Shown here: piece after piece, positions 1 to 64,000 of the stretch
Position numbering within the stretch: the stretch's first letter is position 1
Layout of the letters: each line of letters starts with the position of its first letter
Source of the DNA: Agelaius tricolor
Lineage: Eukaryota > Chordata > Aves > Passeriformes > Icteridae
Assembly: GCA_023055355.1 (NCBI GenBank)
Contig: JALJCS010000038.1
Coordinates: 6,058,821-6,122,820 of the forward strand
DNA: 64,000 nucleotides
Direction of reading: 5' to 3'
The notes under the pieces: model-generated
What the model was told of the DNA's origin: nothing
Seen by the model: the letters and a program-made list of their open reading frames with translations, nothing else
The model's database searches: none
Position numbers and translations under genes: made by a program

Positions 1-44
1 GTAGATTGAGCTATTACCACTTCTGGCCTTCCCTAAACACTTAC

Positions 45-3000
45 AGTTATAGCACAACAGTAGACCAGCTTCACCATCTTCATATACATCAATAGCCGCA
101 ACAAAATTAACCTGCAAGGATAATGGAAAAGATTAACAAACAGGCAGAGGATACTGTGGTTATTACAACTGAGTTGTGACTAACAAGCAATACAATCAGT
201 TGGGGAAGTGCACAACTACAGGTAAAAGGGGAAAAAAAAGAGAAATAAATAAATAAATAAATTTATAAAAATAGCTTCTTTTGTGATGTAATTTTCAGGA
301 TGTTCTCAAGACGAAAATTAGTTTCCTTTGTATTTGGTTCTGTACAGTACCGAACATTCATAACCATACCACACTGTAAAGCAATAAAAACATAACTTAT
401 TTAGCAATATAAATTTTTGGAAATAGGATGATTTCAGAAAGCTGTGAATCAACATGGTACATTAAAGATAACAATTCTTTTCAAAAAGTGATCTTCAAAT
501 GCACATCATGACTAGCAAAAAGATCATATACAATTCAAAACCACTAACATTTTACAGAGGTCAACAGGGATGTACCTAAGGATTACCGAACAGTCTGAAT
601 TTACATATTGAAAAGCAACATTGGTTAAACCAAAGTATTTTTTTACATAGATTAGGCTACATAAATTCTCTTAATTAAACTTTGGCTTTGTCTTTTACAT
701 TTAGATTAAAAACAAACCAAAACAGCCACAAAAAGTAGGATATCCGTTCAGGAAATGAGATCTTATTAGCGAAATGCATAAGATTACATTAGACAAATGC
801 TTCCCAAACCATGTATACTGCTTGGATAGGGAGAAGGCTGAGAGACTGATTCCGTGAACAGCAGTTCTTTGACTTTCCTTCATTTAGGATTCCTGTGCAG
901 GTCAAGAACTGTTAAGAGAACCTGAAAGTTTACGCATCCATACCAAATGCATTTTGACCAGTCTTTTGTAGTGACTGAAAGCCATTGCTGCTCTATTGTC
1001 CAGAGAAATAAGCAGGCAACCCATTTCAACATCATAAAAATCACTAGCTCAGCTCATATTAATTGTCTGTTTTATTTGTCTTCCTAAAGGAAATAAGGAT
1101 TCCGGTGTGGAAGAGAAATGGGAGTGGTGGATGGATGGTGGATGGTGATGTACTTCTCCATCCCCATTCTTTACTTCTAGTTCCTCCTCATCCAGATTAA
1201 GATTGATTCCCAGTGCTGTGGAGAAGTTTATTCTTGATCAGCCATGCCAGGGGCACCTCTTCATCACCAGATCCGAATAAAAATAGAGACGATTTAAAAA
1301 GAAAACAACTTATCAAGAACCATCAAATGAATAAAGTAGTCCCTTATCTCATTAACAACAACAGATTACCTGTGCAAAATCTTCTTTTTTTTAAACAAAG
1401 ACATTACCTAAATCCTCTCCCTATGTCCTAGACAGATAGATATTCAGTTATTAGTTGACTGGGCAGCAGTTTCTTAAATAGAATGATAAACAATATGTAA
1501 ACATTTTAGCTACATGCAAATAGGCAAATCTGAACAAGATACTGGTGGTCAACCACTGAAGTTATTTTGAAGCAACTTTTTAAACAATAAAGTACTGATA
1601 CCACAAAAATAAAGCCAAAAGCTAACTACTGGCTAAGAAAGAAGGAAAAATTAACTCTTGACAACAACAACATTTCAACAACACAGGCTTTTTCCCAATG
1701 TCATATCTTATAACTACCTCTCTTGGGAATTATCATCATGTATCCCAAAAGGAATAAATACCTCAGAGTGTCCTAAAGCCAAAAGTAGCACACATGAGCT
1801 CCTTACCCTCCTAGGAGATCAGCACAGCATGCACTGAGTCTGCAACAAATTATGCTCAGTGAGGGTCTGCAAAAAAACTTTCAACTGATGAAAACTTACC
1901 CTGTTTGTTTCAACATGATGCAATCTATAGGACTCCCCTGTACTCTCATTGATTAAATCAAACTGATGCCGATACGCTACACAGATCATATTGTCACTGT
2001 CTCCAGTAGGTCCATCCACCAACGTCATAACCACTGGAGGGTCAGAAAGGCATATTTCCTATAACGTAAACAATAGAATTACACTCTTTTTCAAGTTCCT
2101 ACTGTGGGTGCTGCAGGTACTCCATGATTTTAAAGGGATGCTTTCTAAGCACAGAAGCATAACAAAGAACAAGCAGAAACAATTCTTGAAAAAATCTCCA
2201 AGTTTTATTTAGCATATATACGACTGGTTTCCACCATATGGCTTCTCGCTTTTATTTGTTTGTAGATTCAGGAAGATGATCATGCATATACTCTGCCTTC
2301 CCTGAACCCCCTACACTAGCTGAGTGCTGCTCAGTGTGTTAAGATAATTAGTAACTGGATTACACATACCCGGATGTACTGGAACTCCTCTACTGGAGAT
2401 TCAGGAGACGACAGCAGAGAGGTGCTGATTGAAGTGTCGTCCAAATTATATTTCTTTGTGACGAGAAGTAGTTTGTTCCGAATAGCTGCAACAATCCTCA
2501 GCTCACTCCCGTGGTGAGTATTAATGGCATACAAATGGCAGCCTGAGGAAATAATGGTCTGGGCTCTAAGTGGTCGGGATAGGGTCTGATTGTTTTGTAT
2601 TTGTATGACGATTAGCACAACAGGGCTCTGATGGATGACTTGGCAACACAGAATTAAAAACTCCTCAATAGGATTACATCGACTTCAGGGAAAAGACAAA
2701 AGCCTATGACCCTTTTGAAATCTACTTTTAATCCGAAGTACATGGATTATCACTATACTGCACCTTCCAGCTTTTCAAAGCAGCTTACTTATGAAGACCA
2801 GGAAACATTGGTTTCTACAAAAATAATGGGCAACACCCAGACTAATCTAAGCACTACTGTTTAAGAGGGGATCTGCCAGCGTGCCAGTCCAGCTTAAAGT
2901 GGGCTTTACTTCAGTATAACATCCCCACAAAATTCTTCTCGTATCTCCCAACCCTGAAGTCTTATTTTTCCCTAAAGCTTTTCATCATTAGCAATTTCCA

Positions 3001-5191
3001 AGTAACACGGTTTTTTTACATCATTCAAAAATGTCATGCTGGACTGTACTAGAGTAATTTTCAAATATAAGCTTAGCAAAGTTTGAATTGACTCGTCCAG
3101 ACAGAAAACCTACAAGTGAACACCTACACCTGCCTAAAAAGACCTAACAAGCCCCTGGCAGCTACCGGCATCAAAACACAGTGGATGTTTTTAATACAGG
3201 ATAAGGAAAACAATATCACCTTTTGTTCTCTCCAGTTTATTTTCTCTGCAGTCATATTTGCTTCTTATGATTTTTTTAGTCTCTATATCTTTTTGGACAG
3301 CACTGAGTCTGAAGACAAGGATACGAGAGTCTTTCCCTGCCGTATGGAGAGAACCAGGAAAAAAGTTAGAAAAAGAAGACGGTAGTTTGAAATTAATACT
3401 TCCAATGAGAAGCAGCACCTAACAAACAGAGCAAAAGTAAACAAAGCATAATAGCTCTCTGGGGACAGAAGACTTACAAACTCTCTAGGATTTACAATTG
3501 TAGTAATCAACCCCTTCAGCAGAGTAGCCAAGTTTCCCATTAGGTGGTGCTGCACCAAAGAATGATCTGAGAGGTTCCAAAGAGTGAAATGCACAATATT
3601 TTGCAAATACATAAAATACAATAGATATAAACTACAGGGAAAGAGTAAAAGGGTTAACTTCAAGAGCTGGAACCATCCAGGTGAGCAACTGATAACTGGA
3701 TCCTCAACAGAGTTTGAACCCTTCAGGATACAGAAGGGTTTTCTCCAGAAATTTCACAAACTGAGTTTTGATATAACTACACTTGCCAGATCCTCAGAAA
3801 CGTCACCCATTCTCCGGGTGTCTTGAGAGAGCTGCGAATGGCTCTCACATAGTTTGAGCTAGTTCTGTAAGATCTCAGGGTGAATTTCACCAGATGCAAC
3901 CAAATTGGGCAACTCCCAGTGAGACAGAAGGAACCATGTTTTACCCAAAGCTTGGGTAAGCAGAGCTTCAGCAAATACTGAGGAAACAGACATAACAGGG
4001 TAAAAAATAATAAACCAACCATATCTGTAATGCTTTCCGAGTTATACATAAAGATCCTGATCTTGCTTTGTGTATGTTCCCTTTATGAAATTCAATCACA
4101 GACTACTCTTTTATTGGGTAAAAACTACCTCACTAAAAAAAGTGCACATTTAAGCCTTCTGAATGAGACAAAATGTCATCCAGCAATACCCGGCCGGAGT
4201 CAGGCAAGAACCCAAGAACAGGGACCTCTCCTACCTTTGTCTGTTCGGGCAATCAAAAGATCCAGAGCTTCCAACACATTCATCTGCTTTATTTGGAGAG
4301 TTTTATCAAATACTTGCACTGACGGTTGACCATCTAAAAGAGAAACACATATGTATTGAAAACCCTACTAAAACTTACTAGATGCTGGTTTTGAACCATT
4401 TCTTTCTTCTAATTGAAGTCTTGGGTTCTTTTCCTTACAAAAATGAAGAGAAAAAAACCCAAAAAGAATGGCACAAAGCACCTACACGTGCCACAGCATC
4501 ATAGCCAATACTTCCTCACAGGACAGTTTTATTATCGTCATGAATCAGATAAAGCGACTGAAATCTAAAAGTGACATTCCTTTGGCAAGTTTGAGAATTA
4601 TGACCAAGCACTAACTTCATTCCCTCAGTTCCGCTGGCCTTATGTAGCACACAGAGGATTATAAGGGATCAGAGTAGCAATATCAATGCTAAGGGAAGAA
4701 GTAGGATATCATTGTCACATAAGCCCTTGGCTTCATGCTCGCTATTATCAAGGGCTAAGAAAACCAGACAAGCCATTTAGACACCTCTTGAACCTGGATG
4801 CGACCTCCTACAGCTTTTCAGATGGTCAAGAAAACAACATCTGAAATAAGAACACATTCAGAAATCTGCATTAACACTAGCCCGCCAATATGGCTTGATT
4901 CAACTGCAGAATGAATTTTTGCAACTAGGTTACATAAATGGAATAGATTTACTCGGAATAGTAACTATCCCCCTACATAAAGACTTACTAACACCTGAAC
5001 AGAGTTTATGAACACATATTTTCAAGAAAATGGTCAGATACATAAAAATTGACACAAAAACACTAGATCATTTACTAACCATCTATTAACAAGATGCCAG
5101 CATCTGTAGAAACCAGCAAGGACTGGCCCCAAGAATCTGCACAGACAACCTCATGAGGAAAATTACTGCAGAAAGACTGAGATTCCCAAGG
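45..5191 (-). CDS. GARNL3: GARNL3 CNH-domain exons (N-terminal part of the domain)
   Basis: Exons 5191-5080, 4333-4235, 3336-3220, 2542-2370, 2058-1900 and 111-45 encode the start of the citron-homology domain, a beta-propeller-like protein interaction module. Strings such as [32 protein letters not shown] and [15 protein letters not shown] match the GARNL3 family closely. The last exon in the window ends in phase 1 at 45 (GTAAGT follows), so at least one more exon must lie to the left. Confidence 0.92.
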
Positions 5192-8100
5192 CTATGAAGT
5201 AACATAAGGGATACATATTAAGTACACTAAAAAATACAGATCATACAGACACAGAATGTGATGGACAATGGCAATAACATGTAAATGCTTTTGGCAGGAT
5301 ACATTTCCAAACAGTATATTGCTGGAATTAGAAATCTCAAAACTGAAATCATTTCTGGCAGAGGACTTCCTGCATCAATTCTGGTTTGGAGACTAGTAAG
5401 ACACATACCTGAAACGCTAGAATTAAAACACGTGCAGCTGAAACTCAGCGCAACCATCACGCAATAATTTTTTTCATTTAAAAATCCCAAACCTATATAT
5501 TTAAAATGTATGTACCACTACACATATGCAGTTTGCTTGTATTTTATGGTTCAGTTTGTGATGTTTAGTGACTAGCATATGGTACAGTTTCTGCCTTTCT
5601 GCCAAATTGTTCTTCCATCCCGTGTTCTCTGTACTTACCTCCCAGAGCCTGCCCCTCCTCTCCCAATTTATATATTAGTTGAATCTCTGACATTCTAGAA
5701 GCACTTCTGAAGCTTCTGTATATAAAATACATGCAGAAGAGTGCAGCTGGCATATTTCACTCCCTAATGACTTCAAACAAAAATCCAAACTAAATAAAAG
5801 GAAATGAAAACACAACTGAATCTTATTTCCAAAGTCCTGAAATTAAAATAAAAGATGATTGCATATGGAAGATATGGCCTTCATTGAATTTTCTCAGATG
5901 TAAAAATGTCCGCACTTGCTTTAACTTTTGGGAAGTGCTTCTGCCCCCAGGCTCATCCTTTATTAATCTAATAGTGACTGCAGAATCAGTTTGACACTGT
6001 ACCTTTCCTCTTTCCTGCTGCAGCATCTAATTACAGAAGTAAATAAATATATACCATACTACATAACGTTTAACGTTCCACAACTTCTCTGACAGTTTCA
6101 CTCACCTCCTTTTTACAAAAGCTTGTGGTTGCCAAGTTAGCTGTGGTATCCCCTTTCACAGTGGTTTTCAATTTCAATGCCTAATACAAACAGATGCTTT
6201 ATTTAAACTGAGTTTTTGTCAGCAATACCCAAACTAAAGACTATATTAAAAGGACAATTTAGGACTAGAAAGTAATTCCAGTTTGGAATTCCTATGCCGT
6301 TTTAAGTAATGAAAAAAGAAGCAGAATTCTGTATCCTCAACGATGTCAAATGGTCCTTAGGTATCTTAGCCAAAACATACCTTGGCTGTTTCTTGGTTAG
6401 GGTTTTTTTTTTTGTTTCTTTTTCTTTACTTGCTTTCTAAATGGCAACCCAGAAAAGAAGAGTCAAACGTAGTAACAGAGAAAAACCTCCACCTCAAACT
6501 ACAGAATCTAACCATATACACAGTTTACTTTATTATTAAAGTAGCCAGATAGAGGATCCTCTTGTCAATTATACAAACTCACCTTTGATTTGCAAAACTT
6601 CCTGACACTAAGGCTAACTATATATATGTCTGTCTACATATATTGCCAGGCATCCCCCTAAGGTACGATTTTTACAACCTTCATTTAACTCATGTACGAT
6701 ATAAATATTTCTACGTGTATACCTCAGGCGTTACAGATAAATACTTCTATTCATGTTTTATTTTAATGTAACTTATAATAATGCAATACTACAAAACTAT
6801 TTATGGTCACAGAAAACTGCATTAAATCCCGACATAACTGCAAGGCAATAAAAGTTTAACAAAAGGAGTGACACATTCTTTGTAAACCTAGCCGCATACC
6901 TTCTACAGTGATCCTACCTGACCAAGCCGAACAAACTCTGCTTGTCGAGCTTCCTCTTTTTTCCGTGTTGATTTTGGGGACTCTGGTAACACATCACTGA
7001 AGGATCTTCTATTAAGCATATTCTAAAATAGAAAATATTTCTTTCTAACTGCACAGCTTCTCAGGGAAGAGAAACTGCAACTCTTCCAATCCTTCAGCGC
7101 TTTACCTTATACAGTTTGTCATAGTTTACCACTGTCATGTTCTGTACGATCATACTACATGAATATGTGACATGAATATACGAAAAAGAAAAGTTTAAGC
7201 AGATCTATATAGATAAAAGAAATAAACACTGGTCAAAAAAATAGCAACTTGTTAGTTTTAGAAGTACTGAACTTATTTTTAGTTAACTAAGAATCACCTT
7301 AAGTCTTTATCATCCAAAATAAAGTTACCTCATAGCTACTCAGGGATAAGAATCATCTAAATTTACACATAACAGAACAAATGCAGATTTTATGGTGATG
7401 AGACTAATGCCTGTATTTATAGTATCTAAATTCCCTATTCGCTCGCCGCAGGTAAGCTTACACCAAGTACGACATTTTTATGCTTCCCCTCACACCTGGT
7501 GAAGAGTCCTGTCCAGAAAGGACTGTCTGTCAGCTTTCATAGAACTGTAAAGTAAGTTATACAACAATCAGTATTTAGCTTAGTCATATGCAATTCAGTG
7601 CTCATTAGGATTACAGTCCTTTAAAGTGACAGAACATTCAAGCCACTAGTTAGAACAGGACAGCACATATGAAGGATGCAGAAACTTCTGACTTACATTT
7701 CCCTTGTGTAGGTCAGGCATCATGTCTTGGTATAAAGAGCGGATCAGCATGTCTAGAGTGCGCTGACGTTTCTGAGAAAATGTTGGTGTTTCCAAGGTGG
7801 CTTTTTCACCATTTATTACTAAATTATTATGGAAAAAAGAGACATTATGTAAAAGAACTTCAACAATATCCACCAACTCTAGTTTGCCTCTGTATCAAAA
7901 CACCTGCTGTGCCCCTATTAATTTAAAATTGCCTTCTTTTTGCCTTTTTAAAGAATAACTCTCCCTTCAGTTAAAGGATAAAAACTGGTAATAGAAAAAT
8001 TCCACAAGGCATCAGAATAAATACCTAACTAATAAATAAAATTGAAGACAAACTACCGGTCAACTTAAGTACTAAACAATTTAAATACTCAAAATGAGCC

Positions 8101-11100
8101 ATCAAGCTCCTGTCAGGTTTATTTGTAATCAACATGGTCAATTTTGAAAGTTTCCTTTCTTGCTGATTTAGAAGGGCAAATACAGGTCAATGAAAATTGG
8201 AACGGAATGATTACAGAATTAAAAGGGCTGCACAGGCGTCCTTCAGCACCTTTAAGAATACATTCGGAAGAGATGCTATTTTCAGGTTTTCAGAGCTACT
8301 AAATTAACGCCTTCTATTACTAAATAATGAACAGTATTATAAATCCTTTCAGATCTCCCAAGCCCTTTACAACAATGCAAAGCTAAATACGGCTGCAAGT
8401 TCTGCAAATGTGAAAGTCAGCCTCTGTCTAGTAGCCTGAGAATTTTTTTTTTTTATCTAACTGTAACAGTTTGATGGAACTGACGTCCCAACTATGCTAC
8501 AGATATGAAAAAAAAAAAAATCGGATACAGATCAGCAGAATACACGAGAAAATGCATATACATTTTAAGCATCACAAATTTTAATTTGTTTGCACAATTT
8601 TTTAAGAGTGTTTCTAGCAAAAGAAAAACTGACTTACATTTCACCAACACAAAATCCCTGAACTCCTGGTGATTTGTAAACACAGGTGGGGATGGAAGGG
8701 GAGGCCCAAAGAGAGGAACGCTTTCTTCTGAAAATATTTTCAGCCTATTGAAAGTACAAATCTTTATCTATATTGAAAGTCACATTCAAACCTTACCTTT
8801 TTTATAGACACTATTCAGAACCAAAGGAAAAAAAAAAAAGGAAACTTATCTGGGTGTCTTACATACAAATTTCAAAGGGCATAACCAAAAAAGATTCACT
8901 TGGAATTACTCAGCAGAGCAAAGTTATGTTTCTTTTACACAAACTAACACAGGGACATAGAATTAGAACAGAACTTCGCAGTTCTACTCACGCAGCAATA
9001 GTTTTAGTGGCACTAGCAAAATACAGCCCTGTTCAAAAACACTGTAAATGAACACGTACAAAAGACACGTACAAAAAACACGTACAAAATACGTTCTCCT
9101 TACAGATTTCTACTTTCCCTATGCATTCACCAAACGCATGAAATATTTGCTGCTTCCGAAGTAACAACGGCTTACAACATATGAATCTGTAGCTTGGGAA
9201 CAGCAAATTCATTTACACTGAGGAAGACAGAGTCAGAATAACTTCCATGACAGCTGGACCTGCCAAGTTATTTTGCTCCATAAGGAATCCAGCATAGCAA
9301 TATTGAATAGCAGATACAAACCCATGCCTATTTGTTGACCAGGGCATAGCTTCTTTAAGATAAGTAATCATTCTTGGCTATTTCAAGTGATAGCTTGCCA
9401 ACAATTGGCATGCGTAGATGACACGGGTCACAGCAAGTTCAGTGGCAAAATTATAGATTCAACCTGTATCTGCTATTTTAGAAACCAGACAGAATTTACT
9501 TTCTCCAAAAGCCAGCAGTGACTGACTGATATTGAGTCTAATGGATCACAATGCCTTCATACAGTCTTTTTTCTTGAAAGCTTAGGAACAGCATACAGTA
9601 TGAAACGCAGTACTACATTTGCATGAATATTGATCATCTTAATATTTGTTACACATATTTGAGACACAGTTTCATGGATGCCCTCTGTCTATTTAATTAC
9701 GTCCAGGTAAAAAAAGCAATAATTTATAACTACAAAAGGTGTGAAATGCTCCTTAACTACATCAGAATGAATTGTAACAGGGAAAGCCGTAACAGAACTG
9801 ACTAAAAAAATTGACTTCTTGAGTGACATAAAATATAAGGGCATTCTAAGCAGAAATTCAGCATCAGACCTCAGAGCGGTATTGCATTTGAAACAGGGAA
9901 AATTTGCCTCAAAAGCCTAGAGCATCCCCTATCCCTTTTTACTGAAATTTTGACCACTTGGAAGACTGTCTTCACACACACACAAAAGTAAGAGAAGGAA
10001 CGAGTTCTATTCAGGCCTACAATCAAATGACGGAAGGAAACGTAATGGGGGCAAGCTGAAATACAATGTTTTAAGGTTGTCATACAGGAAAAAATACTAC
10101 GCGATATGTACTACAGCAAGATGTGTCAAGACTGGCAGAATGAAGGAATTAAGATGGACCGATCTAGTAAAAGCTGCCAATTTCTCTCTAATGCAAGAGA
10201 GAAATTTATCTTATGTACTGCAACTCATTTCCTTCCCCACATAAACAGCAATATAAAAAGCATTTTACCATGGCTAACCCATCTACAGACTATCAGTTTA
10301 CAATCGGGACAACAATCACTTCTTAAAGGGTAATGAGGAATGTATGCCCAGGGTTTCTGTCTCAAAGCAAGAAAAAGAAAGAAGTGACTGCATTTTCACT
10401 TCGGAATCATGAACGTGTTCTGAACATCAATTTAAACAAATTTGCAAGAGGAAGCTGACAAGATCATGTAGCAAAATAAAACTATTCCTTGCTTAACTGC
10501 ATTACAGACACGACCCCAAAGAAACCTTAGCTGTAAATAAGAGGCAGGGGAAAAAAACTCCCACACACAAACTGAAGTATCATTCTTGTCTGGAGTTAGA
10601 TTTAATGAAATGCTGAAGAAACACAGCAATATGTAAAATTCTGGCAGGTTTTAAGTACGTGACATTCAACTATACGAGTACTCTATTAAAATCCCCAAAA
10701 ATGAATTAGCTTGCTCAGCTACAGCTAAACTGCAATTTGTAAGGACTTGTAGTCCGTGGCTATCGCAGCATCACGTGCATTAAATAACTGTCACCATCCA
10801 CGTAGTTTACTATGTCATTGATCTCACCAGGTATGAAAGTTCCAGGCATATCTTTCATCATATTTTATATTTCATCTAAAAACCAGTTTTGGGTTTCCCC
10901 CTTAGCTTATGCCTGTTGCAGAATTTAACGTTTCTGATGTTAAGAAACCTGCTACTTATAGCCAGTTTAGTGACATCTGCATGCAGGTCCATATTGCTCT
11001 TCAGTTTCTAAAGCACATTTGGCTTCCTGGCGTACAGACAGGTGGATCTGTCTGTATGCCAGAAAGTTCTTCCATTGCCAAAATGTTTTCCCATTTTCTC

Positions 11101-14100
11101 TAAACCATCAGTTATTCGTTGTGAAATTATTTGTTACAATCAGCACCTACCTGTAACTATCATTCTGCTTATTATATCTCACTAAAGCAAAAATATCTGC
11201 CATACAGTTAAGGAAGTTAAACCAGTTCTAATAAAGCTCACATGTATTTTAATAAACTTTTCTTTTCGTGCAGTACATTGCAGATTTAATAAAGGTACAA
11301 TATATTAATCAAGTCAATGTAAATATATAAACAATTCTAGACAATATAGATTTCACTGTTTATAAAAGGGGTCCTATATGAAAATGTTATTGCTTGATCA
11401 ACAGTTTTAAAAACCAAGCTACTACCACAGACACAGCATAAGACATACTATAGAAGTTTGTCTTACTCATATTTGATATATTTGTGATTAAAAATACTTT
11501 TAGTTGATAAAGCAGTACTGATACTGAACTTTGCTTATACCAAAGCTTCCACTGAAGAAAATATTCCAATGAAACAATTTAGCCAACAGAACTATAGGAA
11601 AAATGAGACAATGATTTAAAGTGCAAGTTATACTAAGGCTGATGCTCTATTGTAGAGTTACATTGATGTGGTAAACAATTCTTAGTATTTAGGTTCCTTT
11701 GATACGTAAAGATTTTTATTATTTTTTCAAACTTTGTTCATTTTCATTCACCCCTAGCAAGTGGGTTCTAGGAACATTTAATCTGCCTGAAAACTAGGTG
11801 TGGAAGTCTAAAGCTTTAAAACTCAGCAACAGAGTATAGACAGACATTAGAGTTTTCTTCTTCTAATTCATTTTTCCTCATTCCATTCTATCTAGTCTAA
11901 CACATGCCAGATTGGGGTCTATAGATTACTACTATTGTGACCCCATGGTAATTCCAAGATATTGGCCGCTGGATTCCGCAATCATATAGTCTTCAAAATG
12001 TTTTCAACCGGAAGTCTGGAAAACATAGGCTGTTAAAAAACTGGAGAATATATGGTAAATAGTCTGAAAAATTTGACGAATACTGATCTAAAATACAAAT
12101 TTCAAATAAACAGCATCTAAACATTGAAAGGCGATATCGAGTAAAATGCCAAAATAATTTACAAAACCAAGATAAATGAATTTATAAATTTGTATTTTTT
12201 GAAAAGGTATAAAATTAGATTTGTGAAAGGATACAAATAAATGCTTTCAATAAAAGGATTTAAAACTCACATTCTTGCTTTTACCTTATCCTCTAAGGGA
12301 TTTAACAAACACTGTTAGATGCTGCAGACTTGGAAACTCCTAGTTAAGAAGCTGAAGGTCAAGAAGGCAAGAATGCAACTGTAAAATAATTTTCACTTCC
12401 ATAAACAGCATAGAGGGAGGAATTCAGGGCAGAATTAAAAGTAATATTGATCTTAAAAAAAAGAAAAATCATTAGAAAATGTCAGGAAAAAGATACGTGT
12501 AAAATGAGAGCGAATCATGGATGGCTTGAATGCTGGAGAAGACTCTTCACCTTCCTGAAATATGATAGTGACAATGTCATTTCCAATATGTCGCTTCCTT
12601 TCTACCTGGAAAAAAAAAGGAAAACAAAAAAGGAAAAAAAGAAAGAAGAGGCAGAAAAAAAGAGATAGACAGTGACTTACAAGACATACGTAAGTATCTT
12701 AGCAATTCTGTGACAGAACAATAGAACAATATTCCTAAACTGTAAACAGAAAAATTACAGTCAATATGACTGAGGACAGTATAAAACCATTACTTAACTA
12801 TAAGCAAGTAAACCTAGCGATGACATGGTGCACACAACGAGGCAGGTTCTAGAAGAATTGATATTGCATATGTTTAGATAAGCACTCATAGTTTCCATAA
12901 TTAATATTAACGAATTGGGCATGGAAACTCTAGCGTTCCAAAAAAAGCAAATCTACCGCTTGAAATAAAAGGACAAAAAACTCTGGTGCTGAAGTATTCT
13001 TTTGAAAAAAATATTCTGGTTGGCCTCCATTTTCCTCTGTGATCTTGTCATCAGTCCAAGCAAAAAGCATGAGAAAACTGCCATATGTCAGAATGCATAG
13101 TAAGAATAAATGTAAGAATGCATAATAAATAATAAATCGAGTAATTTGTAAGTAATTTAGGTAAATCGTTATGGATGTATGATGTATAATAAACACATGT
13201 GCCTATAAAGTATTTTTTTCATCATAAATACAAAGAAAGGCCTGAGCAATGAATGACAGCACATTTGAACAAGAACCCACCTAGTTAATCCATGGCAGTG
13301 TGAGCACTTCCTAGGTTACCAACCTGAACGTGCTCACAAGGGGAATTTCTTTCAAGCGACACTAATTGCTACTCAAGCAGGAACTATGGGATACACATGT
13401 GAATATTCCTACAATTCACACACAAGGCTAAGTTCCAGTTTTCCTAAAGTCTTTGAGGTAATAATTACAGCAGTGAAGCTCTTCAAGTCATCTGAACACC
13501 ACACTTAATCACTTCTCTGTGAAGCAACTTAGATCTTCTTCACAAGTATCTTTTGTACCTTAATGGAGATGATAGGATGCATTATTTCTAATAAACAGAA
13601 TGAAATTTTCAGCATCGGGTAGGATATTGAGGAAAAAAAGTGCAAAAGTCTCAAGGCTTGCATCTCTCAACTATTAACAGACAAGAAGTCCTTTATTTCT
13701 TACCAAGTTTTGGAGTTTGTGATTTAACAAATAAAGAGGGAAATAAAGAGAGAACCATGTACCTGCTGCTTGTTCTCTCTAGAATATGGTAGCATGGTTG
13801 AAACATGGAACATAATTTCATGCCCTTGAAAAACTGTATAGATGGAACAGGTTCCTGTTGTATCATCTGCAAGGGAAGGCAACATTTTAAGGAGGAGTAT
13901 CTCCTGAAAGTTTTCTGAAAATCAAAAGATATTTCAAGTCTTTCTACCAAAAGACTCTAATCTTCTTCAGTTACCCTTCTTTGTCTGATCCACTTTAGAA
14001 AATGTCCACACCACATGTTTCATGTGAGTCCAAACCAAGTTTGCAACTAATCTGCATATTCACACTTAAAACCTATTACACCTTTCACCTACCCTCCTGA

Positions 14101-17100
14101 AATCACACGGGTCTTCAAGCCACAATGCCCTTCTACCATGAGGCAAGTAACATGTCAGGTTATCATTCATCTCATTCCAACTTAAAATGAAACCGTTCAC
14201 CTTGATAATAGCTGTCATAACTGCATTCCATACCAGTGACTTAAGCTAACCTGACTCGTTCCTGGTGAACGAGTTCTACTTCTGGCGAAGCAGAGCATTT
14301 AATACACAAACGAGGAAGCCCGTTTGGGGATTTTTTCATAACCACGATATATACAATATGCACTACACACAATAAGAAGAAACATTTAGAATGCAGCTCC
14401 ACCCCCCTTTCATTGCTTCAGATGAGTTCTTACTTTTAGTGTCCAGTCCTCCTCTGTAGCCTGACCAGCCTTTCAAAGTAACTGTGTCACCCAAGAGATG
14501 CAAAAATCGTTGAAAGCTTTCACTTCCAGTTTCTACATGTGGGAGGGAGAAATGTTACAAAAAAAGCGCACCCATAGTAATAGAACATATCTCAAAAATG
14601 ACCAAAATGAGGAAATGGGTCCTGCTTCCAGGACACAAAGTTTCAGCTGAGTTAGTTTCCTTTCACGTCTTCCAAGCCTACTGCCTTTCCAGAAAGAGCA
14701 CCTCAAATAGGCATCATCACATAACATTAAACAGTGACCTCTTTTGCTAGCACCAATGCTGTTCAAGCGCATAGGAGAATGTGATCATGCTGTAAAAGAG
14801 TGAAAGAACTACAAGCAGTGAGTTAATGAGTTGCCTCCTTCAAATACCTCTTTTTTCTAAATGTTCATGTCACACGGTCTATTTCTAGGAGAGATTTCAC
14901 TCTCTTTCAAGCTGTAACAATAGGCTTCCTACTGCCACTTCTTACAGACATAGAAGACCCTATGCTACAATTTTTCACCCAACACAGGAAACCAAACTAA
15001 ACGACTGTTCATATAACCATTGCCTCCCGCCCTGCTTCCCGCTGTAGGCACGATCTTGTCTTTTTTTTTTTTTTATTCAGATGAACAAAACAATTAGGGA
15101 GAAGGTGAAAAACTCACCATTACTGAACATTTCATCATCTGTAAGCTGACCATCCTTAGCATAAAGGACTCCAAATTTAAAATTCACCGATCCCTAGCAA
15201 ATAAAACCAAATATTATATGGTAAACAGTCAAACAGAAGACATAAAAATTTGTTTCCTCTAAGGACTTTGATGTATGTATGTATCTTTGTATACATCCTA
15301 CACATTAGAACATACACTTTATACCATCTCCTAATACAAAATAATTTACCTTTAAACTTTGATAGTATAGCATAAAATTATTAACCTTAATTGGTGATCT
15401 ATTATGATTAAGTTGGTGCTTAAAGTTATTTTTGCTGTCATGTTCAAAAAAACAATAATTTTTTTTTACTGTAACGAGCAATTGATTTCAAAGTCATCAT
15501 AAGCCCATCAAAATACAAAGCTGTATTCACTGGATGGGTCTGTGAGCTAGAAGTAGTCAGGCTTATACTTACCTCTTGCTCTTCCAGAACCAATAAATCC
15601 TGTAAACAAAAACAGTATCTTTAGCCCACTTGTATTAAAGATTCTACAAGGATGATGGTTTTATTTGTGTTTAGAAGTTTTGATTTGAAATGGCCAGTTC
15701 AATGGATAAAGACAGTTTAAGTAGTATTACAACATTATTATTATTATTGTTATTATTATCATCATCATCATCTGCTACTGGAAGAGACAAACCAGTAGTA
15801 TCTATACTTAATTACTTCTATTTCCAGAAAATAACAAAGATAAAGAACCAAACAAAAAAAAGTCACTTCCTACCTTTTGTATCTCAGGATAAAAAATTTC
15901 TCTTGGGCTCTTCTCAAATTTATCAAGACTCATAGCACTGAAATGCAAACGAACTAGTGCTTTATAGGAGGGCAAGTGCACATTCCAACCCCGAACCACC
16001 AACCGATGGCAGTTACAGCGCTTACAAAATGAATCGTTCCCAAGAGCCTCTGGGAAATGGAACGGTTTGTGCAACTGCCATTTCTTCCCCAAAATACTGA
16101 CTTCCAACGCTTCCTAAACTTAGTTTGCATTTTAAAAACAGAAATTAGTGAGACTCAGGGTGGAGATCAGGTTGAAATTGATTTCCTCCTAAAGCACAGG
16201 GCTCTGTTCCATCACCCTTCACTTCGGCTCTACACAGAATCACGGTGAGCATTTTAGGAGGGCTCAATAACCAATTCTATTTCTCCCTTTTTCTAGTTCT
16301 CTCTCTTCTTAAATAATTCAAGGCAAGTCAAATGAAAAATGAGAAGTTCAGCATCAAATTCACACTTTTTCCCTTTGTCTGGTCAAGAACAGGCTTTAAA
16401 ACCACCTATTGCTGCCTCTTCAACGATTAAGACTTGCAAAACCATTTTTACACGTTTTATAGATTAATCCTAAAAACCACAGGACCGCAAGCTCTGAATT
16501 ACAGGAAAAGGTATACAGGCAAATATCTAAACTGATCACTTATTTGTAAATACATACCTTAATATAGATTTCACTGATAATGTTTTTGTGGGACTGTAAG
16601 GGAGACATATTTTCTGAGTACCCTGTAAACGAGAAAAGCTAGGATATATTACAGGACATACCCACTTTTTCTGCATATTCAAATAGGATTAATAATAAAA
16701 ACAATTAAGTTAAGAAAGAAGGAAGAAAACCAAGGTAATTTTACTCAGCTATATTTACTGCTGATTTAGAGAAAAAAAAAATGTCATGGGTGCTGCAAAG
16801 AAAAAAAAAGTGACCCATAAATGTCTACAGTAGAATTTTAAAACAATTGCTTGGATACAAGAATCTCACGGAACATTAAGTAGAAAAAAAGTGAAACCAG
16901 TATCAGACCTGCCTATTTTCTTACCATTGTACAAGAAAATCGTAAAAGCAGTATAAAGTCAGCGCCTAAAACTGATCATAGGATGTAACCAAGAACAATT
17001 TAGGCATCATTTCTTAAAAAAACCAGTTGTTGGAAGAATTAGAAAATATCTGACACTACAGATTTCTGTCAAAAAGTTTAGTATAATGTTTAGCGTTATC

Positions 17101-20100
17101 TACTATGGTAGAATGATATGTTCTTGTTATACAAAATAAAAATATGTAATAAATACTGGAATTCTGAAGAAAGAGGAAAAAGCATATGATAAACATATCT
17201 AAAACAAACAAAAGGCAGAACCGCAGTAAAGTATTTGTTTCTTACTGTTTTTCTCCAAAGTATTGAATGGTATTGAGGAATGCGCTGATTATTTTGCTCA
17301 GACAGTACAACAGACAGAAAGAAAGGGTTCTTCTCTGCATCTGTACCTACATAATTCTGATGAACTGTTGGAAGAAAAACAAGCGGCACCATCAGTCATA
17401 AGGAAGACATACCCACCCACTCGTGCAGAATCAGAGAGACACCAGATTGTCTGCAGAAATAACCACGTACTTATATACAGCTGTGTGAAAAAAAAACACC
17501 CAAAGAGACCGGTACAGTTTTCAAAGCCATGAAGGATTTCAAAACATCCCTTTTTGGTAGCGGGGGTTTCACTCCTTACAGACACCCATGCTCTGTTTTC
17601 AGGTTAAAAACACATGAAACAAGGACTTGTTTCATGTACAGGAGAGAAAATGTTTTAATACTAAATTAACACCATACCTTTTTTCATATTGAAATAGTAA
17701 CAGTTCAAAACTACAGAAACAGCAACAGCATTTTTGCAAATTACATTTTCATTGGTCCAAATTCCAATCCATCTGCAAAAAGATATTTACCTTTCCCTAA
17801 AAAATACTTCAAGTACCATCTTGTATGATACTCTGGGTTTTCCAAATGCACATCCGTTCTGTGCCACGTACTCGGAGCATAGTCCGTATTCTGAAATCGA
17901 ATTGAGAGACTGTTACATTAAATACCAAGTAAAAAAAAAGAGGACAAAATATAGGCAAAAGCAAATAAAGAGTGAAATTTTAGCTGTACACTGCTACTTA
18001 AAAAGCAAGGATTTTTGCGAAGTCAGTCGGTGTGTAGCTGAAATAGAAATTTCTACCTCTCATTTACCCTTTTTATTAATTTCTCTGTAAGTAGGTAAGT
18101 CTTGTCCTACTGTACCACTCTTAGGGGTAATGGCAGAATGTGAAAAGGAGGTCTTTCAATGTGGACTTTGAAGACAAACATTTTTAAAACTTAAATAAAT
18201 TAATGCCTTCAGCTTTCATTTTCTCAGTTCTTCCCAAATTAATCCCCAAAGAAGTCTCCTTGCTTGACCAAAGCATGCTTCGGAAGTTCTTCAGTGCTGT
18301 TTCTCATAAATTAAGGTAAATTCCCAAGCGTCCCTCAAGCACTTTCCCATTATGACTTAACATGCGAAGAAAAAGCCATTCTCCACGTTCATTGACCATG
18401 TGGCCGTCCACTACCCACTCTACGAATCTTTCCATGATATGAGCTAATCAGCTTTTGAACTTCACGAAACTGAGCTAAATATACAGAGGACCAAACACAA
18501 CCCTCCAAAGAATCAATGCAGAATAGTTAGACTGCTTTCAACTCTGCAGCCAGTGCTGACAGAAGCAGATGATCAGTAACATTTCGCTGTTACTATTAGT
18601 TCAATACACACTTTACCAAAGCCTTACAAGTATCTCTAGAATTTGAGGTCTTCTTTCTTCCAATATTAAGATGGTATTTGATGAAAGTTTTGCAAAGGAA
18701 GATAAAACATGAAGGTAAGTGGAAACCTAATTGTCACGGGAGTAGTTGCAGGGACACACTGTGAGTTTAGCAGCAAGAAAGATGAAGTGAATTACTCTCC
18801 AAGGCTCCACTCAACCTCTTTCTCTCTTATTTAAAGATAAGCACAGCTGCCAAAAGACAGCTAAGGGTCAAAAAAATGAAGCTAAACCTCATCAAGCCAA
18901 GGAGCAAACTTTAAAGCACAGAGGTCAGCTTGAACATCATAGTACCAACAGGACAGGATAGATATAGAGATGTACTAGAGACTGGGAAGCGTCGATCAGA
19001 GATATTTTTCTCTAACACGATCGAGTGAGCAAAAACGTTACCACAACGAAACGCGAGAATTTTTCAAAGTCCTCTTCCTTAGAAAATGACTGCAAATGCA
19101 TCTTTTGTAAGTGAAAAATAACTGAAGCTGAATCATTTTCTTCAGCATTCTGTGAGTATTTTTGGGCACTTACCTCACCAGAGGAGCCATTTTCCACACG
19201 GAACCGTCCAGCTCTTTGAATGGCTCCGTCAGCATCACTAGATATAAGCTATAAGAGAGTTTAACATAGAGGTTCTATTTCAAAAAATAGCCATACGATC
19301 AGCAATCAAAACTTACAACCATTTCTTGTTGTTCAGGCATCAGGACTCCCCAGAGAGAAGGGATCAGTCTAGCTATTACCAATTTGACTAAAGACTTTGA
19401 ATGACCCAGTAAGAACTCTGAGACAAATCAGATGCTTCATGAAGCAAGGAAAGTTAAGTTTGAAACATTTAGAATTTTGAAAGGGCAACAAGAACCTTCA
19501 AACATCTGTACTCCAAAAATGATACACTTTCATGAAATGCTAGCAAAATTTTTAAGAAAAACATCCAAGAAACGAAACCATTCATGTGAACTTACTGTGA
19601 ATTAATAATTATAAATAATTTTTATCTTCCAGCAAAAGACTTTAAGTACTAGGAATGAAAGAGCCTCTTATCAGAAAACCAATTACTTGCATTTTTGGAT
19701 TAAAACACGCATCTTTTATGTATAACATATGGAAAGAAGAGAAAGGAACCCGGTGTTCCCGCAATACAACTTCCAGCAACTAGGCCACCATTTTACACCC
19801 AATTTACACACACATTAGTTAATATACTAACTTGAAAATTACAACTATAGCTTGTAGAAAACTTGTGACTTCATTCCATAGTAACAGAGCTGGAGATAAT
19901 TTTCTTAACTCCTCCCCACTTCTGTTATCCTACAGTAAATTTATGTAATTTCATTATGACCTTGTAATCAGAATGACACTGCTGACATATTTTCACAATG
20001 CAGAAGAAATTGATATATGAGAAAAACATAGTGCCAACCTAATCTCCGAATTTCAAGTAAATGCGGAATAGCTGACAGATTCTAGGGAACCATTTTCAAA

Positions 20101-20653
20101 ATCCTAACTCTGACTAGGTCATTCAGTTTTCAGCCCTCTCCCACTACTATGAGTCACGTACATATAAAATTACATACACGTGTACGTACACACACAAGCA
20201 TGTACACAGTTTATAGCTTACATAATTGTTAGTACTTCATTAAATACTACCCTAATGTTTTGCCATCTTCAGTCTCTAAGAGGAAAAAAGGCTCAATTTC
20301 CATCTGGAAGTAAACACAGTATTTATATAAAGCTTCCTTTTCTGTTACAATGAAAAATTAATTAATAAGGTAGTAAAAAGATGCCCCATCACGGGTCTGA
20401 TATATATCTATTCAGAAGCCACTTTATATCAGCTCATAACTTTCAAGTCTAGCTGAGAATGCACATTTTCCAAACTAGATCCAATTCTTTTACTTGGAAA
20501 AGAAAAGGATTAGAGCTCTGCATTATAAGCTGATAAACTGAAGGACAGGCTACGTATACTTACAAGCTCCACAGATCCATAATGCTTTCTGCTAAACTCT
20601 CCGCGTCTGCAACCCAGATCTTCAGATACGGAGCTGGAATAGAAACGCTTCAT
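45..20653 (-). CDS. GARNL3: GARNL3, 5' and central coding exons (gene continues beyond the left edge)
   Basis: Twenty-two exons, each with AG/GT boundaries and matching phases, encode about 703 residues of a protein I recognise as GTPase-activating Rap/RanGAP domain-like 3 (family length about 1,010). Exons, 5' to 3': 20653-20564, 19248-19174, 17890-17791, 17364-17246, 16622-16558, 15937-15874, 15599-15573, 15193-15118, 14532-14434, 13866-13763, 12605-12497, 11196-11151, 8744-8638, 7818-7697, 7022-6918, 6180-6106, 5191-5080, 4333-4235, 3336-3220, 2542-2370, 2058-1900, 111-45. Recognisable strings include [26 protein letters not shown] and [10 protein letters not shown]. The order is N-terminal region, Rap-GAP domain, then citron-homology (CNH) domain. 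The family is presumed to act on Rap-type small GTPases; the biochemistry is poorly defined. No stop or frameshift was seen, so it looks functional. The remaining CNH domain and serine-rich tail lie outside the window. Exons were found by eye and boundaries could shift by a few bases. Confidence 0.95.
11151..14532 (-). CDS. GARNL3: GARNL3 Rap-GAP catalytic core exons
   Basis: Exons 14532-14434, 13866-13763, 12605-12497 and 11196-11151 encode the core of the Rap-GAP domain. Exon 12605-12497 carries [11 protein letters not shown]. In Rap1GAP the Asn of this conserved motif is the catalytic 'asparagine thumb'; here it is retained as an AAT codon at about 12,579-12,581, roughly residue 282 counted from the Met at 20,653. 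The small 46-bp exon at 11196-11151 reads [15 protein letters not shown] and sits alone between introns of 1.3 and 2.4 kb. Retention of the thumb and an open frame suggest a catalytically plausible domain (inference). Confidence 0.9.
15731..15776. repeat. (TTA)n/(TCA)n compound microsatellite in a GARNL3 intron
   Basis: A run of TTATTATTATTGTTATTATTATC followed by CATCATCATCATC sits in the intron between exons 15937-15874 and 15599-15573. It is the clearest simple repeat in the gene; otherwise the introns (up to 2.5 kb) show A/T-rich sequence with no element I can name. Confidence 0.8.
20564..20653 (-). CDS. GARNL3: GARNL3 first recognised coding exon
   Basis: Thirty codons beginning at an ATG that directly follows a possible acceptor (TACACAG). 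The peptide starts [14 protein letters not shown] and ends HYGSVEL before GTAAGT. I remember a human isoform with a short extra N-terminus before an equivalent Met, so translation may start here or in an upstream exon that I could not identify. The polypyrimidine tract of the acceptor is weak. The exon end is in phase 0, matching the next exon at 19248. Confidence 0.8.
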
Positions 20654-22480
20654 CTGTGTACACAAGTCAACTAGTCTTACATTTCCTGCAATGCTATACC
20701 CTGCCATTAAAAAAAATATAATTTCTGCTGAACAGGGTTCACAGAACATAAACTCATTGCTGCAGGGAACACTTCTTACAGCATGCACAATCCCTAGCAG
20801 CCATCGCAGTCTGGCTTTCACATTACACCCAAAGCAAATGTCCACGTCCTGACTGGAAGCAAAAGCCAGGATTAAATTAAATACTAAGGCATGATGCAAT
20901 CAGAGTTCCAAAGCAGGTGGTGGCTCATAACCACGTTCGAAAAGTAAACTTAAAGCCTCAAAGAGGTCAACTGCACTGTACAACTCAGTAAGACCACATT
21001 TAGTAGGTTGCTATTGATTTTTTCAGTCTTTTTTCAGCCCACACACAATGAGAAAAGAAACCAGTACTTAAGAGCATGAGGGAACAACAGCATTTCAGAG
21101 GTTTCCCTCCACCACCTTGAAAAGATAGCAAACAAAAGTAATCCTGGAACGCGAAGTGCAAAATCCGCCCGCAGTACCAATCTCGTACCATGATAGCGCA
21201 TTACTCGCCACCTCTTCACAAACTACGTTCCACTAATTTGAAGACAGACTGCCTTGCCACAAACCACACCCTCTCATATCAAAAGCATTTTTCTGACGGC
21301 ACTCTCAATAATTCATAAAACACGAGTATATCTGCACTAATGATTAAAACAAGACTGCTTAAATATCAATATTGTCATTTGTGTCCCAATTCAAACCACC
21401 TAAAACATACCTAAACTTCAAACACACTAGCAGTCCTTTTAAAAACCAGAAATATACCCAAGAGCAAATCTCTGCCTCTTCTCAACTTAACTACTTTATA
21501 TCACACCTCACCTGCTTCATATCTTGTAATTAAAGGAGACTCTCACATCAACATAAATGCTACAGACACAACCTCATTAAAATTAGGCTTCAATTTAGGC
21601 ACAGGTAAGATTCACGTTATCATGCAATTTGCCTAAGCGCACATGCTCCCTAAGGAATCCTCGCGCCTGCATCCCTCTTTGGCTCTCCATTCTCGGATAC
21701 CACCAAGATTCGTACTCGACTGTCTAACGTATCACATCTGCTAATTTAAAAAATACACTGTGATTAAAATCAACTGTTCATATTAATTTTCTTCCTTGAA
21801 TTACATCCTTCCATAGTCCTGATCTCTATAAGAAAAACGGCTGCTCCAGTTATGACACTTTCAGAGTAGTTTTCATCTTATTAAGATGAACTGCCAGCAC
21901 TGAGGAGGTTAGTTCATCAGTGCTTCGCTTTACGTGGGCTTAATAATTTAAAATTTACTTACATTGCAAAATATTTAAACACAGATGCACCTTTATTCAT
22001 GTGAATATAACTAACCAGCTTACATCTACACAGTATATTCCACCTCCCTTTCCCATTTTTCTGGAAACATAGGCGCAGTTGTCTAAATGAACAGCAACAA
22101 TGAAGAGGAGAGAGGACTAGCTTCTTCCCGTTTCAACAGAAGCTCCTACAAAACATTCCTGAAACTTGAACAACGAAGCAAAATTAAACGCATTTGCTAA
22201 TCTAAACATAAACGTTTTCTAGATCCTAGTGCCAAATCACAAGTTTTGTCTTTCAGAAGCTCGACACTGGAAAGCGTTTTACTTGGGGGTCGGGAGGGTA
22301 GGGGCAGAAAGGGGTGAGTTTGCAGACTGCACCTGTGCGATCAGCACAGAAGGATACAGCCTGCATGCTTCTTGGGCTCGCCATTCTCCTTGCCATCTAT
22401 GTGTTTACTAGTCATTACCGGTCCATCTGTTTTCATTTAAGAAAGTCACAAGCACTAACGCAGTCAGCAGCCGAGTCATT
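20654..22480 (-). other. first intron / 5' region of GARNL3, no other gene seen
   Basis: This lies between the first recognised coding exon and the CpG island. It is A/T-rich single-copy-looking sequence. Short open frames occur on both strands but none has splice sites or a protein I recognise. An upstream coding exon supplying an extra N-terminus, if present, was not found here. Confidence 0.5.
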
Positions 22481-22733
22481 CCAGCGATATCGCAGCGCTA
22501 TGTGCTCGCAACGCTGAACACGCTGCGAAGCCGACTCCGCAGCCGCTCGTCCGCCTCCGCCTGCAGCGGCGGCAGCAGCCCGAGGGAGACGGCTGCAGCT
22601 CGGGGGCTCCTGCGCCTCCGCCAGCCCGAGGGCAGCCGCCCCACAGTGACCGCGGGAGCCCGCGCGGCCCCTGCAGCTCCCCGCCCGCGGCAGCAAAGCA
22701 CCGCCTCGCCCTCCGCCATCGGCTGTCGGCAGC

Positions 22734-22762
22734 ACGCCCCGCCCCGCCCCGCCCCGCCCGAG
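22734..22762. promoter_or_regulatory. run of four GC boxes (Sp/KLF sites)
   Basis: Tandem GCCCC GCCCC GCCCC GCCC (CCCCGCCC repeated in register) within the CpG island. This is a standard Sp1/KLF binding cluster of a TATA-less promoter. Confidence 0.75.
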
Positions 22763-23030
22763 CTGAGCCCCCGCCACCGGTACCGCTGAGTGAGGCCGAG
22801 GAACCGGGTGGACGCCCCTTCCGCGCTGCTCAGATCCATGCGGACGGCGAGACGGAGGCTTCGCTCCTCCAGCGTCGCTGCCACGGCTCCGTCCCGCGCG
22901 GGAGAGGCGCCGGGAGCTGCCCGCGCACATCCCGCTCTCCCGGCGCACGGCCCCGCGCGTCCACCTCGGCCCGCCAACCACTCATATGCCGCGTCCGCCG
23001 TTGCGTCAGACGCTGCGCCGTCAGCAGGGC

Positions 23031-23047
23031 CTGCCGGGAGTTGTAGT
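23031..23047 (-). promoter_or_regulatory. ZNF143/THAP11-type element (ACTACAACTCCCGGCAG)
   Basis: Read on the minus strand, the sequence ACTACAACTCCCGGCAG matches the well-known ACTACANNTCCC promoter motif bound by ZNF143/THAP11. It lies at the telomere-side edge of the CpG island and is oriented with GARNL3. Confidence 0.7.
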
Positions 23048-23165
23048 CTCGGGCTGACAGCCACCGCTCCGTCCTCCGCCACCGGGAGCTGCGGTCCCGC
23101 CAGGGGATCAAACGGCTCCTTCGCTCCTGGGCGGGAAAGGACCTTAAGCAGCACCGCCCCTCCCG

Positions 23166-23330
23166 AATGCCCTTTCTTTTTCATTCCAACTCTTTTTTCT
23201 GTTTTTCACTCTGTTTTTCAACCCCTTTTTCACTCTCACCCTTTTCCTTTTTCACTTTCTCTCTTTAACTCTCTTTTTTCTCTAACCTTTTCTTTCTTTC
23301 TTTCTTTCTTTTGCTACTTGTATTTCTAAC
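23166..23330. repeat. pyrimidine-rich tract
   Basis: A plus-strand C/T-rich stretch (TTTTTCACTC, CTTTCTTTCTTT) links the CpG island to the duplicated segment that follows. The same arrangement, in expanded form, precedes the second copy near 55.2 kb. Confidence 0.6.
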
Positions 23331-23570
23331 TTTGTTTTCCTTTCTAGCCTTAGACTAAAAAAGCAGCAGTAGAAACTTTCATGCTACCTGGGACTAAAAA
23401 AAAACCCCAAACTATAATGATTTAAAGAAAACTATTTACTCCCTGGGAGCCTAAAATTATCTACTGCTGCACCAGACATACAGCTTTTATTCCTTTTAAT
23501 ATATACTTTATAGGGCCCCAATTACTGCTCCAGTTGTCAGTAATGAATAGCAATATCCATTAACCACATC
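23325..23570. repeat. subtelomeric segment A, copy 1, with an internal hairpin
   Basis: Clearly homologous to 55,205-55,445: both start TAACTTTGTTTTCCTTTCTAGC and continue through matching blocks to a TGCTGCACCAGACATA string. Inside is an imperfect inverted repeat of about 35 bp (arms about 23,363-23,397 and 23,435-23,470, including ACTCCCTGGGAG) around an A-rich loop. The function is unknown. Confidence 0.75.
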
Positions 23571-23699
23571 ATCAGTACTCCCATCTACATTACCAGACAA
23601 ATAATGACACAACTAAGAGGTAATTGCATCATGATTATGTAATTACATAAACCAGCAATCCATCACCACAGCTACCAGTTACCATCAAGCCCACCCCTC

Positions 23700-23850
23700 A
23701 CAAAAACCTCACCCCCGCTGCGTTGTTGTTTTGGGTTTCCTGTAACAATAAATCAACACGTAATGAAAATAGAAAAAGGTTATCATCTTGTGTTAGTATG
23801 TGTTTTGTGTTGCATTGCTCTCTATTGCTCTCTATTGCAGGGTGAGCACA
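23700..23850 (+). repeat. subtelomeric segment B, copy 1 (AATAAA-containing)
   Basis: The stretch GTTTCCTGTAACAATAAAT followed by GAAAATAGAAAAAGGTT matches 54,050-54,115 almost base for base. It contains an AATAAA. It resembles the tail of a dispersed repeat or LTR, but I cannot name the family. Confidence 0.65.
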
Positions 23851-23947
23851 GGGTGAACTCTCTCCTTCCTGTGACACCTGGGCTGGGAGGGATGACACAG
23901 CGACCTCGGCCAGCCGATGCTGCCTGTGCCATCACCTGGCACTGACG

Positions 23948-24333
23948 TGTTTGATGAAAATCCTTTTGCTGGGATTTTTCTCCTGAGAAGCCTCAGAACA
24001 GAAATGGAACCAATAACGATCTGCTGGCTGTGAAGTGTGGGCTGGAGATGGTTTAGCAACAGGGGCATCTTGGATTGGTCTCCTGTGCATTGTTTCTACT
24101 TGATGACCAATCATGGTCCAGCTGTGTCGGGGCTGTGAGCAGTCCCAGGTTTTTATTATTCATTCCTTTCCAGCTTTCTGATGTCTCCTTGCTCCTTCAA
24201 TATAGTTCTAATATCTCATTTTCTTTTAATATAGTAGAGATCATAAAATAATATTTCAGTCTTCTGAAAGGTGGAGTCAAGATTCTTGTCTCTTCCCTCG
24301 TCCTGGGGACCCTCAAACACCACCACAATCACC
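23948..24333 (+). mobile_element. solo LTR, ERVL-like type common in songbirds (approximate ends)
   Basis: It begins TGTTTGATGAAAATCC, contains GATGGTTTAGCAACAGG and a T-rich ATTATTCATTCC stretch, then CATAAAATAAT as a possible poly(A) region, and ends near ACCACCACAATCA. The composition resembles a songbird ERVL-type LTR I remember. Family assignment is from memory, and no target-site duplication was confirmed. Confidence 0.55.
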
Positions 24334-24420
24334 GGCCGAGCGAGTTTGTGCGAGCCTCTCAGTAACCCTCGGCCGGTCCCGAGTCGGCAGAAACCAGGGG
24401 GCGGCCCTGACACGGCCGAC

Positions 24421-24834
24421 AGCGGGGAGACACTCTCTGTGCCCCGAGGGTACTGAGGGCACCTGGGCTGGCAGGGAGACACTCTCTGTGTGTGCCCCGA
24501 GGGTACTGAGGGCACCTGGGCTGGCAGGGAGACACTCTCTGTGTGTGTCCCGAGGGTACTGAGGGCACCTGGGCTGGCAGGGAGACACTCTCTGTGTGTG
24601 CCCCGAGGGTACTGAGGGCACCTGGGCTGGCAGGGAGACACTCTCTGTGTGTGCCCCGAGGGTACTGAGGGCACCTGGGCTGGGGGGAGACACTCTCTGT
24701 GCCCCGAGGGTACTGAGGGCACCTGGGCTGGGGGCAGACACTCTCTGTGCCCCGAGGGTGCTGAGGGCACCTGGGCTGGGGGCAGACACTCTCTGTGCCC
24801 CGAGGGTACTTAGGGCACCTGGGCTGGTTGCCTT
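24421..24834 (+). repeat. 53/48-bp minisatellite, 8 copies
   Basis: The core GCCCCGAGGGTACTGAGGG recurs at 24441, 24494, 24547 (GTCCC variant), 24600, 24653, 24701, 24749 and 24797. The first five copies are spaced 53 bp and the last ones 48 bp. The short form lacks a TGTG dinucleotide pair and one base of the GGCAGG stretch. The unit has no stop in several frames, which creates long meaningless open frames. Confidence 0.92.
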
Positions 24835-25344
24835 TGCAGCACAAGAGACACCAGAGACAGCGGTAGAAGATAAAGGGCCGACTCTTAGCAGGGGTTAATC
24901 CAAGGTTTTATTAGGAGTCCCAACAGAGCTCCTGCACCTCAGGGGGCCTTGTGCGGAGAGCCCAGGGGAGATGTGCCAAGGTTACATTTAAAGGGAGGTG
25001 GAAACCGACAGTAGATGACATCATACCAACCATTAAGTGACCCTAAGGGATGGATGCTGGAGGATAGACATATAGGACAGCGTATGGGGCAAGGCTTGGG
25101 GGGCTGACTCCTAGCCTCTGGCTAATCACTCAATGACTTGGACCGAAAGTTCTGGATGGAGGGGATGGGAGGCTGAGTGATTGACAGAGAGCCAGGGTGG
25201 GGGTTTGGGGATGATCTCATCCTGGGAGAGGGATAACAGATGTAAAGGGAGGGGGGTACAGTTTGGGATAAACCATTTGGGAAAAATATAGGGATACAAA
25301 ACAAAATTACTTCAAAGTATTACAAAGTATAAAAATGCACTACA
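24835..25344 (-). mobile_element. solo LTR, minus strand (approximate ends)
   Basis: On the minus strand it starts TGTAGTGCATTTTTATAC and carries a TTTAAATG TATA-like box. An AATAAAACC poly(A) signal sits close to GGAGCTCTGTTGGGACTCC, and the end is near CTTGTGCTGCA. The promoter, poly(A) and U5 layout is typical of an avian retroviral LTR. It abuts the minisatellite on one side and the A/T palindrome on the other. The family was not identified. Confidence 0.55.
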
Positions 25345-25379
25345 GCAGGTTTGGGCAGCACCAAATAAAATAAAATGCT

Positions 25380-26880
25380 TAAAAAATAAAAAAATTTAAA
25401 AAAAATTTAAAAAAATTAAATAAAAAAATAAAATAAAAAGCTTGAAATATAGAAAATTAGAAATAAAAATTAACTAAAAAATAAAATTAAAAAAAGCTAT
25501 TAAAATAGAAAAATTAAAAAAAATTAGGTAAAAAATAAAATAAAAAAAAAGCTTTGAAAATAGAAAAATTTAAAAAATAAAAAGTTTTAAAGATAGAGAA
25601 ATAAAAAATAAAAATTAAATAATAAATTTAAAAATAAACTAAAAAGCTTTAAAAATAGAAAAATTAAATATAAATATTAAATTAAAAAAATTAAAAAATA
25701 AAAAGCTTTAAAAATAGAAAAATTAAATATAAAAATTAAATTAAAAAAATTAAAAAATAAAAAGCTTTAAAAATAGAAAAATTAAAAATAAAAATTAGGT
25801 TAAAAATACAATTAAAAAAATAAACTAAAAAGCTTTAAAAATAGAAAAATTAAAAATAAAAATAAATTAAAAATAAAATTAAGAAATAAAATAAAAAGCT
25901 TTAAAAATAGAAAAATTAAAAAAATAAAATAAAAAGCTTTAAAAATAGAAAAACTAAAAACAAAAATTAAATATAAAAAAAACTAAAAAAAAATAAAAAG
26001 CTTTAAAAATAAAAATTAAATAAAAAATTAAATTAAAAAATAAAAAGCTTTAAAAATAGAAAAATAAAAAATAAAAATGAAATAAAAAATAAAATTAAAA
26101 AAAGCTTTAAAAATAGAAAAATTAAAAATAAAAATTAGGTAAAAAATACAATTAAAAAAATAAACTAAAAAGCTTTAAAAATAGAAAAATTAAAAATAAA
26201 AATAAAAAAAAAAAATTAAGAAATAAAATAAAAAGCTTTAAAAATAGAAAAATTAAAAAAAATAAAATAAAAAGCTTTAAAAATAGAAAAACTAAAAACA
26301 AAAATTAAAAAAAAATAAAACTAAAAAAATAAAATAAAAAGCTTTAAAAATGGAAAGCTTTAAAAATAAAGATTAAATAAAAAATTAAATTAAAAAAATA
26401 AAAAGCTTTAAAAATAGAAAAATTAAAAATAAAAATAAAATAAAAAATAAAATTAAAAAAAGTTTAAAAATAGAAAAATTAGAAATAAAAAAGAAAAAAA
26501 AAATTAAAAATTAAAATAAAAAGCTTTAGAAATAGAAAAATTAAAAATAAACATTAAAAAAAAGCTTTAAAAAAGAAAATTCAAACTAAAAATTAAGTGA
26601 AAAATAAAAAGTAAAATAAAAAATAAATAAAATTAAAAGCTTTAAAAATAGAAAATAAATAAATATAAAATAAAAAATAAAATTAAAAAATAAAATAAAA
26701 AGCTTTAAAAATAGAAAAATTAAAAATAAAAATTAAATAAAAAATAAAAAAATAACATGCTTTAAAAATAGAAAATTAAAACTAAAATTCAAATAAAAAA
26801 TATAATTAAAAAATAAAATTAATTGAAAATAAATTAAAAACAAAATAAAAACCAGAAAGTGCTGTAAAGTGCTGTAAAAA
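25380..26880. repeat. A-rich left arm, AAAGCTTTAAAAATAG repeats
   Basis: About 1.5 kb made almost only of A and T, with a HindIII-like AAGCTT recurring at irregular spacing of roughly 40-90 bp inside AAAAAGCTTTAAAAATAGAA. It is a degenerate tandem array whose reverse complement forms 28,140-29,500. No gene. Confidence 0.85.
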
Positions 26881-26894
26881 TTCCATAAAAGGCG

Positions 26895-28108
26895 GTGCCG
26901 TCAAGCGCGACTGTAGTAAAACTGTCGTAAAAGCTGCCGTAAAGCGCGACTGTCGTAAAAGCTGCCGTAAAGCGCGACTGTCGTAAAAGCTGCCGTAAAG
27001 CGCGACTGTCGTAAAACTGCCGTAAAGCGCGACTGTCGCAAAAGGTGCCGTAAAGCGCGACTGTCGCAAAAGGTGCCGTAAAGCGCGACTGTCGTAAAAG
27101 CTGCCGTAAAGCGTGACTGTCGTAAAGGTGCCGTAAAGCGTGACTGTCGTAAAAGGTGCCGTAAAGCGCGACTGTCGCAAAAGGTGCCGTAAAGCGCGAC
27201 TGTCGTAAAAGCTGCCGTAAAGCGCGACTGTCGTAAAAGGTGCCGTAAAGCGCGACTGTCGTAAAAGGTGCCGTAAAGCGCGACTGTCGTAAAAGCTGCC
27301 GTAAAGCGTGACTGTCGTAAAGGTGCCGTAAAGCGTGACTGTCGTAAAAGGTGCCGTAAAGCGCGACTGTCGCAAAAGGTGCCGTAAAGCGCGACTGTCG
27401 TAAAAGCTGCCGTAAAGCGCGACTGTCGTAAAAGGTGCCGTAAAGCGCGACTGTCGTAAAAGGTGCCGTAAAGCGCGACTGTCGTAAAAGCTGCCGTAAA
27501 GCGCGACTGTCGTAAAAGCTGCCGTAAAGCGCGACTGTCGTAAAAGGTGCCGTAAAGCGCGACTGTCGTAAAAACTGCCGTAAAGCGTGACTGTCGTAAA
27601 ACGTGCCGTAAAGCGCGACTGTCGCAAAAGGTGCCGTAAAGCGCGACTGTCGTAAAAGCGGCCGTAAAGCGCGACTATCGTAAAAGCGGCCGTAAAGCGC
27701 GACTGTCGTAAAAGCGGCCGTAAAGCGCGACTGTCGTAAAAGCGGCCGTAAAGCGCGACTGTCGTAAAAGCGGCCGTAAAGCGCGACTGTCGTAAAAGGT
27801 GCCGTAAAGCGCGACTGTCGTAAAACTGCCGTAAAGCGCGACTGTCGCAAAAGGTGCCGTAAAGCGCGACTGTCGTAAAAGGTGCCGTAAAGCGCGACTG
27901 TCGTAGAAGGTGCCGTAAAGCGCGACTGTCGTAAAACTGCCGTAAAGCGCGACTGTCGCAAAAGGTGCCGTAAAGCGCGACTGTCGTAAAAGGTGCCGTA
28001 AAGCGCCACTGTCGTAAAAGGTGCCGTAAAGCGCCAGTGTCGTAAAACTGCCGTAAAGCGCGACTGTCGTAAAACTGCCGTAAAGCGCGACTGTCGTAAC
28101 AGGTGCAT
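26895..28108. repeat. 28-bp CpG-rich minisatellite, about 43 copies
   Basis: The unit GCCGTAAAGCGCGACTGTCG plus TAAAAGCT or TAAAAGGT repeats with a 28-bp period (GCCGT at 26936, 26964, 26992 and so on; some 25-27-bp variants). Each unit holds two related half-sites (YCGTAAAR) and about four CpGs, so this is a CpG-dense island inside nearly pure A/T sequence. Because 28 is not a multiple of three and the unit has no stops on the minus strand, 273- and 424-codon open frames appear; these are artefacts. Confidence 0.95.
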
Positions 28109-28139
28109 TTTTACGACGGTCGCGCTTTACGACACTACC

Positions 28140-29505
28140 TTTTATGGAACTTTTATGGTACTTTACAGCACTTTATGGATTTTATTTTGTTTTTTTATTA
28201 ATTTTTAGTTAATTTTTTTTTAATTTAATTTTTATCTTTTATTTTTAGTTTTAATTTTTCTATTTTTCAAGCTTTTTATTTTATTTTTATCTTTTATTTT
28301 TAGTTTCAATTTTTCTATTTTTCAAGCTTTTTATTTTTTTGTGTTAATTTTCTTTTTTATTTAATTTTTAGTTTTAAGTTTTCTATTTTTAAAGCATTTA
28401 TTTTATTTTTTAAATTTTATTTTTTATTTAATTTTTAGTTTTAATTTTTCTATTTTTAAAGCATTTTATTTTTTTATTTTTATTTTTATCTTAATTTTTG
28501 TTTTGATTTTTTTATTTTTAAAGCATTTTTTTTCTATTTAATTTTTATTTTTGATTTATCTATTTTTAAAGCTTTTTATTTTATTTTTTAATTTTATTTT
28601 TTATTTAATTTTAATTTTTAATTTTTCCATTTTTAAAGCATTTATTTTATTTTTTTAATTTTATTTTTTATTTAATTTTAATTTTTAATTTTTCCATTTT
28701 TAAAGCATTTATTTTATTTTTTTAATTTTATTTTTTATTTAATTTTTAGTTTTCATTTTTTACTTACAAAATATTTATTTTATTTTTTAATTTTATTTTT
28801 TATTTAATTTTAATTTTTAATTTTTCCATTTTTAAAGCATTTATTTAATTTTTTTTTTAATTTAATTTTTAGTTTTCATTTTTTACTTACAAAATATTTA
28901 TTTTATTTTTTTAATTTTATTTTTTATTTCATTTTTATTTTTGCTTTATCTATTTTTAAAGCATTTATTTTATTTTTTTTAATTTTTAGTTTTGATTTTT
29001 TTTATTTTTAAAGCATTTATTTGATTTTTTAAATTTTATTTTTATCTTAATTTTTAGTTTTGATTTTTTTATTTTTAAAGCATTTATTTTATTAATTACT
29101 TTTTATTTACTTTTTATTTTTGAGTTTTCTATTTTTAAAGCTTTTTATTCTATTTTTTAATTTTATTTTTTATTTAATTTTTATTTTTAATTTTTTTATT
29201 TTTAAAGCATTTTTTAATTTTTTTAATTTTATTTTTTATTTCATTTTTAGTTTTAATTTTTCATTTTTAAACTTTTTTTATTTTTTTATTTTTTTATTTC
29301 ATTTTTATTTTTTGCTTTTTCTATTTTTAAAGCATTTCTTTTATTTTTAAATTTTATTTTTTATTTAACTTTTAGTTTTGATTCTTCTATTTTTAAAGCT
29401 TTTTTTTTTAATTGTTACTTTTAATTTTTCTTTTTTTCTCTTTTTCTTTTTTCTTTTTTTTTTCTTTTTTTTTAATTTTTAAAGCTTTTTATTTTATTTT
29501 ATTTG
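28140..29505. repeat. T-rich right arm of the palindrome
   Basis: The reverse-complement counterpart of the left arm, with CTATTTTTAAAGCATTTATT units at intervals. Blocks around 28,600-28,900 are near-identical internal duplications. No gene; hydrophobic Phe-rich open frames here come from T-richness. Confidence 0.85.
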
Positions 29506-29529
29506 GTGCTGTCCAGACCAACTCAAGCT

Positions 29530-29765
29530 GGTGATTGTGGTGGTGTTTGAGGGTCTTGCAGTTACCCCGATTAATAGGTGGTAGAGATGATGTTTGGAGG
29601 CCACAGTGTTACAGGTAGGGGTTAAACAGTTTTTTAGGGTCTTTCAGGTGATTTTTCAGGGATTTTTAGGGATTTTTTAGGGGTTTTTTTGCAGGAGTTT
29701 TTTAGGAATTCTCTGGAAATGTTTAGGATACCTTTAGGGCTTTTTCAGAGCTTTTAAAATAATTT
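29530..29765 (+). repeat. inverted LTR-end scrap followed by degenerate TTTTAGGG tract
   Basis: Bases 29530-29554 are an exact 25-bp reverse complement of the end of the LTR at 24309-24333. Then come AGATGATGTTTGGAGGCC and a tract of GGGATTTTTAGGG-like repeats. The tract resembles those at 39.64-40.19 kb and 40.69-40.83 kb, including the shared TTTAGGATACCTTTAGGGC and GCTTTTTCAGAGCTTTTAAAA strings. Confidence 0.7.
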
Positions 29766-30240
29766 TTTAATGACTGTCTTACCGGGGTGCCCCAGCCACC
29801 CAAGGCACCCCGTGCCGGCGCCGCAGCGCTCCAGCCCAGCCTCCCATCTCCACGGCCCCGCCGCCACCCCCCACTGCTTTCGCTGCAGCTTTGGTACAGC
29901 CCGGTCCCGGTTCCGAGCCACTGCGTGCCGCTGTCCGGCCACAGCCGGCATCCCTGTGCCCTGTCATGCCACTTCTGCCGCCACTGCGTCTATACACGGC
30001 ACCACAGCAGGGGAAAACTGCAGTGCCTTGCACGTATCCTTCTGCATCTCTCCTTCTGCCGGGCACCGAGAGATCCCTCTGCAGCGCGTAACCCTGAGCA
30101 ACCGATACCTGGTGTGCCTCCACGTTTTCGCCTTCACACTCCTAGCACCCAGTGGGACTACTTTGTGCCATGATTCGTCTCCACAGCCACATCCATGCAC
30201 ACAAACCGTGCGACGAGGAGGAGGAGGAGGAGGGTGGAAT
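29766..30240. other. GC-rich stretch, nothing identified
   Basis: About 470 bp of GC-rich sequence with overlapping open frames on both strands up to 168 codons. None resembles a protein I know and there are no supporting splice sites. It may belong to an unrecognised LTR element. Confidence 0.4.
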
Positions 30241-30486
30241 ATGACAGCTGCTTTAATAAATGTAGGACAGACATAATTATTTTGCCCCTGCAAATGCCAA
30301 CCCTTGGATCCCAACGCAAAAGAATTTCGATAAATAACCGTTCCCAAATAGCTCCAGAGTCCCCCCAGTGTTTGGGACAGATTTCTCGACCCAAAATGAG
30401 ACAGTAAATCCTCAAAATTCGCCAGCATTAATGCCAAAGTTAGAAAATTCACAACAATCTTTTGATAATTTTCAACTAACAGACTG

Positions 30487-31101
30487 GTTTGAAAAACGCC
30501 AGTCACTTGTTTTTGAAATTTTTGAAAGTTTAATAGTAATAAAATGGTTATAAAAATAGTAATACAATCAGAGTAATAATAATTTGGACAATTTGAATTA
30601 GGACAATATGAGATAACAAAAACAAAGAGTTACGGACATCGGGGTACCTTTTTCTGGGCAGCACGGGCCCGAAAAAGGACCCCCGTTAACAAAGGATTAA
30701 CCCTTAAAAGCAATAGCCTGTTGCATAGTCATACACTTCATACATGATGCATAAATTCCATTCAAACACAGGATTCTGTCTGCTCATCATCAGCTTCTTC
30801 CTTCTAATCCTAACAGTGCCTTGGAGGCGGGGAGAAGTTCGTTTCTTCTGATAAGAGGGCAATAAATTCTTTTTCTCTGAAAGATTCAGGTGTCCTGTGG
30901 CCGCTATCTCACTGCAAGTCCTTTCTTTAAAAAAAGTATCTTACATAGCATCGTTTCTATTTTAACAGTTTTTGTAACCTATAACTATATTTAACACACT
31001 ACTTAAGAGAATTAATACAGCATTACTTTCTAACACAACACATATAATATTCATTTTATTATTTCTGAAAAGCCAATCATAAAATACATGCATTTTTCAC
31101 A
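30487..31101 (-). mobile_element. 3' LTR of a minus-strand endogenous retrovirus
   Basis: On the minus strand it starts TGTGAAAAATGCATGTATTT directly after a purine-rich tract and ends near GACTGGCGTTTTTCAAA. It contains stretches I associate with a common songbird ERV LTR. It lies just downstream of env-like fragments on the same strand, which is where a 3' LTR belongs. A 5' partner was not found. Sequence from 30241 to 30486 is A/T-rich flank that I cannot assign. Confidence 0.6.
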
Positions 31102-31116
31102 ATCCCCACTCCTATT
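31102..31116 (-). other. polypurine tract of the ERV
   Basis: The minus strand reads AATAGGAGTGGGGAT immediately before the LTR's TGTGAA. The purine-rich run at this position is the expected plus-strand primer site of a retrovirus. Confidence 0.55.
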
Positions 31117-31402
31117 CTTTGTAAATCATTTGGCTTGAGCAATATTTCTTATCTACTTGCATCTTCTGGACTATGCTGGCAAAATAAAACAGGAGATTAC
31201 ACAAGGAAGAAATATAAAAACAGTTGTAACACATAAAATAAAAGATCCTAATTTCTTCTAATACATTACCCTACCAGCCAGGTTTTAACATTGTTTTCTA
31301 ATTTTTGGACTGGTACCTCGGTTATTATATGCATATATATATTTTTTTCTTCTTTGATTTCTTTTGCTTTTTCTAGAATGACTTTTCTGTGCTCATCAAT
31401 TT

Positions 31403-32055
31403 TCAACAATCTGATATATTAAACTTTCCACAAACACCCCCTTCTTTGGCCAATATATAGTCTAAAGCCAACCTATTCTGATACACTACAGGTTTTGTTT
31501 GGCTTAGCTGACTTGATAATAACTCTAAGCCTGGGCGGCTCCATTTGCTATCATTTCCATAACTGCTTGGAGTCTTGTAATACGACTCAATAGATAATTT
31601 GGGGTCAATACAGAGTTCAATTGCTGTGCTGGTTTTACTTTTTTGTTTATTATTTGTTTTTTTTACCAAATCTTGAACCGTATCTTCAAGATTAAATTTA
31701 AAACAAATCCATTCTCTCCTTTTAGACATTCAATTCCAAATCTATTACCACATTTTCCTAAGTTTCTTGTAATCCAATAATTTATTCTGTTTTGCCTACA
31801 GGTTCTTAATTTGGATGGGTTATAACAGTGGCTGTTGACATAGGTGTGTGTAATTAAAGAGGAACTTTGGTTTCTTTCCACGTGATGCTTTCTGTAGCAT
31901 TTGTGACACGATCTTGCTGGTATCCCGAAAGGGAAAAGAGAACAAATGAGTGCCAGAAACAGGAATAACAGAGGTCCAGTATGCCTTATACTCCCACCTC
32001 CCAGCCCTGTGAGGTTGCAACCCACAGCAGATGTATTTGATCTTCTCGGTGGCAA
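31403..32055 (-). pseudogene. endogenous retrovirus env remnant (broken)
   Basis: Two overlapping minus-strand fragments. The upstream one has a hydrophobic leader-like stretch (LLFLFLALICSLFPF). The downstream one holds a transmembrane-subunit motif of the GGVCGKFN type, characteristic of gamma-type retroviral Env near its CX6C region, and then stops. Frames are broken by shifts and stops, so no functional envelope is encoded. It sits between the pol remnant and the 3' LTR on the same strand. Confidence 0.65.
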
Positions 32056-32269
32056 AATACAGAGGCCAATCTGGTCTTGCCCTCTATTTCCTTGTCACTT
32101 TCTCTTAACTAATTTCCAGGCAAATTGGTTTTGACACCCTTTAACTGTGGTCTCTTACCATTCTTCAGGTATCTCTCATTCAACAGGCAGTAATAATTCC
32201 CATCCACAAAGCTAAGTTATTACTTTAACACTTTTTGCAATAAGAGCATAAATGTTGTGAACTACAATA

Positions 32270-32644
32270 CTAATTATTCTCACAATTCAAGCATTTACTT
32301 ATAACCCAGCTAGCACGTCCAGTATTGGAATGAATCAAATAAAGTTTACTGATGGAAATGGTAATTCCCCTTCTCCCCTGTACAATTCTCAGGCTAAGGT
32401 CAGAACACAAAAACAGTCTTGATCCTTCTATCTGGAGTATTCCTCCCCTAAGGAGATGTTCAGGCAGTGCTTGAAACCAGTGGTATAAGCATTGTCTTAC
32501 TTCTGAATTCAGTGTTATTCTTTGTACATTTCTTGGATCATTTGGCTTTTCCAAACTATTACCACTCAGTCCCCATTGGAAAGTCAGTTTGGTATCACCC
32601 GGTTTAAATGTGATAGTCCTTTGATTCTGCTGGCATGAATTCAC
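32270..32644 (-). pseudogene. probable env surface-subunit remnant
   Basis: A 124-codon minus-strand frame with cysteines and a QWGLSGN-like stretch. Its position just 5' of the env fragments suggests the surface subunit of the same broken element. I do not recognise the sequence directly. The flanks at 32056-32269 and 32645-33060 hold nothing I can name. Confidence 0.4.
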
Positions 32645-33059
32645 CCTTTTTCCGTGATTCTGATTGCTGCTTCGGTAGTACCTGGATAGGACTTCTTAAT
32701 AGCATAGTAATAAAAGTAAGATAATACTGCATTAACTTTTACCATTCACTTTTCTTCCAAACTTTCTGGGTTTAGCTAAAAGCTTTTTCCACAGCAGCCT
32801 CTTCTTCTTCTATCCAGCTGTGCTAATAGCTGCAGAGGCAAATTCTTCTTTTTGTGAGTTACAGTTAGTTAAATAAGAAAAGCTAGACCAATTTTAACAC
32901 GAGATGTATCACATCTATTGCTTTTTACTTTTTGGGCAGCATTTAATTGTTTTAGCCTTACAAACCCATTCTTCAGGAAAAAAAAAACAAAAACCAAAAA
33001 ACTTCTTTTTAACAGTAAAACAAAACACACAAAAGAAAAGACCAAAAACCTTCTTACTT

Positions 33060-33620
33060 AAGAAAAACAAACCACTTTGTGAGGTTTGGAGAGTCAGCAA
33101 TCTCTGCTTTGATTTTATCTTTTAGTGCTAGCCCCCCTCCCGCTCTTTTCACAGCCTTGCTGTCAATGCCGTGCTGCCACTTCGCTGCAGGGCCGGAGCA
33201 GGGGAGAACAGCCACGGGCATGGGGACCCTGGGGGCAGCCTTGGGTCCCTTTTGCCCTCTCTCTCTCTTCTTCTCTCTCTTTCTCTTTCCTTCTCTGTCT
33301 CGGCCCACTTACCGGGGCCGACGCTGCCATCCTCGACTCGGGACCCCGACAGTCTGGGAGCCACCCCGGCAGTTCCGCCACGGAGCCAGCCCGCTCCTGC
33401 CCGGCAAACCCGTGTGTCCCCTGCTGCCAGCACCGCCGCCGGGTCACCTCCATGGATCGGTGCCTGCCGCAGCCTCCGAGACCCCGCCGCTCGTAGGGAG
33501 CGGTCAGACACCTCCCAACCTTGACAACCCCAAACCTGGCGTCCCCAGGTGCTCCTGACATTCTTTTCCTTTCTCTAGTCAACTTCTCCTCTTTTCCCTT
33601 CAAGGAGAGCCCATTCTGCT
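33060..33620 (-). other. GC-rich block, possible retroviral leader with splice donor
   Basis: A GC-rich island with an internal CT-rich run. On the minus strand CGGCCCCG|GTAAGTG at about 33,310-33,325 is a strong splice-donor match, followed downstream by env fragments. One reading is a retroviral leader with its major splice donor. It may equally be an unrelated CpG island. Open frames on both strands are compositional. Confidence 0.35.
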
Positions 33621-34440
33621 AAACCCTTTCTGGACCTCAGTTCGGCATTGAATAACCTCCTAACAACCGTGTGTTAAGACACTTCCCTGCCTTTCATGCA
33701 AAAAACCCGCATTCACACTTCTGCTCTCTTCTAGCACCAAGATGTCATCACTTCACATTCTAACATCTCAGAGTTTGATAACCACCTCCCTACTTCAACT
33801 TCTCTCTTTCTTCTCTTCTTACCTGTTTTTTTGGGTTTTTGTTTTGTTTTGTTTTGGTTTTTTTTTTTTTTTATTCAACACACCTCAGATGGTATGAAGT
33901 GAACCTAACTAAATTACTTCCAAAAGTAGGCTTACAACTTTACTAGGATTGCAGTAGCTGTTAAATACCTACTGGCTAGCTGTGGCTTACTGAGTCTAAC
34001 ATCTTTGATATATAAGCTACTAGATATTTTTTTACTCTTCCTTACTCTTGAATTAAAATTTTATGAGCTACTCCATTTTCTGTATTTATGTATAAATGAT
34101 AAAGGATTTTTCTAACAAAGGTAAGCTTAAAGCTGGTACTTAGGCTAGTTTTAACTTAACTCTTTTAATTTAACAATATCTTCTTTGGTCTGTTTTACAT
34201 CATCTCCTTCTGTCAATTTTTTTCATACATGAATTTTGCTACTTGTGCATACCCCTCAATCTATAATCTATAATATTTTAATAATCTAGGTAATTTTCTG
34301 ATCTCTCTCTTTGAAGAGGGAGGGAGAACGAATAAAATTCTTGCAATTTTCTCATGGTTGGTTTTCTAGCTACTTTTATTTATTAAGTGTCTAAGATATT
34401 TTACCACTGGGTAGTGAGTCTGAGTTCTTTTATTAACCTC
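33621..34440. other. A/T-rich stretch, nothing identified
   Basis: It contains a TTTTGTTTTGTTTTGG and poly-T run near 33,840-33,875 and otherwise unremarkable A/T-rich sequence. The part next to the pol remnant may be decayed retroviral pol, but no frame survives. Confidence 0.4.
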
Positions 34441-34443
34441 CCT

Positions 34444-34869
34444 TTAATCTTGTACTAGTCTATAACTCCCATCAGACTTTACTGGGGGAAAAGGGATATT
34501 ATGAGGAAACATACAAGGTTCTAATGCCCCATCCTTTATTAGTCCTTCTATTACCGGCTTCAAATCTTCCCGTCCTTCTAAAGATACAGGATACTGACGT
34601 ACACATACGGGACAATCTTCTCTCCCAATTGTAACCCTTATGGGGTCAATATTTAATCCTCCCCTATTTCCTTCTCCAGCCCAAACTTCTTTGTTGATTT
34701 TTTTTTCTTCATCCTCTTGGCCTAATTTTAAAACTCTAGCTGTCATTTTCCCATTTTCTGATATAACTCCTATTCTTAATTGCACTTGTAAGACTCTTCC
34801 CAATAAATTGCTACCTGCCCCTGGGACCAATAAGACATCTCCCATCCAAATTTTAGTTTCTTCCCTCAA
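34444..34869 (-). pseudogene. endogenous retrovirus protease-end / reverse transcriptase start (truncated)
   Basis: A 141-codon minus-strand frame with CVRQYPVSLEGREDLKPVIE and SDGSYRLVQD. These are hallmarks of the N-terminus of retroviral reverse transcriptase of the gamma/avian ERV type. It ends just after the first RT motif, so the polymerase active site and integrase are missing. It overlaps the protease fragment upstream in another frame, which indicates a frameshift. Confidence 0.8.
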
Positions 34870-35047
34870 TTACTACATCTTTAATGAGCAGAAATGTAAA
34901 ACTTTCTCTTTTTGCCCCTGTTACTTTCACTATATGTTTGCTCACACTGTAACTTTTTGGAATATTTAACAGGCAGGTTCTCTCTGCCCCTGTGTCTATT
35001 ACAAATTCCAATTCTTCTTCTTGGGGACCCACTTTTAAAGTTATCAC
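34853..35047 (-). pseudogene. endogenous retrovirus aspartic protease fragment
   Basis: A minus-strand frame with FVIDTGAERTCL, matching the aspartic protease active-site motif (DTGA) of retroviruses. It continues to a region preceding RT but is cut by a frame change. It belongs to the same broken element as the pol and gag pieces. Confidence 0.8.
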
Positions 35048-35183
35048 AGGCTCCAGATGGTATTTGTCCCCCCCAAAAAATTAGAGCTTATGACCTCCCT
35101 ATTCCTCCTCTGTGCCCATCTCTTTAAAGATTTTCAGATCTTCCACTTACTTAGGACCATTTTCCTATTTCTTTTAAGTTTAT

Positions 35184-35387
35184 CTATTTAGCTGACGTTT
35201 CTTCTTTCCCCTCTAAAAGCTGTCCCTTAAAAACTCTTTTTTTCCCTGCATTTCGCCTTTGATATGCTGTCTCATTTATTCCTTTGATTATGTAATTACG
35301 ATAATTATTCACGTGTTTACTCCCCTCATTATTTTTACCCCACTCAGGAGGTACGGTTGGCATTTTGTCTTCTCTGGGGGTCCCCAC
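35184..35387 (-). pseudogene. probable gag C-terminal remnant
   Basis: A 67-codon minus-strand frame rich in K, R, E and N, lying just upstream of the protease on the same strand. Position and basic composition suggest the end of gag (nucleocapsid side), but no Cys-His box is seen. Sequence 35400-35790 upstream probably holds more decayed gag but has no usable frame. Confidence 0.45.
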
Positions 35388-35856
35388 AGATTATCTTTTT
35401 TCCTAAGCTTTTATTTCAGCTGCTCTGATTAATTGCCTTTCTTCCTGAGAAAAATATTATTTTCATTACAGACCTCATCTCTTCTCAAATATAAATGTTT
35501 GGACCTAAAAATTGGTCTAATTGTTCAGCTATGCCTATGGGATCCTCCAAATATCCCTTTTATTTATTTCTTAAAATTTCAGACCTCAGACGAAGTCAAA
35601 GGAGCATTTCCAAACCCTGGTCCGCCCCCTCCTATGGGAACCTCTTTTAATGGAAATAGACCAATCCCTTTATCCCATTCTTTTTGGATTTTTATCTTCT
35701 ATAGCTTTTCTCCCGTATTTTTAGGAAGAATCAGGAGAGGGCTTTCTTTTACCTGAACTTTTAGTGTTTCCATAAAGTGATTCCTTTAGAGAGTTCCCCT
35801 GAGCAGCCGGAGCTGTGGTTACCAAGGGAACGGAGCTCAGGGCAGGACGGGGGAAC

Positions 35857-36050
35857 TCGGCACAGCTCAGGGTCTGGATGCTCCAAAGGCGGGGTCTGCA
35901 GCCGGGATCGCCCGAGGGCATCGGCACAGCTCCGGGTCTGGATGCTCCAAAGGCGGGGTCTGCAGCCGGGATCGCCCGAGGGGATCGGCACAGCTCAGGG
36001 TCTCGGTCCTCCAAAGGCGGGGTCTGCAGCCGGGATCGCCCAGGGGCTGT
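35857..36050 (+). repeat. 64-bp tandem repeat, about 3 copies
   Basis: GGGTCTGGATGCTCCAAAGG starts at 35870 and 35934, with a diverged third copy at 35998. Each unit includes GGTCTGCAGCCGGGATCGCC. It is CpG-rich and lies upstream of the ERV gag remnant, so it could be part of a retroviral leader or LTR. Confidence 0.9.
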
Positions 36051-36415
36051 TCCGGTGCACACCGAGCTGCAGCGTGGATCGGCCCCACGTGGCTCACGGC
36101 GGCTGATCCGGCAGAGACAAAGCCGGCGACTGACCCCGGCTGCAGCGGCGGGAGCCGAGCAGAGTCAGGGCAGCCGGGGATGGGACAGACGGGACCCCCC
36201 CTCGGTGCGGTCAGCGCGGTACCCACGGTGCACACGGCAGGACGGACCCCCCGCCCCTTCCGCCGGCACGGCCAGCGGAGCGGCCGCGGGCCAGGCGGCC
36301 GGGACCGGGACAGACGGGCCGGGACAGACGGGCCGGGACAGACGGACTGTGCCGGAGCCGGCACAGGGGCTGGGGCAGCCGCGAACGAGTGGGGGAACAA
36401 ACGGGAATGGATGAG
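36051..36415 (+). repeat. GC-rich block with 14-bp GGGACAGACGGGCC repeats
   Basis: A CpG-rich stretch. About 36,306-36,345 holds three tandem GGGACAGACGGGCC units. Open frames on both strands are compositional. No gene recognised. Confidence 0.7.
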
Positions 36416-36619
36416 GTAATATTTCTATAAGCAAGATTGAAATGAAAGCGAGCTTTGAGATCCCTCAGTTACTGAACAACAGGAAAACAATGGTGTGGCC
36501 AGCTGAAGGTAATCCCCTTTGATGAAACAACACCCTCTGCCTGCAGACAGCTCCAAGGGGCCGAGCAGACCCTACCAGCTTGGCAGAAGGGGTCCAAAGA
36601 GGAGCTTTTAGGGTTTAAA

Positions 36620-36997
36620 ATGTAACACGGCATGGTAATGTAGTGATTCTTATAGGCTATAGGTTTTGTGTATTGTACTAGATTGGTTAGTGAGAAGTAG
36701 AATATTCAACACAGAAGATGATTTATTGTATTGTAATGGGAACTTCACTCTCTTGACCTTTTACTCACTTACCCCTTTTTACTCTCCTATGCTTTTGCTC
36801 TCTTACCTTTTTATGCTCTTACCCTCTCATCCTCTCAACCCCTCTCTTCTCTCAGGCCTGCTCTGAGCTGTGGCTGGCAGCTCCCAGCAGGCCCCTGCAC
36901 CCAGGCCCTTTGCAATAAACCCCAAGTTCCACGACCTGGCTTCAGAGCTCTCTCGTCTCCGTCCGTCCCGACCGTGCTACCCCCTGATGCTCGTACA
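36620..36997 (+). mobile_element. possible solo LTR, plus strand
   Basis: It starts TGTAACACGGCATGG, has a CT-rich U3, a CAATAAACCCC poly(A) signal near 36,913, an R/U5-like CTCTCTCGTCTCCGTCCG, and ends TCGTACA. The layout fits an avian retroviral LTR. The family and target-site duplication were not established. Confidence 0.45.
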
Positions 36998-36999
36998 GG

Positions 37000-38120
37000 T
37001 AGAAACTCACTCACTAGCAAGGAAAAATCCTTCCAAAGCATTTTTTTCTATTTTTATCCTCCAAGTGTCCAACTTCTTTTGCTAAATTTCTACAGATTGG
37101 AGTTCAAATTACCATTTCTGACCAGTGCAGAGACAAATGATGAAACATTCCTGAGTTATTCTTACTCTTCAACTTATGGAAGTAGCCAGCACTCAATTTG
37201 CATGATCTAACCAAAGTAGACATTTCACAGAAAAGCACTTTCTATAGCAATATTGAAAAACTATAGATTGAGGTAAAACTATCAAGTTTCTGCCCTCACT
37301 GGTGGAAAGTCACATGTTGTTTGAAGAGCATCCCACTGAATTTTCTAACGATGTGTAAATGTGTCATCTGGACCACAGGAGATAAAGCAGGGTTAAAACA
37401 CTGAGCAAAACTGAAGTTAACAAACACAAGGTTCATCAACCTTGCAATAGAAGCTTGCAGAAACCTTTCAAGGCTTATCCAATAAAACCCCGTGGCACTT
37501 TGTTCTTCCCCCTCCTCCCAAATCTCCATCCGTCTGAGCCAACATCAGCAGGAAATTTTGCACCGGAAGCTTGCCAGATAAAATAGCTATATCATCTGCC
37601 ATTAGTTTTAGAGAGTTATTCAAAAATAGATTAAAAATTATATATTATTTTTTAGCTGTGTCCTAAGTTAGGGATGGGCCAAGTCTTGTGTCTTTGTCTC
37701 ACAGAAAGGTGGTTCATGTGTCCTTTAATATCATATGTGCAAATATTTCCAATCTGCATTCTGCCTTATCAGAAGGCTAATTACTTTATTATACTATATT
37801 ACATTACATCTAAACTGAATCTGCCAAGTACTCAACCCCGCACACACCACACACTACTCGTGACTGTCACCCAACAGTCCTGACACACACACACACACTT
37901 GGCCCTGACAGGCCAAGGAAACAAAACACCATCACTTTGGGTGAACAATCTCCACGTTGCATTCTACTTCGGCACAAAGGCACAGAAAATGAGATAAGAA
38001 TTGTTTTTCCTTCCTCTGAGGTTCAGAGAACGTGAATCCCAGAAATATTCTTGGGAAGAATTGTGCCTTGCTTTGCTCTGTGAAGAGAAATGGGGTGACA
38101 GGTGCACCCTTGCCTCCAGG
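37000..38120. other. no gene identified
   Basis: A/T-rich single-copy-looking sequence with a short (AC)n run near 37,884-37,900. No frame resembles a known protein and no repeat family is recognised. Confidence 0.4.
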
Positions 38121-38126
38121 GCAAAG

Positions 38127-38180
38127 AATCACGGAATGGTTTGGGTGAGAAGGGACGTTGAGGTTTATCTTTGATTTATC
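38127..38180 (-). mobile_element. CR1 LINE 3'-end fragment
   Basis: AGAATCACGGAATGGTTTGGGTGAGAAGGGACGTTGAGG is, on the minus strand, a diverged version of the conserved CR1 3' end (CCCTTCCAACCCAAACCATT, then TCTATGATTCT repeats). CR1 dominates bird genomes, so this supports an avian source. The fragment is very short and 5'-truncated. Confidence 0.75.
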
Positions 38181-38980
38181 CAACACTTCAACAGGCAAGA
38201 GGGGGCTCATCTGCTTCAGAGCTGCTTGCTTTTCTCACACCTTTCACAAGCAAAGCCTGAAGCAACCCCTCCCAAGTTGCCCTATCGACCAGGGGACCCC
38301 TCAGCACTCGGTGACACTGCCAGCAAAACCTCAAACTTTTACTCACACAGGGACGAGGCCGTGCACTCAGTTGTAACCCAGATTCTCTTTTTCCAGCAGT
38401 AGCCTCGAACTTCCTTTGTTCTCTCTGCAGGCCTTTTTGCAAGCACACCAATTAACAGACTACACAAGTTTCACCAGCAGACTTCAGCTAAATCCAAAAT
38501 TGGTTTCTACCCCGAGTAAAATTTCCAACCCCCTGTCTCACCTGCGATGTTTGGAGATCAAAGGTCCTGGGCAGGGTGCAGGCCCATGGACACAAATGCC
38601 ATCCCTTTTCCAAGGGAAACAAAATTCATCACCCCAGTTTCCTTACATCAGTTTGCCAAAGACGTTCACCGCTCCCAGGTCACTCAGAGTTCTTGTTGGC
38701 TGCAGACTCGGTCTTGGAATTATGGAGTTATGCTTCCTCCTAACACTTATCTCCTCACCTCAGCCCCCTGCTGCTGCGTCCCCTTCTCCACCCCTAACCC
38801 TACTCTATTTTCCAGCCCGCCCTTAACCCGTCCCACCACACTTCCCGCTCCATCCGTTACTTCACCCACCGCCCACCCGTGAGTCCCCTGCAGCAGCACG
38901 CAGGAGCCCGAGCCCTCGGATGACGGCGCAGCTCTCGCAGCAGGACAACACCCAAGCGAGACAGGCAGGGACAACGTCTG
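38181..38980. other. no gene identified
   Basis: Mixed-composition sequence with open frames up to 136 codons on the plus strand (38,416-38,826) that lack recognisable domains. It leads into the G-rich subtelomeric minisatellite. Confidence 0.35.
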
Positions 38981-39235
38981 TGGGCTGCAGGGTGTCACAA
39001 GGGGCTGTGGGCTGAGGGGAGGGGGTTGGAGGGTGACACAGAGGATGGGGGGAGCTGAGAGGCAGAAGGGGGCGTTAGGAGCAACTGGGGGGCTCCAGGG
39101 TGGCACAGAGATGCTGAGAGGCTGAGAGCGGGGAGCTTGAGGGTGACAAGAAGAGGGTGAGGGGAAGCAGATGCCTTGAGGGGCAAAGTGGGGGCTGCTT
39201 GAGGGTGACAGGTGAACCACCCCTCACACCACCCC
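38981..39235 (+). repeat. G-rich minisatellite (GAGGGTGACA... GGGGCTGAGGGG)
   Basis: Repeated blocks such as TTGGAGGGTGACACAGAGG, GAGAGGCTGAGAG and GGGGCAAAGTGGGGGCTGCTTGAGGGTGACA with irregular period. A second copy of the block is at 40,190-40,480. Confidence 0.7.
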
Positions 39236-39530
39236 TAACCTTACCCTAAAAACCACCCCTAACCAGGTGGAGAGTGCACGGTGGAGGCCAGGGGGTCAAG
39301 GGACAATGTCAGAGGTCTCGGGCTGGCACGCAGACATTGCGGGCTGAGGGGCAAGGAGGGGGAGGCTTGACAGATGGAGAGCTCACACCGAGGGTTAGGG
39401 GTACAAAGGACACAGGGTACCAGGTAGGGTTAGGGTACAGGTGCAGCAGCCCTCAACCCAACCCCAAGGTCACCCTAAAGAGCACCCCTAGGACCCCAGT
39501 TTTCCCCAACAGCAGCACAAGGCAGTAACC
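39236..39530. repeat. interstitial telomere-like scraps
   Basis: Contains CACCCCTAACCTTACCCTAA and CACCCCTAACC, then AGGGTTAGGGGTACAAAG and GTAGGGTTAGGGTAC. Short degenerate telomeric motifs occur in both orientations within a few hundred bases. Confidence 0.65.
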
Positions 39531-39639
39531 CCAATGCTGGGACAGCCCCAGAAGTCTCCCAGCAGCTGCAGGCAGCAACCCTAATAAACAGGTAGCAATG
39601 ATGTTTGTGGTCTAGAGAGTGACAGGTAGAAGTTGGGTG

Positions 39640-40190
39640 CTGAGCAGTTTTTTAGGGTTTTTTTTAGGGTTTTTCTCATGGCTTTAAAAGGATATTTTAG
39701 GGCTTTTTTTGAGGAGTTTTCCAGGAATTTTCTGGTAACGCTTAGGATACTTTTAGGGCTTTTTCAGGGCTTTTAAAAGATTTTGTTAGGGTATTTTAAG
39801 GGCTTTCTTAGTACTTTTAAGACTTGTTTGGGGGGGGATTTGGGTGTTCTTGGGGTTTTTTTAGGACTATTGAGGGTATGTGGAGGACTTTTTAGGGCTA
39901 GGGTATTTTTAGGGTTTTTGAGGAAATTTTTAGGTTTTTTAGGATCTTATCAGGGCATTTTAAGGATTTTGGGGTATTTTTGAGCTCTTTTTGGACTATT
40001 TAGGGTATATTTAGGGATTTCTAAAGGTTCTTTGGGGATTTTTAGGGGTTTTTTAAAAGTAGGATATTTCCAGTGTATTCTAACAGCATTCTGAGGCTGT
40101 TTTTAGGTTTTCATGGGGTTTTTAGGACATTTTGAAGATTAGGAGGTTTTCAGGGAATTTTTAGGTTTTTTTAGGGTCTTTTCATGGCAC
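39640..40190 (+). repeat. degenerate TTTTAGGG tract
   Basis: About 550 bp in which TTTTTAGGG, TTTTTAGGATC and TTTTAGGGCTTTTTCAGGGC recur at 10-30-bp intervals. It looks like very old or error-prone telomere-like sequence. The same segment type occurs at 29,630-29,760 and 40,690-40,830, each following a GATGATGTTTG/GATGACATCTGTGG-type leader. Confidence 0.75.
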
Positions 40191-40560
40191 AACACATGGA
40201 GGCTGAGGGGCAGCTTGAGGGGCACTGTGGGGGCTTGAGGGTGACAGAGGCTGGGAGCTGAGGGAGGAACAGGGAGAGGGGACAGCGGGTGACACACAGA
40301 GATGCTGAGGGTGGCAGGGGCAGCTGTAGGGTGACACAGAGAAGCTGGGGGCTGAGGGGCAAAGGAGAGGGGTCAAGGGTGACACACAGGAGCTGAGGGC
40401 TGGGGGGCAGAGGGACCAGTTGAGGGGTAAAGGGCTTGAGGGCTGGACAGTCCAGTGGAGATCAGGGGTACAGGGTACAGCTGTACCACCCCTCACCCCA
40501 GCCTAAGCAGCCCCCCTAAAAACAGCCTTTTCCCCCAACAGCAGCACAACCCAGCAACCC
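40190..40560 (+). repeat. G-rich minisatellite, second copy
   Basis: GGGGCTTGAGGGTGACAGAG, GCTGAGGGTGGCAGGGGCAG and related units mirror 38,981-39,235. The block continues into CAGCAGCACAACCCAGCAACCCTAA, matching 39,510-39,580. Together with the next TTTTAGGG tract it marks a tandem duplication of a composite subtelomeric block. Confidence 0.7.
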
Positions 40561-40835
40561 TAACAGCGAGACCAGACAGCAACCCTCACACAGCAGGACA
40601 ATGACAGAACCCTCAGAGGACAACAGACCCACTACAGAAAGGTAGGGATGACATCTGTGGGCTAGACAGCAAGAGGTAGAGTTTGGAGACTGAGCATGTC
40701 TTTTTGAGGTTTTTTTTCCAGGACTTTTAAAGGTATTTAGGGGATTTTGGAAGGGACTTTTCTGGGACTACTTAGGGTGCTGTTGGGGCTTTTTCAAAGC
40801 CATTTTATGAGTCTTTAGCATATTTGGAAGATTAT
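40561..40835 (+). repeat. second composite block end with TTTTAGGG tract
   Basis: GATGACATCTGTGGGCTAG parallels 39,598-39,617, and a weaker TTTTAGGG-like tract follows. This is the distal copy of the composite repeat. Confidence 0.65.
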
Positions 40836-40902
40836 GGTCAGGGTCAGAGAAAACACCCTCCGAAAAGGCAGAGTTTTAGGACTGCAATGGAATGCTTTAG
40901 AA

Positions 40903-40985
40903 AGGGGCCAGCAGTGGCACAGCGGGTTGGGTCCCACGCTGCCAGTCCAAAGGTTGTAAGTTTTAGACCCAGCTAAGTTGTTGTG
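40903..40985 (+). repeat. tRNA-like sequence (possible SINE or tRNA relic)
   Basis: CAGTGGCACAGCGGGTTGGG resembles a tRNA A box, and GGTTGTAAGTTTTAGACCC resembles a degenerate B box at plausible spacing. The ends do not pair well, so it is not a functional tRNA. It could be a tRNA-derived SINE head or chance. Confidence 0.3.
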
Positions 40986-41039
40986 GTTAGGGTTAGATGC
41001 TCTCAGCTTTGGTCTGGGAGAACTTCTGCACAGAAAAAC

Positions 41040-41335
41040 TCACCCCCCGCGTTTCCCGACGCCAGTTTGCAGGAGGTGCTCAGCACTGCCAGGGCAGCCC
41101 GAGTTCTCGGCGGAGGCAGCTTTGCTCCCGGAGAAATCCTGCGCCGGCCCTCTTCCCCGTAAAGCCAAACTCAGCCCCGCTGCGCGTCGACGTCCGTTCG
41201 CAGGAGGCACGTGGCACTCCAAGGGCGGCAAGAGTTCTCGGCTTTGGCAGCCGCGGTCCGTGAGAAGTCGTTCTCTGCGGTTTTGGAGGCCGAATCGCAG
41301 TTTTGCCCACGGGCACACAGAGAGGAAAGACGGTT
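41040..41335 (+). promoter_or_regulatory. CpG-rich direct duplication, possible promoter of the downstream tandem units
   Basis: Two diverged copies about 130 bp apart (about 41,047-41,150 and 41,181-41,278), each with GCAGGAGG ... AGAGTTCTCGGC-type sequence and many CpGs. It is the only CpG island at the 5' side of the 43-51 kb exon-bearing array on the plus strand. A promoter role is inference only. Confidence 0.35.
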
Positions 41336-41339
41336 AATT

Positions 41340-43100
41340 TCCTTAGAAAGGAAAGTCTGGCACCCCATGGTTTAAGGGGCAGACGAAGGGCTGTGCAGAG
41401 GAAGGAACTCATCACAGGACCTCTCTTCACCTCAAGCCCCACTCCAAGGTCTAGCAGCCCCCTGTGTGCCCAGCTGCTTTCAGAGGGTTACCCAGGCACA
41501 CCCGCACAGGGAGCCGCTAGTCCAGAGGGGCTAACAGGGGCATCCCAAGGGTCCCTCCAGGAACTACGGTCGGAGCATCCAGCACGGACTAGGGAGCAGC
41601 CGGACCCACCCGGGCACGGAGCATCACTTTGAGAAAATGCCAAGGGAAGAGCCCTTTTGCCAAGGGTCAGCATCCGAGCAGGCCAGGCAGCATGTGGGGT
41701 TCCAGGAGAGAGCTTTCAACTTTCCCCTTTTACTGTGTCAGTCCCTCCCCAGGGCCCCCAGACCCTCCACAGCACTCCCAGAAAGGAGAGGGGTTATTAG
41801 GAGAAAAAGGGTTTAGAAAAAAGGCAAAAAGCTTCCTTTTCCTTTATTTTTTGTGTTCAAACTGGGAGGGACTCTGCTTCCCCTGCAATTTTAATGGTCT
41901 CAGTTGAAAGAATCCCTGCCTTTTCTATGCTGTTTGGGGTGTTAATTGACAGGGAGTCCTCATTTTCTATTATTTTCTAGTTTAAGTAGAAGGGGAAAAT
42001 ATTGAAAATGTTTCTTATGGGTTTGAATTTAGGGTAGCCGGCCACTTTTTGTTGTCCTGAGGCCTAAATTGAGGGAGAAGCCCAGCTATCCCTCCGTAAG
42101 AGTTTGAACTGAGGGAAAAATCCCTCTTTTTTCATCACTGGAGAGATTTAAAGTGATGAAAACCCCTCTTTTCCCAGTACTTAAGGAGAATAAATCAAAG
42201 GGCAGAAGCTATTTATTTGCTATTGTATTAGTTTCAGTAGAGGTAACTGCCCCATTTCCTCTGTTTAAGGGGTGCACTGGAAGGAAGCTCTGCCTTTTTC
42301 AGCATTTTAAGGGTTTAAAACTACATTTCAGGGCCCTTCTTTCTGTGCCGTAGGACCAAGTACCTCAGAGCAGGGTGAGCCTGGCATGCACTTAACCCTT
42401 ACACTGCCTGGGAAGCTTTTATTTTTCTTATTTTTACTTATAATGTAGATAGGCCTAATTAGAGGTCCCAAGGAGACTTAGACTATTCATATCATAAGCA
42501 TTCTTCTCCACCCAGCTCAGTCACACGTGAAGTACTACTTAGTAGCCACTAAGGAATAATTATAAGTAAGTTAACAGCAAATTACCCAATTTATCTAGTT
42601 ATGCTGCCTAAACAGAAAGTTATATTTCTTACCAGTTTTCTACCCTTTTACTCTAAGTAGTTGTTGCAAAAAAGAAAGTGCTGTTATTTTTCTGAAGAGT
42701 TTTCTTCTATAACAAGCCCTTTGCTCCCCTTGAATTTGAGTCATAGGAGCCAAACAGCTGTAGCTTCTCTGAGGGCTTTTATGCCCGGTGGGATCAGCCC
42801 CCTCCCTTTTCCTGGGTGCCATGGGAACGAGAGGCGGGCACCATCAGGGGTATATTAACCCCAGCTTTTGCTGAGGGGGTTCATTCCCTCTCTGGGCTGT
42901 GCTAGGATAGATAGCCTCTCATTTCAGAGAAGAGGCTCTTTCAGCTTATCTTAGCTTGTTTTCAGTAGGTGCTTCTGGCCATCTAAAGCAACAGAGGCTT
43001 TAAAGATCCTGTGAAGAAAACAGCATAGAATACAGGGACTATTTAAGTTCACAATTTTGGGTTTTGTGTTTAGGGGTGGTAAAGTGCATTTGTAATTTCT
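41340..43100. other. uncharacterised, no gene recognised
   Basis: Low-complexity-leaning sequence with recurring AAGCTCTGCCTTTTTC-, TTTAAGGGTTTAAA- and GGGAGAA-type strings that suggest a decayed tandem repeat. No frame over 110 codons. It could be a first intron of the downstream array. Confidence 0.35.
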
Positions 43101-43137
43101 GGTTTTGTTTGTATTTTGTTTTGTATTTTTTTTTTAG

Positions 43138-43741
43138 GAAGAGCGCAGCTTCCAGAGGCTCCAGGTTGTGTCAGCTACAACACTTTTCAGCAGATTCATC
43201 ATGTCACAAGAGGGATCTGCCCAGTGTCAAAGATAATGTTTGAGATTGAGGCTTCAGGTGAGTTGAGGATTGTGACTGGGAGAGGGAGGCTGAGCAGGTA
43301 TCCAGTTAGGAGGTATTGTTGGGGGGGGTGGTTTTGAAGGCAGCAGGGTGAGAAAGGGTGATTATTTGAGGCCCCCCCCACCCCAAGGCTTTTTAGAAGC
43401 CTAGCAGAGGCATTCACATGTCTTACAGCACACAAGGTCATCCACTGCACTCACAGGAATGCTATTTTACTTTGCCTTTCTCTAACCCATGTGCCACTCA
43501 TAATAATGGCCACAGCCTTGGAATCAGGATGAAGCTGGAGCCTGAAGGAGCCAGGCACACTCAGGAGAGGGCAAGTATCTGACTTGCTGGGATTTGGCCC
43601 ACATAACTCTGTACTCATACTTTGGTTTTGTTTTTCTTTATTGTAGCTGACCGAGAGGCTAACAGGCGATCACGGGGCCCTCCGAGGCAGACTCATTTCA
43701 GGTGCAACGCGGACCCACATCACCGATCATCCAAAAGATAA
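43138..43741 (+). CDS. candidate two-exon ORF at the 5' end of the array (speculative)
   Basis: Exon 43138-43257 (T-rich tract then TTTTTAG acceptor; TTCAG|GTGAGT donor) is open as RAQLPEAPGCVSYNTF and onward, ending EIEAS in phase 1. It joins in phase to 43647-43741 (TTTATTGTAG acceptor), open as DREANRRSRGPPRQ and onward to SSKR and a TAA. About 71 codons in all. No start codon or upstream partner is fixed; the first exon needs a preceding exon ending in phase 1. I recognise no family. It may be a partial or decayed copy of the tandem unit, or a non-coding transcript. Confidence 0.3.
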
Positions 43742-44806
43742 GTCAGGGCCACGGCCTGGAGATAGGATGATGGGAGAGCAGTGGGTTGGGAGTTCCTGGG
43801 ACAGATTTAAAAATTAGCAGAGGGAAAAGTAATCGTCTCCAAGGGGCCTCTTAGGACAGCTAAAGGGAGAGGTTCTACTTTTGACGGCAGCTTTCAGGCA
43901 GGCAGCGCAGAACAGTTCCGGTCCACGTCGTGTTGTCCGGTGTACCATGTTACCTAGTGTGTCTTTGGGGTCCCTTTTGACTTTTCCCCTCGAGACCCTC
44001 ACCACAAGCATAATGTGTTGTGTTTGTTGTCCCCCTGTTTGTCACGTTCCGTGTCACGGGTGTCCGCACATATTTGTGCCGGAGCTGCTCTGCCCTGCCC
44101 TGCCGCATAGCCTGCTGCAACAGGACAAGTCCCAGGGACTTGCAGTTTGTGGGGTGTTGCCAGACTCTAGATGATATTCCTAGACAGACAGAAGATATTT
44201 GGAGCTGTGAAGTTATCCCACAGCCCTTTGACTTTTGTCCTCACTTTCTTTCAGACGCAGAAGGATAAAATCCAGGGCAAAATCCATCCACCCATCCTGA
44301 GTGAGGAGGTTCCCCCGAGCAGGTCAGTCACTGTTTGTCTCTGCAGGGGGAGTGTAAAGTGTGACTTTGTTACAGCACTGTTCTTTTTCTTTTCAGGAGG
44401 TAAAGCTGGGTATCAGCAGTCAAGATGAGGTGGGCAAGGTGAGCATTGAGTAGCGTCCAGAAGCAGTTGTTATTGCTCCAGTCTCACTTTCCGGTGCAAC
44501 TCTAAGCATCTGTTCCCGTTTCTGCGCTTTAGGCAATCCACTCGGAGTACGCCGAGCCCCAGTCACCAACCGGCCGACGCACCGGGTGCGCCGCTCTCCC
44601 CAGCCCTGCGGAAGAATCACGGGACTCGTTGATGAAGCCTCTGCCTTTTCTATTTAAAGGTGTCACCAGGGTAGCCTTGGGCACGGGCCGAGGAGTCAGG
44701 AGTCACGGTGAGTCAGGGAAGTAGGGAGGAGGAGCTAGGGTCCGCTCAGGTTTCAGCAATGCCACATGACCTCGTCTCCTTTTAACCCAGGCTTACCCCC
44801 GTGACA

Positions 44807-45012
44807 ATGGCATCAGCCTCGGAGCGTGGCCGAAGAGTGCGGCCCCAGGAGCCGGGCATTCTTAGGAGAACGGTGAGTAGCAGAATTGTTGGGTTTTGGT
44901 CAGTTTGCTGCAGAGATCATGCATTGATATTTGAATTTCTTTCATGTAGCTGACTAAGAAACAACAGGGAGTTGTTGAACAACAGTGCCAGCAGGAACTT
45001 CCCAGATGTTGA
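44807..45012 (+). CDS. candidate small two-exon ORF in the second unit (speculative)
   Basis: An ATG at 44807 inside an exon-like block (acceptor AACCCAG at 44790) reads MASASERGRRVRPQEPGILR to a GTGAGT donor at 44873. It joins in phase 0 to 44950-45012 (TTCATGTAG acceptor), reading LTKKQQGVVEQQCQQELPRC and a TGA. 42 codons. The next copies carry ACG in place of this ATG but keep the frame SER...RSVRP and the splice sites. Function unknown. Confidence 0.25.
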
Positions 45013-48000
45013 GGCTGCCTTCTTTTGCACCTGACATGGATAGGCATCCCCAGATGTCCGAGAGATAAGTAGAGGGCTACAACCCACAGAGGGGATGAAA
45101 GCGGGGCACAGGGTAGGGACCCACCGGGAGGGGTTTTTGAGTCTTCTTTGGAGATGGGGGTGTCCATGAAGCGGACACCTTAGGCCCCATAAAAGGAAAG
45201 CCTGACTTTTGATCACAGTGCTGAGGCACGCAGGGCAGAGCAGTCCCGGTGTGTATCGTGTCATTTGTCTTTTGTGTATTATGTGTTGTTTGCATATGTC
45301 ATGTCTTTTACCTTAGGCCTTGGTGGGGCCTGTCAGAAACCCTGGCATCATTGTTAGCATCTGTGATCTCTGCATTCCTTGGCCTGGCACCCATGCCATA
45401 GAACTTTTGACTCGGGAGCTCAGACAGGCATCAGACTCTCTTGTGTCTTTAGAAGCATCCGGTCAGCTGTCTTTTCAGGTCTTGTTCTGAGCTGTATGGA
45501 CAGCTATGTCCCGCCAGGATCCATTATGGCGGACTAGGACTCGAAAGAACATGAGGGCAGGTAGAGGCTTCTGGCTGTATGATTCTTGGGCATCCATCTT
45601 TGCAGTTCTTGGAATAAATCATTCGGTTAGCATCTTTTTCCTCCAGGTTTCTCTGAGCCTCATCAGCTCACCGTCGGTCTCACCTCGGTCATCTCCTTTT
45701 GCATCTTCTCAGTCCTCGCAGCCATTTTCCTTGCCAGGAGATTTCTGTCCGTGTCGTGTTCCCGTTGTTTGTCACGTCCTGTCCCGTGTCACGGGTGTCT
45801 GCACACATTTGTGCCGGAGCTGCTCTGCCCTGCCGCATAGCCTGGTGCAATAGGAGAAGTCCCGGGGACTTGAAGTTTGTAATGCGGGGTGTGGTTGGAC
45901 TCTAGATGGACACAAGATATCTGGAGCTCTTAAGTTATCCTGCAACAGTTTGACTCTTGTCCTAACTTTTTTTTCAGATTCAGATGGATTAAATCTGTGC
46001 CAGAGGGCCCCATCCCGGGTGAGTAGTTTCCCCCGAGCAGGTGAGGCACCATTTGTCTCTGCAACAGAAGTGTATGTGGTGACTCTGTTACAGCTCTGTT
46101 CTTTGTCTTTCTTTTTAGGAACTAAGTCTGGATACCAGCAGTCAAGGTGAGCAGTGGAGAGAAGTAGCTGTTATTGCTCCAGTCTCAGTTTCTGGTGCTG
46201 CTCTAAGCTTCCATTCTCTTTTTTGTGCCTTAGGCAATCCACTCGGAGCCTGCCAAGCCCCTGTCACCAGCCGGCCGATGCACCGGGTTCCCCGCACGTG
46301 TGAGCCCTGTGGATGCATTACAGGACCTGGTGATGAAACCCTGAACTCTTCTATTTAAAGGTGCCATCCAGGTGGCCTTCAGCAGCTGCCGAGGAGTTGC
46401 GGTGAGTAGGGGAAGTAGGGAGGAGGAGCCAGGTTCCACTCAGGCTTCAGCCATGCCAAATCACCTCCTCTCCTCTTAACCCAGGCACCCCCTGTGACGA
46501 CAGCCTCGGTCTCCGAGCGTGCCCGAAGCGTGCGGCCCGAGCAGCTGAGCATTCTTAGGAGCAGGGTGAGTAGCAGACTTGTGGGGTTTTGGCCGATGGG
46601 CTGCCAAGATCGGGCACTGATGTTTGGTTTTTTTTAATACAGCTGTCTAAGAGACACCAGCCCGGTGCCAGCAGGACCTTCCCAGCTGATGAAGTGGCCT
46701 TTCTTCGCACCGGAGACCGGCATCCCCAGATGTCCGAGAGATAAGTAGAGGGCCACGACCCACAGAGGGAATGAAAGCAGGGTGCTGGTTTGGGAATCAC
46801 TGGGAGGGGTTTTTGAGTCCGCTTTGGAGGTGGGGGGTGTCCATGAAGCGGCCCCTTAGGCCCCATAAAAGGAAAGCCTGACTTTTCATCACAGTGCTGA
46901 GGTATGCAGGGCAGAGCAGTCCCGGTGTGTATCGTGTCACTTGTCTTTTGTGTATTATGTGTTGTTTGCATATGTCATGTCTTTTACCTTAGGCCTTGGT
47001 GGGGCCTGTCAGAAACCCTGGCATCATTGTTAGCATCTGCGATCTCTGCATTCCTTGGCCTGGCACCCATGCCATAGAACTTTTGACTCGGGAGCTCAGA
47101 CAGGCATCAGACTCTCTTGTGTCTTTAGAAGCATCCGGTCAGCTGTCTTTTCAGGTCTTGTTCTGAGCTGTATGGACAGCTATGTCCCGCCAGGATCCAT
47201 TAAGGCAGACTTGGACTTGAAAGAACATGAGGGCAGGTAGAGGCTTCTGGCTGTAGGATTCTCGGGCATCCATTTTTTCAGTTCTTGGAATAAATCATTC
47301 AGTTAGCATCTTCTTCCTTCAGTGTTTTCTGAGCCTCGTCAGCTTGCCATCGGTCTCACCTCGGTCATCTCATTTGGCATCTTCTCAGTCCTTGCAGTCA
47401 TCCTTCTTGCCCAGAGATTTCTGTCTGTGTTGTGTGCCCATTGTTTGTCGTGTCCTGTCTGTCCCGTGTCACGGGTGTCTGCACACATTTGTGCCGGAGC
47501 TGCTCTGCCCTGCCACATAGCCTGGTGTAATAGGAGAAGCCCCGGGGAGTTGAAGGTTGTAATGTGGGCTCTACTTGGACTCTAGATGCTATTCCTATAT
47601 TGACCTAAGGTGTTTGTAGCTTTTGAGTTATCGTGCAGGTGTTTGACATATGTTCTAACTTTCTTTCAGGTGCAGATGCATTGCATCCATGGCAGAGCCC
47701 CCCATCCTGGGTGAGGGGGTTGCCACAAGCAGGTCAGTCACCATTTGTCTGTGCAGGGGGAGTGTCAAGTGTGACCCTATTACAGCGCTGTTTTTTGTCT
47801 TTATTTTTAGGAAGTATAGCTGGATCCCAGCAGTCAAGTTCAAGAGAGCAAGGTGAGCAGTAGCCTTTCTTGTTGCTGAGGTCTGAATTCTAAGGGGGCA
47901 AGTCTAAGTCTCCATTCTCATTTTTGTGCCTTAGGCAATCCACTCGGAGCACGCCAAGCTCCCGTCCCCACCCGGCCGACGGACCGAATTTTCCACCCTG

Positions 48001-48475
48001 ATGAGCCCCGTCTTCCGGGTAGCAGTCAGGAACCACCGAGGAGTTGCGGTGAGTCAGGGAAGTAGGGAGGAGGACCGAGGGTCCAGTCAGTTTTCAGCAA
48101 TGCCACATCACCTCCTGTCTTCTTAACCCAGGCGTACCCCACGACGACGGCGTTGGCCTCCGAGCGTTCCCGAAGCGTGCGACCGGAGGAGCCGGGCCTT
48201 CTTAGGAGAAGGGTGAGTAGCAGACTTGTGGGGTTTTGGCCAATGAGCTGCCAAGATCAGGCACTGATGTTTGGTTTTCTTTAATATAGCTGTCTAAGAG
48301 ACACCAGCCCGGTGCCAGCAGCAACTTCCCAGCCGGCGAGGCGGCCTTTCTTCGCACCCGACACAGACCGGCATCCCCAGATGTCCGAGAGATAAGTAGA
48401 AGGCTCCGACCCACAGAGGGGATGAAAGCAAGGTGCTGGGTTGGGACTCCTGGGATCGGGGAGGGGAGGTCTTGA
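48001..48475 (+). CDS. candidate three-exon ORF in the fourth unit (speculative)
   Basis: An ATG at 48001 lies in the exon-like block 47935-48048, which is open over all its 38 codons. It continues in phase 0 into 48132-48212 (27 codons, with ASERSRSVRPEEPGLL) and 48290-48475 (61 codons, with LSKRHQPGAS and SPDVREISRRLRP, then TGA). 104 codons from the ATG, basic and Ser/Pro/Arg-rich, no recognised domain. The same blocks in neighbouring copies carry stops or shifts, so this is either the best-preserved coding copy or a chance open chain. Confidence 0.3.
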
Positions 48476-50155
48476 GTTGGCTCTGGAGATGAGAGTAGCC
48501 AAGAATTGGCCCCTTAGGCCCCCTAAAAGCAAAATCTCACTTTGGATCACAGTGCTGAGGTGCACAGGGCAGAGCAGTCCCGGTGTGTATCGTGTCACTT
48601 GTCTACCGTGCATTATGTCTTGTTTGGGTGTCTCATGTCTTTTATCTTAGCCCTTTGAGGGGCCTATCAGAAACCTCGGCAATATTCTTAGCAGCCACGA
48701 TCTCCACGTTTCTTTGGCCTGGCACCCAGGCCATAAAACTTTTGACTCGGGAGCTCAGACAGGCATCAGAATTGCAACTCTTTGTAAGCATCCAGTCAGA
48801 TGTCTTTTCAGGTCTTGTTCTGAGCTGTATGGACAGCTGCACCCTGCAAGGTTCTATTATGGTGGATTAGGACTTGTAAGAATGTGAGGGCAGGTAGAGG
48901 CTTCTGACCGTAGGGCTCCTGTGCATTCATCTATGCAGTTCTTGGACTAAAACATTCAGTTTAGCATCTTCCTTCTCCAGGGCACTCTGAGCCTTATCAG
49001 CTCGCCATCGGTCTGTCTTACCTCGGTCATCTCATTTGGCATCTTCTCAGTCCTCGCAGTCATCCTTCTTGCCTAGAGATTTCTGTCCGTGTCTTGCGCC
49101 CATTGTTTGTCGCGTCCCGTCTGTCCCGTGTCACGGGTGTCAGCACACGCATTTGTGCCGGAGCTGCTCTGCCCTGCCGCATAGCCTGGTGTAATAGGAG
49201 AAGCCCCGGGGAGTTGAAAGTTGTAATGTGGGCTGTACTTGGACTCTAGATGGTATTCCTAGGTTGACATAAGGTGTTTGCAGCTTTTGAGTTATCGTGC
49301 ATGTGTTTGACATATGTTCTACCTTTCTTTCAGGTGCAGATGAATTACATCTGTGGCAGAGGGTTAGGGTTACGAGGTGCCAGGCCTTCTTAGGAGAACG
49401 GTGAGTAGCAGACTTGTGTGGTTTTGGCCGATGTGGTGCCAAGGTCAGGCGTTGATGTTTGTTTGGTTTTCTTTAATATAGCTGTCTAAGTGACAACAGC
49501 CCGGTGACAGCACAACTTCCCAGCCGGCGAGGCGGCCTTTCTTCGCACCCGACACGGACCGGCATCCCCAGATGTCCGAGAGATAAGTAGAGGGCTCCGA
49601 CCCACAGAGGGGATGAAAGCGAGGTGCTGGGTCGGCACTCCTGGGATGGGGGAGGTTTTGAGTTGGCTCTGGAGACGAGGGTAGCCAAGAAGTGGTCCCT
49701 TAGGCCCCCTAAAAGCAAAATCTCACTTTCGATCACCGTGCTGAGGTGAGCAGGGCAGAGCAGTCCCGGTGTGTATTGTGTCACTTGTCTGTTGTGCATT
49801 ATGTCTTGTTTAGCTGTCTCATGTCTTTTATCTTAGCCCTTTGAGGGGCCTACCAGAAACCTTGGCACCAGTCTTAGCATCTGTGCTCTCAGCGTTCCTT
49901 GGCCTGGCACCCATGCCATAGAACTTTTGACTCAGGAGCTCAGACTCTCATCTCTTTTTATAAGCATCCAGTCAGCTGTTTTTTCAGGTCTTGTTCTGAG
50001 CTGTATGGACAGCTATGTCCCGCCAGGATCCATTATGGCGGACTAGGACTTGAAAGAATGTGAGGGCAGGTAGAGGCTTCTGGCCGTAGGATTCTCGGGC
50101 ATCCATCTTTGCAGTTCTTGGAATAAATCATTCAGTTAGCATCTTTTTCCTCCAG

Positions 50156-52876
50156 GGTTCTCTGAGCCTCATCAGCCCACCATCAGTTTCACCTCGGTCA
50201 TCTCCTTTTGCATTCTCTCAGTCCTCACAGCCATTTTCCTTGCCAGGAGCTTTCTGTCCGTGTCGCGTCCCCGTCGTCTGTCACGTCCCGTCACGGGTGT
50301 CAGCACACACATTTGTGCCGGAGCTGCTCTGCCCTGCCGCGTAGCCCGGTGCAATAGGAGAAGTCCCAGGGACTTGAAGTTTGTAATGTGGGGTGTAGTT
50401 GGACTCTAGATGGGATTTGTAGATGGACACAAGATATCTGGAGCTCTTAAGTTATCCTGCAACAGTTTGACTCTTGTCCTAACCTTTTTTCAGATTCAGA
50501 TGGATTAAATCCGTGCCAGAGGGCCCCATCCCGGGTGAGGGGATTCCCCCAAGCAGGTGAGGCACTACTTGTTTCTGTAGAGGAAGCATAATTGGTGGCT
50601 GTTACAGCATTGTTCTTTGTCTCTCTTTTTAGGAAGTTAAAGCCGAGAGCAGCAGTCAAGGCCAAGTGGGCGAGGTGAGCATTGACTAGCGTACAGAAGC
50701 AATTGTTATTGCTGAGGTCTCAGTTTCTGGTGCAGCTTTAAGCATCTCTTTTTTTTTTTTTTTATTTTAGGTGGTCCGCTTGCAATCTATCCTAGCCGAG
50801 CATATCCGTGCCAGGTGGGTGCGAGCTTAAGGTATCGGTGTGGCATATTTGTCAGATTTGGGAGGTTGTGTTTTCACAGTATCTCAGCATGCTTTTCTGC
50901 TTTGTTACTTTGCAGGTGCTGTTGCTTCCCTAGGTACGCCAAGGAACAGAGGAGGGCAGGTGAGTCGGCGTTTAGGCAGGCTGACTCATAGGTGAATGTT
51001 ATGCAGCAGCATGCTAAGCATGTACCTTTTCTCTTTGCAGGTATCTTCTGGCCAGCCTCCGGAGTCAAATCAAGATTTGAGGTGAGCCGGGGCAGTGGTG
51101 CGGAGGAGTCCCGGGGATTACTGTTGTTGAGGGCAATAGTGACCTTTTCTGTTTTGTCTTAGGTACCCTGAGGAGGCTCTTACCCAAAGCTTAGAAACGG
51201 CAACACCGAAGCACACGCGGAGAACATAGCAACGTCCACGTGCGACCGAGGATGGATTTTGTCCGCTCCTCTTCCAAAAGCTAAGTGTCGGTGCCAGCGG
51301 TTGGGAGAAGGGGAAAAACCTTTACTATCACAGGGGGCAATTTCACGTCAGCTTAGCGGAGAGGTCTGTAGCGGGACAGGCTCTCTGGAAGTAAAGGGAG
51401 AGGGTTTCTCCTCAGCCTCACCAGAGCCTTTGCCGGGCAGGGCAGTTCCAACCCATCTCCACGTTCTCGGGAACTTTGCGTCGTCCGCCTTCCTCGACTC
51501 GACGTCGTCACGGATCTTTCCCCCGAGGAGCTCGCCTTCAGGTCCGGAGCTACGGCCACGGTCACCCGGCAGTTGGCTTCCTTCTCTAGGCTCGCCGAGC
51601 CTCTCGAGCATCCTCTTAACTGCTTCGGCACTAACTTCTTTTAATGAGTTATGTTTCATCATCACGTGCCATCATCATAGGGCTTTCTTTCCTTTGGCAT
51701 CATCGGCCTCTGGCTCATCTTGCGCTACGAATCTTGGGTCCATAAGTTGAAAGTGCTAGGCAGTTTACTCGTGTCTCTGTTATGCCATCCGTGTCTATGT
51801 TGTGTCGTCCGTGTTATGTAGTCTGTGTCTATTGTCTTCCGTGTCATAGGCCTTTGTTACATCTTGACGCTTTACAGGCACTATTTTGTGCCATATAGGC
51901 AGTATTTTACTCACATTCCTTCCCAGATATAGCTTATTCTGGCATCTTTACATTTTTACTCTTTGAGACAGGAAAGGATTACAAGATTTTCTCATCCATC
52001 TTCCTTCTCACTACCAGCTTTGGTAGTGCTTTTTTTTCCATGCCATTCTCTTGGACTTCTAGAGGGAGCGTCTTACACCCTCCTCAAGTGACTGCAGTTG
52101 TTCTGTAGGTTCCATCTTCTCAAAGGGTATGGGGCCCAACAATTAATCTTCCACAGAGTTATCTCAAGTCTTGGCTTATATTGCGTGTACCTATGTTGGC
52201 TTGTATTGTGTGTAGCTATATTGCATGTACCTTTGTTGGCTTATATTGTATAGGCTTATATTGTATATACTTATATTGCGTGTACCTGTGTTGGCTTGTA
52301 TTGTGTGTACCTATATTGCATGTACCTTTGTTGGCTTATATTGTATAGGCTTATATTGTATATACTTATATTGCGTGTACCTGTGTTGGCTTGTATTGTG
52401 TGTACCTATATTGCATGTACCTTTGTTGGCTTATATTGTATAGGCTTATATTGCGTGTACCTGTGTTGGCTTATATTGTATAGGCTTATATTGTATAGGC
52501 TTATATTGCGTGTACCTGTGTCGGCTTATATTGTGTCTACTTACACTGTATGTACACTTGCACTGTATGCGTTTGCTTATATTGTATGTACTTATAATAT
52601 ACCACTTATGATTGGAGCTGCCCTGCCCTGGCATGTAGTCATAGTTAGGTAGAACAGTTGTAGAAACTTTACTGTTCATCTGTCTTTTATGGCATATTGG
52701 GTAGAAAATTTATTGGTCCAGAGTGGGGAAAATTCCTAGCTGTCAGCCACAAGTTGACCAATTCCTGTCGTCTCACAGGTCCTCGAGGCTACCGATTTCC
52801 CCAGAATCTACCATTCGACGTCAAGGAGCGGCAGCCAGAAGATGTGTCGAAGCACGTTCTTCAGCGTCTCGAGTAA
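50156..52876 (+). CDS. candidate membrane-anchored protein, terminal exons of the array (speculative, unrecognised)
   Basis: A phase-matched chain: 50156-50296, 50494-50534, 50633-50674, 50771-50814, 50916-50959, then either 52779-52876 (TAA) or 51041-51081 plus 51163-51171 (TGA). All joints are AG/GT. The first exon reads FSEPHQPTISFTSVISF with a hydrophobic run of about 21 residues to FLA, then basic RSFLSVSRPRRLSRP, as in a transmembrane anchor followed by a cytoplasmic stop-transfer. The tail includes EVKAESSSQGQVGE, VVRLQSILAEHIRA, YAKEQRRAG and, in the first alternative, LPFDVKERQPEDVSKHVLQR. That gives 135 or 119 codons without a stop. An AATAAA follows at 53047. The 5' coding exons are not identified: the first exon needs a phase-1 donor upstream. 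No family recognised; a spliced lncRNA is the main alternative. Confidence 0.4.
51172..51760. other. CpG-containing block open on both strands, not recognised
   Basis: A plus-strand frame of 163 codons (51,259-51,750) is Ser/Pro-rich; minus-strand frames of 92 and 105 codons are charged. None resembles a known protein. It lies in the long final intron or 3' UTR of the candidate gene. Overlapping frames on both strands argue for composition rather than coding. Confidence 0.35.
51761..52170. other. no gene; short GTGTCTATGTTGTGTCGTCC-like repeats
   Basis: Contains loose repeats of CCGTGTCTATGTTGTG near 51,775-51,850 and otherwise unremarkable sequence. Nothing else seen. Confidence 0.4.
52186..52590 (+). 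repeat. 95-bp higher-order minisatellite built of ~16-bp TATTGTRTR units
   Basis: TTGTATTGTGTGTA recurs at 52201, 52296 and 52391 (95-bp period). Inside each unit are shorter sub-repeats of GGCTTATATTGTATA and TATTGCGTGTACCTGTG. Open plus-strand frames rich in Y, L, C and I come from the repeat. Confidence 0.9.
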
Positions 52877-53004
52877 GGGCCATAGCGAGCCTGTAAGCAG
52901 GAAGAGCGTGTGAGCGTGTGTGAGAGCACATGACTGTGTGTGTCTGTGTCCACTCGTCTCTGTGTGTGTGAGCACATGCTGACTAGTTTTAACCTTGTGT
53001 ATGT

Positions 53005-53940
53005 GACTTTTGCTTTTCAGGTTTTGTAATTCATTTTTAAATTTAGAATAAAAAATCCCCAGCCGGGGGGTTTTTTTTTTCCCCCCCGGCTGGGTTTTTT
53101 TTTCCTCGGTCCCGGTCGGTCTGAGAGGCGACGTTCATTGCCAAAGTTTGGGCACAGACCGTCCAGGGACCGGGGTTTTCGTCAGGCAGGAGGATTTTTT
53201 TGGAGGCTCCCGGGACCCACGTTCCCGAGGAGTGGCGCGAATGCGTGCCGGGGGTTAGCAGAGAGGTTGAGGTGTGAGCGAGGGTGGGTTTGTGTGTAAG
53301 CTGAAGGAGGTGTGTGTGTGTGTGTATGTGTGTGTTGAAGGGTTGTAACCTTATATGACTTTTGCTTTTCAGGTTTTTCAAATAATTTTTAAATTTAGAA
53401 TAAAAAATCCCCAGCCGGGGGGTTTTTTTTTTTCCCCCCCGGCTGGGTTTTTTTTTCCCGGGTCCCGGTCGGTCTGCGAGGCAACATTCATCACCAAAGT
53501 TTGGGCGCAGACCGTCCAGGGACCGGGGTTTTCGTCAGGCAGGAGGATTTTTTGGAGGCTCCCGGGAACCGCGTTCCCGAGGAGCGGCGCGAATGCGTGC
53601 CGGGGGTTAGCAGAGCAGTTGAGGTGTGAGTCAGCGTGGGTTTGTGTGTAAGCTGAAGGAGGTGTGTGTGTGTGTGTGTGTATGTGTGTGTTGAAGGGTT
53701 GTAACCTTATATGACTTTTGCTTTTCAGGTTTTTCAAATAATTTTAAAATTTAGAATAAAAAATCCCCAGCCGGGGGTTTTTTTTTTTTTCCCCCCGGCT
53801 GGGTTTTTTTTTCCCGGGTCCCGGTCGGTCTGCGAGGCAACATTCATCACCAAAGTTTGGGCGCAGACCGTCCAGGGACCGGGGTTTTCGTCAGGCAGGA
53901 GGATTTTTTGGAGGCTCCCGGGAACCGCGTTCCTGAGGAC
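53005..53940 (+). repeat. ~354-bp tandem triplication with strong GC hairpins and AATAAA
   Basis: Copies start at GACTTTTGCTTTTCAGG (53005, 53357, 53713; spacing 352 and 356). Each holds a possible acceptor (TGCTTTTCAG), AGAATAAAAAATCC, and a near-perfect inverted repeat CCCAGCCGGGGGG / CCCCCCGGCTGGG around a poly-T loop. A CpG-rich ACCGTCCAGGGACCGGGG stretch and a (GT)n tract follow. The third copy is cut at about 53,938. Confidence 0.92.
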
Positions 53941-54044
53941 CAATGATTGCTGGAGAGTAATTTAGCAGTTGTGATGGCAGTGATGGTGAGTTTGTGTGTA
54001 AGCTGAAGGGGGTGTTAATGGGAGATGAGTGTTGTTTTCTGTGT

Positions 54045-54130
54045 GCTTTTGTTGTTTTGGGTTTCCTGTAACAATAAATCAACATCTAATGAAAATAGAA
54101 AAAGGTTGTTGCTTTGTGTTAATATGTGTA
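54045..54130 (+). repeat. subtelomeric segment B, copy 2
   Basis: GTTTCCTGTAACAATAAAT followed by GAAAATAGAAAAAGGTT matches 23,738-23,783. Here segment B comes before segment A, the reverse of their order near 23.5 kb. Confidence 0.7.
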
Positions 54131-54179
54131 TTGCTCTGTATTGCATTTGCCTTACCTGCTGCATTTTGCTGTGCTGCTC

Positions 54180-54380
54180 TGTATTGCTGCTCTGTATTTG
54201 CATTAACTGCTTCATTTTGCTGTATTGCTCTATATGTAAATTAGACTTTGACCAGTGTGTCTATGCATTGTATCTGCACTTGCACTTGTATACACTGTTT
54301 CCATGTATTTTGCTGATGTATAAATAAAAGCATTCTTTCAATAAAGTTGAGTCACCCTTAATAAAGATACCCCCTGCCCT
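54180..54380 (+). terminator. cluster of AATAAA poly(A)-type signals
   Basis: ATAAATAAAAGC, TCAATAAAGTTG and TTAATAAAGATACC occur within about 40 bp near 54,318-54,370 on the plus strand. Such a cluster could end plus-strand transcription from the tandem array, or may be LTR-derived. Confidence 0.4.
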
Positions 54381-54539
54381 TCCTTTCCCCACCGTGGCTC
54401 CTGTCTTTTTTTGGTGTGGTTTTGTCATTTCTTTCCACTGTATTTCTTCCTTTTGCTCCTCACTTTACTGTTCTATTTCTAACTTAACTTCCATCTATCT
54501 CTAACCCTTTGTTTCTGTTTTCTTATCACTGTCAATCTC

Positions 54540-55200
54540 AGTCTTCTTGCTTCTTTTTCTCTCAGTGTTCTCCTTTTCCTTGGTTTGTGTTTTTTTGCTC
54601 TTAGTCTTTTCCTTTTTCACCCCACTCCTAGGTTTTCACTTTCACTCTAATCCTAACCACTTTCCTTTCCCTCTAACTCCTGTCCTTCTTCAGTTCTCCC
54701 ACCCTCCTTTTCCTGTCTCACTCTGTCTTCCTGTTTTATTTTCTTCTGTCTTTTCCTCTCTGTCTCCTCCCTCTGTCTGTTCTCTCCTCCTCTCTTCTTT
54801 CTCTTTGTCCCTGTTCTCTCCTCTTCTCTCTGTCTTTTCTCCTCTCCCTCTATTTTTTCCAACTCTTTGCTTCTCTCTCTTTTCTCTTTGCTTCTCTCTC
54901 TTCTCTCTCTCTCCTCCTTCCCCCCCCTCCTTCTCTTTTCTCTCTCTCTCTCCTTCTCTTTTCTCTCTCTCTCTCCTTCTCTTTTCTCTCTCTCTCTCCT
55001 TCTCTTTTCTCTCTCTCTCTCCTTCTCTTTTCTCTCTCTCTCTCCTTCTCTTTTCTCTCTCTCTCTCCTTCTCTTTTCTCTCTCTCTCTCCTTCTCTTTT
55101 CTCTCTCTCTCTCCTTCTCTTTTCTCTCTCTCTCTCTCCTTCTCCTTCTCTTTTCTCTCTCTCTCCTTCTCTCTCCCTCTCCTTCTCTCTCCTTCCTTGT
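54540..55200 (+). repeat. pyrimidine tract with ~23-bp (CT)nCCTTCTCTTTT array
   Basis: Plus-strand C/T-only sequence; 54,925-55,150 is a regular array of TCTCTCTCTCCTTCTCTTTT with a period of about 23 bp. Polypurine/polypyrimidine mirror sequence of this kind can form triplex (H-)DNA. The 234-codon Ser/Leu/Phe frame is an artefact. Confidence 0.9.
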
Positions 55201-55204
55201 CTTT

Positions 55205-55445
55205 CTAACTTTGTTTTCCTTTCTAGCTTTAGTTTAAAAAAGCAGCACTAGAAACTTTCAGGCTCCCTGGGAGTAAAAAAAAAAAAAAAAAAAAAAAAAA
55301 TTTAAAAAAACAAACCATTTACTCCCTGGGAGCCTGAAATTTCCTACTGCTGCACCAGACATATAGTTTTTCTTCTTTTTACTATATACACTGTATATAG
55401 GGACCCCTCCCACCACAGGTGCCAGTAATCAGTAGCCATCAGCCA
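55205..55445. repeat. subtelomeric segment A, copy 2, with hairpin
   Basis: Homologous to 23,325-23,570. The inverted repeat is better preserved here: arms about 55,242-55,277 and 55,318-55,353 pair over about 36 bp (including TTTCAGGCTCCC / GGGAGCCTGAAA) around a poly-A loop. Confidence 0.8.
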
Positions 55446-55505
55446 AACCCCACCCCCACCGCAGGTGCCAGTAATCAGTAGCCATCAGCCAAACCCCACC
55501 CCCGT
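55410..55505 (+). repeat. 46-bp direct repeat, 2 copies
   Basis: CAGGTGCCAGTAATCAGTAG starts at 55416 and 55462; the whole 46-bp unit through CAAACCCCACCCCC is nearly identical. Confidence 0.9.
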
Positions 55506-55583
55506 GGCCGCCCCCCTCGCCAGACCCACCCCCTGCAAGCCAGCACCCCACCCCATGCCATTTACATATAGATCATGCAGCCA

Positions 55584-55815
55584 CAGCGCCACCTGCCGTC
55601 TGCAACCGGGTACTACATGCACAGCGCCACCTGGTGCCTGCCGGCCGGTACTACATACACAGCGCCACCTGCTGCTTGCCGGCCGGTACTGCATGCACAG
55701 CGCCACCTGCTGCTTGCCGGCCGGTACTGCATGCACAGCGCCACCTGCCGTCTGCCGGCCGGTACTGCATGCACAGCGCCCCCTGCCGCTTACCCCGCAA
55801 TACTGCACCCGCGGC
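55584..55815 (+). repeat. 38-bp minisatellite, six copies
   Basis: CAGCGCCACCTGC starts at 55584, 55622, 55660, 55698, 55736 and 55774. Units contain GCCGGCCGGTACTGCATGCA. Frames without stops result from the repeat. Confidence 0.95.
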
Positions 55816-56045
55816 GCGCCCCCAATGACGTCACCAGCGCGACACGCCCCAGAAAGGACCCCAGTGCGCAGGCGTCCCCCCCAATCGCCCGACCGAAACG
55901 GCGCCGCCCACCCCGCACCCCCCAGACCCCCGCGCGCGCCGCCGCCGGCCCCACGCAAACCGGAACGCCATTCCGGCCCCAGCTGACCCGCAAAAACCGC
56001 ACAAAACTCGCCCAAAACCCCGAAAAAAACCCCGGTCCCGGCGGC
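55816..56045. other. GC-rich spacer with one CRE, before the YY1 array
   Basis: Very CpG-rich sequence with CAATGACGTCACC near 55,824, leading directly into the motif array. It may form one CpG island with the array. No gene recognised. Confidence 0.6.
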
Positions 56046-58020
56046 CGCCATTTTGCCGTAAATGACGTCACCCGGCCCGCCGCCATCTTGCCCCCCGTAC
56101 CACGTGACCCCCCCTCGCGGCCGCCATCTTGCCCCCCCCGCACCACGTGACCCCCCGCGGCCGCCATTTTGCTGCCGTAAATGACGTCACCCCCCGCGGC
56201 CGCCATATTGCCGTAAATGACGTCACAGAGCACTCGCCGCCATCTTGTCTCCCGGGTCACGTGATCCCCGGCGGCCGCCATCTTGGTCGCCAATCACGTG
56301 ACCGACTGGCGGCCGCCATCTTGGCTGCCATACCACGTGACCCTGTGGGCGCCGCCATGTTGTACGACACCACGTGACCCCATGGGCGCCGCCATCTTGA
56401 TGACATCACAGGGTCCGCCATCTTGGTCCCCATCACGTGACCACATGGAGGCGGCCATCTTGGTTCCCGGATCACATGACCCCCTGGGCGCCGCCATATT
56501 GGACGCCACAACGTGACCGTATGGGCGCCGCCATCTTGATGAGTCATTACGACGTCACGACGGCCGCCATCTTGGTCCCCGATCACGTGACCGCCTGCCC
56601 GCCGCCATCTTGCTGCCGTAAATGACGTCACCCCTACAGCCGCCACCTTGCCATAAATGACGTCACCGGCCGCCATCTTGCCTGCCGTACCACGTGACCC
56701 CCCTCGCGGCCGCCATCTTGCTGCCGTAAATGACATCACCCCCTACAGCCGCCTCCTTGCCGTAAAGGACGTCCCCGGCCACCATCTTGCCGTAAATGAC
56801 GTCACAGAGCACTCGCCGTCATCCCGGCTGTCGAGTCACGTGACCCCCGGTCGACGCCATCTTGGTCACCAGTCACGTGACCCCCTGGAGGCCGCCATCT
56901 TGTTGCCGTAAATGACGTAACCCCCCCGCGGCCGCCATTTTGCCGCAAATGACGTCACCCGGCCCGCCGCCATCTTGCCCCCCCCCACACCACGTGACCC
57001 CCCGCGGCCGCCATTTTGCTGCCGTAAATGACGTCACCCCGTACGGCCGCCATCTTGACCGCCTACGGCCGCCATCTTGCCGTAAATGACATCACCGGCC
57101 GCCATCTTGCCTGCCCTACCACGTGACCCACCCCGCGGCCGCCATTTTGTTGCCGTAAATGACGTCACCCCGCACAGCCGCCATATTGCCGTAAATGACG
57201 TCACCCCGCACGGCCGCCATCTTGTCTCTCGGGTCACGTGATCCCCGGCGGCCGCCATCTTGGTCGCCAATCACGTCACCGACTGGCGGCCGCCATCTTG
57301 GCTGCCGTACCACGTGACCCTCTGGGCGCCGCCATGTTGTACGACACCACGTGACGCCATGGGCGCCGCCATCTTGGATGACATCACAGAGCCGCCATCT
57401 TGCCTCCCCGGTCACGTGACCGCCGCCATCTTGATCCCCGGTCACATGACCCCATGGGCGCCGCCATTTTGGACACCACCACGTGACCGTATGGGCGCCG
57501 CCATCTTGACGCGTCATCACGACGTCACGGCGGCCGCCATCTTGGTCCCCGATCACGTGACCGCCTGGCCGCCGCCATCTTGTTGCCGTAAATGACGTCA
57601 CCCCCACGGCCGCCATCTTGCCGTAAATGACGTCACCGGCCGCCATCTCGGCTGCCGTACCACGTGACCCCCTGGGCGCCGCCATGTTGATGACATCACA
57701 AGGTCCGCCATCTTGGTCCCCATCACGTGACCGCATGGGGGCGGCCATCTTGGTGCCGTAAATGACGTCACCCCCTACAGCCACCACGTTGCCGTAAATG
57801 ACGTCACCGGCCGCCATCTTGCCGTAAATGACGTCACAGAGCACTCGCCGTCATCTTGTCTCTCGAGTCACGTGACCCCCCGGTCGCCGCCATCTTGGTC
57901 ACCAGTCACGTGACCGCCGCCATCTTGATCCCTAGTCACATGACCCCATGGGGGCCGCCATATTGGTTCCATACCACGTGACCATATGGGGGCCGCCATC
58001 TTGATGACTCACCATGACGT
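56046..58020. promoter_or_regulatory. telomere-abutting array of YY1, CRE and E-box motifs
   Basis: By eye I count about 50 intact copies of CCGCCATNTTG (reverse complement of the YY1 consensus AANATGGCGG), all in the same orientation, plus about six decayed ones. Between them lie many TGACGTCA palindromes (CREB/ATF), usually as GTAAATGACGTCACC, and many CACGTGACC E-boxes (USF/MITF-TFE type), usually with TCACGTGA or CCACGTGA context. Modules of about 35-50 bp alternate a YY1 site with either a CRE or an E-box. An internal duplication of about 990 bp is visible (56.24 versus 57.23 kb). Each motif contains or neighbours CpG, so it is a CpG island next to the telomere. A role in telomeric or subtelomeric transcription is inference. 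Confidence 0.9.
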
Positions 58021-58026
58021 CACCGC

Positions 58027-58092
58027 GGGTTAGGGTTAGGGTTTAGGGTTTAGGGTTTAGGGTTTAGGGTTTAGGGTTTAGGGTTTAGGGTT
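58027..58092 (+). repeat. proximal telomere with seven TTTAGGG variant repeats
   Basis: After two TTAGGG units, TTTAGGG occurs seven times in a row (58042-58090), then canonical TTAGGG begins. Variant repeats at the base of a telomere are known in other vertebrates; the exact 7-mer block here is directly visible. Confidence 0.95.
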
Positions 58093-61000
58093 AGGGTTAG
58101 GGTTAGGGTTAGGGTTAGGGTTAGGGTTAGGGTTAGGGTTAGGGTTAGGGTTAGGGTTAGGGTTAGGGTTAGGGTTAGGGTTAGGGTTAGGGTTAGGGTT
58201 AGGGTTAGGGTTAGGGTTAGGGTTAGGGTTAGGGTTAGGGTTAGGGTTAGGGTTAGGGTTAGGGTTAGGGTTAGGGTTAGGGTTAGGGTTAGGGTTAGGG
58301 TTAGGGTTAGGGTTAGGGTTAGGGTTAGGGTTAGGGTTAGGGTTAGGGTTAGGGTTAGGGTTAGGGTTAGGGTTAGGGTTAGGGTTAGGGTTAGGGTTAG
58401 GGTTAGGGTTAGGGTTAGGGTTAGGGTTAGGGTTAGGGTTAGGGTTAGGGTTAGGGTTAGGGTTAGGGTTAGGGTTAGGGTTAGGGTTAGGGTTAGGGTT
58501 AGGGTTAGGGTTAGGGTTAGGGTTAGGGTTAGGGTTAGGGTTAGGGTTAGGGTTAGGGTTAGGGTTAGGGTTAGGGTTAGGGTTAGGGTTAGGGTTAGGG
58601 TTAGGGTTAGGGTTAGGGTTAGGGTTAGGGTTAGGGTTAGGGTTAGGGTTAGGGTTAGGGTTAGGGTTAGGGTTAGGGTTAGGGTTAGGGTTAGGGTTAG
58701 GGTTAGGGTTAGGGTTAGGGTTAGGGTTAGGGTTAGGGTTAGGGTTAGGGTTAGGGTTAGGGTTAGGGTTAGGGTTAGGGTTAGGGTTAGGGTTAGGGTT
58801 AGGGTTAGGGTTAGGGTTAGGGTTAGGGTTAGGGTTAGGGTTAGGGTTAGGGTTAGGGTTAGGGTTAGGGTTAGGGTTAGGGTTAGGGTTAGGGTTAGGG
58901 TTAGGGTTAGGGTTAGGGTTAGGGTTAGGGTTAGGGTTAGGGTTAGGGTTAGGGTTAGGGTTAGGGTTAGGGTTAGGGTTAGGGTTAGGGTTAGGGTTAG
59001 GGTTAGGGTTAGGGTTAGGGTTAGGGTTAGGGTTAGGGTTAGGGTTAGGGTTAGGGTTAGGGTTAGGGTTAGGGTTAGGGTTAGGGTTAGGGTTAGGGTT
59101 AGGGTTAGGGTTAGGGTTAGGGTTAGGGTTAGGGTTAGGGTTAGGGTTAGGGTTAGGGTTAGGGTTAGGGTTAGGGTTAGGGTTAGGGTTAGGGTTAGGG
59201 TTAGGGTTAGGGTTAGGGTTAGGGTTAGGGTTAGGGTTAGGGTTAGGGTTAGGGTTAGGGTTAGGGTTAGGGTTAGGGTTAGGGTTAGGGTTAGGGTTAG
59301 GGTTAGGGTTAGGGTTAGGGTTAGGGTTAGGGTTAGGGTTAGGGTTAGGGTTAGGGTTAGGGTTAGGGTTAGGGTTAGGGTTAGGGTTAGGGTTAGGGTT
59401 AGGGTTAGGGTTAGGGTTAGGGTTAGGGTTAGGGTTAGGGTTAGGGTTAGGGTTAGGGTTAGGGTTAGGGTTAGGGTTAGGGTTAGGGTTAGGGTTAGGG
59501 TTAGGGTTAGGGTTAGGGTTAGGGTTAGGGTTAGGGTTAGGGTTAGGGTTAGGGTTAGGGTTAGGGTTAGGGTTAGGGTTAGGGTTAGGGTTAGGGTTAG
59601 GGTTAGGGTTAGGGTTAGGGTTAGGGTTAGGGTTAGGGTTAGGGTTAGGGTTAGGGTTAGGGTTAGGGTTAGGGTTAGGGTTAGGGTTAGGGTTAGGGTT
59701 AGGGTTAGGGTTAGGGTTAGGGTTAGGGTTAGGGTTAGGGTTAGGGTTAGGGTTAGGGTTAGGGTTAGGGTTAGGGTTAGGGTTAGGGTTAGGGTTAGGG
59801 TTAGGGTTAGGGTTAGGGTTAGGGTTAGGGTTAGGGTTAGGGTTAGGGTTAGGGTTAGGGTTAGGGTTAGGGTTAGGGTTAGGGTTAGGGTTAGGGTTAG
59901 GGTTAGGGTTAGGGTTAGGGTTAGGGTTAGGGTTAGGGTTAGGGTTAGGGTTAGGGTTAGGGTTAGGGTTAGGGTTAGGGTTAGGGTTAGGGTTAGGGTT
60001 AGGGTTAGGGTTAGGGTTAGGGTTAGGGTTAGGGTTAGGGTTAGGGTTAGGGTTAGGGTTAGGGTTAGGGTTAGGGTTAGGGTTAGGGTTAGGGTTAGGG
60101 TTAGGGTTAGGGTTAGGGTTAGGGTTAGGGTTAGGGTTAGGGTTAGGGTTAGGGTTAGGGTTAGGGTTAGGGTTAGGGTTAGGGTTAGGGTTAGGGTTAG
60201 GGTTAGGGTTAGGGTTAGGGTTAGGGTTAGGGTTAGGGTTAGGGTTAGGGTTAGGGTTAGGGTTAGGGTTAGGGTTAGGGTTAGGGTTAGGGTTAGGGTT
60301 AGGGTTAGGGTTAGGGTTAGGGTTAGGGTTAGGGTTAGGGTTAGGGTTAGGGTTAGGGTTAGGGTTAGGGTTAGGGTTAGGGTTAGGGTTAGGGTTAGGG
60401 TTAGGGTTAGGGTTAGGGTTAGGGTTAGGGTTAGGGTTAGGGTTAGGGTTAGGGTTAGGGTTAGGGTTAGGGTTAGGGTTAGGGTTAGGGTTAGGGTTAG
60501 GGTTAGGGTTAGGGTTAGGGTTAGGGTTAGGGTTAGGGTTAGGGTTAGGGTTAGGGTTAGGGTTAGGGTTAGGGTTAGGGTTAGGGTTAGGGTTAGGGTT
60601 AGGGTTAGGGTTAGGGTTAGGGTTAGGGTTAGGGTTAGGGTTAGGGTTAGGGTTAGGGTTAGGGTTAGGGTTAGGGTTAGGGTTAGGGTTAGGGTTAGGG
60701 TTAGGGTTAGGGTTAGGGTTAGGGTTAGGGTTAGGGTTAGGGTTAGGGTTAGGGTTAGGGTTAGGGTTAGGGTTAGGGTTAGGGTTAGGGTTAGGGTTAG
60801 GGTTAGGGTTAGGGTTAGGGTTAGGGTTAGGGTTAGGGTTAGGGTTAGGGTTAGGGTTAGGGTTAGGGTTAGGGTTAGGGTTAGGGTTAGGGTTAGGGTT
60901 AGGGTTAGGGTTAGGGTTAGGGTTAGGGTTAGGGTTAGGGTTAGGGTTAGGGTTAGGGTTAGGGTTAGGGTTAGGGTTAGGGTTAGGGTTAGGGTTAGGG

Positions 61001-64000
61001 TTAGGGTTAGGGTTAGGGTTAGGGTTAGGGTTAGGGTTAGGGTTAGGGTTAGGGTTAGGGTTAGGGTTAGGGTTAGGGTTAGGGTTAGGGTTAGGGTTAG
61101 GGTTAGGGTTAGGGTTAGGGTTAGGGTTAGGGTTAGGGTTAGGGTTAGGGTTAGGGTTAGGGTTAGGGTTAGGGTTAGGGTTAGGGTTAGGGTTAGGGTT
61201 AGGGTTAGGGTTAGGGTTAGGGTTAGGGTTAGGGTTAGGGTTAGGGTTAGGGTTAGGGTTAGGGTTAGGGTTAGGGTTAGGGTTAGGGTTAGGGTTAGGG
61301 TTAGGGTTAGGGTTAGGGTTAGGGTTAGGGTTAGGGTTAGGGTTAGGGTTAGGGTTAGGGTTAGGGTTAGGGTTAGGGTTAGGGTTAGGGTTAGGGTTAG
61401 GGTTAGGGTTAGGGTTAGGGTTAGGGTTAGGGTTAGGGTTAGGGTTAGGGTTAGGGTTAGGGTTAGGGTTAGGGTTAGGGTTAGGGTTAGGGTTAGGGTT
61501 AGGGTTAGGGTTAGGGTTAGGGTTAGGGTTAGGGTTAGGGTTAGGGTTAGGGTTAGGGTTAGGGTTAGGGTTAGGGTTAGGGTTAGGGTTAGGGTTAGGG
61601 TTAGGGTTAGGGTTAGGGTTAGGGTTAGGGTTAGGGTTAGGGTTAGGGTTAGGGTTAGGGTTAGGGTTAGGGTTAGGGTTAGGGTTAGGGTTAGGGTTAG
61701 GGTTAGGGTTAGGGTTAGGGTTAGGGTTAGGGTTAGGGTTAGGGTTAGGGTTAGGGTTAGGGTTAGGGTTAGGGTTAGGGTTAGGGTTAGGGTTAGGGTT
61801 AGGGTTAGGGTTAGGGTTAGGGTTAGGGTTAGGGTTAGGGTTAGGGTTAGGGTTAGGGTTAGGGTTAGGGTTAGGGTTAGGGTTAGGGTTAGGGTTAGGG
61901 TTAGGGTTAGGGTTAGGGTTAGGGAGGTTAGGGTTAGGGTTAGGGTTAGGGTTAGGGTTAGGGTTAGGGTTAGGGTTAGGGTTAGGGTTAGGGTTAGGGT
62001 TAGGGTTAGGGTTAGGGTTAGGGTTAGGGTTAGGGTTAGGGTTAGGGTTAGGGTTAGGGTTAGGGTTAGGGTTAGGGTTAGGGTTAGGGTTAGGGTTAGG
62101 GTTAGGGTTAGGGTTAGGGTTAGGGTTAGGGTTAGGGTTAGGGTTAGGGTTAGGGTTAGGGTTAGGGTTAGGGTTAGGGTTAGGGTTAGGGTTAGGGTTA
62201 GGGTTAGGGTTAGGGTTAGGGTTAGGGTTAGGGTTAGGGTTAGGGTTAGGGTTAGGGTTAGGGTTAGGGTTAGGGTTAGGGTTAGGGTTAGGGTTAGGGT
62301 TAGGGTTAGGGTTAGGGTTAGGGTTAGGGTTAGGGTTAGGGTTAGGGTTAGGGTTAGGGTTAGGGTTAGGGTTAGGGTTAGGGTTAGGGTTAGGGTTAGG
62401 GTTAGGGTTAGGGTTAGGGTTAGGGTTAGGGTTAGGGTTAGGGTTAGGGTTAGGGTTAGGGTTAGGGTTAGGGTTAGGGTTAGGGTTAGGGTTAGGGTTA
62501 GGGTTAGGGTTAGGGTTAGGGTTAGGGTTAGGGTTAGGGTTAGGGTTAGGGTTAGGGTTAGGGTTAGGGTTAGGGTTAGGGTTAGGGTTAGGGTTAGGGT
62601 TAGGGTTAGGGTTAGGGTTAGGGTTAGGGTTAGGGTTAGGGTTAGGGTTAGGGTTAGGGTTAGGGTTAGGGTTAGGGTTAGGGTTAGGGTTAGGGTTAGG
62701 GTTAGGGTTAGGGTTAGGGTTAGGGTTAGGGTTAGGGTTAGGGTTAGGGTTAGGGTTAGGGTTAGGGTTAGGGTTAGGGTTAGGGTTAGGGTTAGGGTTA
62801 GGGTTAGGGTTAGGGTTAGGGTTAGGGTTAGGGTTAGGGTTAGGGTTAGGGTTAGGGTTAGGGTTAGGGTTAGGGTTAGGGTTAGGGTTAGGGTTAGGGT
62901 TAGGGTTAGGGTTAGGGTTAGGGTTAGGGTTAGGGTTAGGGTTAGGGTTAGGGTTAGGGTTAGGGTTAGGGTTAGGGTTAGGGTTAGGGTTAGGGTTAGG
63001 GTTAGGGTTAGGGTTAGGGTTAGGGTTAGGGTTAGGGTTAGGGTTAGGGTTAGGGTTAGGGTTAGGGTTAGGGTTAGGGTTAGGGTTAGGGTTAGGGTTA
63101 GGGTTAGGGTTAGGGTTAGGGTTAGGGTTAGGGTTAGGGTTAGGGTTAGGGTTAGGGTTAGGGTTAGGGTTAGGGTTAGGGTTAGGGTTAGGGTTAGGGT
63201 TAGGGTTAGGGTTAGGGTTAGGGTTAGGGTTAGGGTTAGGTTAGGGTTAGGGTTAGGGTTAGGGTTAGGGTTAGGGTTAGGGTTAGGGTTAGGGTTAGGG
63301 TTAGGGTTAGGGTTAGGGTTAGGGTTAGGGGTTAGGGTTAGGGTTAGGGTTAGGGTTAGGGTTAGGGTTAGGGTTAGGGTTAGGGTTAGGGTTAGGGTTA
63401 GGGTTAGGGTTAGGGTTAGGGTTAGGGTTAGGGTTAGGGTTAGGGTTAGGGTTAGGGTTAGGGTTAGGGTTAGGGTTAGGGTTAGGGTTAGGGTTAGGGT
63501 TAGGGTTAGGGTTAGGGTTAGGGTTAGGGTTAGGGTTAGGGTTAGGGTTAGGGTTAGGGTTAGGGTTAGGGTTAGGGTTAGGGTTAGGGTTAGGGTTAGG
63601 GTTAGGGTTAGGGTTAGGGTTAGGGTTAGGGTTAGGGTTAGGGTTAGGGTTAGGGTTAGGGTTAGGGTTAGGGTTAGGGTTAGGGTTAGGGTTAGGGTTA
63701 GGGTTAGGGTTAGGGTTAGGGTTAGGGTTAGGGTTAGGGTTAGGGTTAGGGTTAGGGTTAGGGTTAGGGTTAGGGTTAGGGTTAGGGTTAGGGTTAGGGT
63801 TAGGGTTAGGGTTAGGGTTAGGGTTAGGGTTAGGGTTAGGGTTAGGGTTAGGGTTAGGGTTAGGGTTAGGGTTAGGGTTAGGGTTAGGGTTAGGGTGGTA
63901 GGGTTAGGGTTAGGGTTAGGGTTAGGGTTAGGGTTAGGGTTAGGGTTAGGAGTTAGGGACTTAGGGTTAGGGTAGGGTTAGGGTTAGGTTAGGGTTAGGG
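58027..64000 (+). repeat. telomere, (TTAGGG)n, about 5.97 kb
   Basis: Nearly uninterrupted TTAGGG on the plus strand to the end of the window, the G-rich orientation of a right chromosome end. Rare interruptions include AGGGAGGTTAGGG (about 61,924), a TTAGG deletion (about 63,240), TTAGGGGTTAGGG (about 63,330) and several in the last 110 bp. The terminal cluster may be sequencing noise. Confidence 0.99.

Follow-up and report, generated by a model that had tools for sequence, protein, structure and literature searches.

A tandem array of YY1, CRE and E-box sites joined to the telomere at many chromosome ends of Agelaius tricolor, a candidate promoter and boundary

What drives TERRA or other chromosome-end RNA outside mammals is, to our knowledge, poorly known. 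In humans, the Type I TERRA promoters are CpG-rich tandem repeats of 61, 29 and 37 bp that lie beside the telomere at many chromosome ends (PMC12242772; PMC6600276), and their 61-bp repeat is described as enriched in CTCF and their 37-bp repeat as carrying both CAGE signal and H3K4me3, with the telomere next (PMC12242772). The human 29-bp repeat carries NRF1, which is important at these promoters, and CTCF-driven TERRA is reported to support telomere replication (PMC5727389). YY1, CREB and USF are missing from the list of TERRA regulators given in PMC12242772. Tandem YY1 sites are described elsewhere: in the 5'UTR of mouse L1 Tf, tandem promoter monomers each need a YY1 site and act synergistically (PMC11602158), and the Peg3 imprinting control region holds a CpG-rich tandem YY1 array linked to methylation and insulation (PMC4361396). 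Among avian sequences, PO41 of chicken and quail is a short subtelomeric tandem repeat of 41 bp that is transcribed from both strands (PMC4301066); the listings of our literature search surfaced no avian telomere-adjacent promoter, only this transcription of PO41.

Here, we analyzed a stretch of 64,000 nucleotides (the window) that corresponds to C38:6058821-6122820 of the A. tricolor assembly; contig C38 is 6122820 bases long, so the telomere at the right of the window runs to the contig end. The locus is laid out as in humans, in the order CTCF repeat, CpG island, repeat and telomere, but is built from different factors. It differs from mouse L1 Tf, a mobile element with longer monomers and few of them per element, in lying at a chromosome end and in having neither CRE/E-box-free monomers nor an element body. 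The Peg3 YY1 cluster, in turn, is intronic and has no telomere link. That cluster has far fewer YY1 sites than the array described here, although both are tandem YY1 arrays in CpG-rich sequence. Read from its motifs, the array is the right half of a larger module that comprises CTCF-like repeats, a CpG island, the array itself and the telomere, with the following features (window positions):

55074 to 55439, + strand: left flank of the module, a pyrimidine-rich tract and a hairpin (36-nt arms, 55242-55277 and 55318-55353), within the terminal block common to other ends
55582 to 55809, - strand for the canonical motif: six 38-bp CTCF-like repeats with the + strand core AGCGCCMYCTRSTGS, all six in the same orientation
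55790 to 56045, no strand: CpG island between the CTCF-like repeats and the array, observed/expected CpG 1.31
55826 to 55833, no strand: CRE (TGACGTCA) in the island; 15 of 17 ends have TGACGTCA in their island
55865 to 55874, + strand: NRF1-like TGCGCAGGCG in the island; only 2 of 17 ends have this motif there, and the module does not conserve it
55960 to 55965, + strand: ETS-like CCGGAA in the island; 12 of 17 ends have CCGGAA in their island
56046 to 58022, + strand: YY1/CRE/E-box array; its 55 units, degenerate copies included, are spaced at a median of 38 bp
57995 to 58029, + strand: junction unit GCCATCTTGATGACTCACCATGACGTCACCGCGGG, common to other chromosome ends
58030 to 64000, + strand: terminal telomere, TTAGGG, to the contig end at window base 64000

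Every unit of the array opens with a YY1-type site, GCCGCCATNTTG, and an E-box or a CRE then comes in nearly all of them (E-box in 29, CRE in 25, neither in one). The core CCGCCATNTTG is found 45 times on the + strand and never on the - strand between positions 56040 and 58025, and is absent from the rest of the window; for the shorter core GCCATNTTG the same interval holds 48 forward and no reverse copies, with one reverse match elsewhere in the window. When the array was shuffled 500 times by dinucleotide, CCGCCATNTTG arose 0.02 times on average and at most once, against 44 observed in the shuffled slice, and the exact cores TGACGTCA and CACGTGAC, present 16 and 22 times, had shuffle means of 0.06 and 0.14. 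The three kinds of motif occupy approximately 54% of the array bases, which repeat with a period of 38 bp; superimposed on this is a higher-order duplication of 56046-56942 and 57009-57965, which are 79% identical. The observed/expected CpG ratio is 1.12 in the array vs 0.34 in window bases 1-20000. An earlier note on this DNA had claimed approximately 50 YY1 copies in one orientation, ending within about 10 bp of the first TTAGGG. The copy number stands (55 YY1-type units, 48 with the exact core), as does the distance: the last CRE (58015-58022) is followed by 7 bp, CCGCGGG, and then by TTAGGG from 58030. The single orientation holds for YY1 and fails for CRE and E-box, which have no real orientation because their cores are palindromes. 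The six CTCF-like sites just upstream and the CpG island between those and the array had been overlooked.

We scanned the bird's own assembly (1.157 Gb, 214 contigs) with a YY1-CRE pair pattern and obtained 161 matches, 102 forward and 59 reverse, against none for a reversed-pattern control. Positions are known for 100 of the 161, down to contig C38; among the 100 matches listed, 99 lie near a contig end, the farthest approximately 13 kb in, on the + strand at right contig ends and on the - strand at left ends, and the lone internal match is at C36:1.79 Mb. The junction unit, searched for in turn, matched 18 times, each less than 12 kb from a contig end, adding arrays at C69, C70, C102, C127 and C145. 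The array is thereby placed at at least 22 contig ends on at least 21 contigs, and its orientation relative to the telomere never varies among them, an outcome that agrees with the earlier note's proposed test of presence at many chromosome ends. For the complementary view, the first and last 300 bases were read of the 20 of the 35 contigs C1-C35 without a listed match. A telomere tract is absent from 39 of these 40 ends (one of the 39 reads N), and at the remaining end, which has such a tract, the adjoining stretch reads N; a readable telomere junction lacking the array was not seen among those 40 ends. On these counts, the module is a real genome-wide feature of chromosome ends.

Seventeen ends, the window among them, were read in detail, 12 with the telomere in view. 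They hold 409 YY1 cores in the forward and none in the reverse orientation, and the observed/expected CpG ratio of their arrays ranges from 0.94 to 1.18 except at C34 (0.48). The islands of 16 ends could be aligned with a mean pairwise identity of 87.2% (range 71-97%), and the window shares flanking sequence with all 16 other ends in pieces that are 73-92% identical. With islands and flanks alike across ends, the module evidently moves from end to end as a terminal block. The junction CC[GA]CGGG-T(2-4)AGGG is common to 11 of the 12 ends with the telomere in view, and a script placed the last exact motif 7 bp from TTAGGG at 9 of the 12. That some contigs stop inside the array or run into N is what an assembly artefact or contamination might produce, but at least 22 ends with differing copy numbers, a mean island divergence of 13% and one common junction leave this explanation with next to no probability. 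As separate observations on the telomeric side, seven TTTAGGG variants lie just past the junction in the window (58040-58090) and thirteen TTTTAGGG variant repeats at the right end of C10 (L009), and pure TTAGGG starts the telomere at most other ends.

The same exchange bears on a different reading, in which breaks within an unmethylated CpG-rich block serve crossovers or exchange among chromosome ends. Exchange of the block between ends is clear, the arrays are mosaics of higher-order copies, and zebra finch crossovers are reported to be enriched at CpG islands, birds being without PRDM9 (PMC12047795). Such a recombination patch leaves unexplained why the YY1, CRE and E-box letters are retained and why they point one way, and we regard it as improbable.

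Retention of these letters was quantified by pooling 422 units from the 17 ends in a minimum spanning tree from which pairs below 70% identity were dropped. Differences amount to 93/7511 in motif columns vs 426/7590 in spacers, an approximately 4.5 times lower rate of change in the motifs, and 200 rotations of the motif mask gave a mean of 259 and a minimum of 228 where the real mask gives 93. The corresponding Fisher value of 7e-53 is not to be taken literally, as tree edges are not fully independent, and it is the rotation control that carries the argument. Within the window, the main duplicated pair shows 5/237 motif vs 29/262 spacer differences, with 1 of 498 rotations as low; three shorter window pairs show the same trend or no trend, and none is significant by itself. 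Across the pooled YY1 block the bases are 95-100% fixed except for the N of GCCATNTTG (71% C), which we take to be the degenerate position of YY1 itself. Exactly one partner site is present in 371 of the 422 units, with none in 27, two E-box-like sites in 22 and one of each in 2. Since motif columns are far less variable than spacers, the sites are under selection, and the earlier suggestion of a selected array is supported both in the window and across the 17 ends. The number of exact YY1 cores varies from 3 to 48 per end (17 ends, 5 of them cut off or with the telomere not in view), and at C34 left (L024) and C145 (L041) the telomere begins within a YY1 unit, which would fit broken arrays that telomerase has healed. 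Both features would suit a neutral subtelomeric satellite that derives from a promoter fragment and has spread by exchange between ends; set against the deficit of change in the motif columns, to which no mask rotation comes close, such an origin is very improbable. The non-CpG spacer divergence of the duplicated pair is 17/191, which at the rate given for zebra finch, 2.0e-9 per bp per year (PMC12047795), would make the duplication approximately 20 million years old, a figure that is only indicative and presumes that this rate applies and that there was no gene conversion.

The repeats to the left of the island are called CTCF-like by their match to the CTCF consensus: with up to two mismatches allowed, the window has eight matches where 1.34 are expected by chance, and six of the eight are in the repeats. 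By the convergence rule, cohesin is stopped according to the orientation of the CTCF motif, and the putative - strand sites would stop cohesin coming from the chromosome interior. A stricter core pattern finds 4-10 copies at 15 of the 17 ends, with the last copy 271-277 bp before the array at all 15; C15 left and C34 have none by this pattern; a looser one finds a single copy at C15 left. No reverse-oriented core is present within 1200 bp before the array at any of the 17 ends. The role for YY1 or for a boundary that the earlier note had raised gains support from this adjoining array. The repeats also invite a reading in which the module is first a barrier or insulator and transcription is incidental, with the CTCF repeats and the E-box/YY1 array blocking the inward spread of telomeric heterochromatin and with YY1-YY1 and CTCF contacts perhaps clustering the chromosome ends. 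CTCF is paired with USF in the chicken beta-globin insulator, the repeats are uniformly oriented at the 15 ends, and the CpG island of the last gene lies approximately 35 kb inside the telomere. However, 55 YY1 sites with E-box and CRE partners resemble a promoter more than a minimal barrier, and constraint holds for the YY1/CRE/E-box array and is not established for the CTCF core, where mismatches are 35/1410 vs 115/2162 but a count as low comes from 9 of 38 rotations, in repeat units that were picked by part of that core. We therefore consider a barrier with incidental transcription rather unlikely.

The reading that we favor, with some confidence, is a CpG-island promoter combined with a CTCF boundary, situated at the chromosome end, copied among ends and with its sites kept by selection; more broadly, the block probably helps to run or to insulate the chromosome end. 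YY1, CREB/ATF-type and USF/MAX-type factors would occupy the array and, as they bind best at unmethylated CpGs, could keep the last 2-3 kb open and unmethylated. The dense YY1 sites may then recruit RNA polymerase II at many start sites, giving a CpG-island promoter with telomere-ward RNA (TERRA), inward RNA or both, the sequence record leaning toward inward RNA in the germline. The CTCF repeats, which all face the chromosome interior, would stop cohesin and set the open patch apart from that interior.

The orientation of the YY1 sites allows both directions of transcription. In human promoters, YY1 in the CGCCATNTT orientation at the start site acts as an initiator and is the rarer placement (PMC1088961), whereas YY1 in the reverse orientation within +1 to +25 is the commoner one (PMC1088961; PMC11269187 for the downstream preference). 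On the array, the initiator-type placement predicts RNA toward the telomere, and the reverse downstream placement predicts RNA away from it. A second line of evidence comes from substitutions. On the + strand of the 255-bp island at 15 ends, G-to-A changes are found in 30/56 columns and C-to-T in 15/127, and decay among 41 CpG columns has yielded CpA in 26 and TpG in 6 (27 vs 6 of 46 in another count); the array tree has the same asymmetry (77 vs 42). Such an imbalance corresponds to C-to-T on the - strand, the strand exposed when RNA leaves the telomere, and it gives a hint of germline transcription leaving the telomere and, at the same strength, a hint against a promoter that is purely TERRA-ward in the germline. 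The asymmetry changes sign approximately 2 kb inward, left of about -2000; the pyrimidine tract between the island and this reversal is uninterpretable for decay. A bidirectional promoter centered in the array was considered and set aside, as the telomere-ward flip that it predicts is absent (CA:TG by array thirds 33:11, 22:17 and 22:14; in complete arrays 17:4, 17:8 and 19:5). Rightward replication exposing the lagging-strand template was also set aside, on the reasoning that it predicts C-to-T on the + strand, opposite to what is seen in island and array, although the strand bias could alternatively stem from replication polarity. A role of the array as a TERRA promoter is plausible. Farther left, a short + strand open frame lies behind a splice-acceptor-like stretch at 52740-52880, with AATAAA signals pointing telomere-ward downstream at 54300-54370, features of a possible rightward subtelomeric transcript.

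Compared with the human Type I TERRA promoters, the module likewise has tandem repeats directly at the telomere of at least 22 ends, CpG enrichment in both island and array, and, by motif only, CTCF sites on the centromere side with further repeats telomere-ward (15 of 17 ends), an arrangement that PMC12242772 describes for the human repeats. The units differ by description, with 38-bp CTCF-like repeats and YY1/CRE/E-box units in place of the 61-29-37 organization, and NRF1 is not conserved: the window has a good match, but the strict pattern is found in only 2 of 17 islands, and NRF1 was dropped as a core element. The module is thus probably functionally similar to a human Type I TERRA promoter and probably of independent origin rather than a member of that class. 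YY1 has been reported to bind both RNA and DNA. A more specific version, which we put forward tentatively and with some doubt, is that the cassette was independently built in a vertebrate lineage from housekeeping-promoter motifs and is maintained at its chromosome ends generally, that its selected germline product is mainly the inward RNA, TERRA being the divergent arm, and that YY1 tethers the inward RNA at chromosome ends. In any case, the assembly offers a defined module that sits exactly where subtelomere meets telomere at many ends and whose predicted sites are under measurable constraint, so that chromosome-end transcription and insulation become a testable question for one cassette in many natural variants.

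Searches for relatives returned no match of the array DNA patterns in the viral contig and genome contig collections, no relative at E 0.01 or better for proteins read from array and island (7048 and 3467 candidates), no CR1-type 3' repeat, no Rfam family at gathering thresholds and no tRNA. Elsewhere in the window, exons on the - strand at 1822-8767 have weak CNH and Rap-GAP matches, below the curated Pfam cut-offs; their order fits what we take to be a GARNL3-like gene, which is probably the last before the telomere. A search with an exon piece from this region (1822-2058, - strand) returned 47 relatives, the best at 98% over 72% of the query, in a JGI contig. The CpG island of this last gene lies at approximately 22.4-23.2 kb. 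The left flank of the module (55074-55439) has a second copy at 23203-23554 (75.5% identity), and 23723-23818 is repeated at 54049-54144 (86%); these repeats of sequence from the side of the last gene's CpG island, next to the array, suggest an older chromosome end or a block duplication. A 28-bp satellite (42.6 copies) is flanked by A-rich and T-rich arrays that look reverse-complementary (25363-26851, 26921-28106 and 28191-29504). A fragment on the - strand at 34856-35080 matches the retroviral aspartyl protease family (Pfam RVP), and several direct copies of a repeat of approximately 1.2-1.7 kb, 74-85% identical, occupy 44021-50759.
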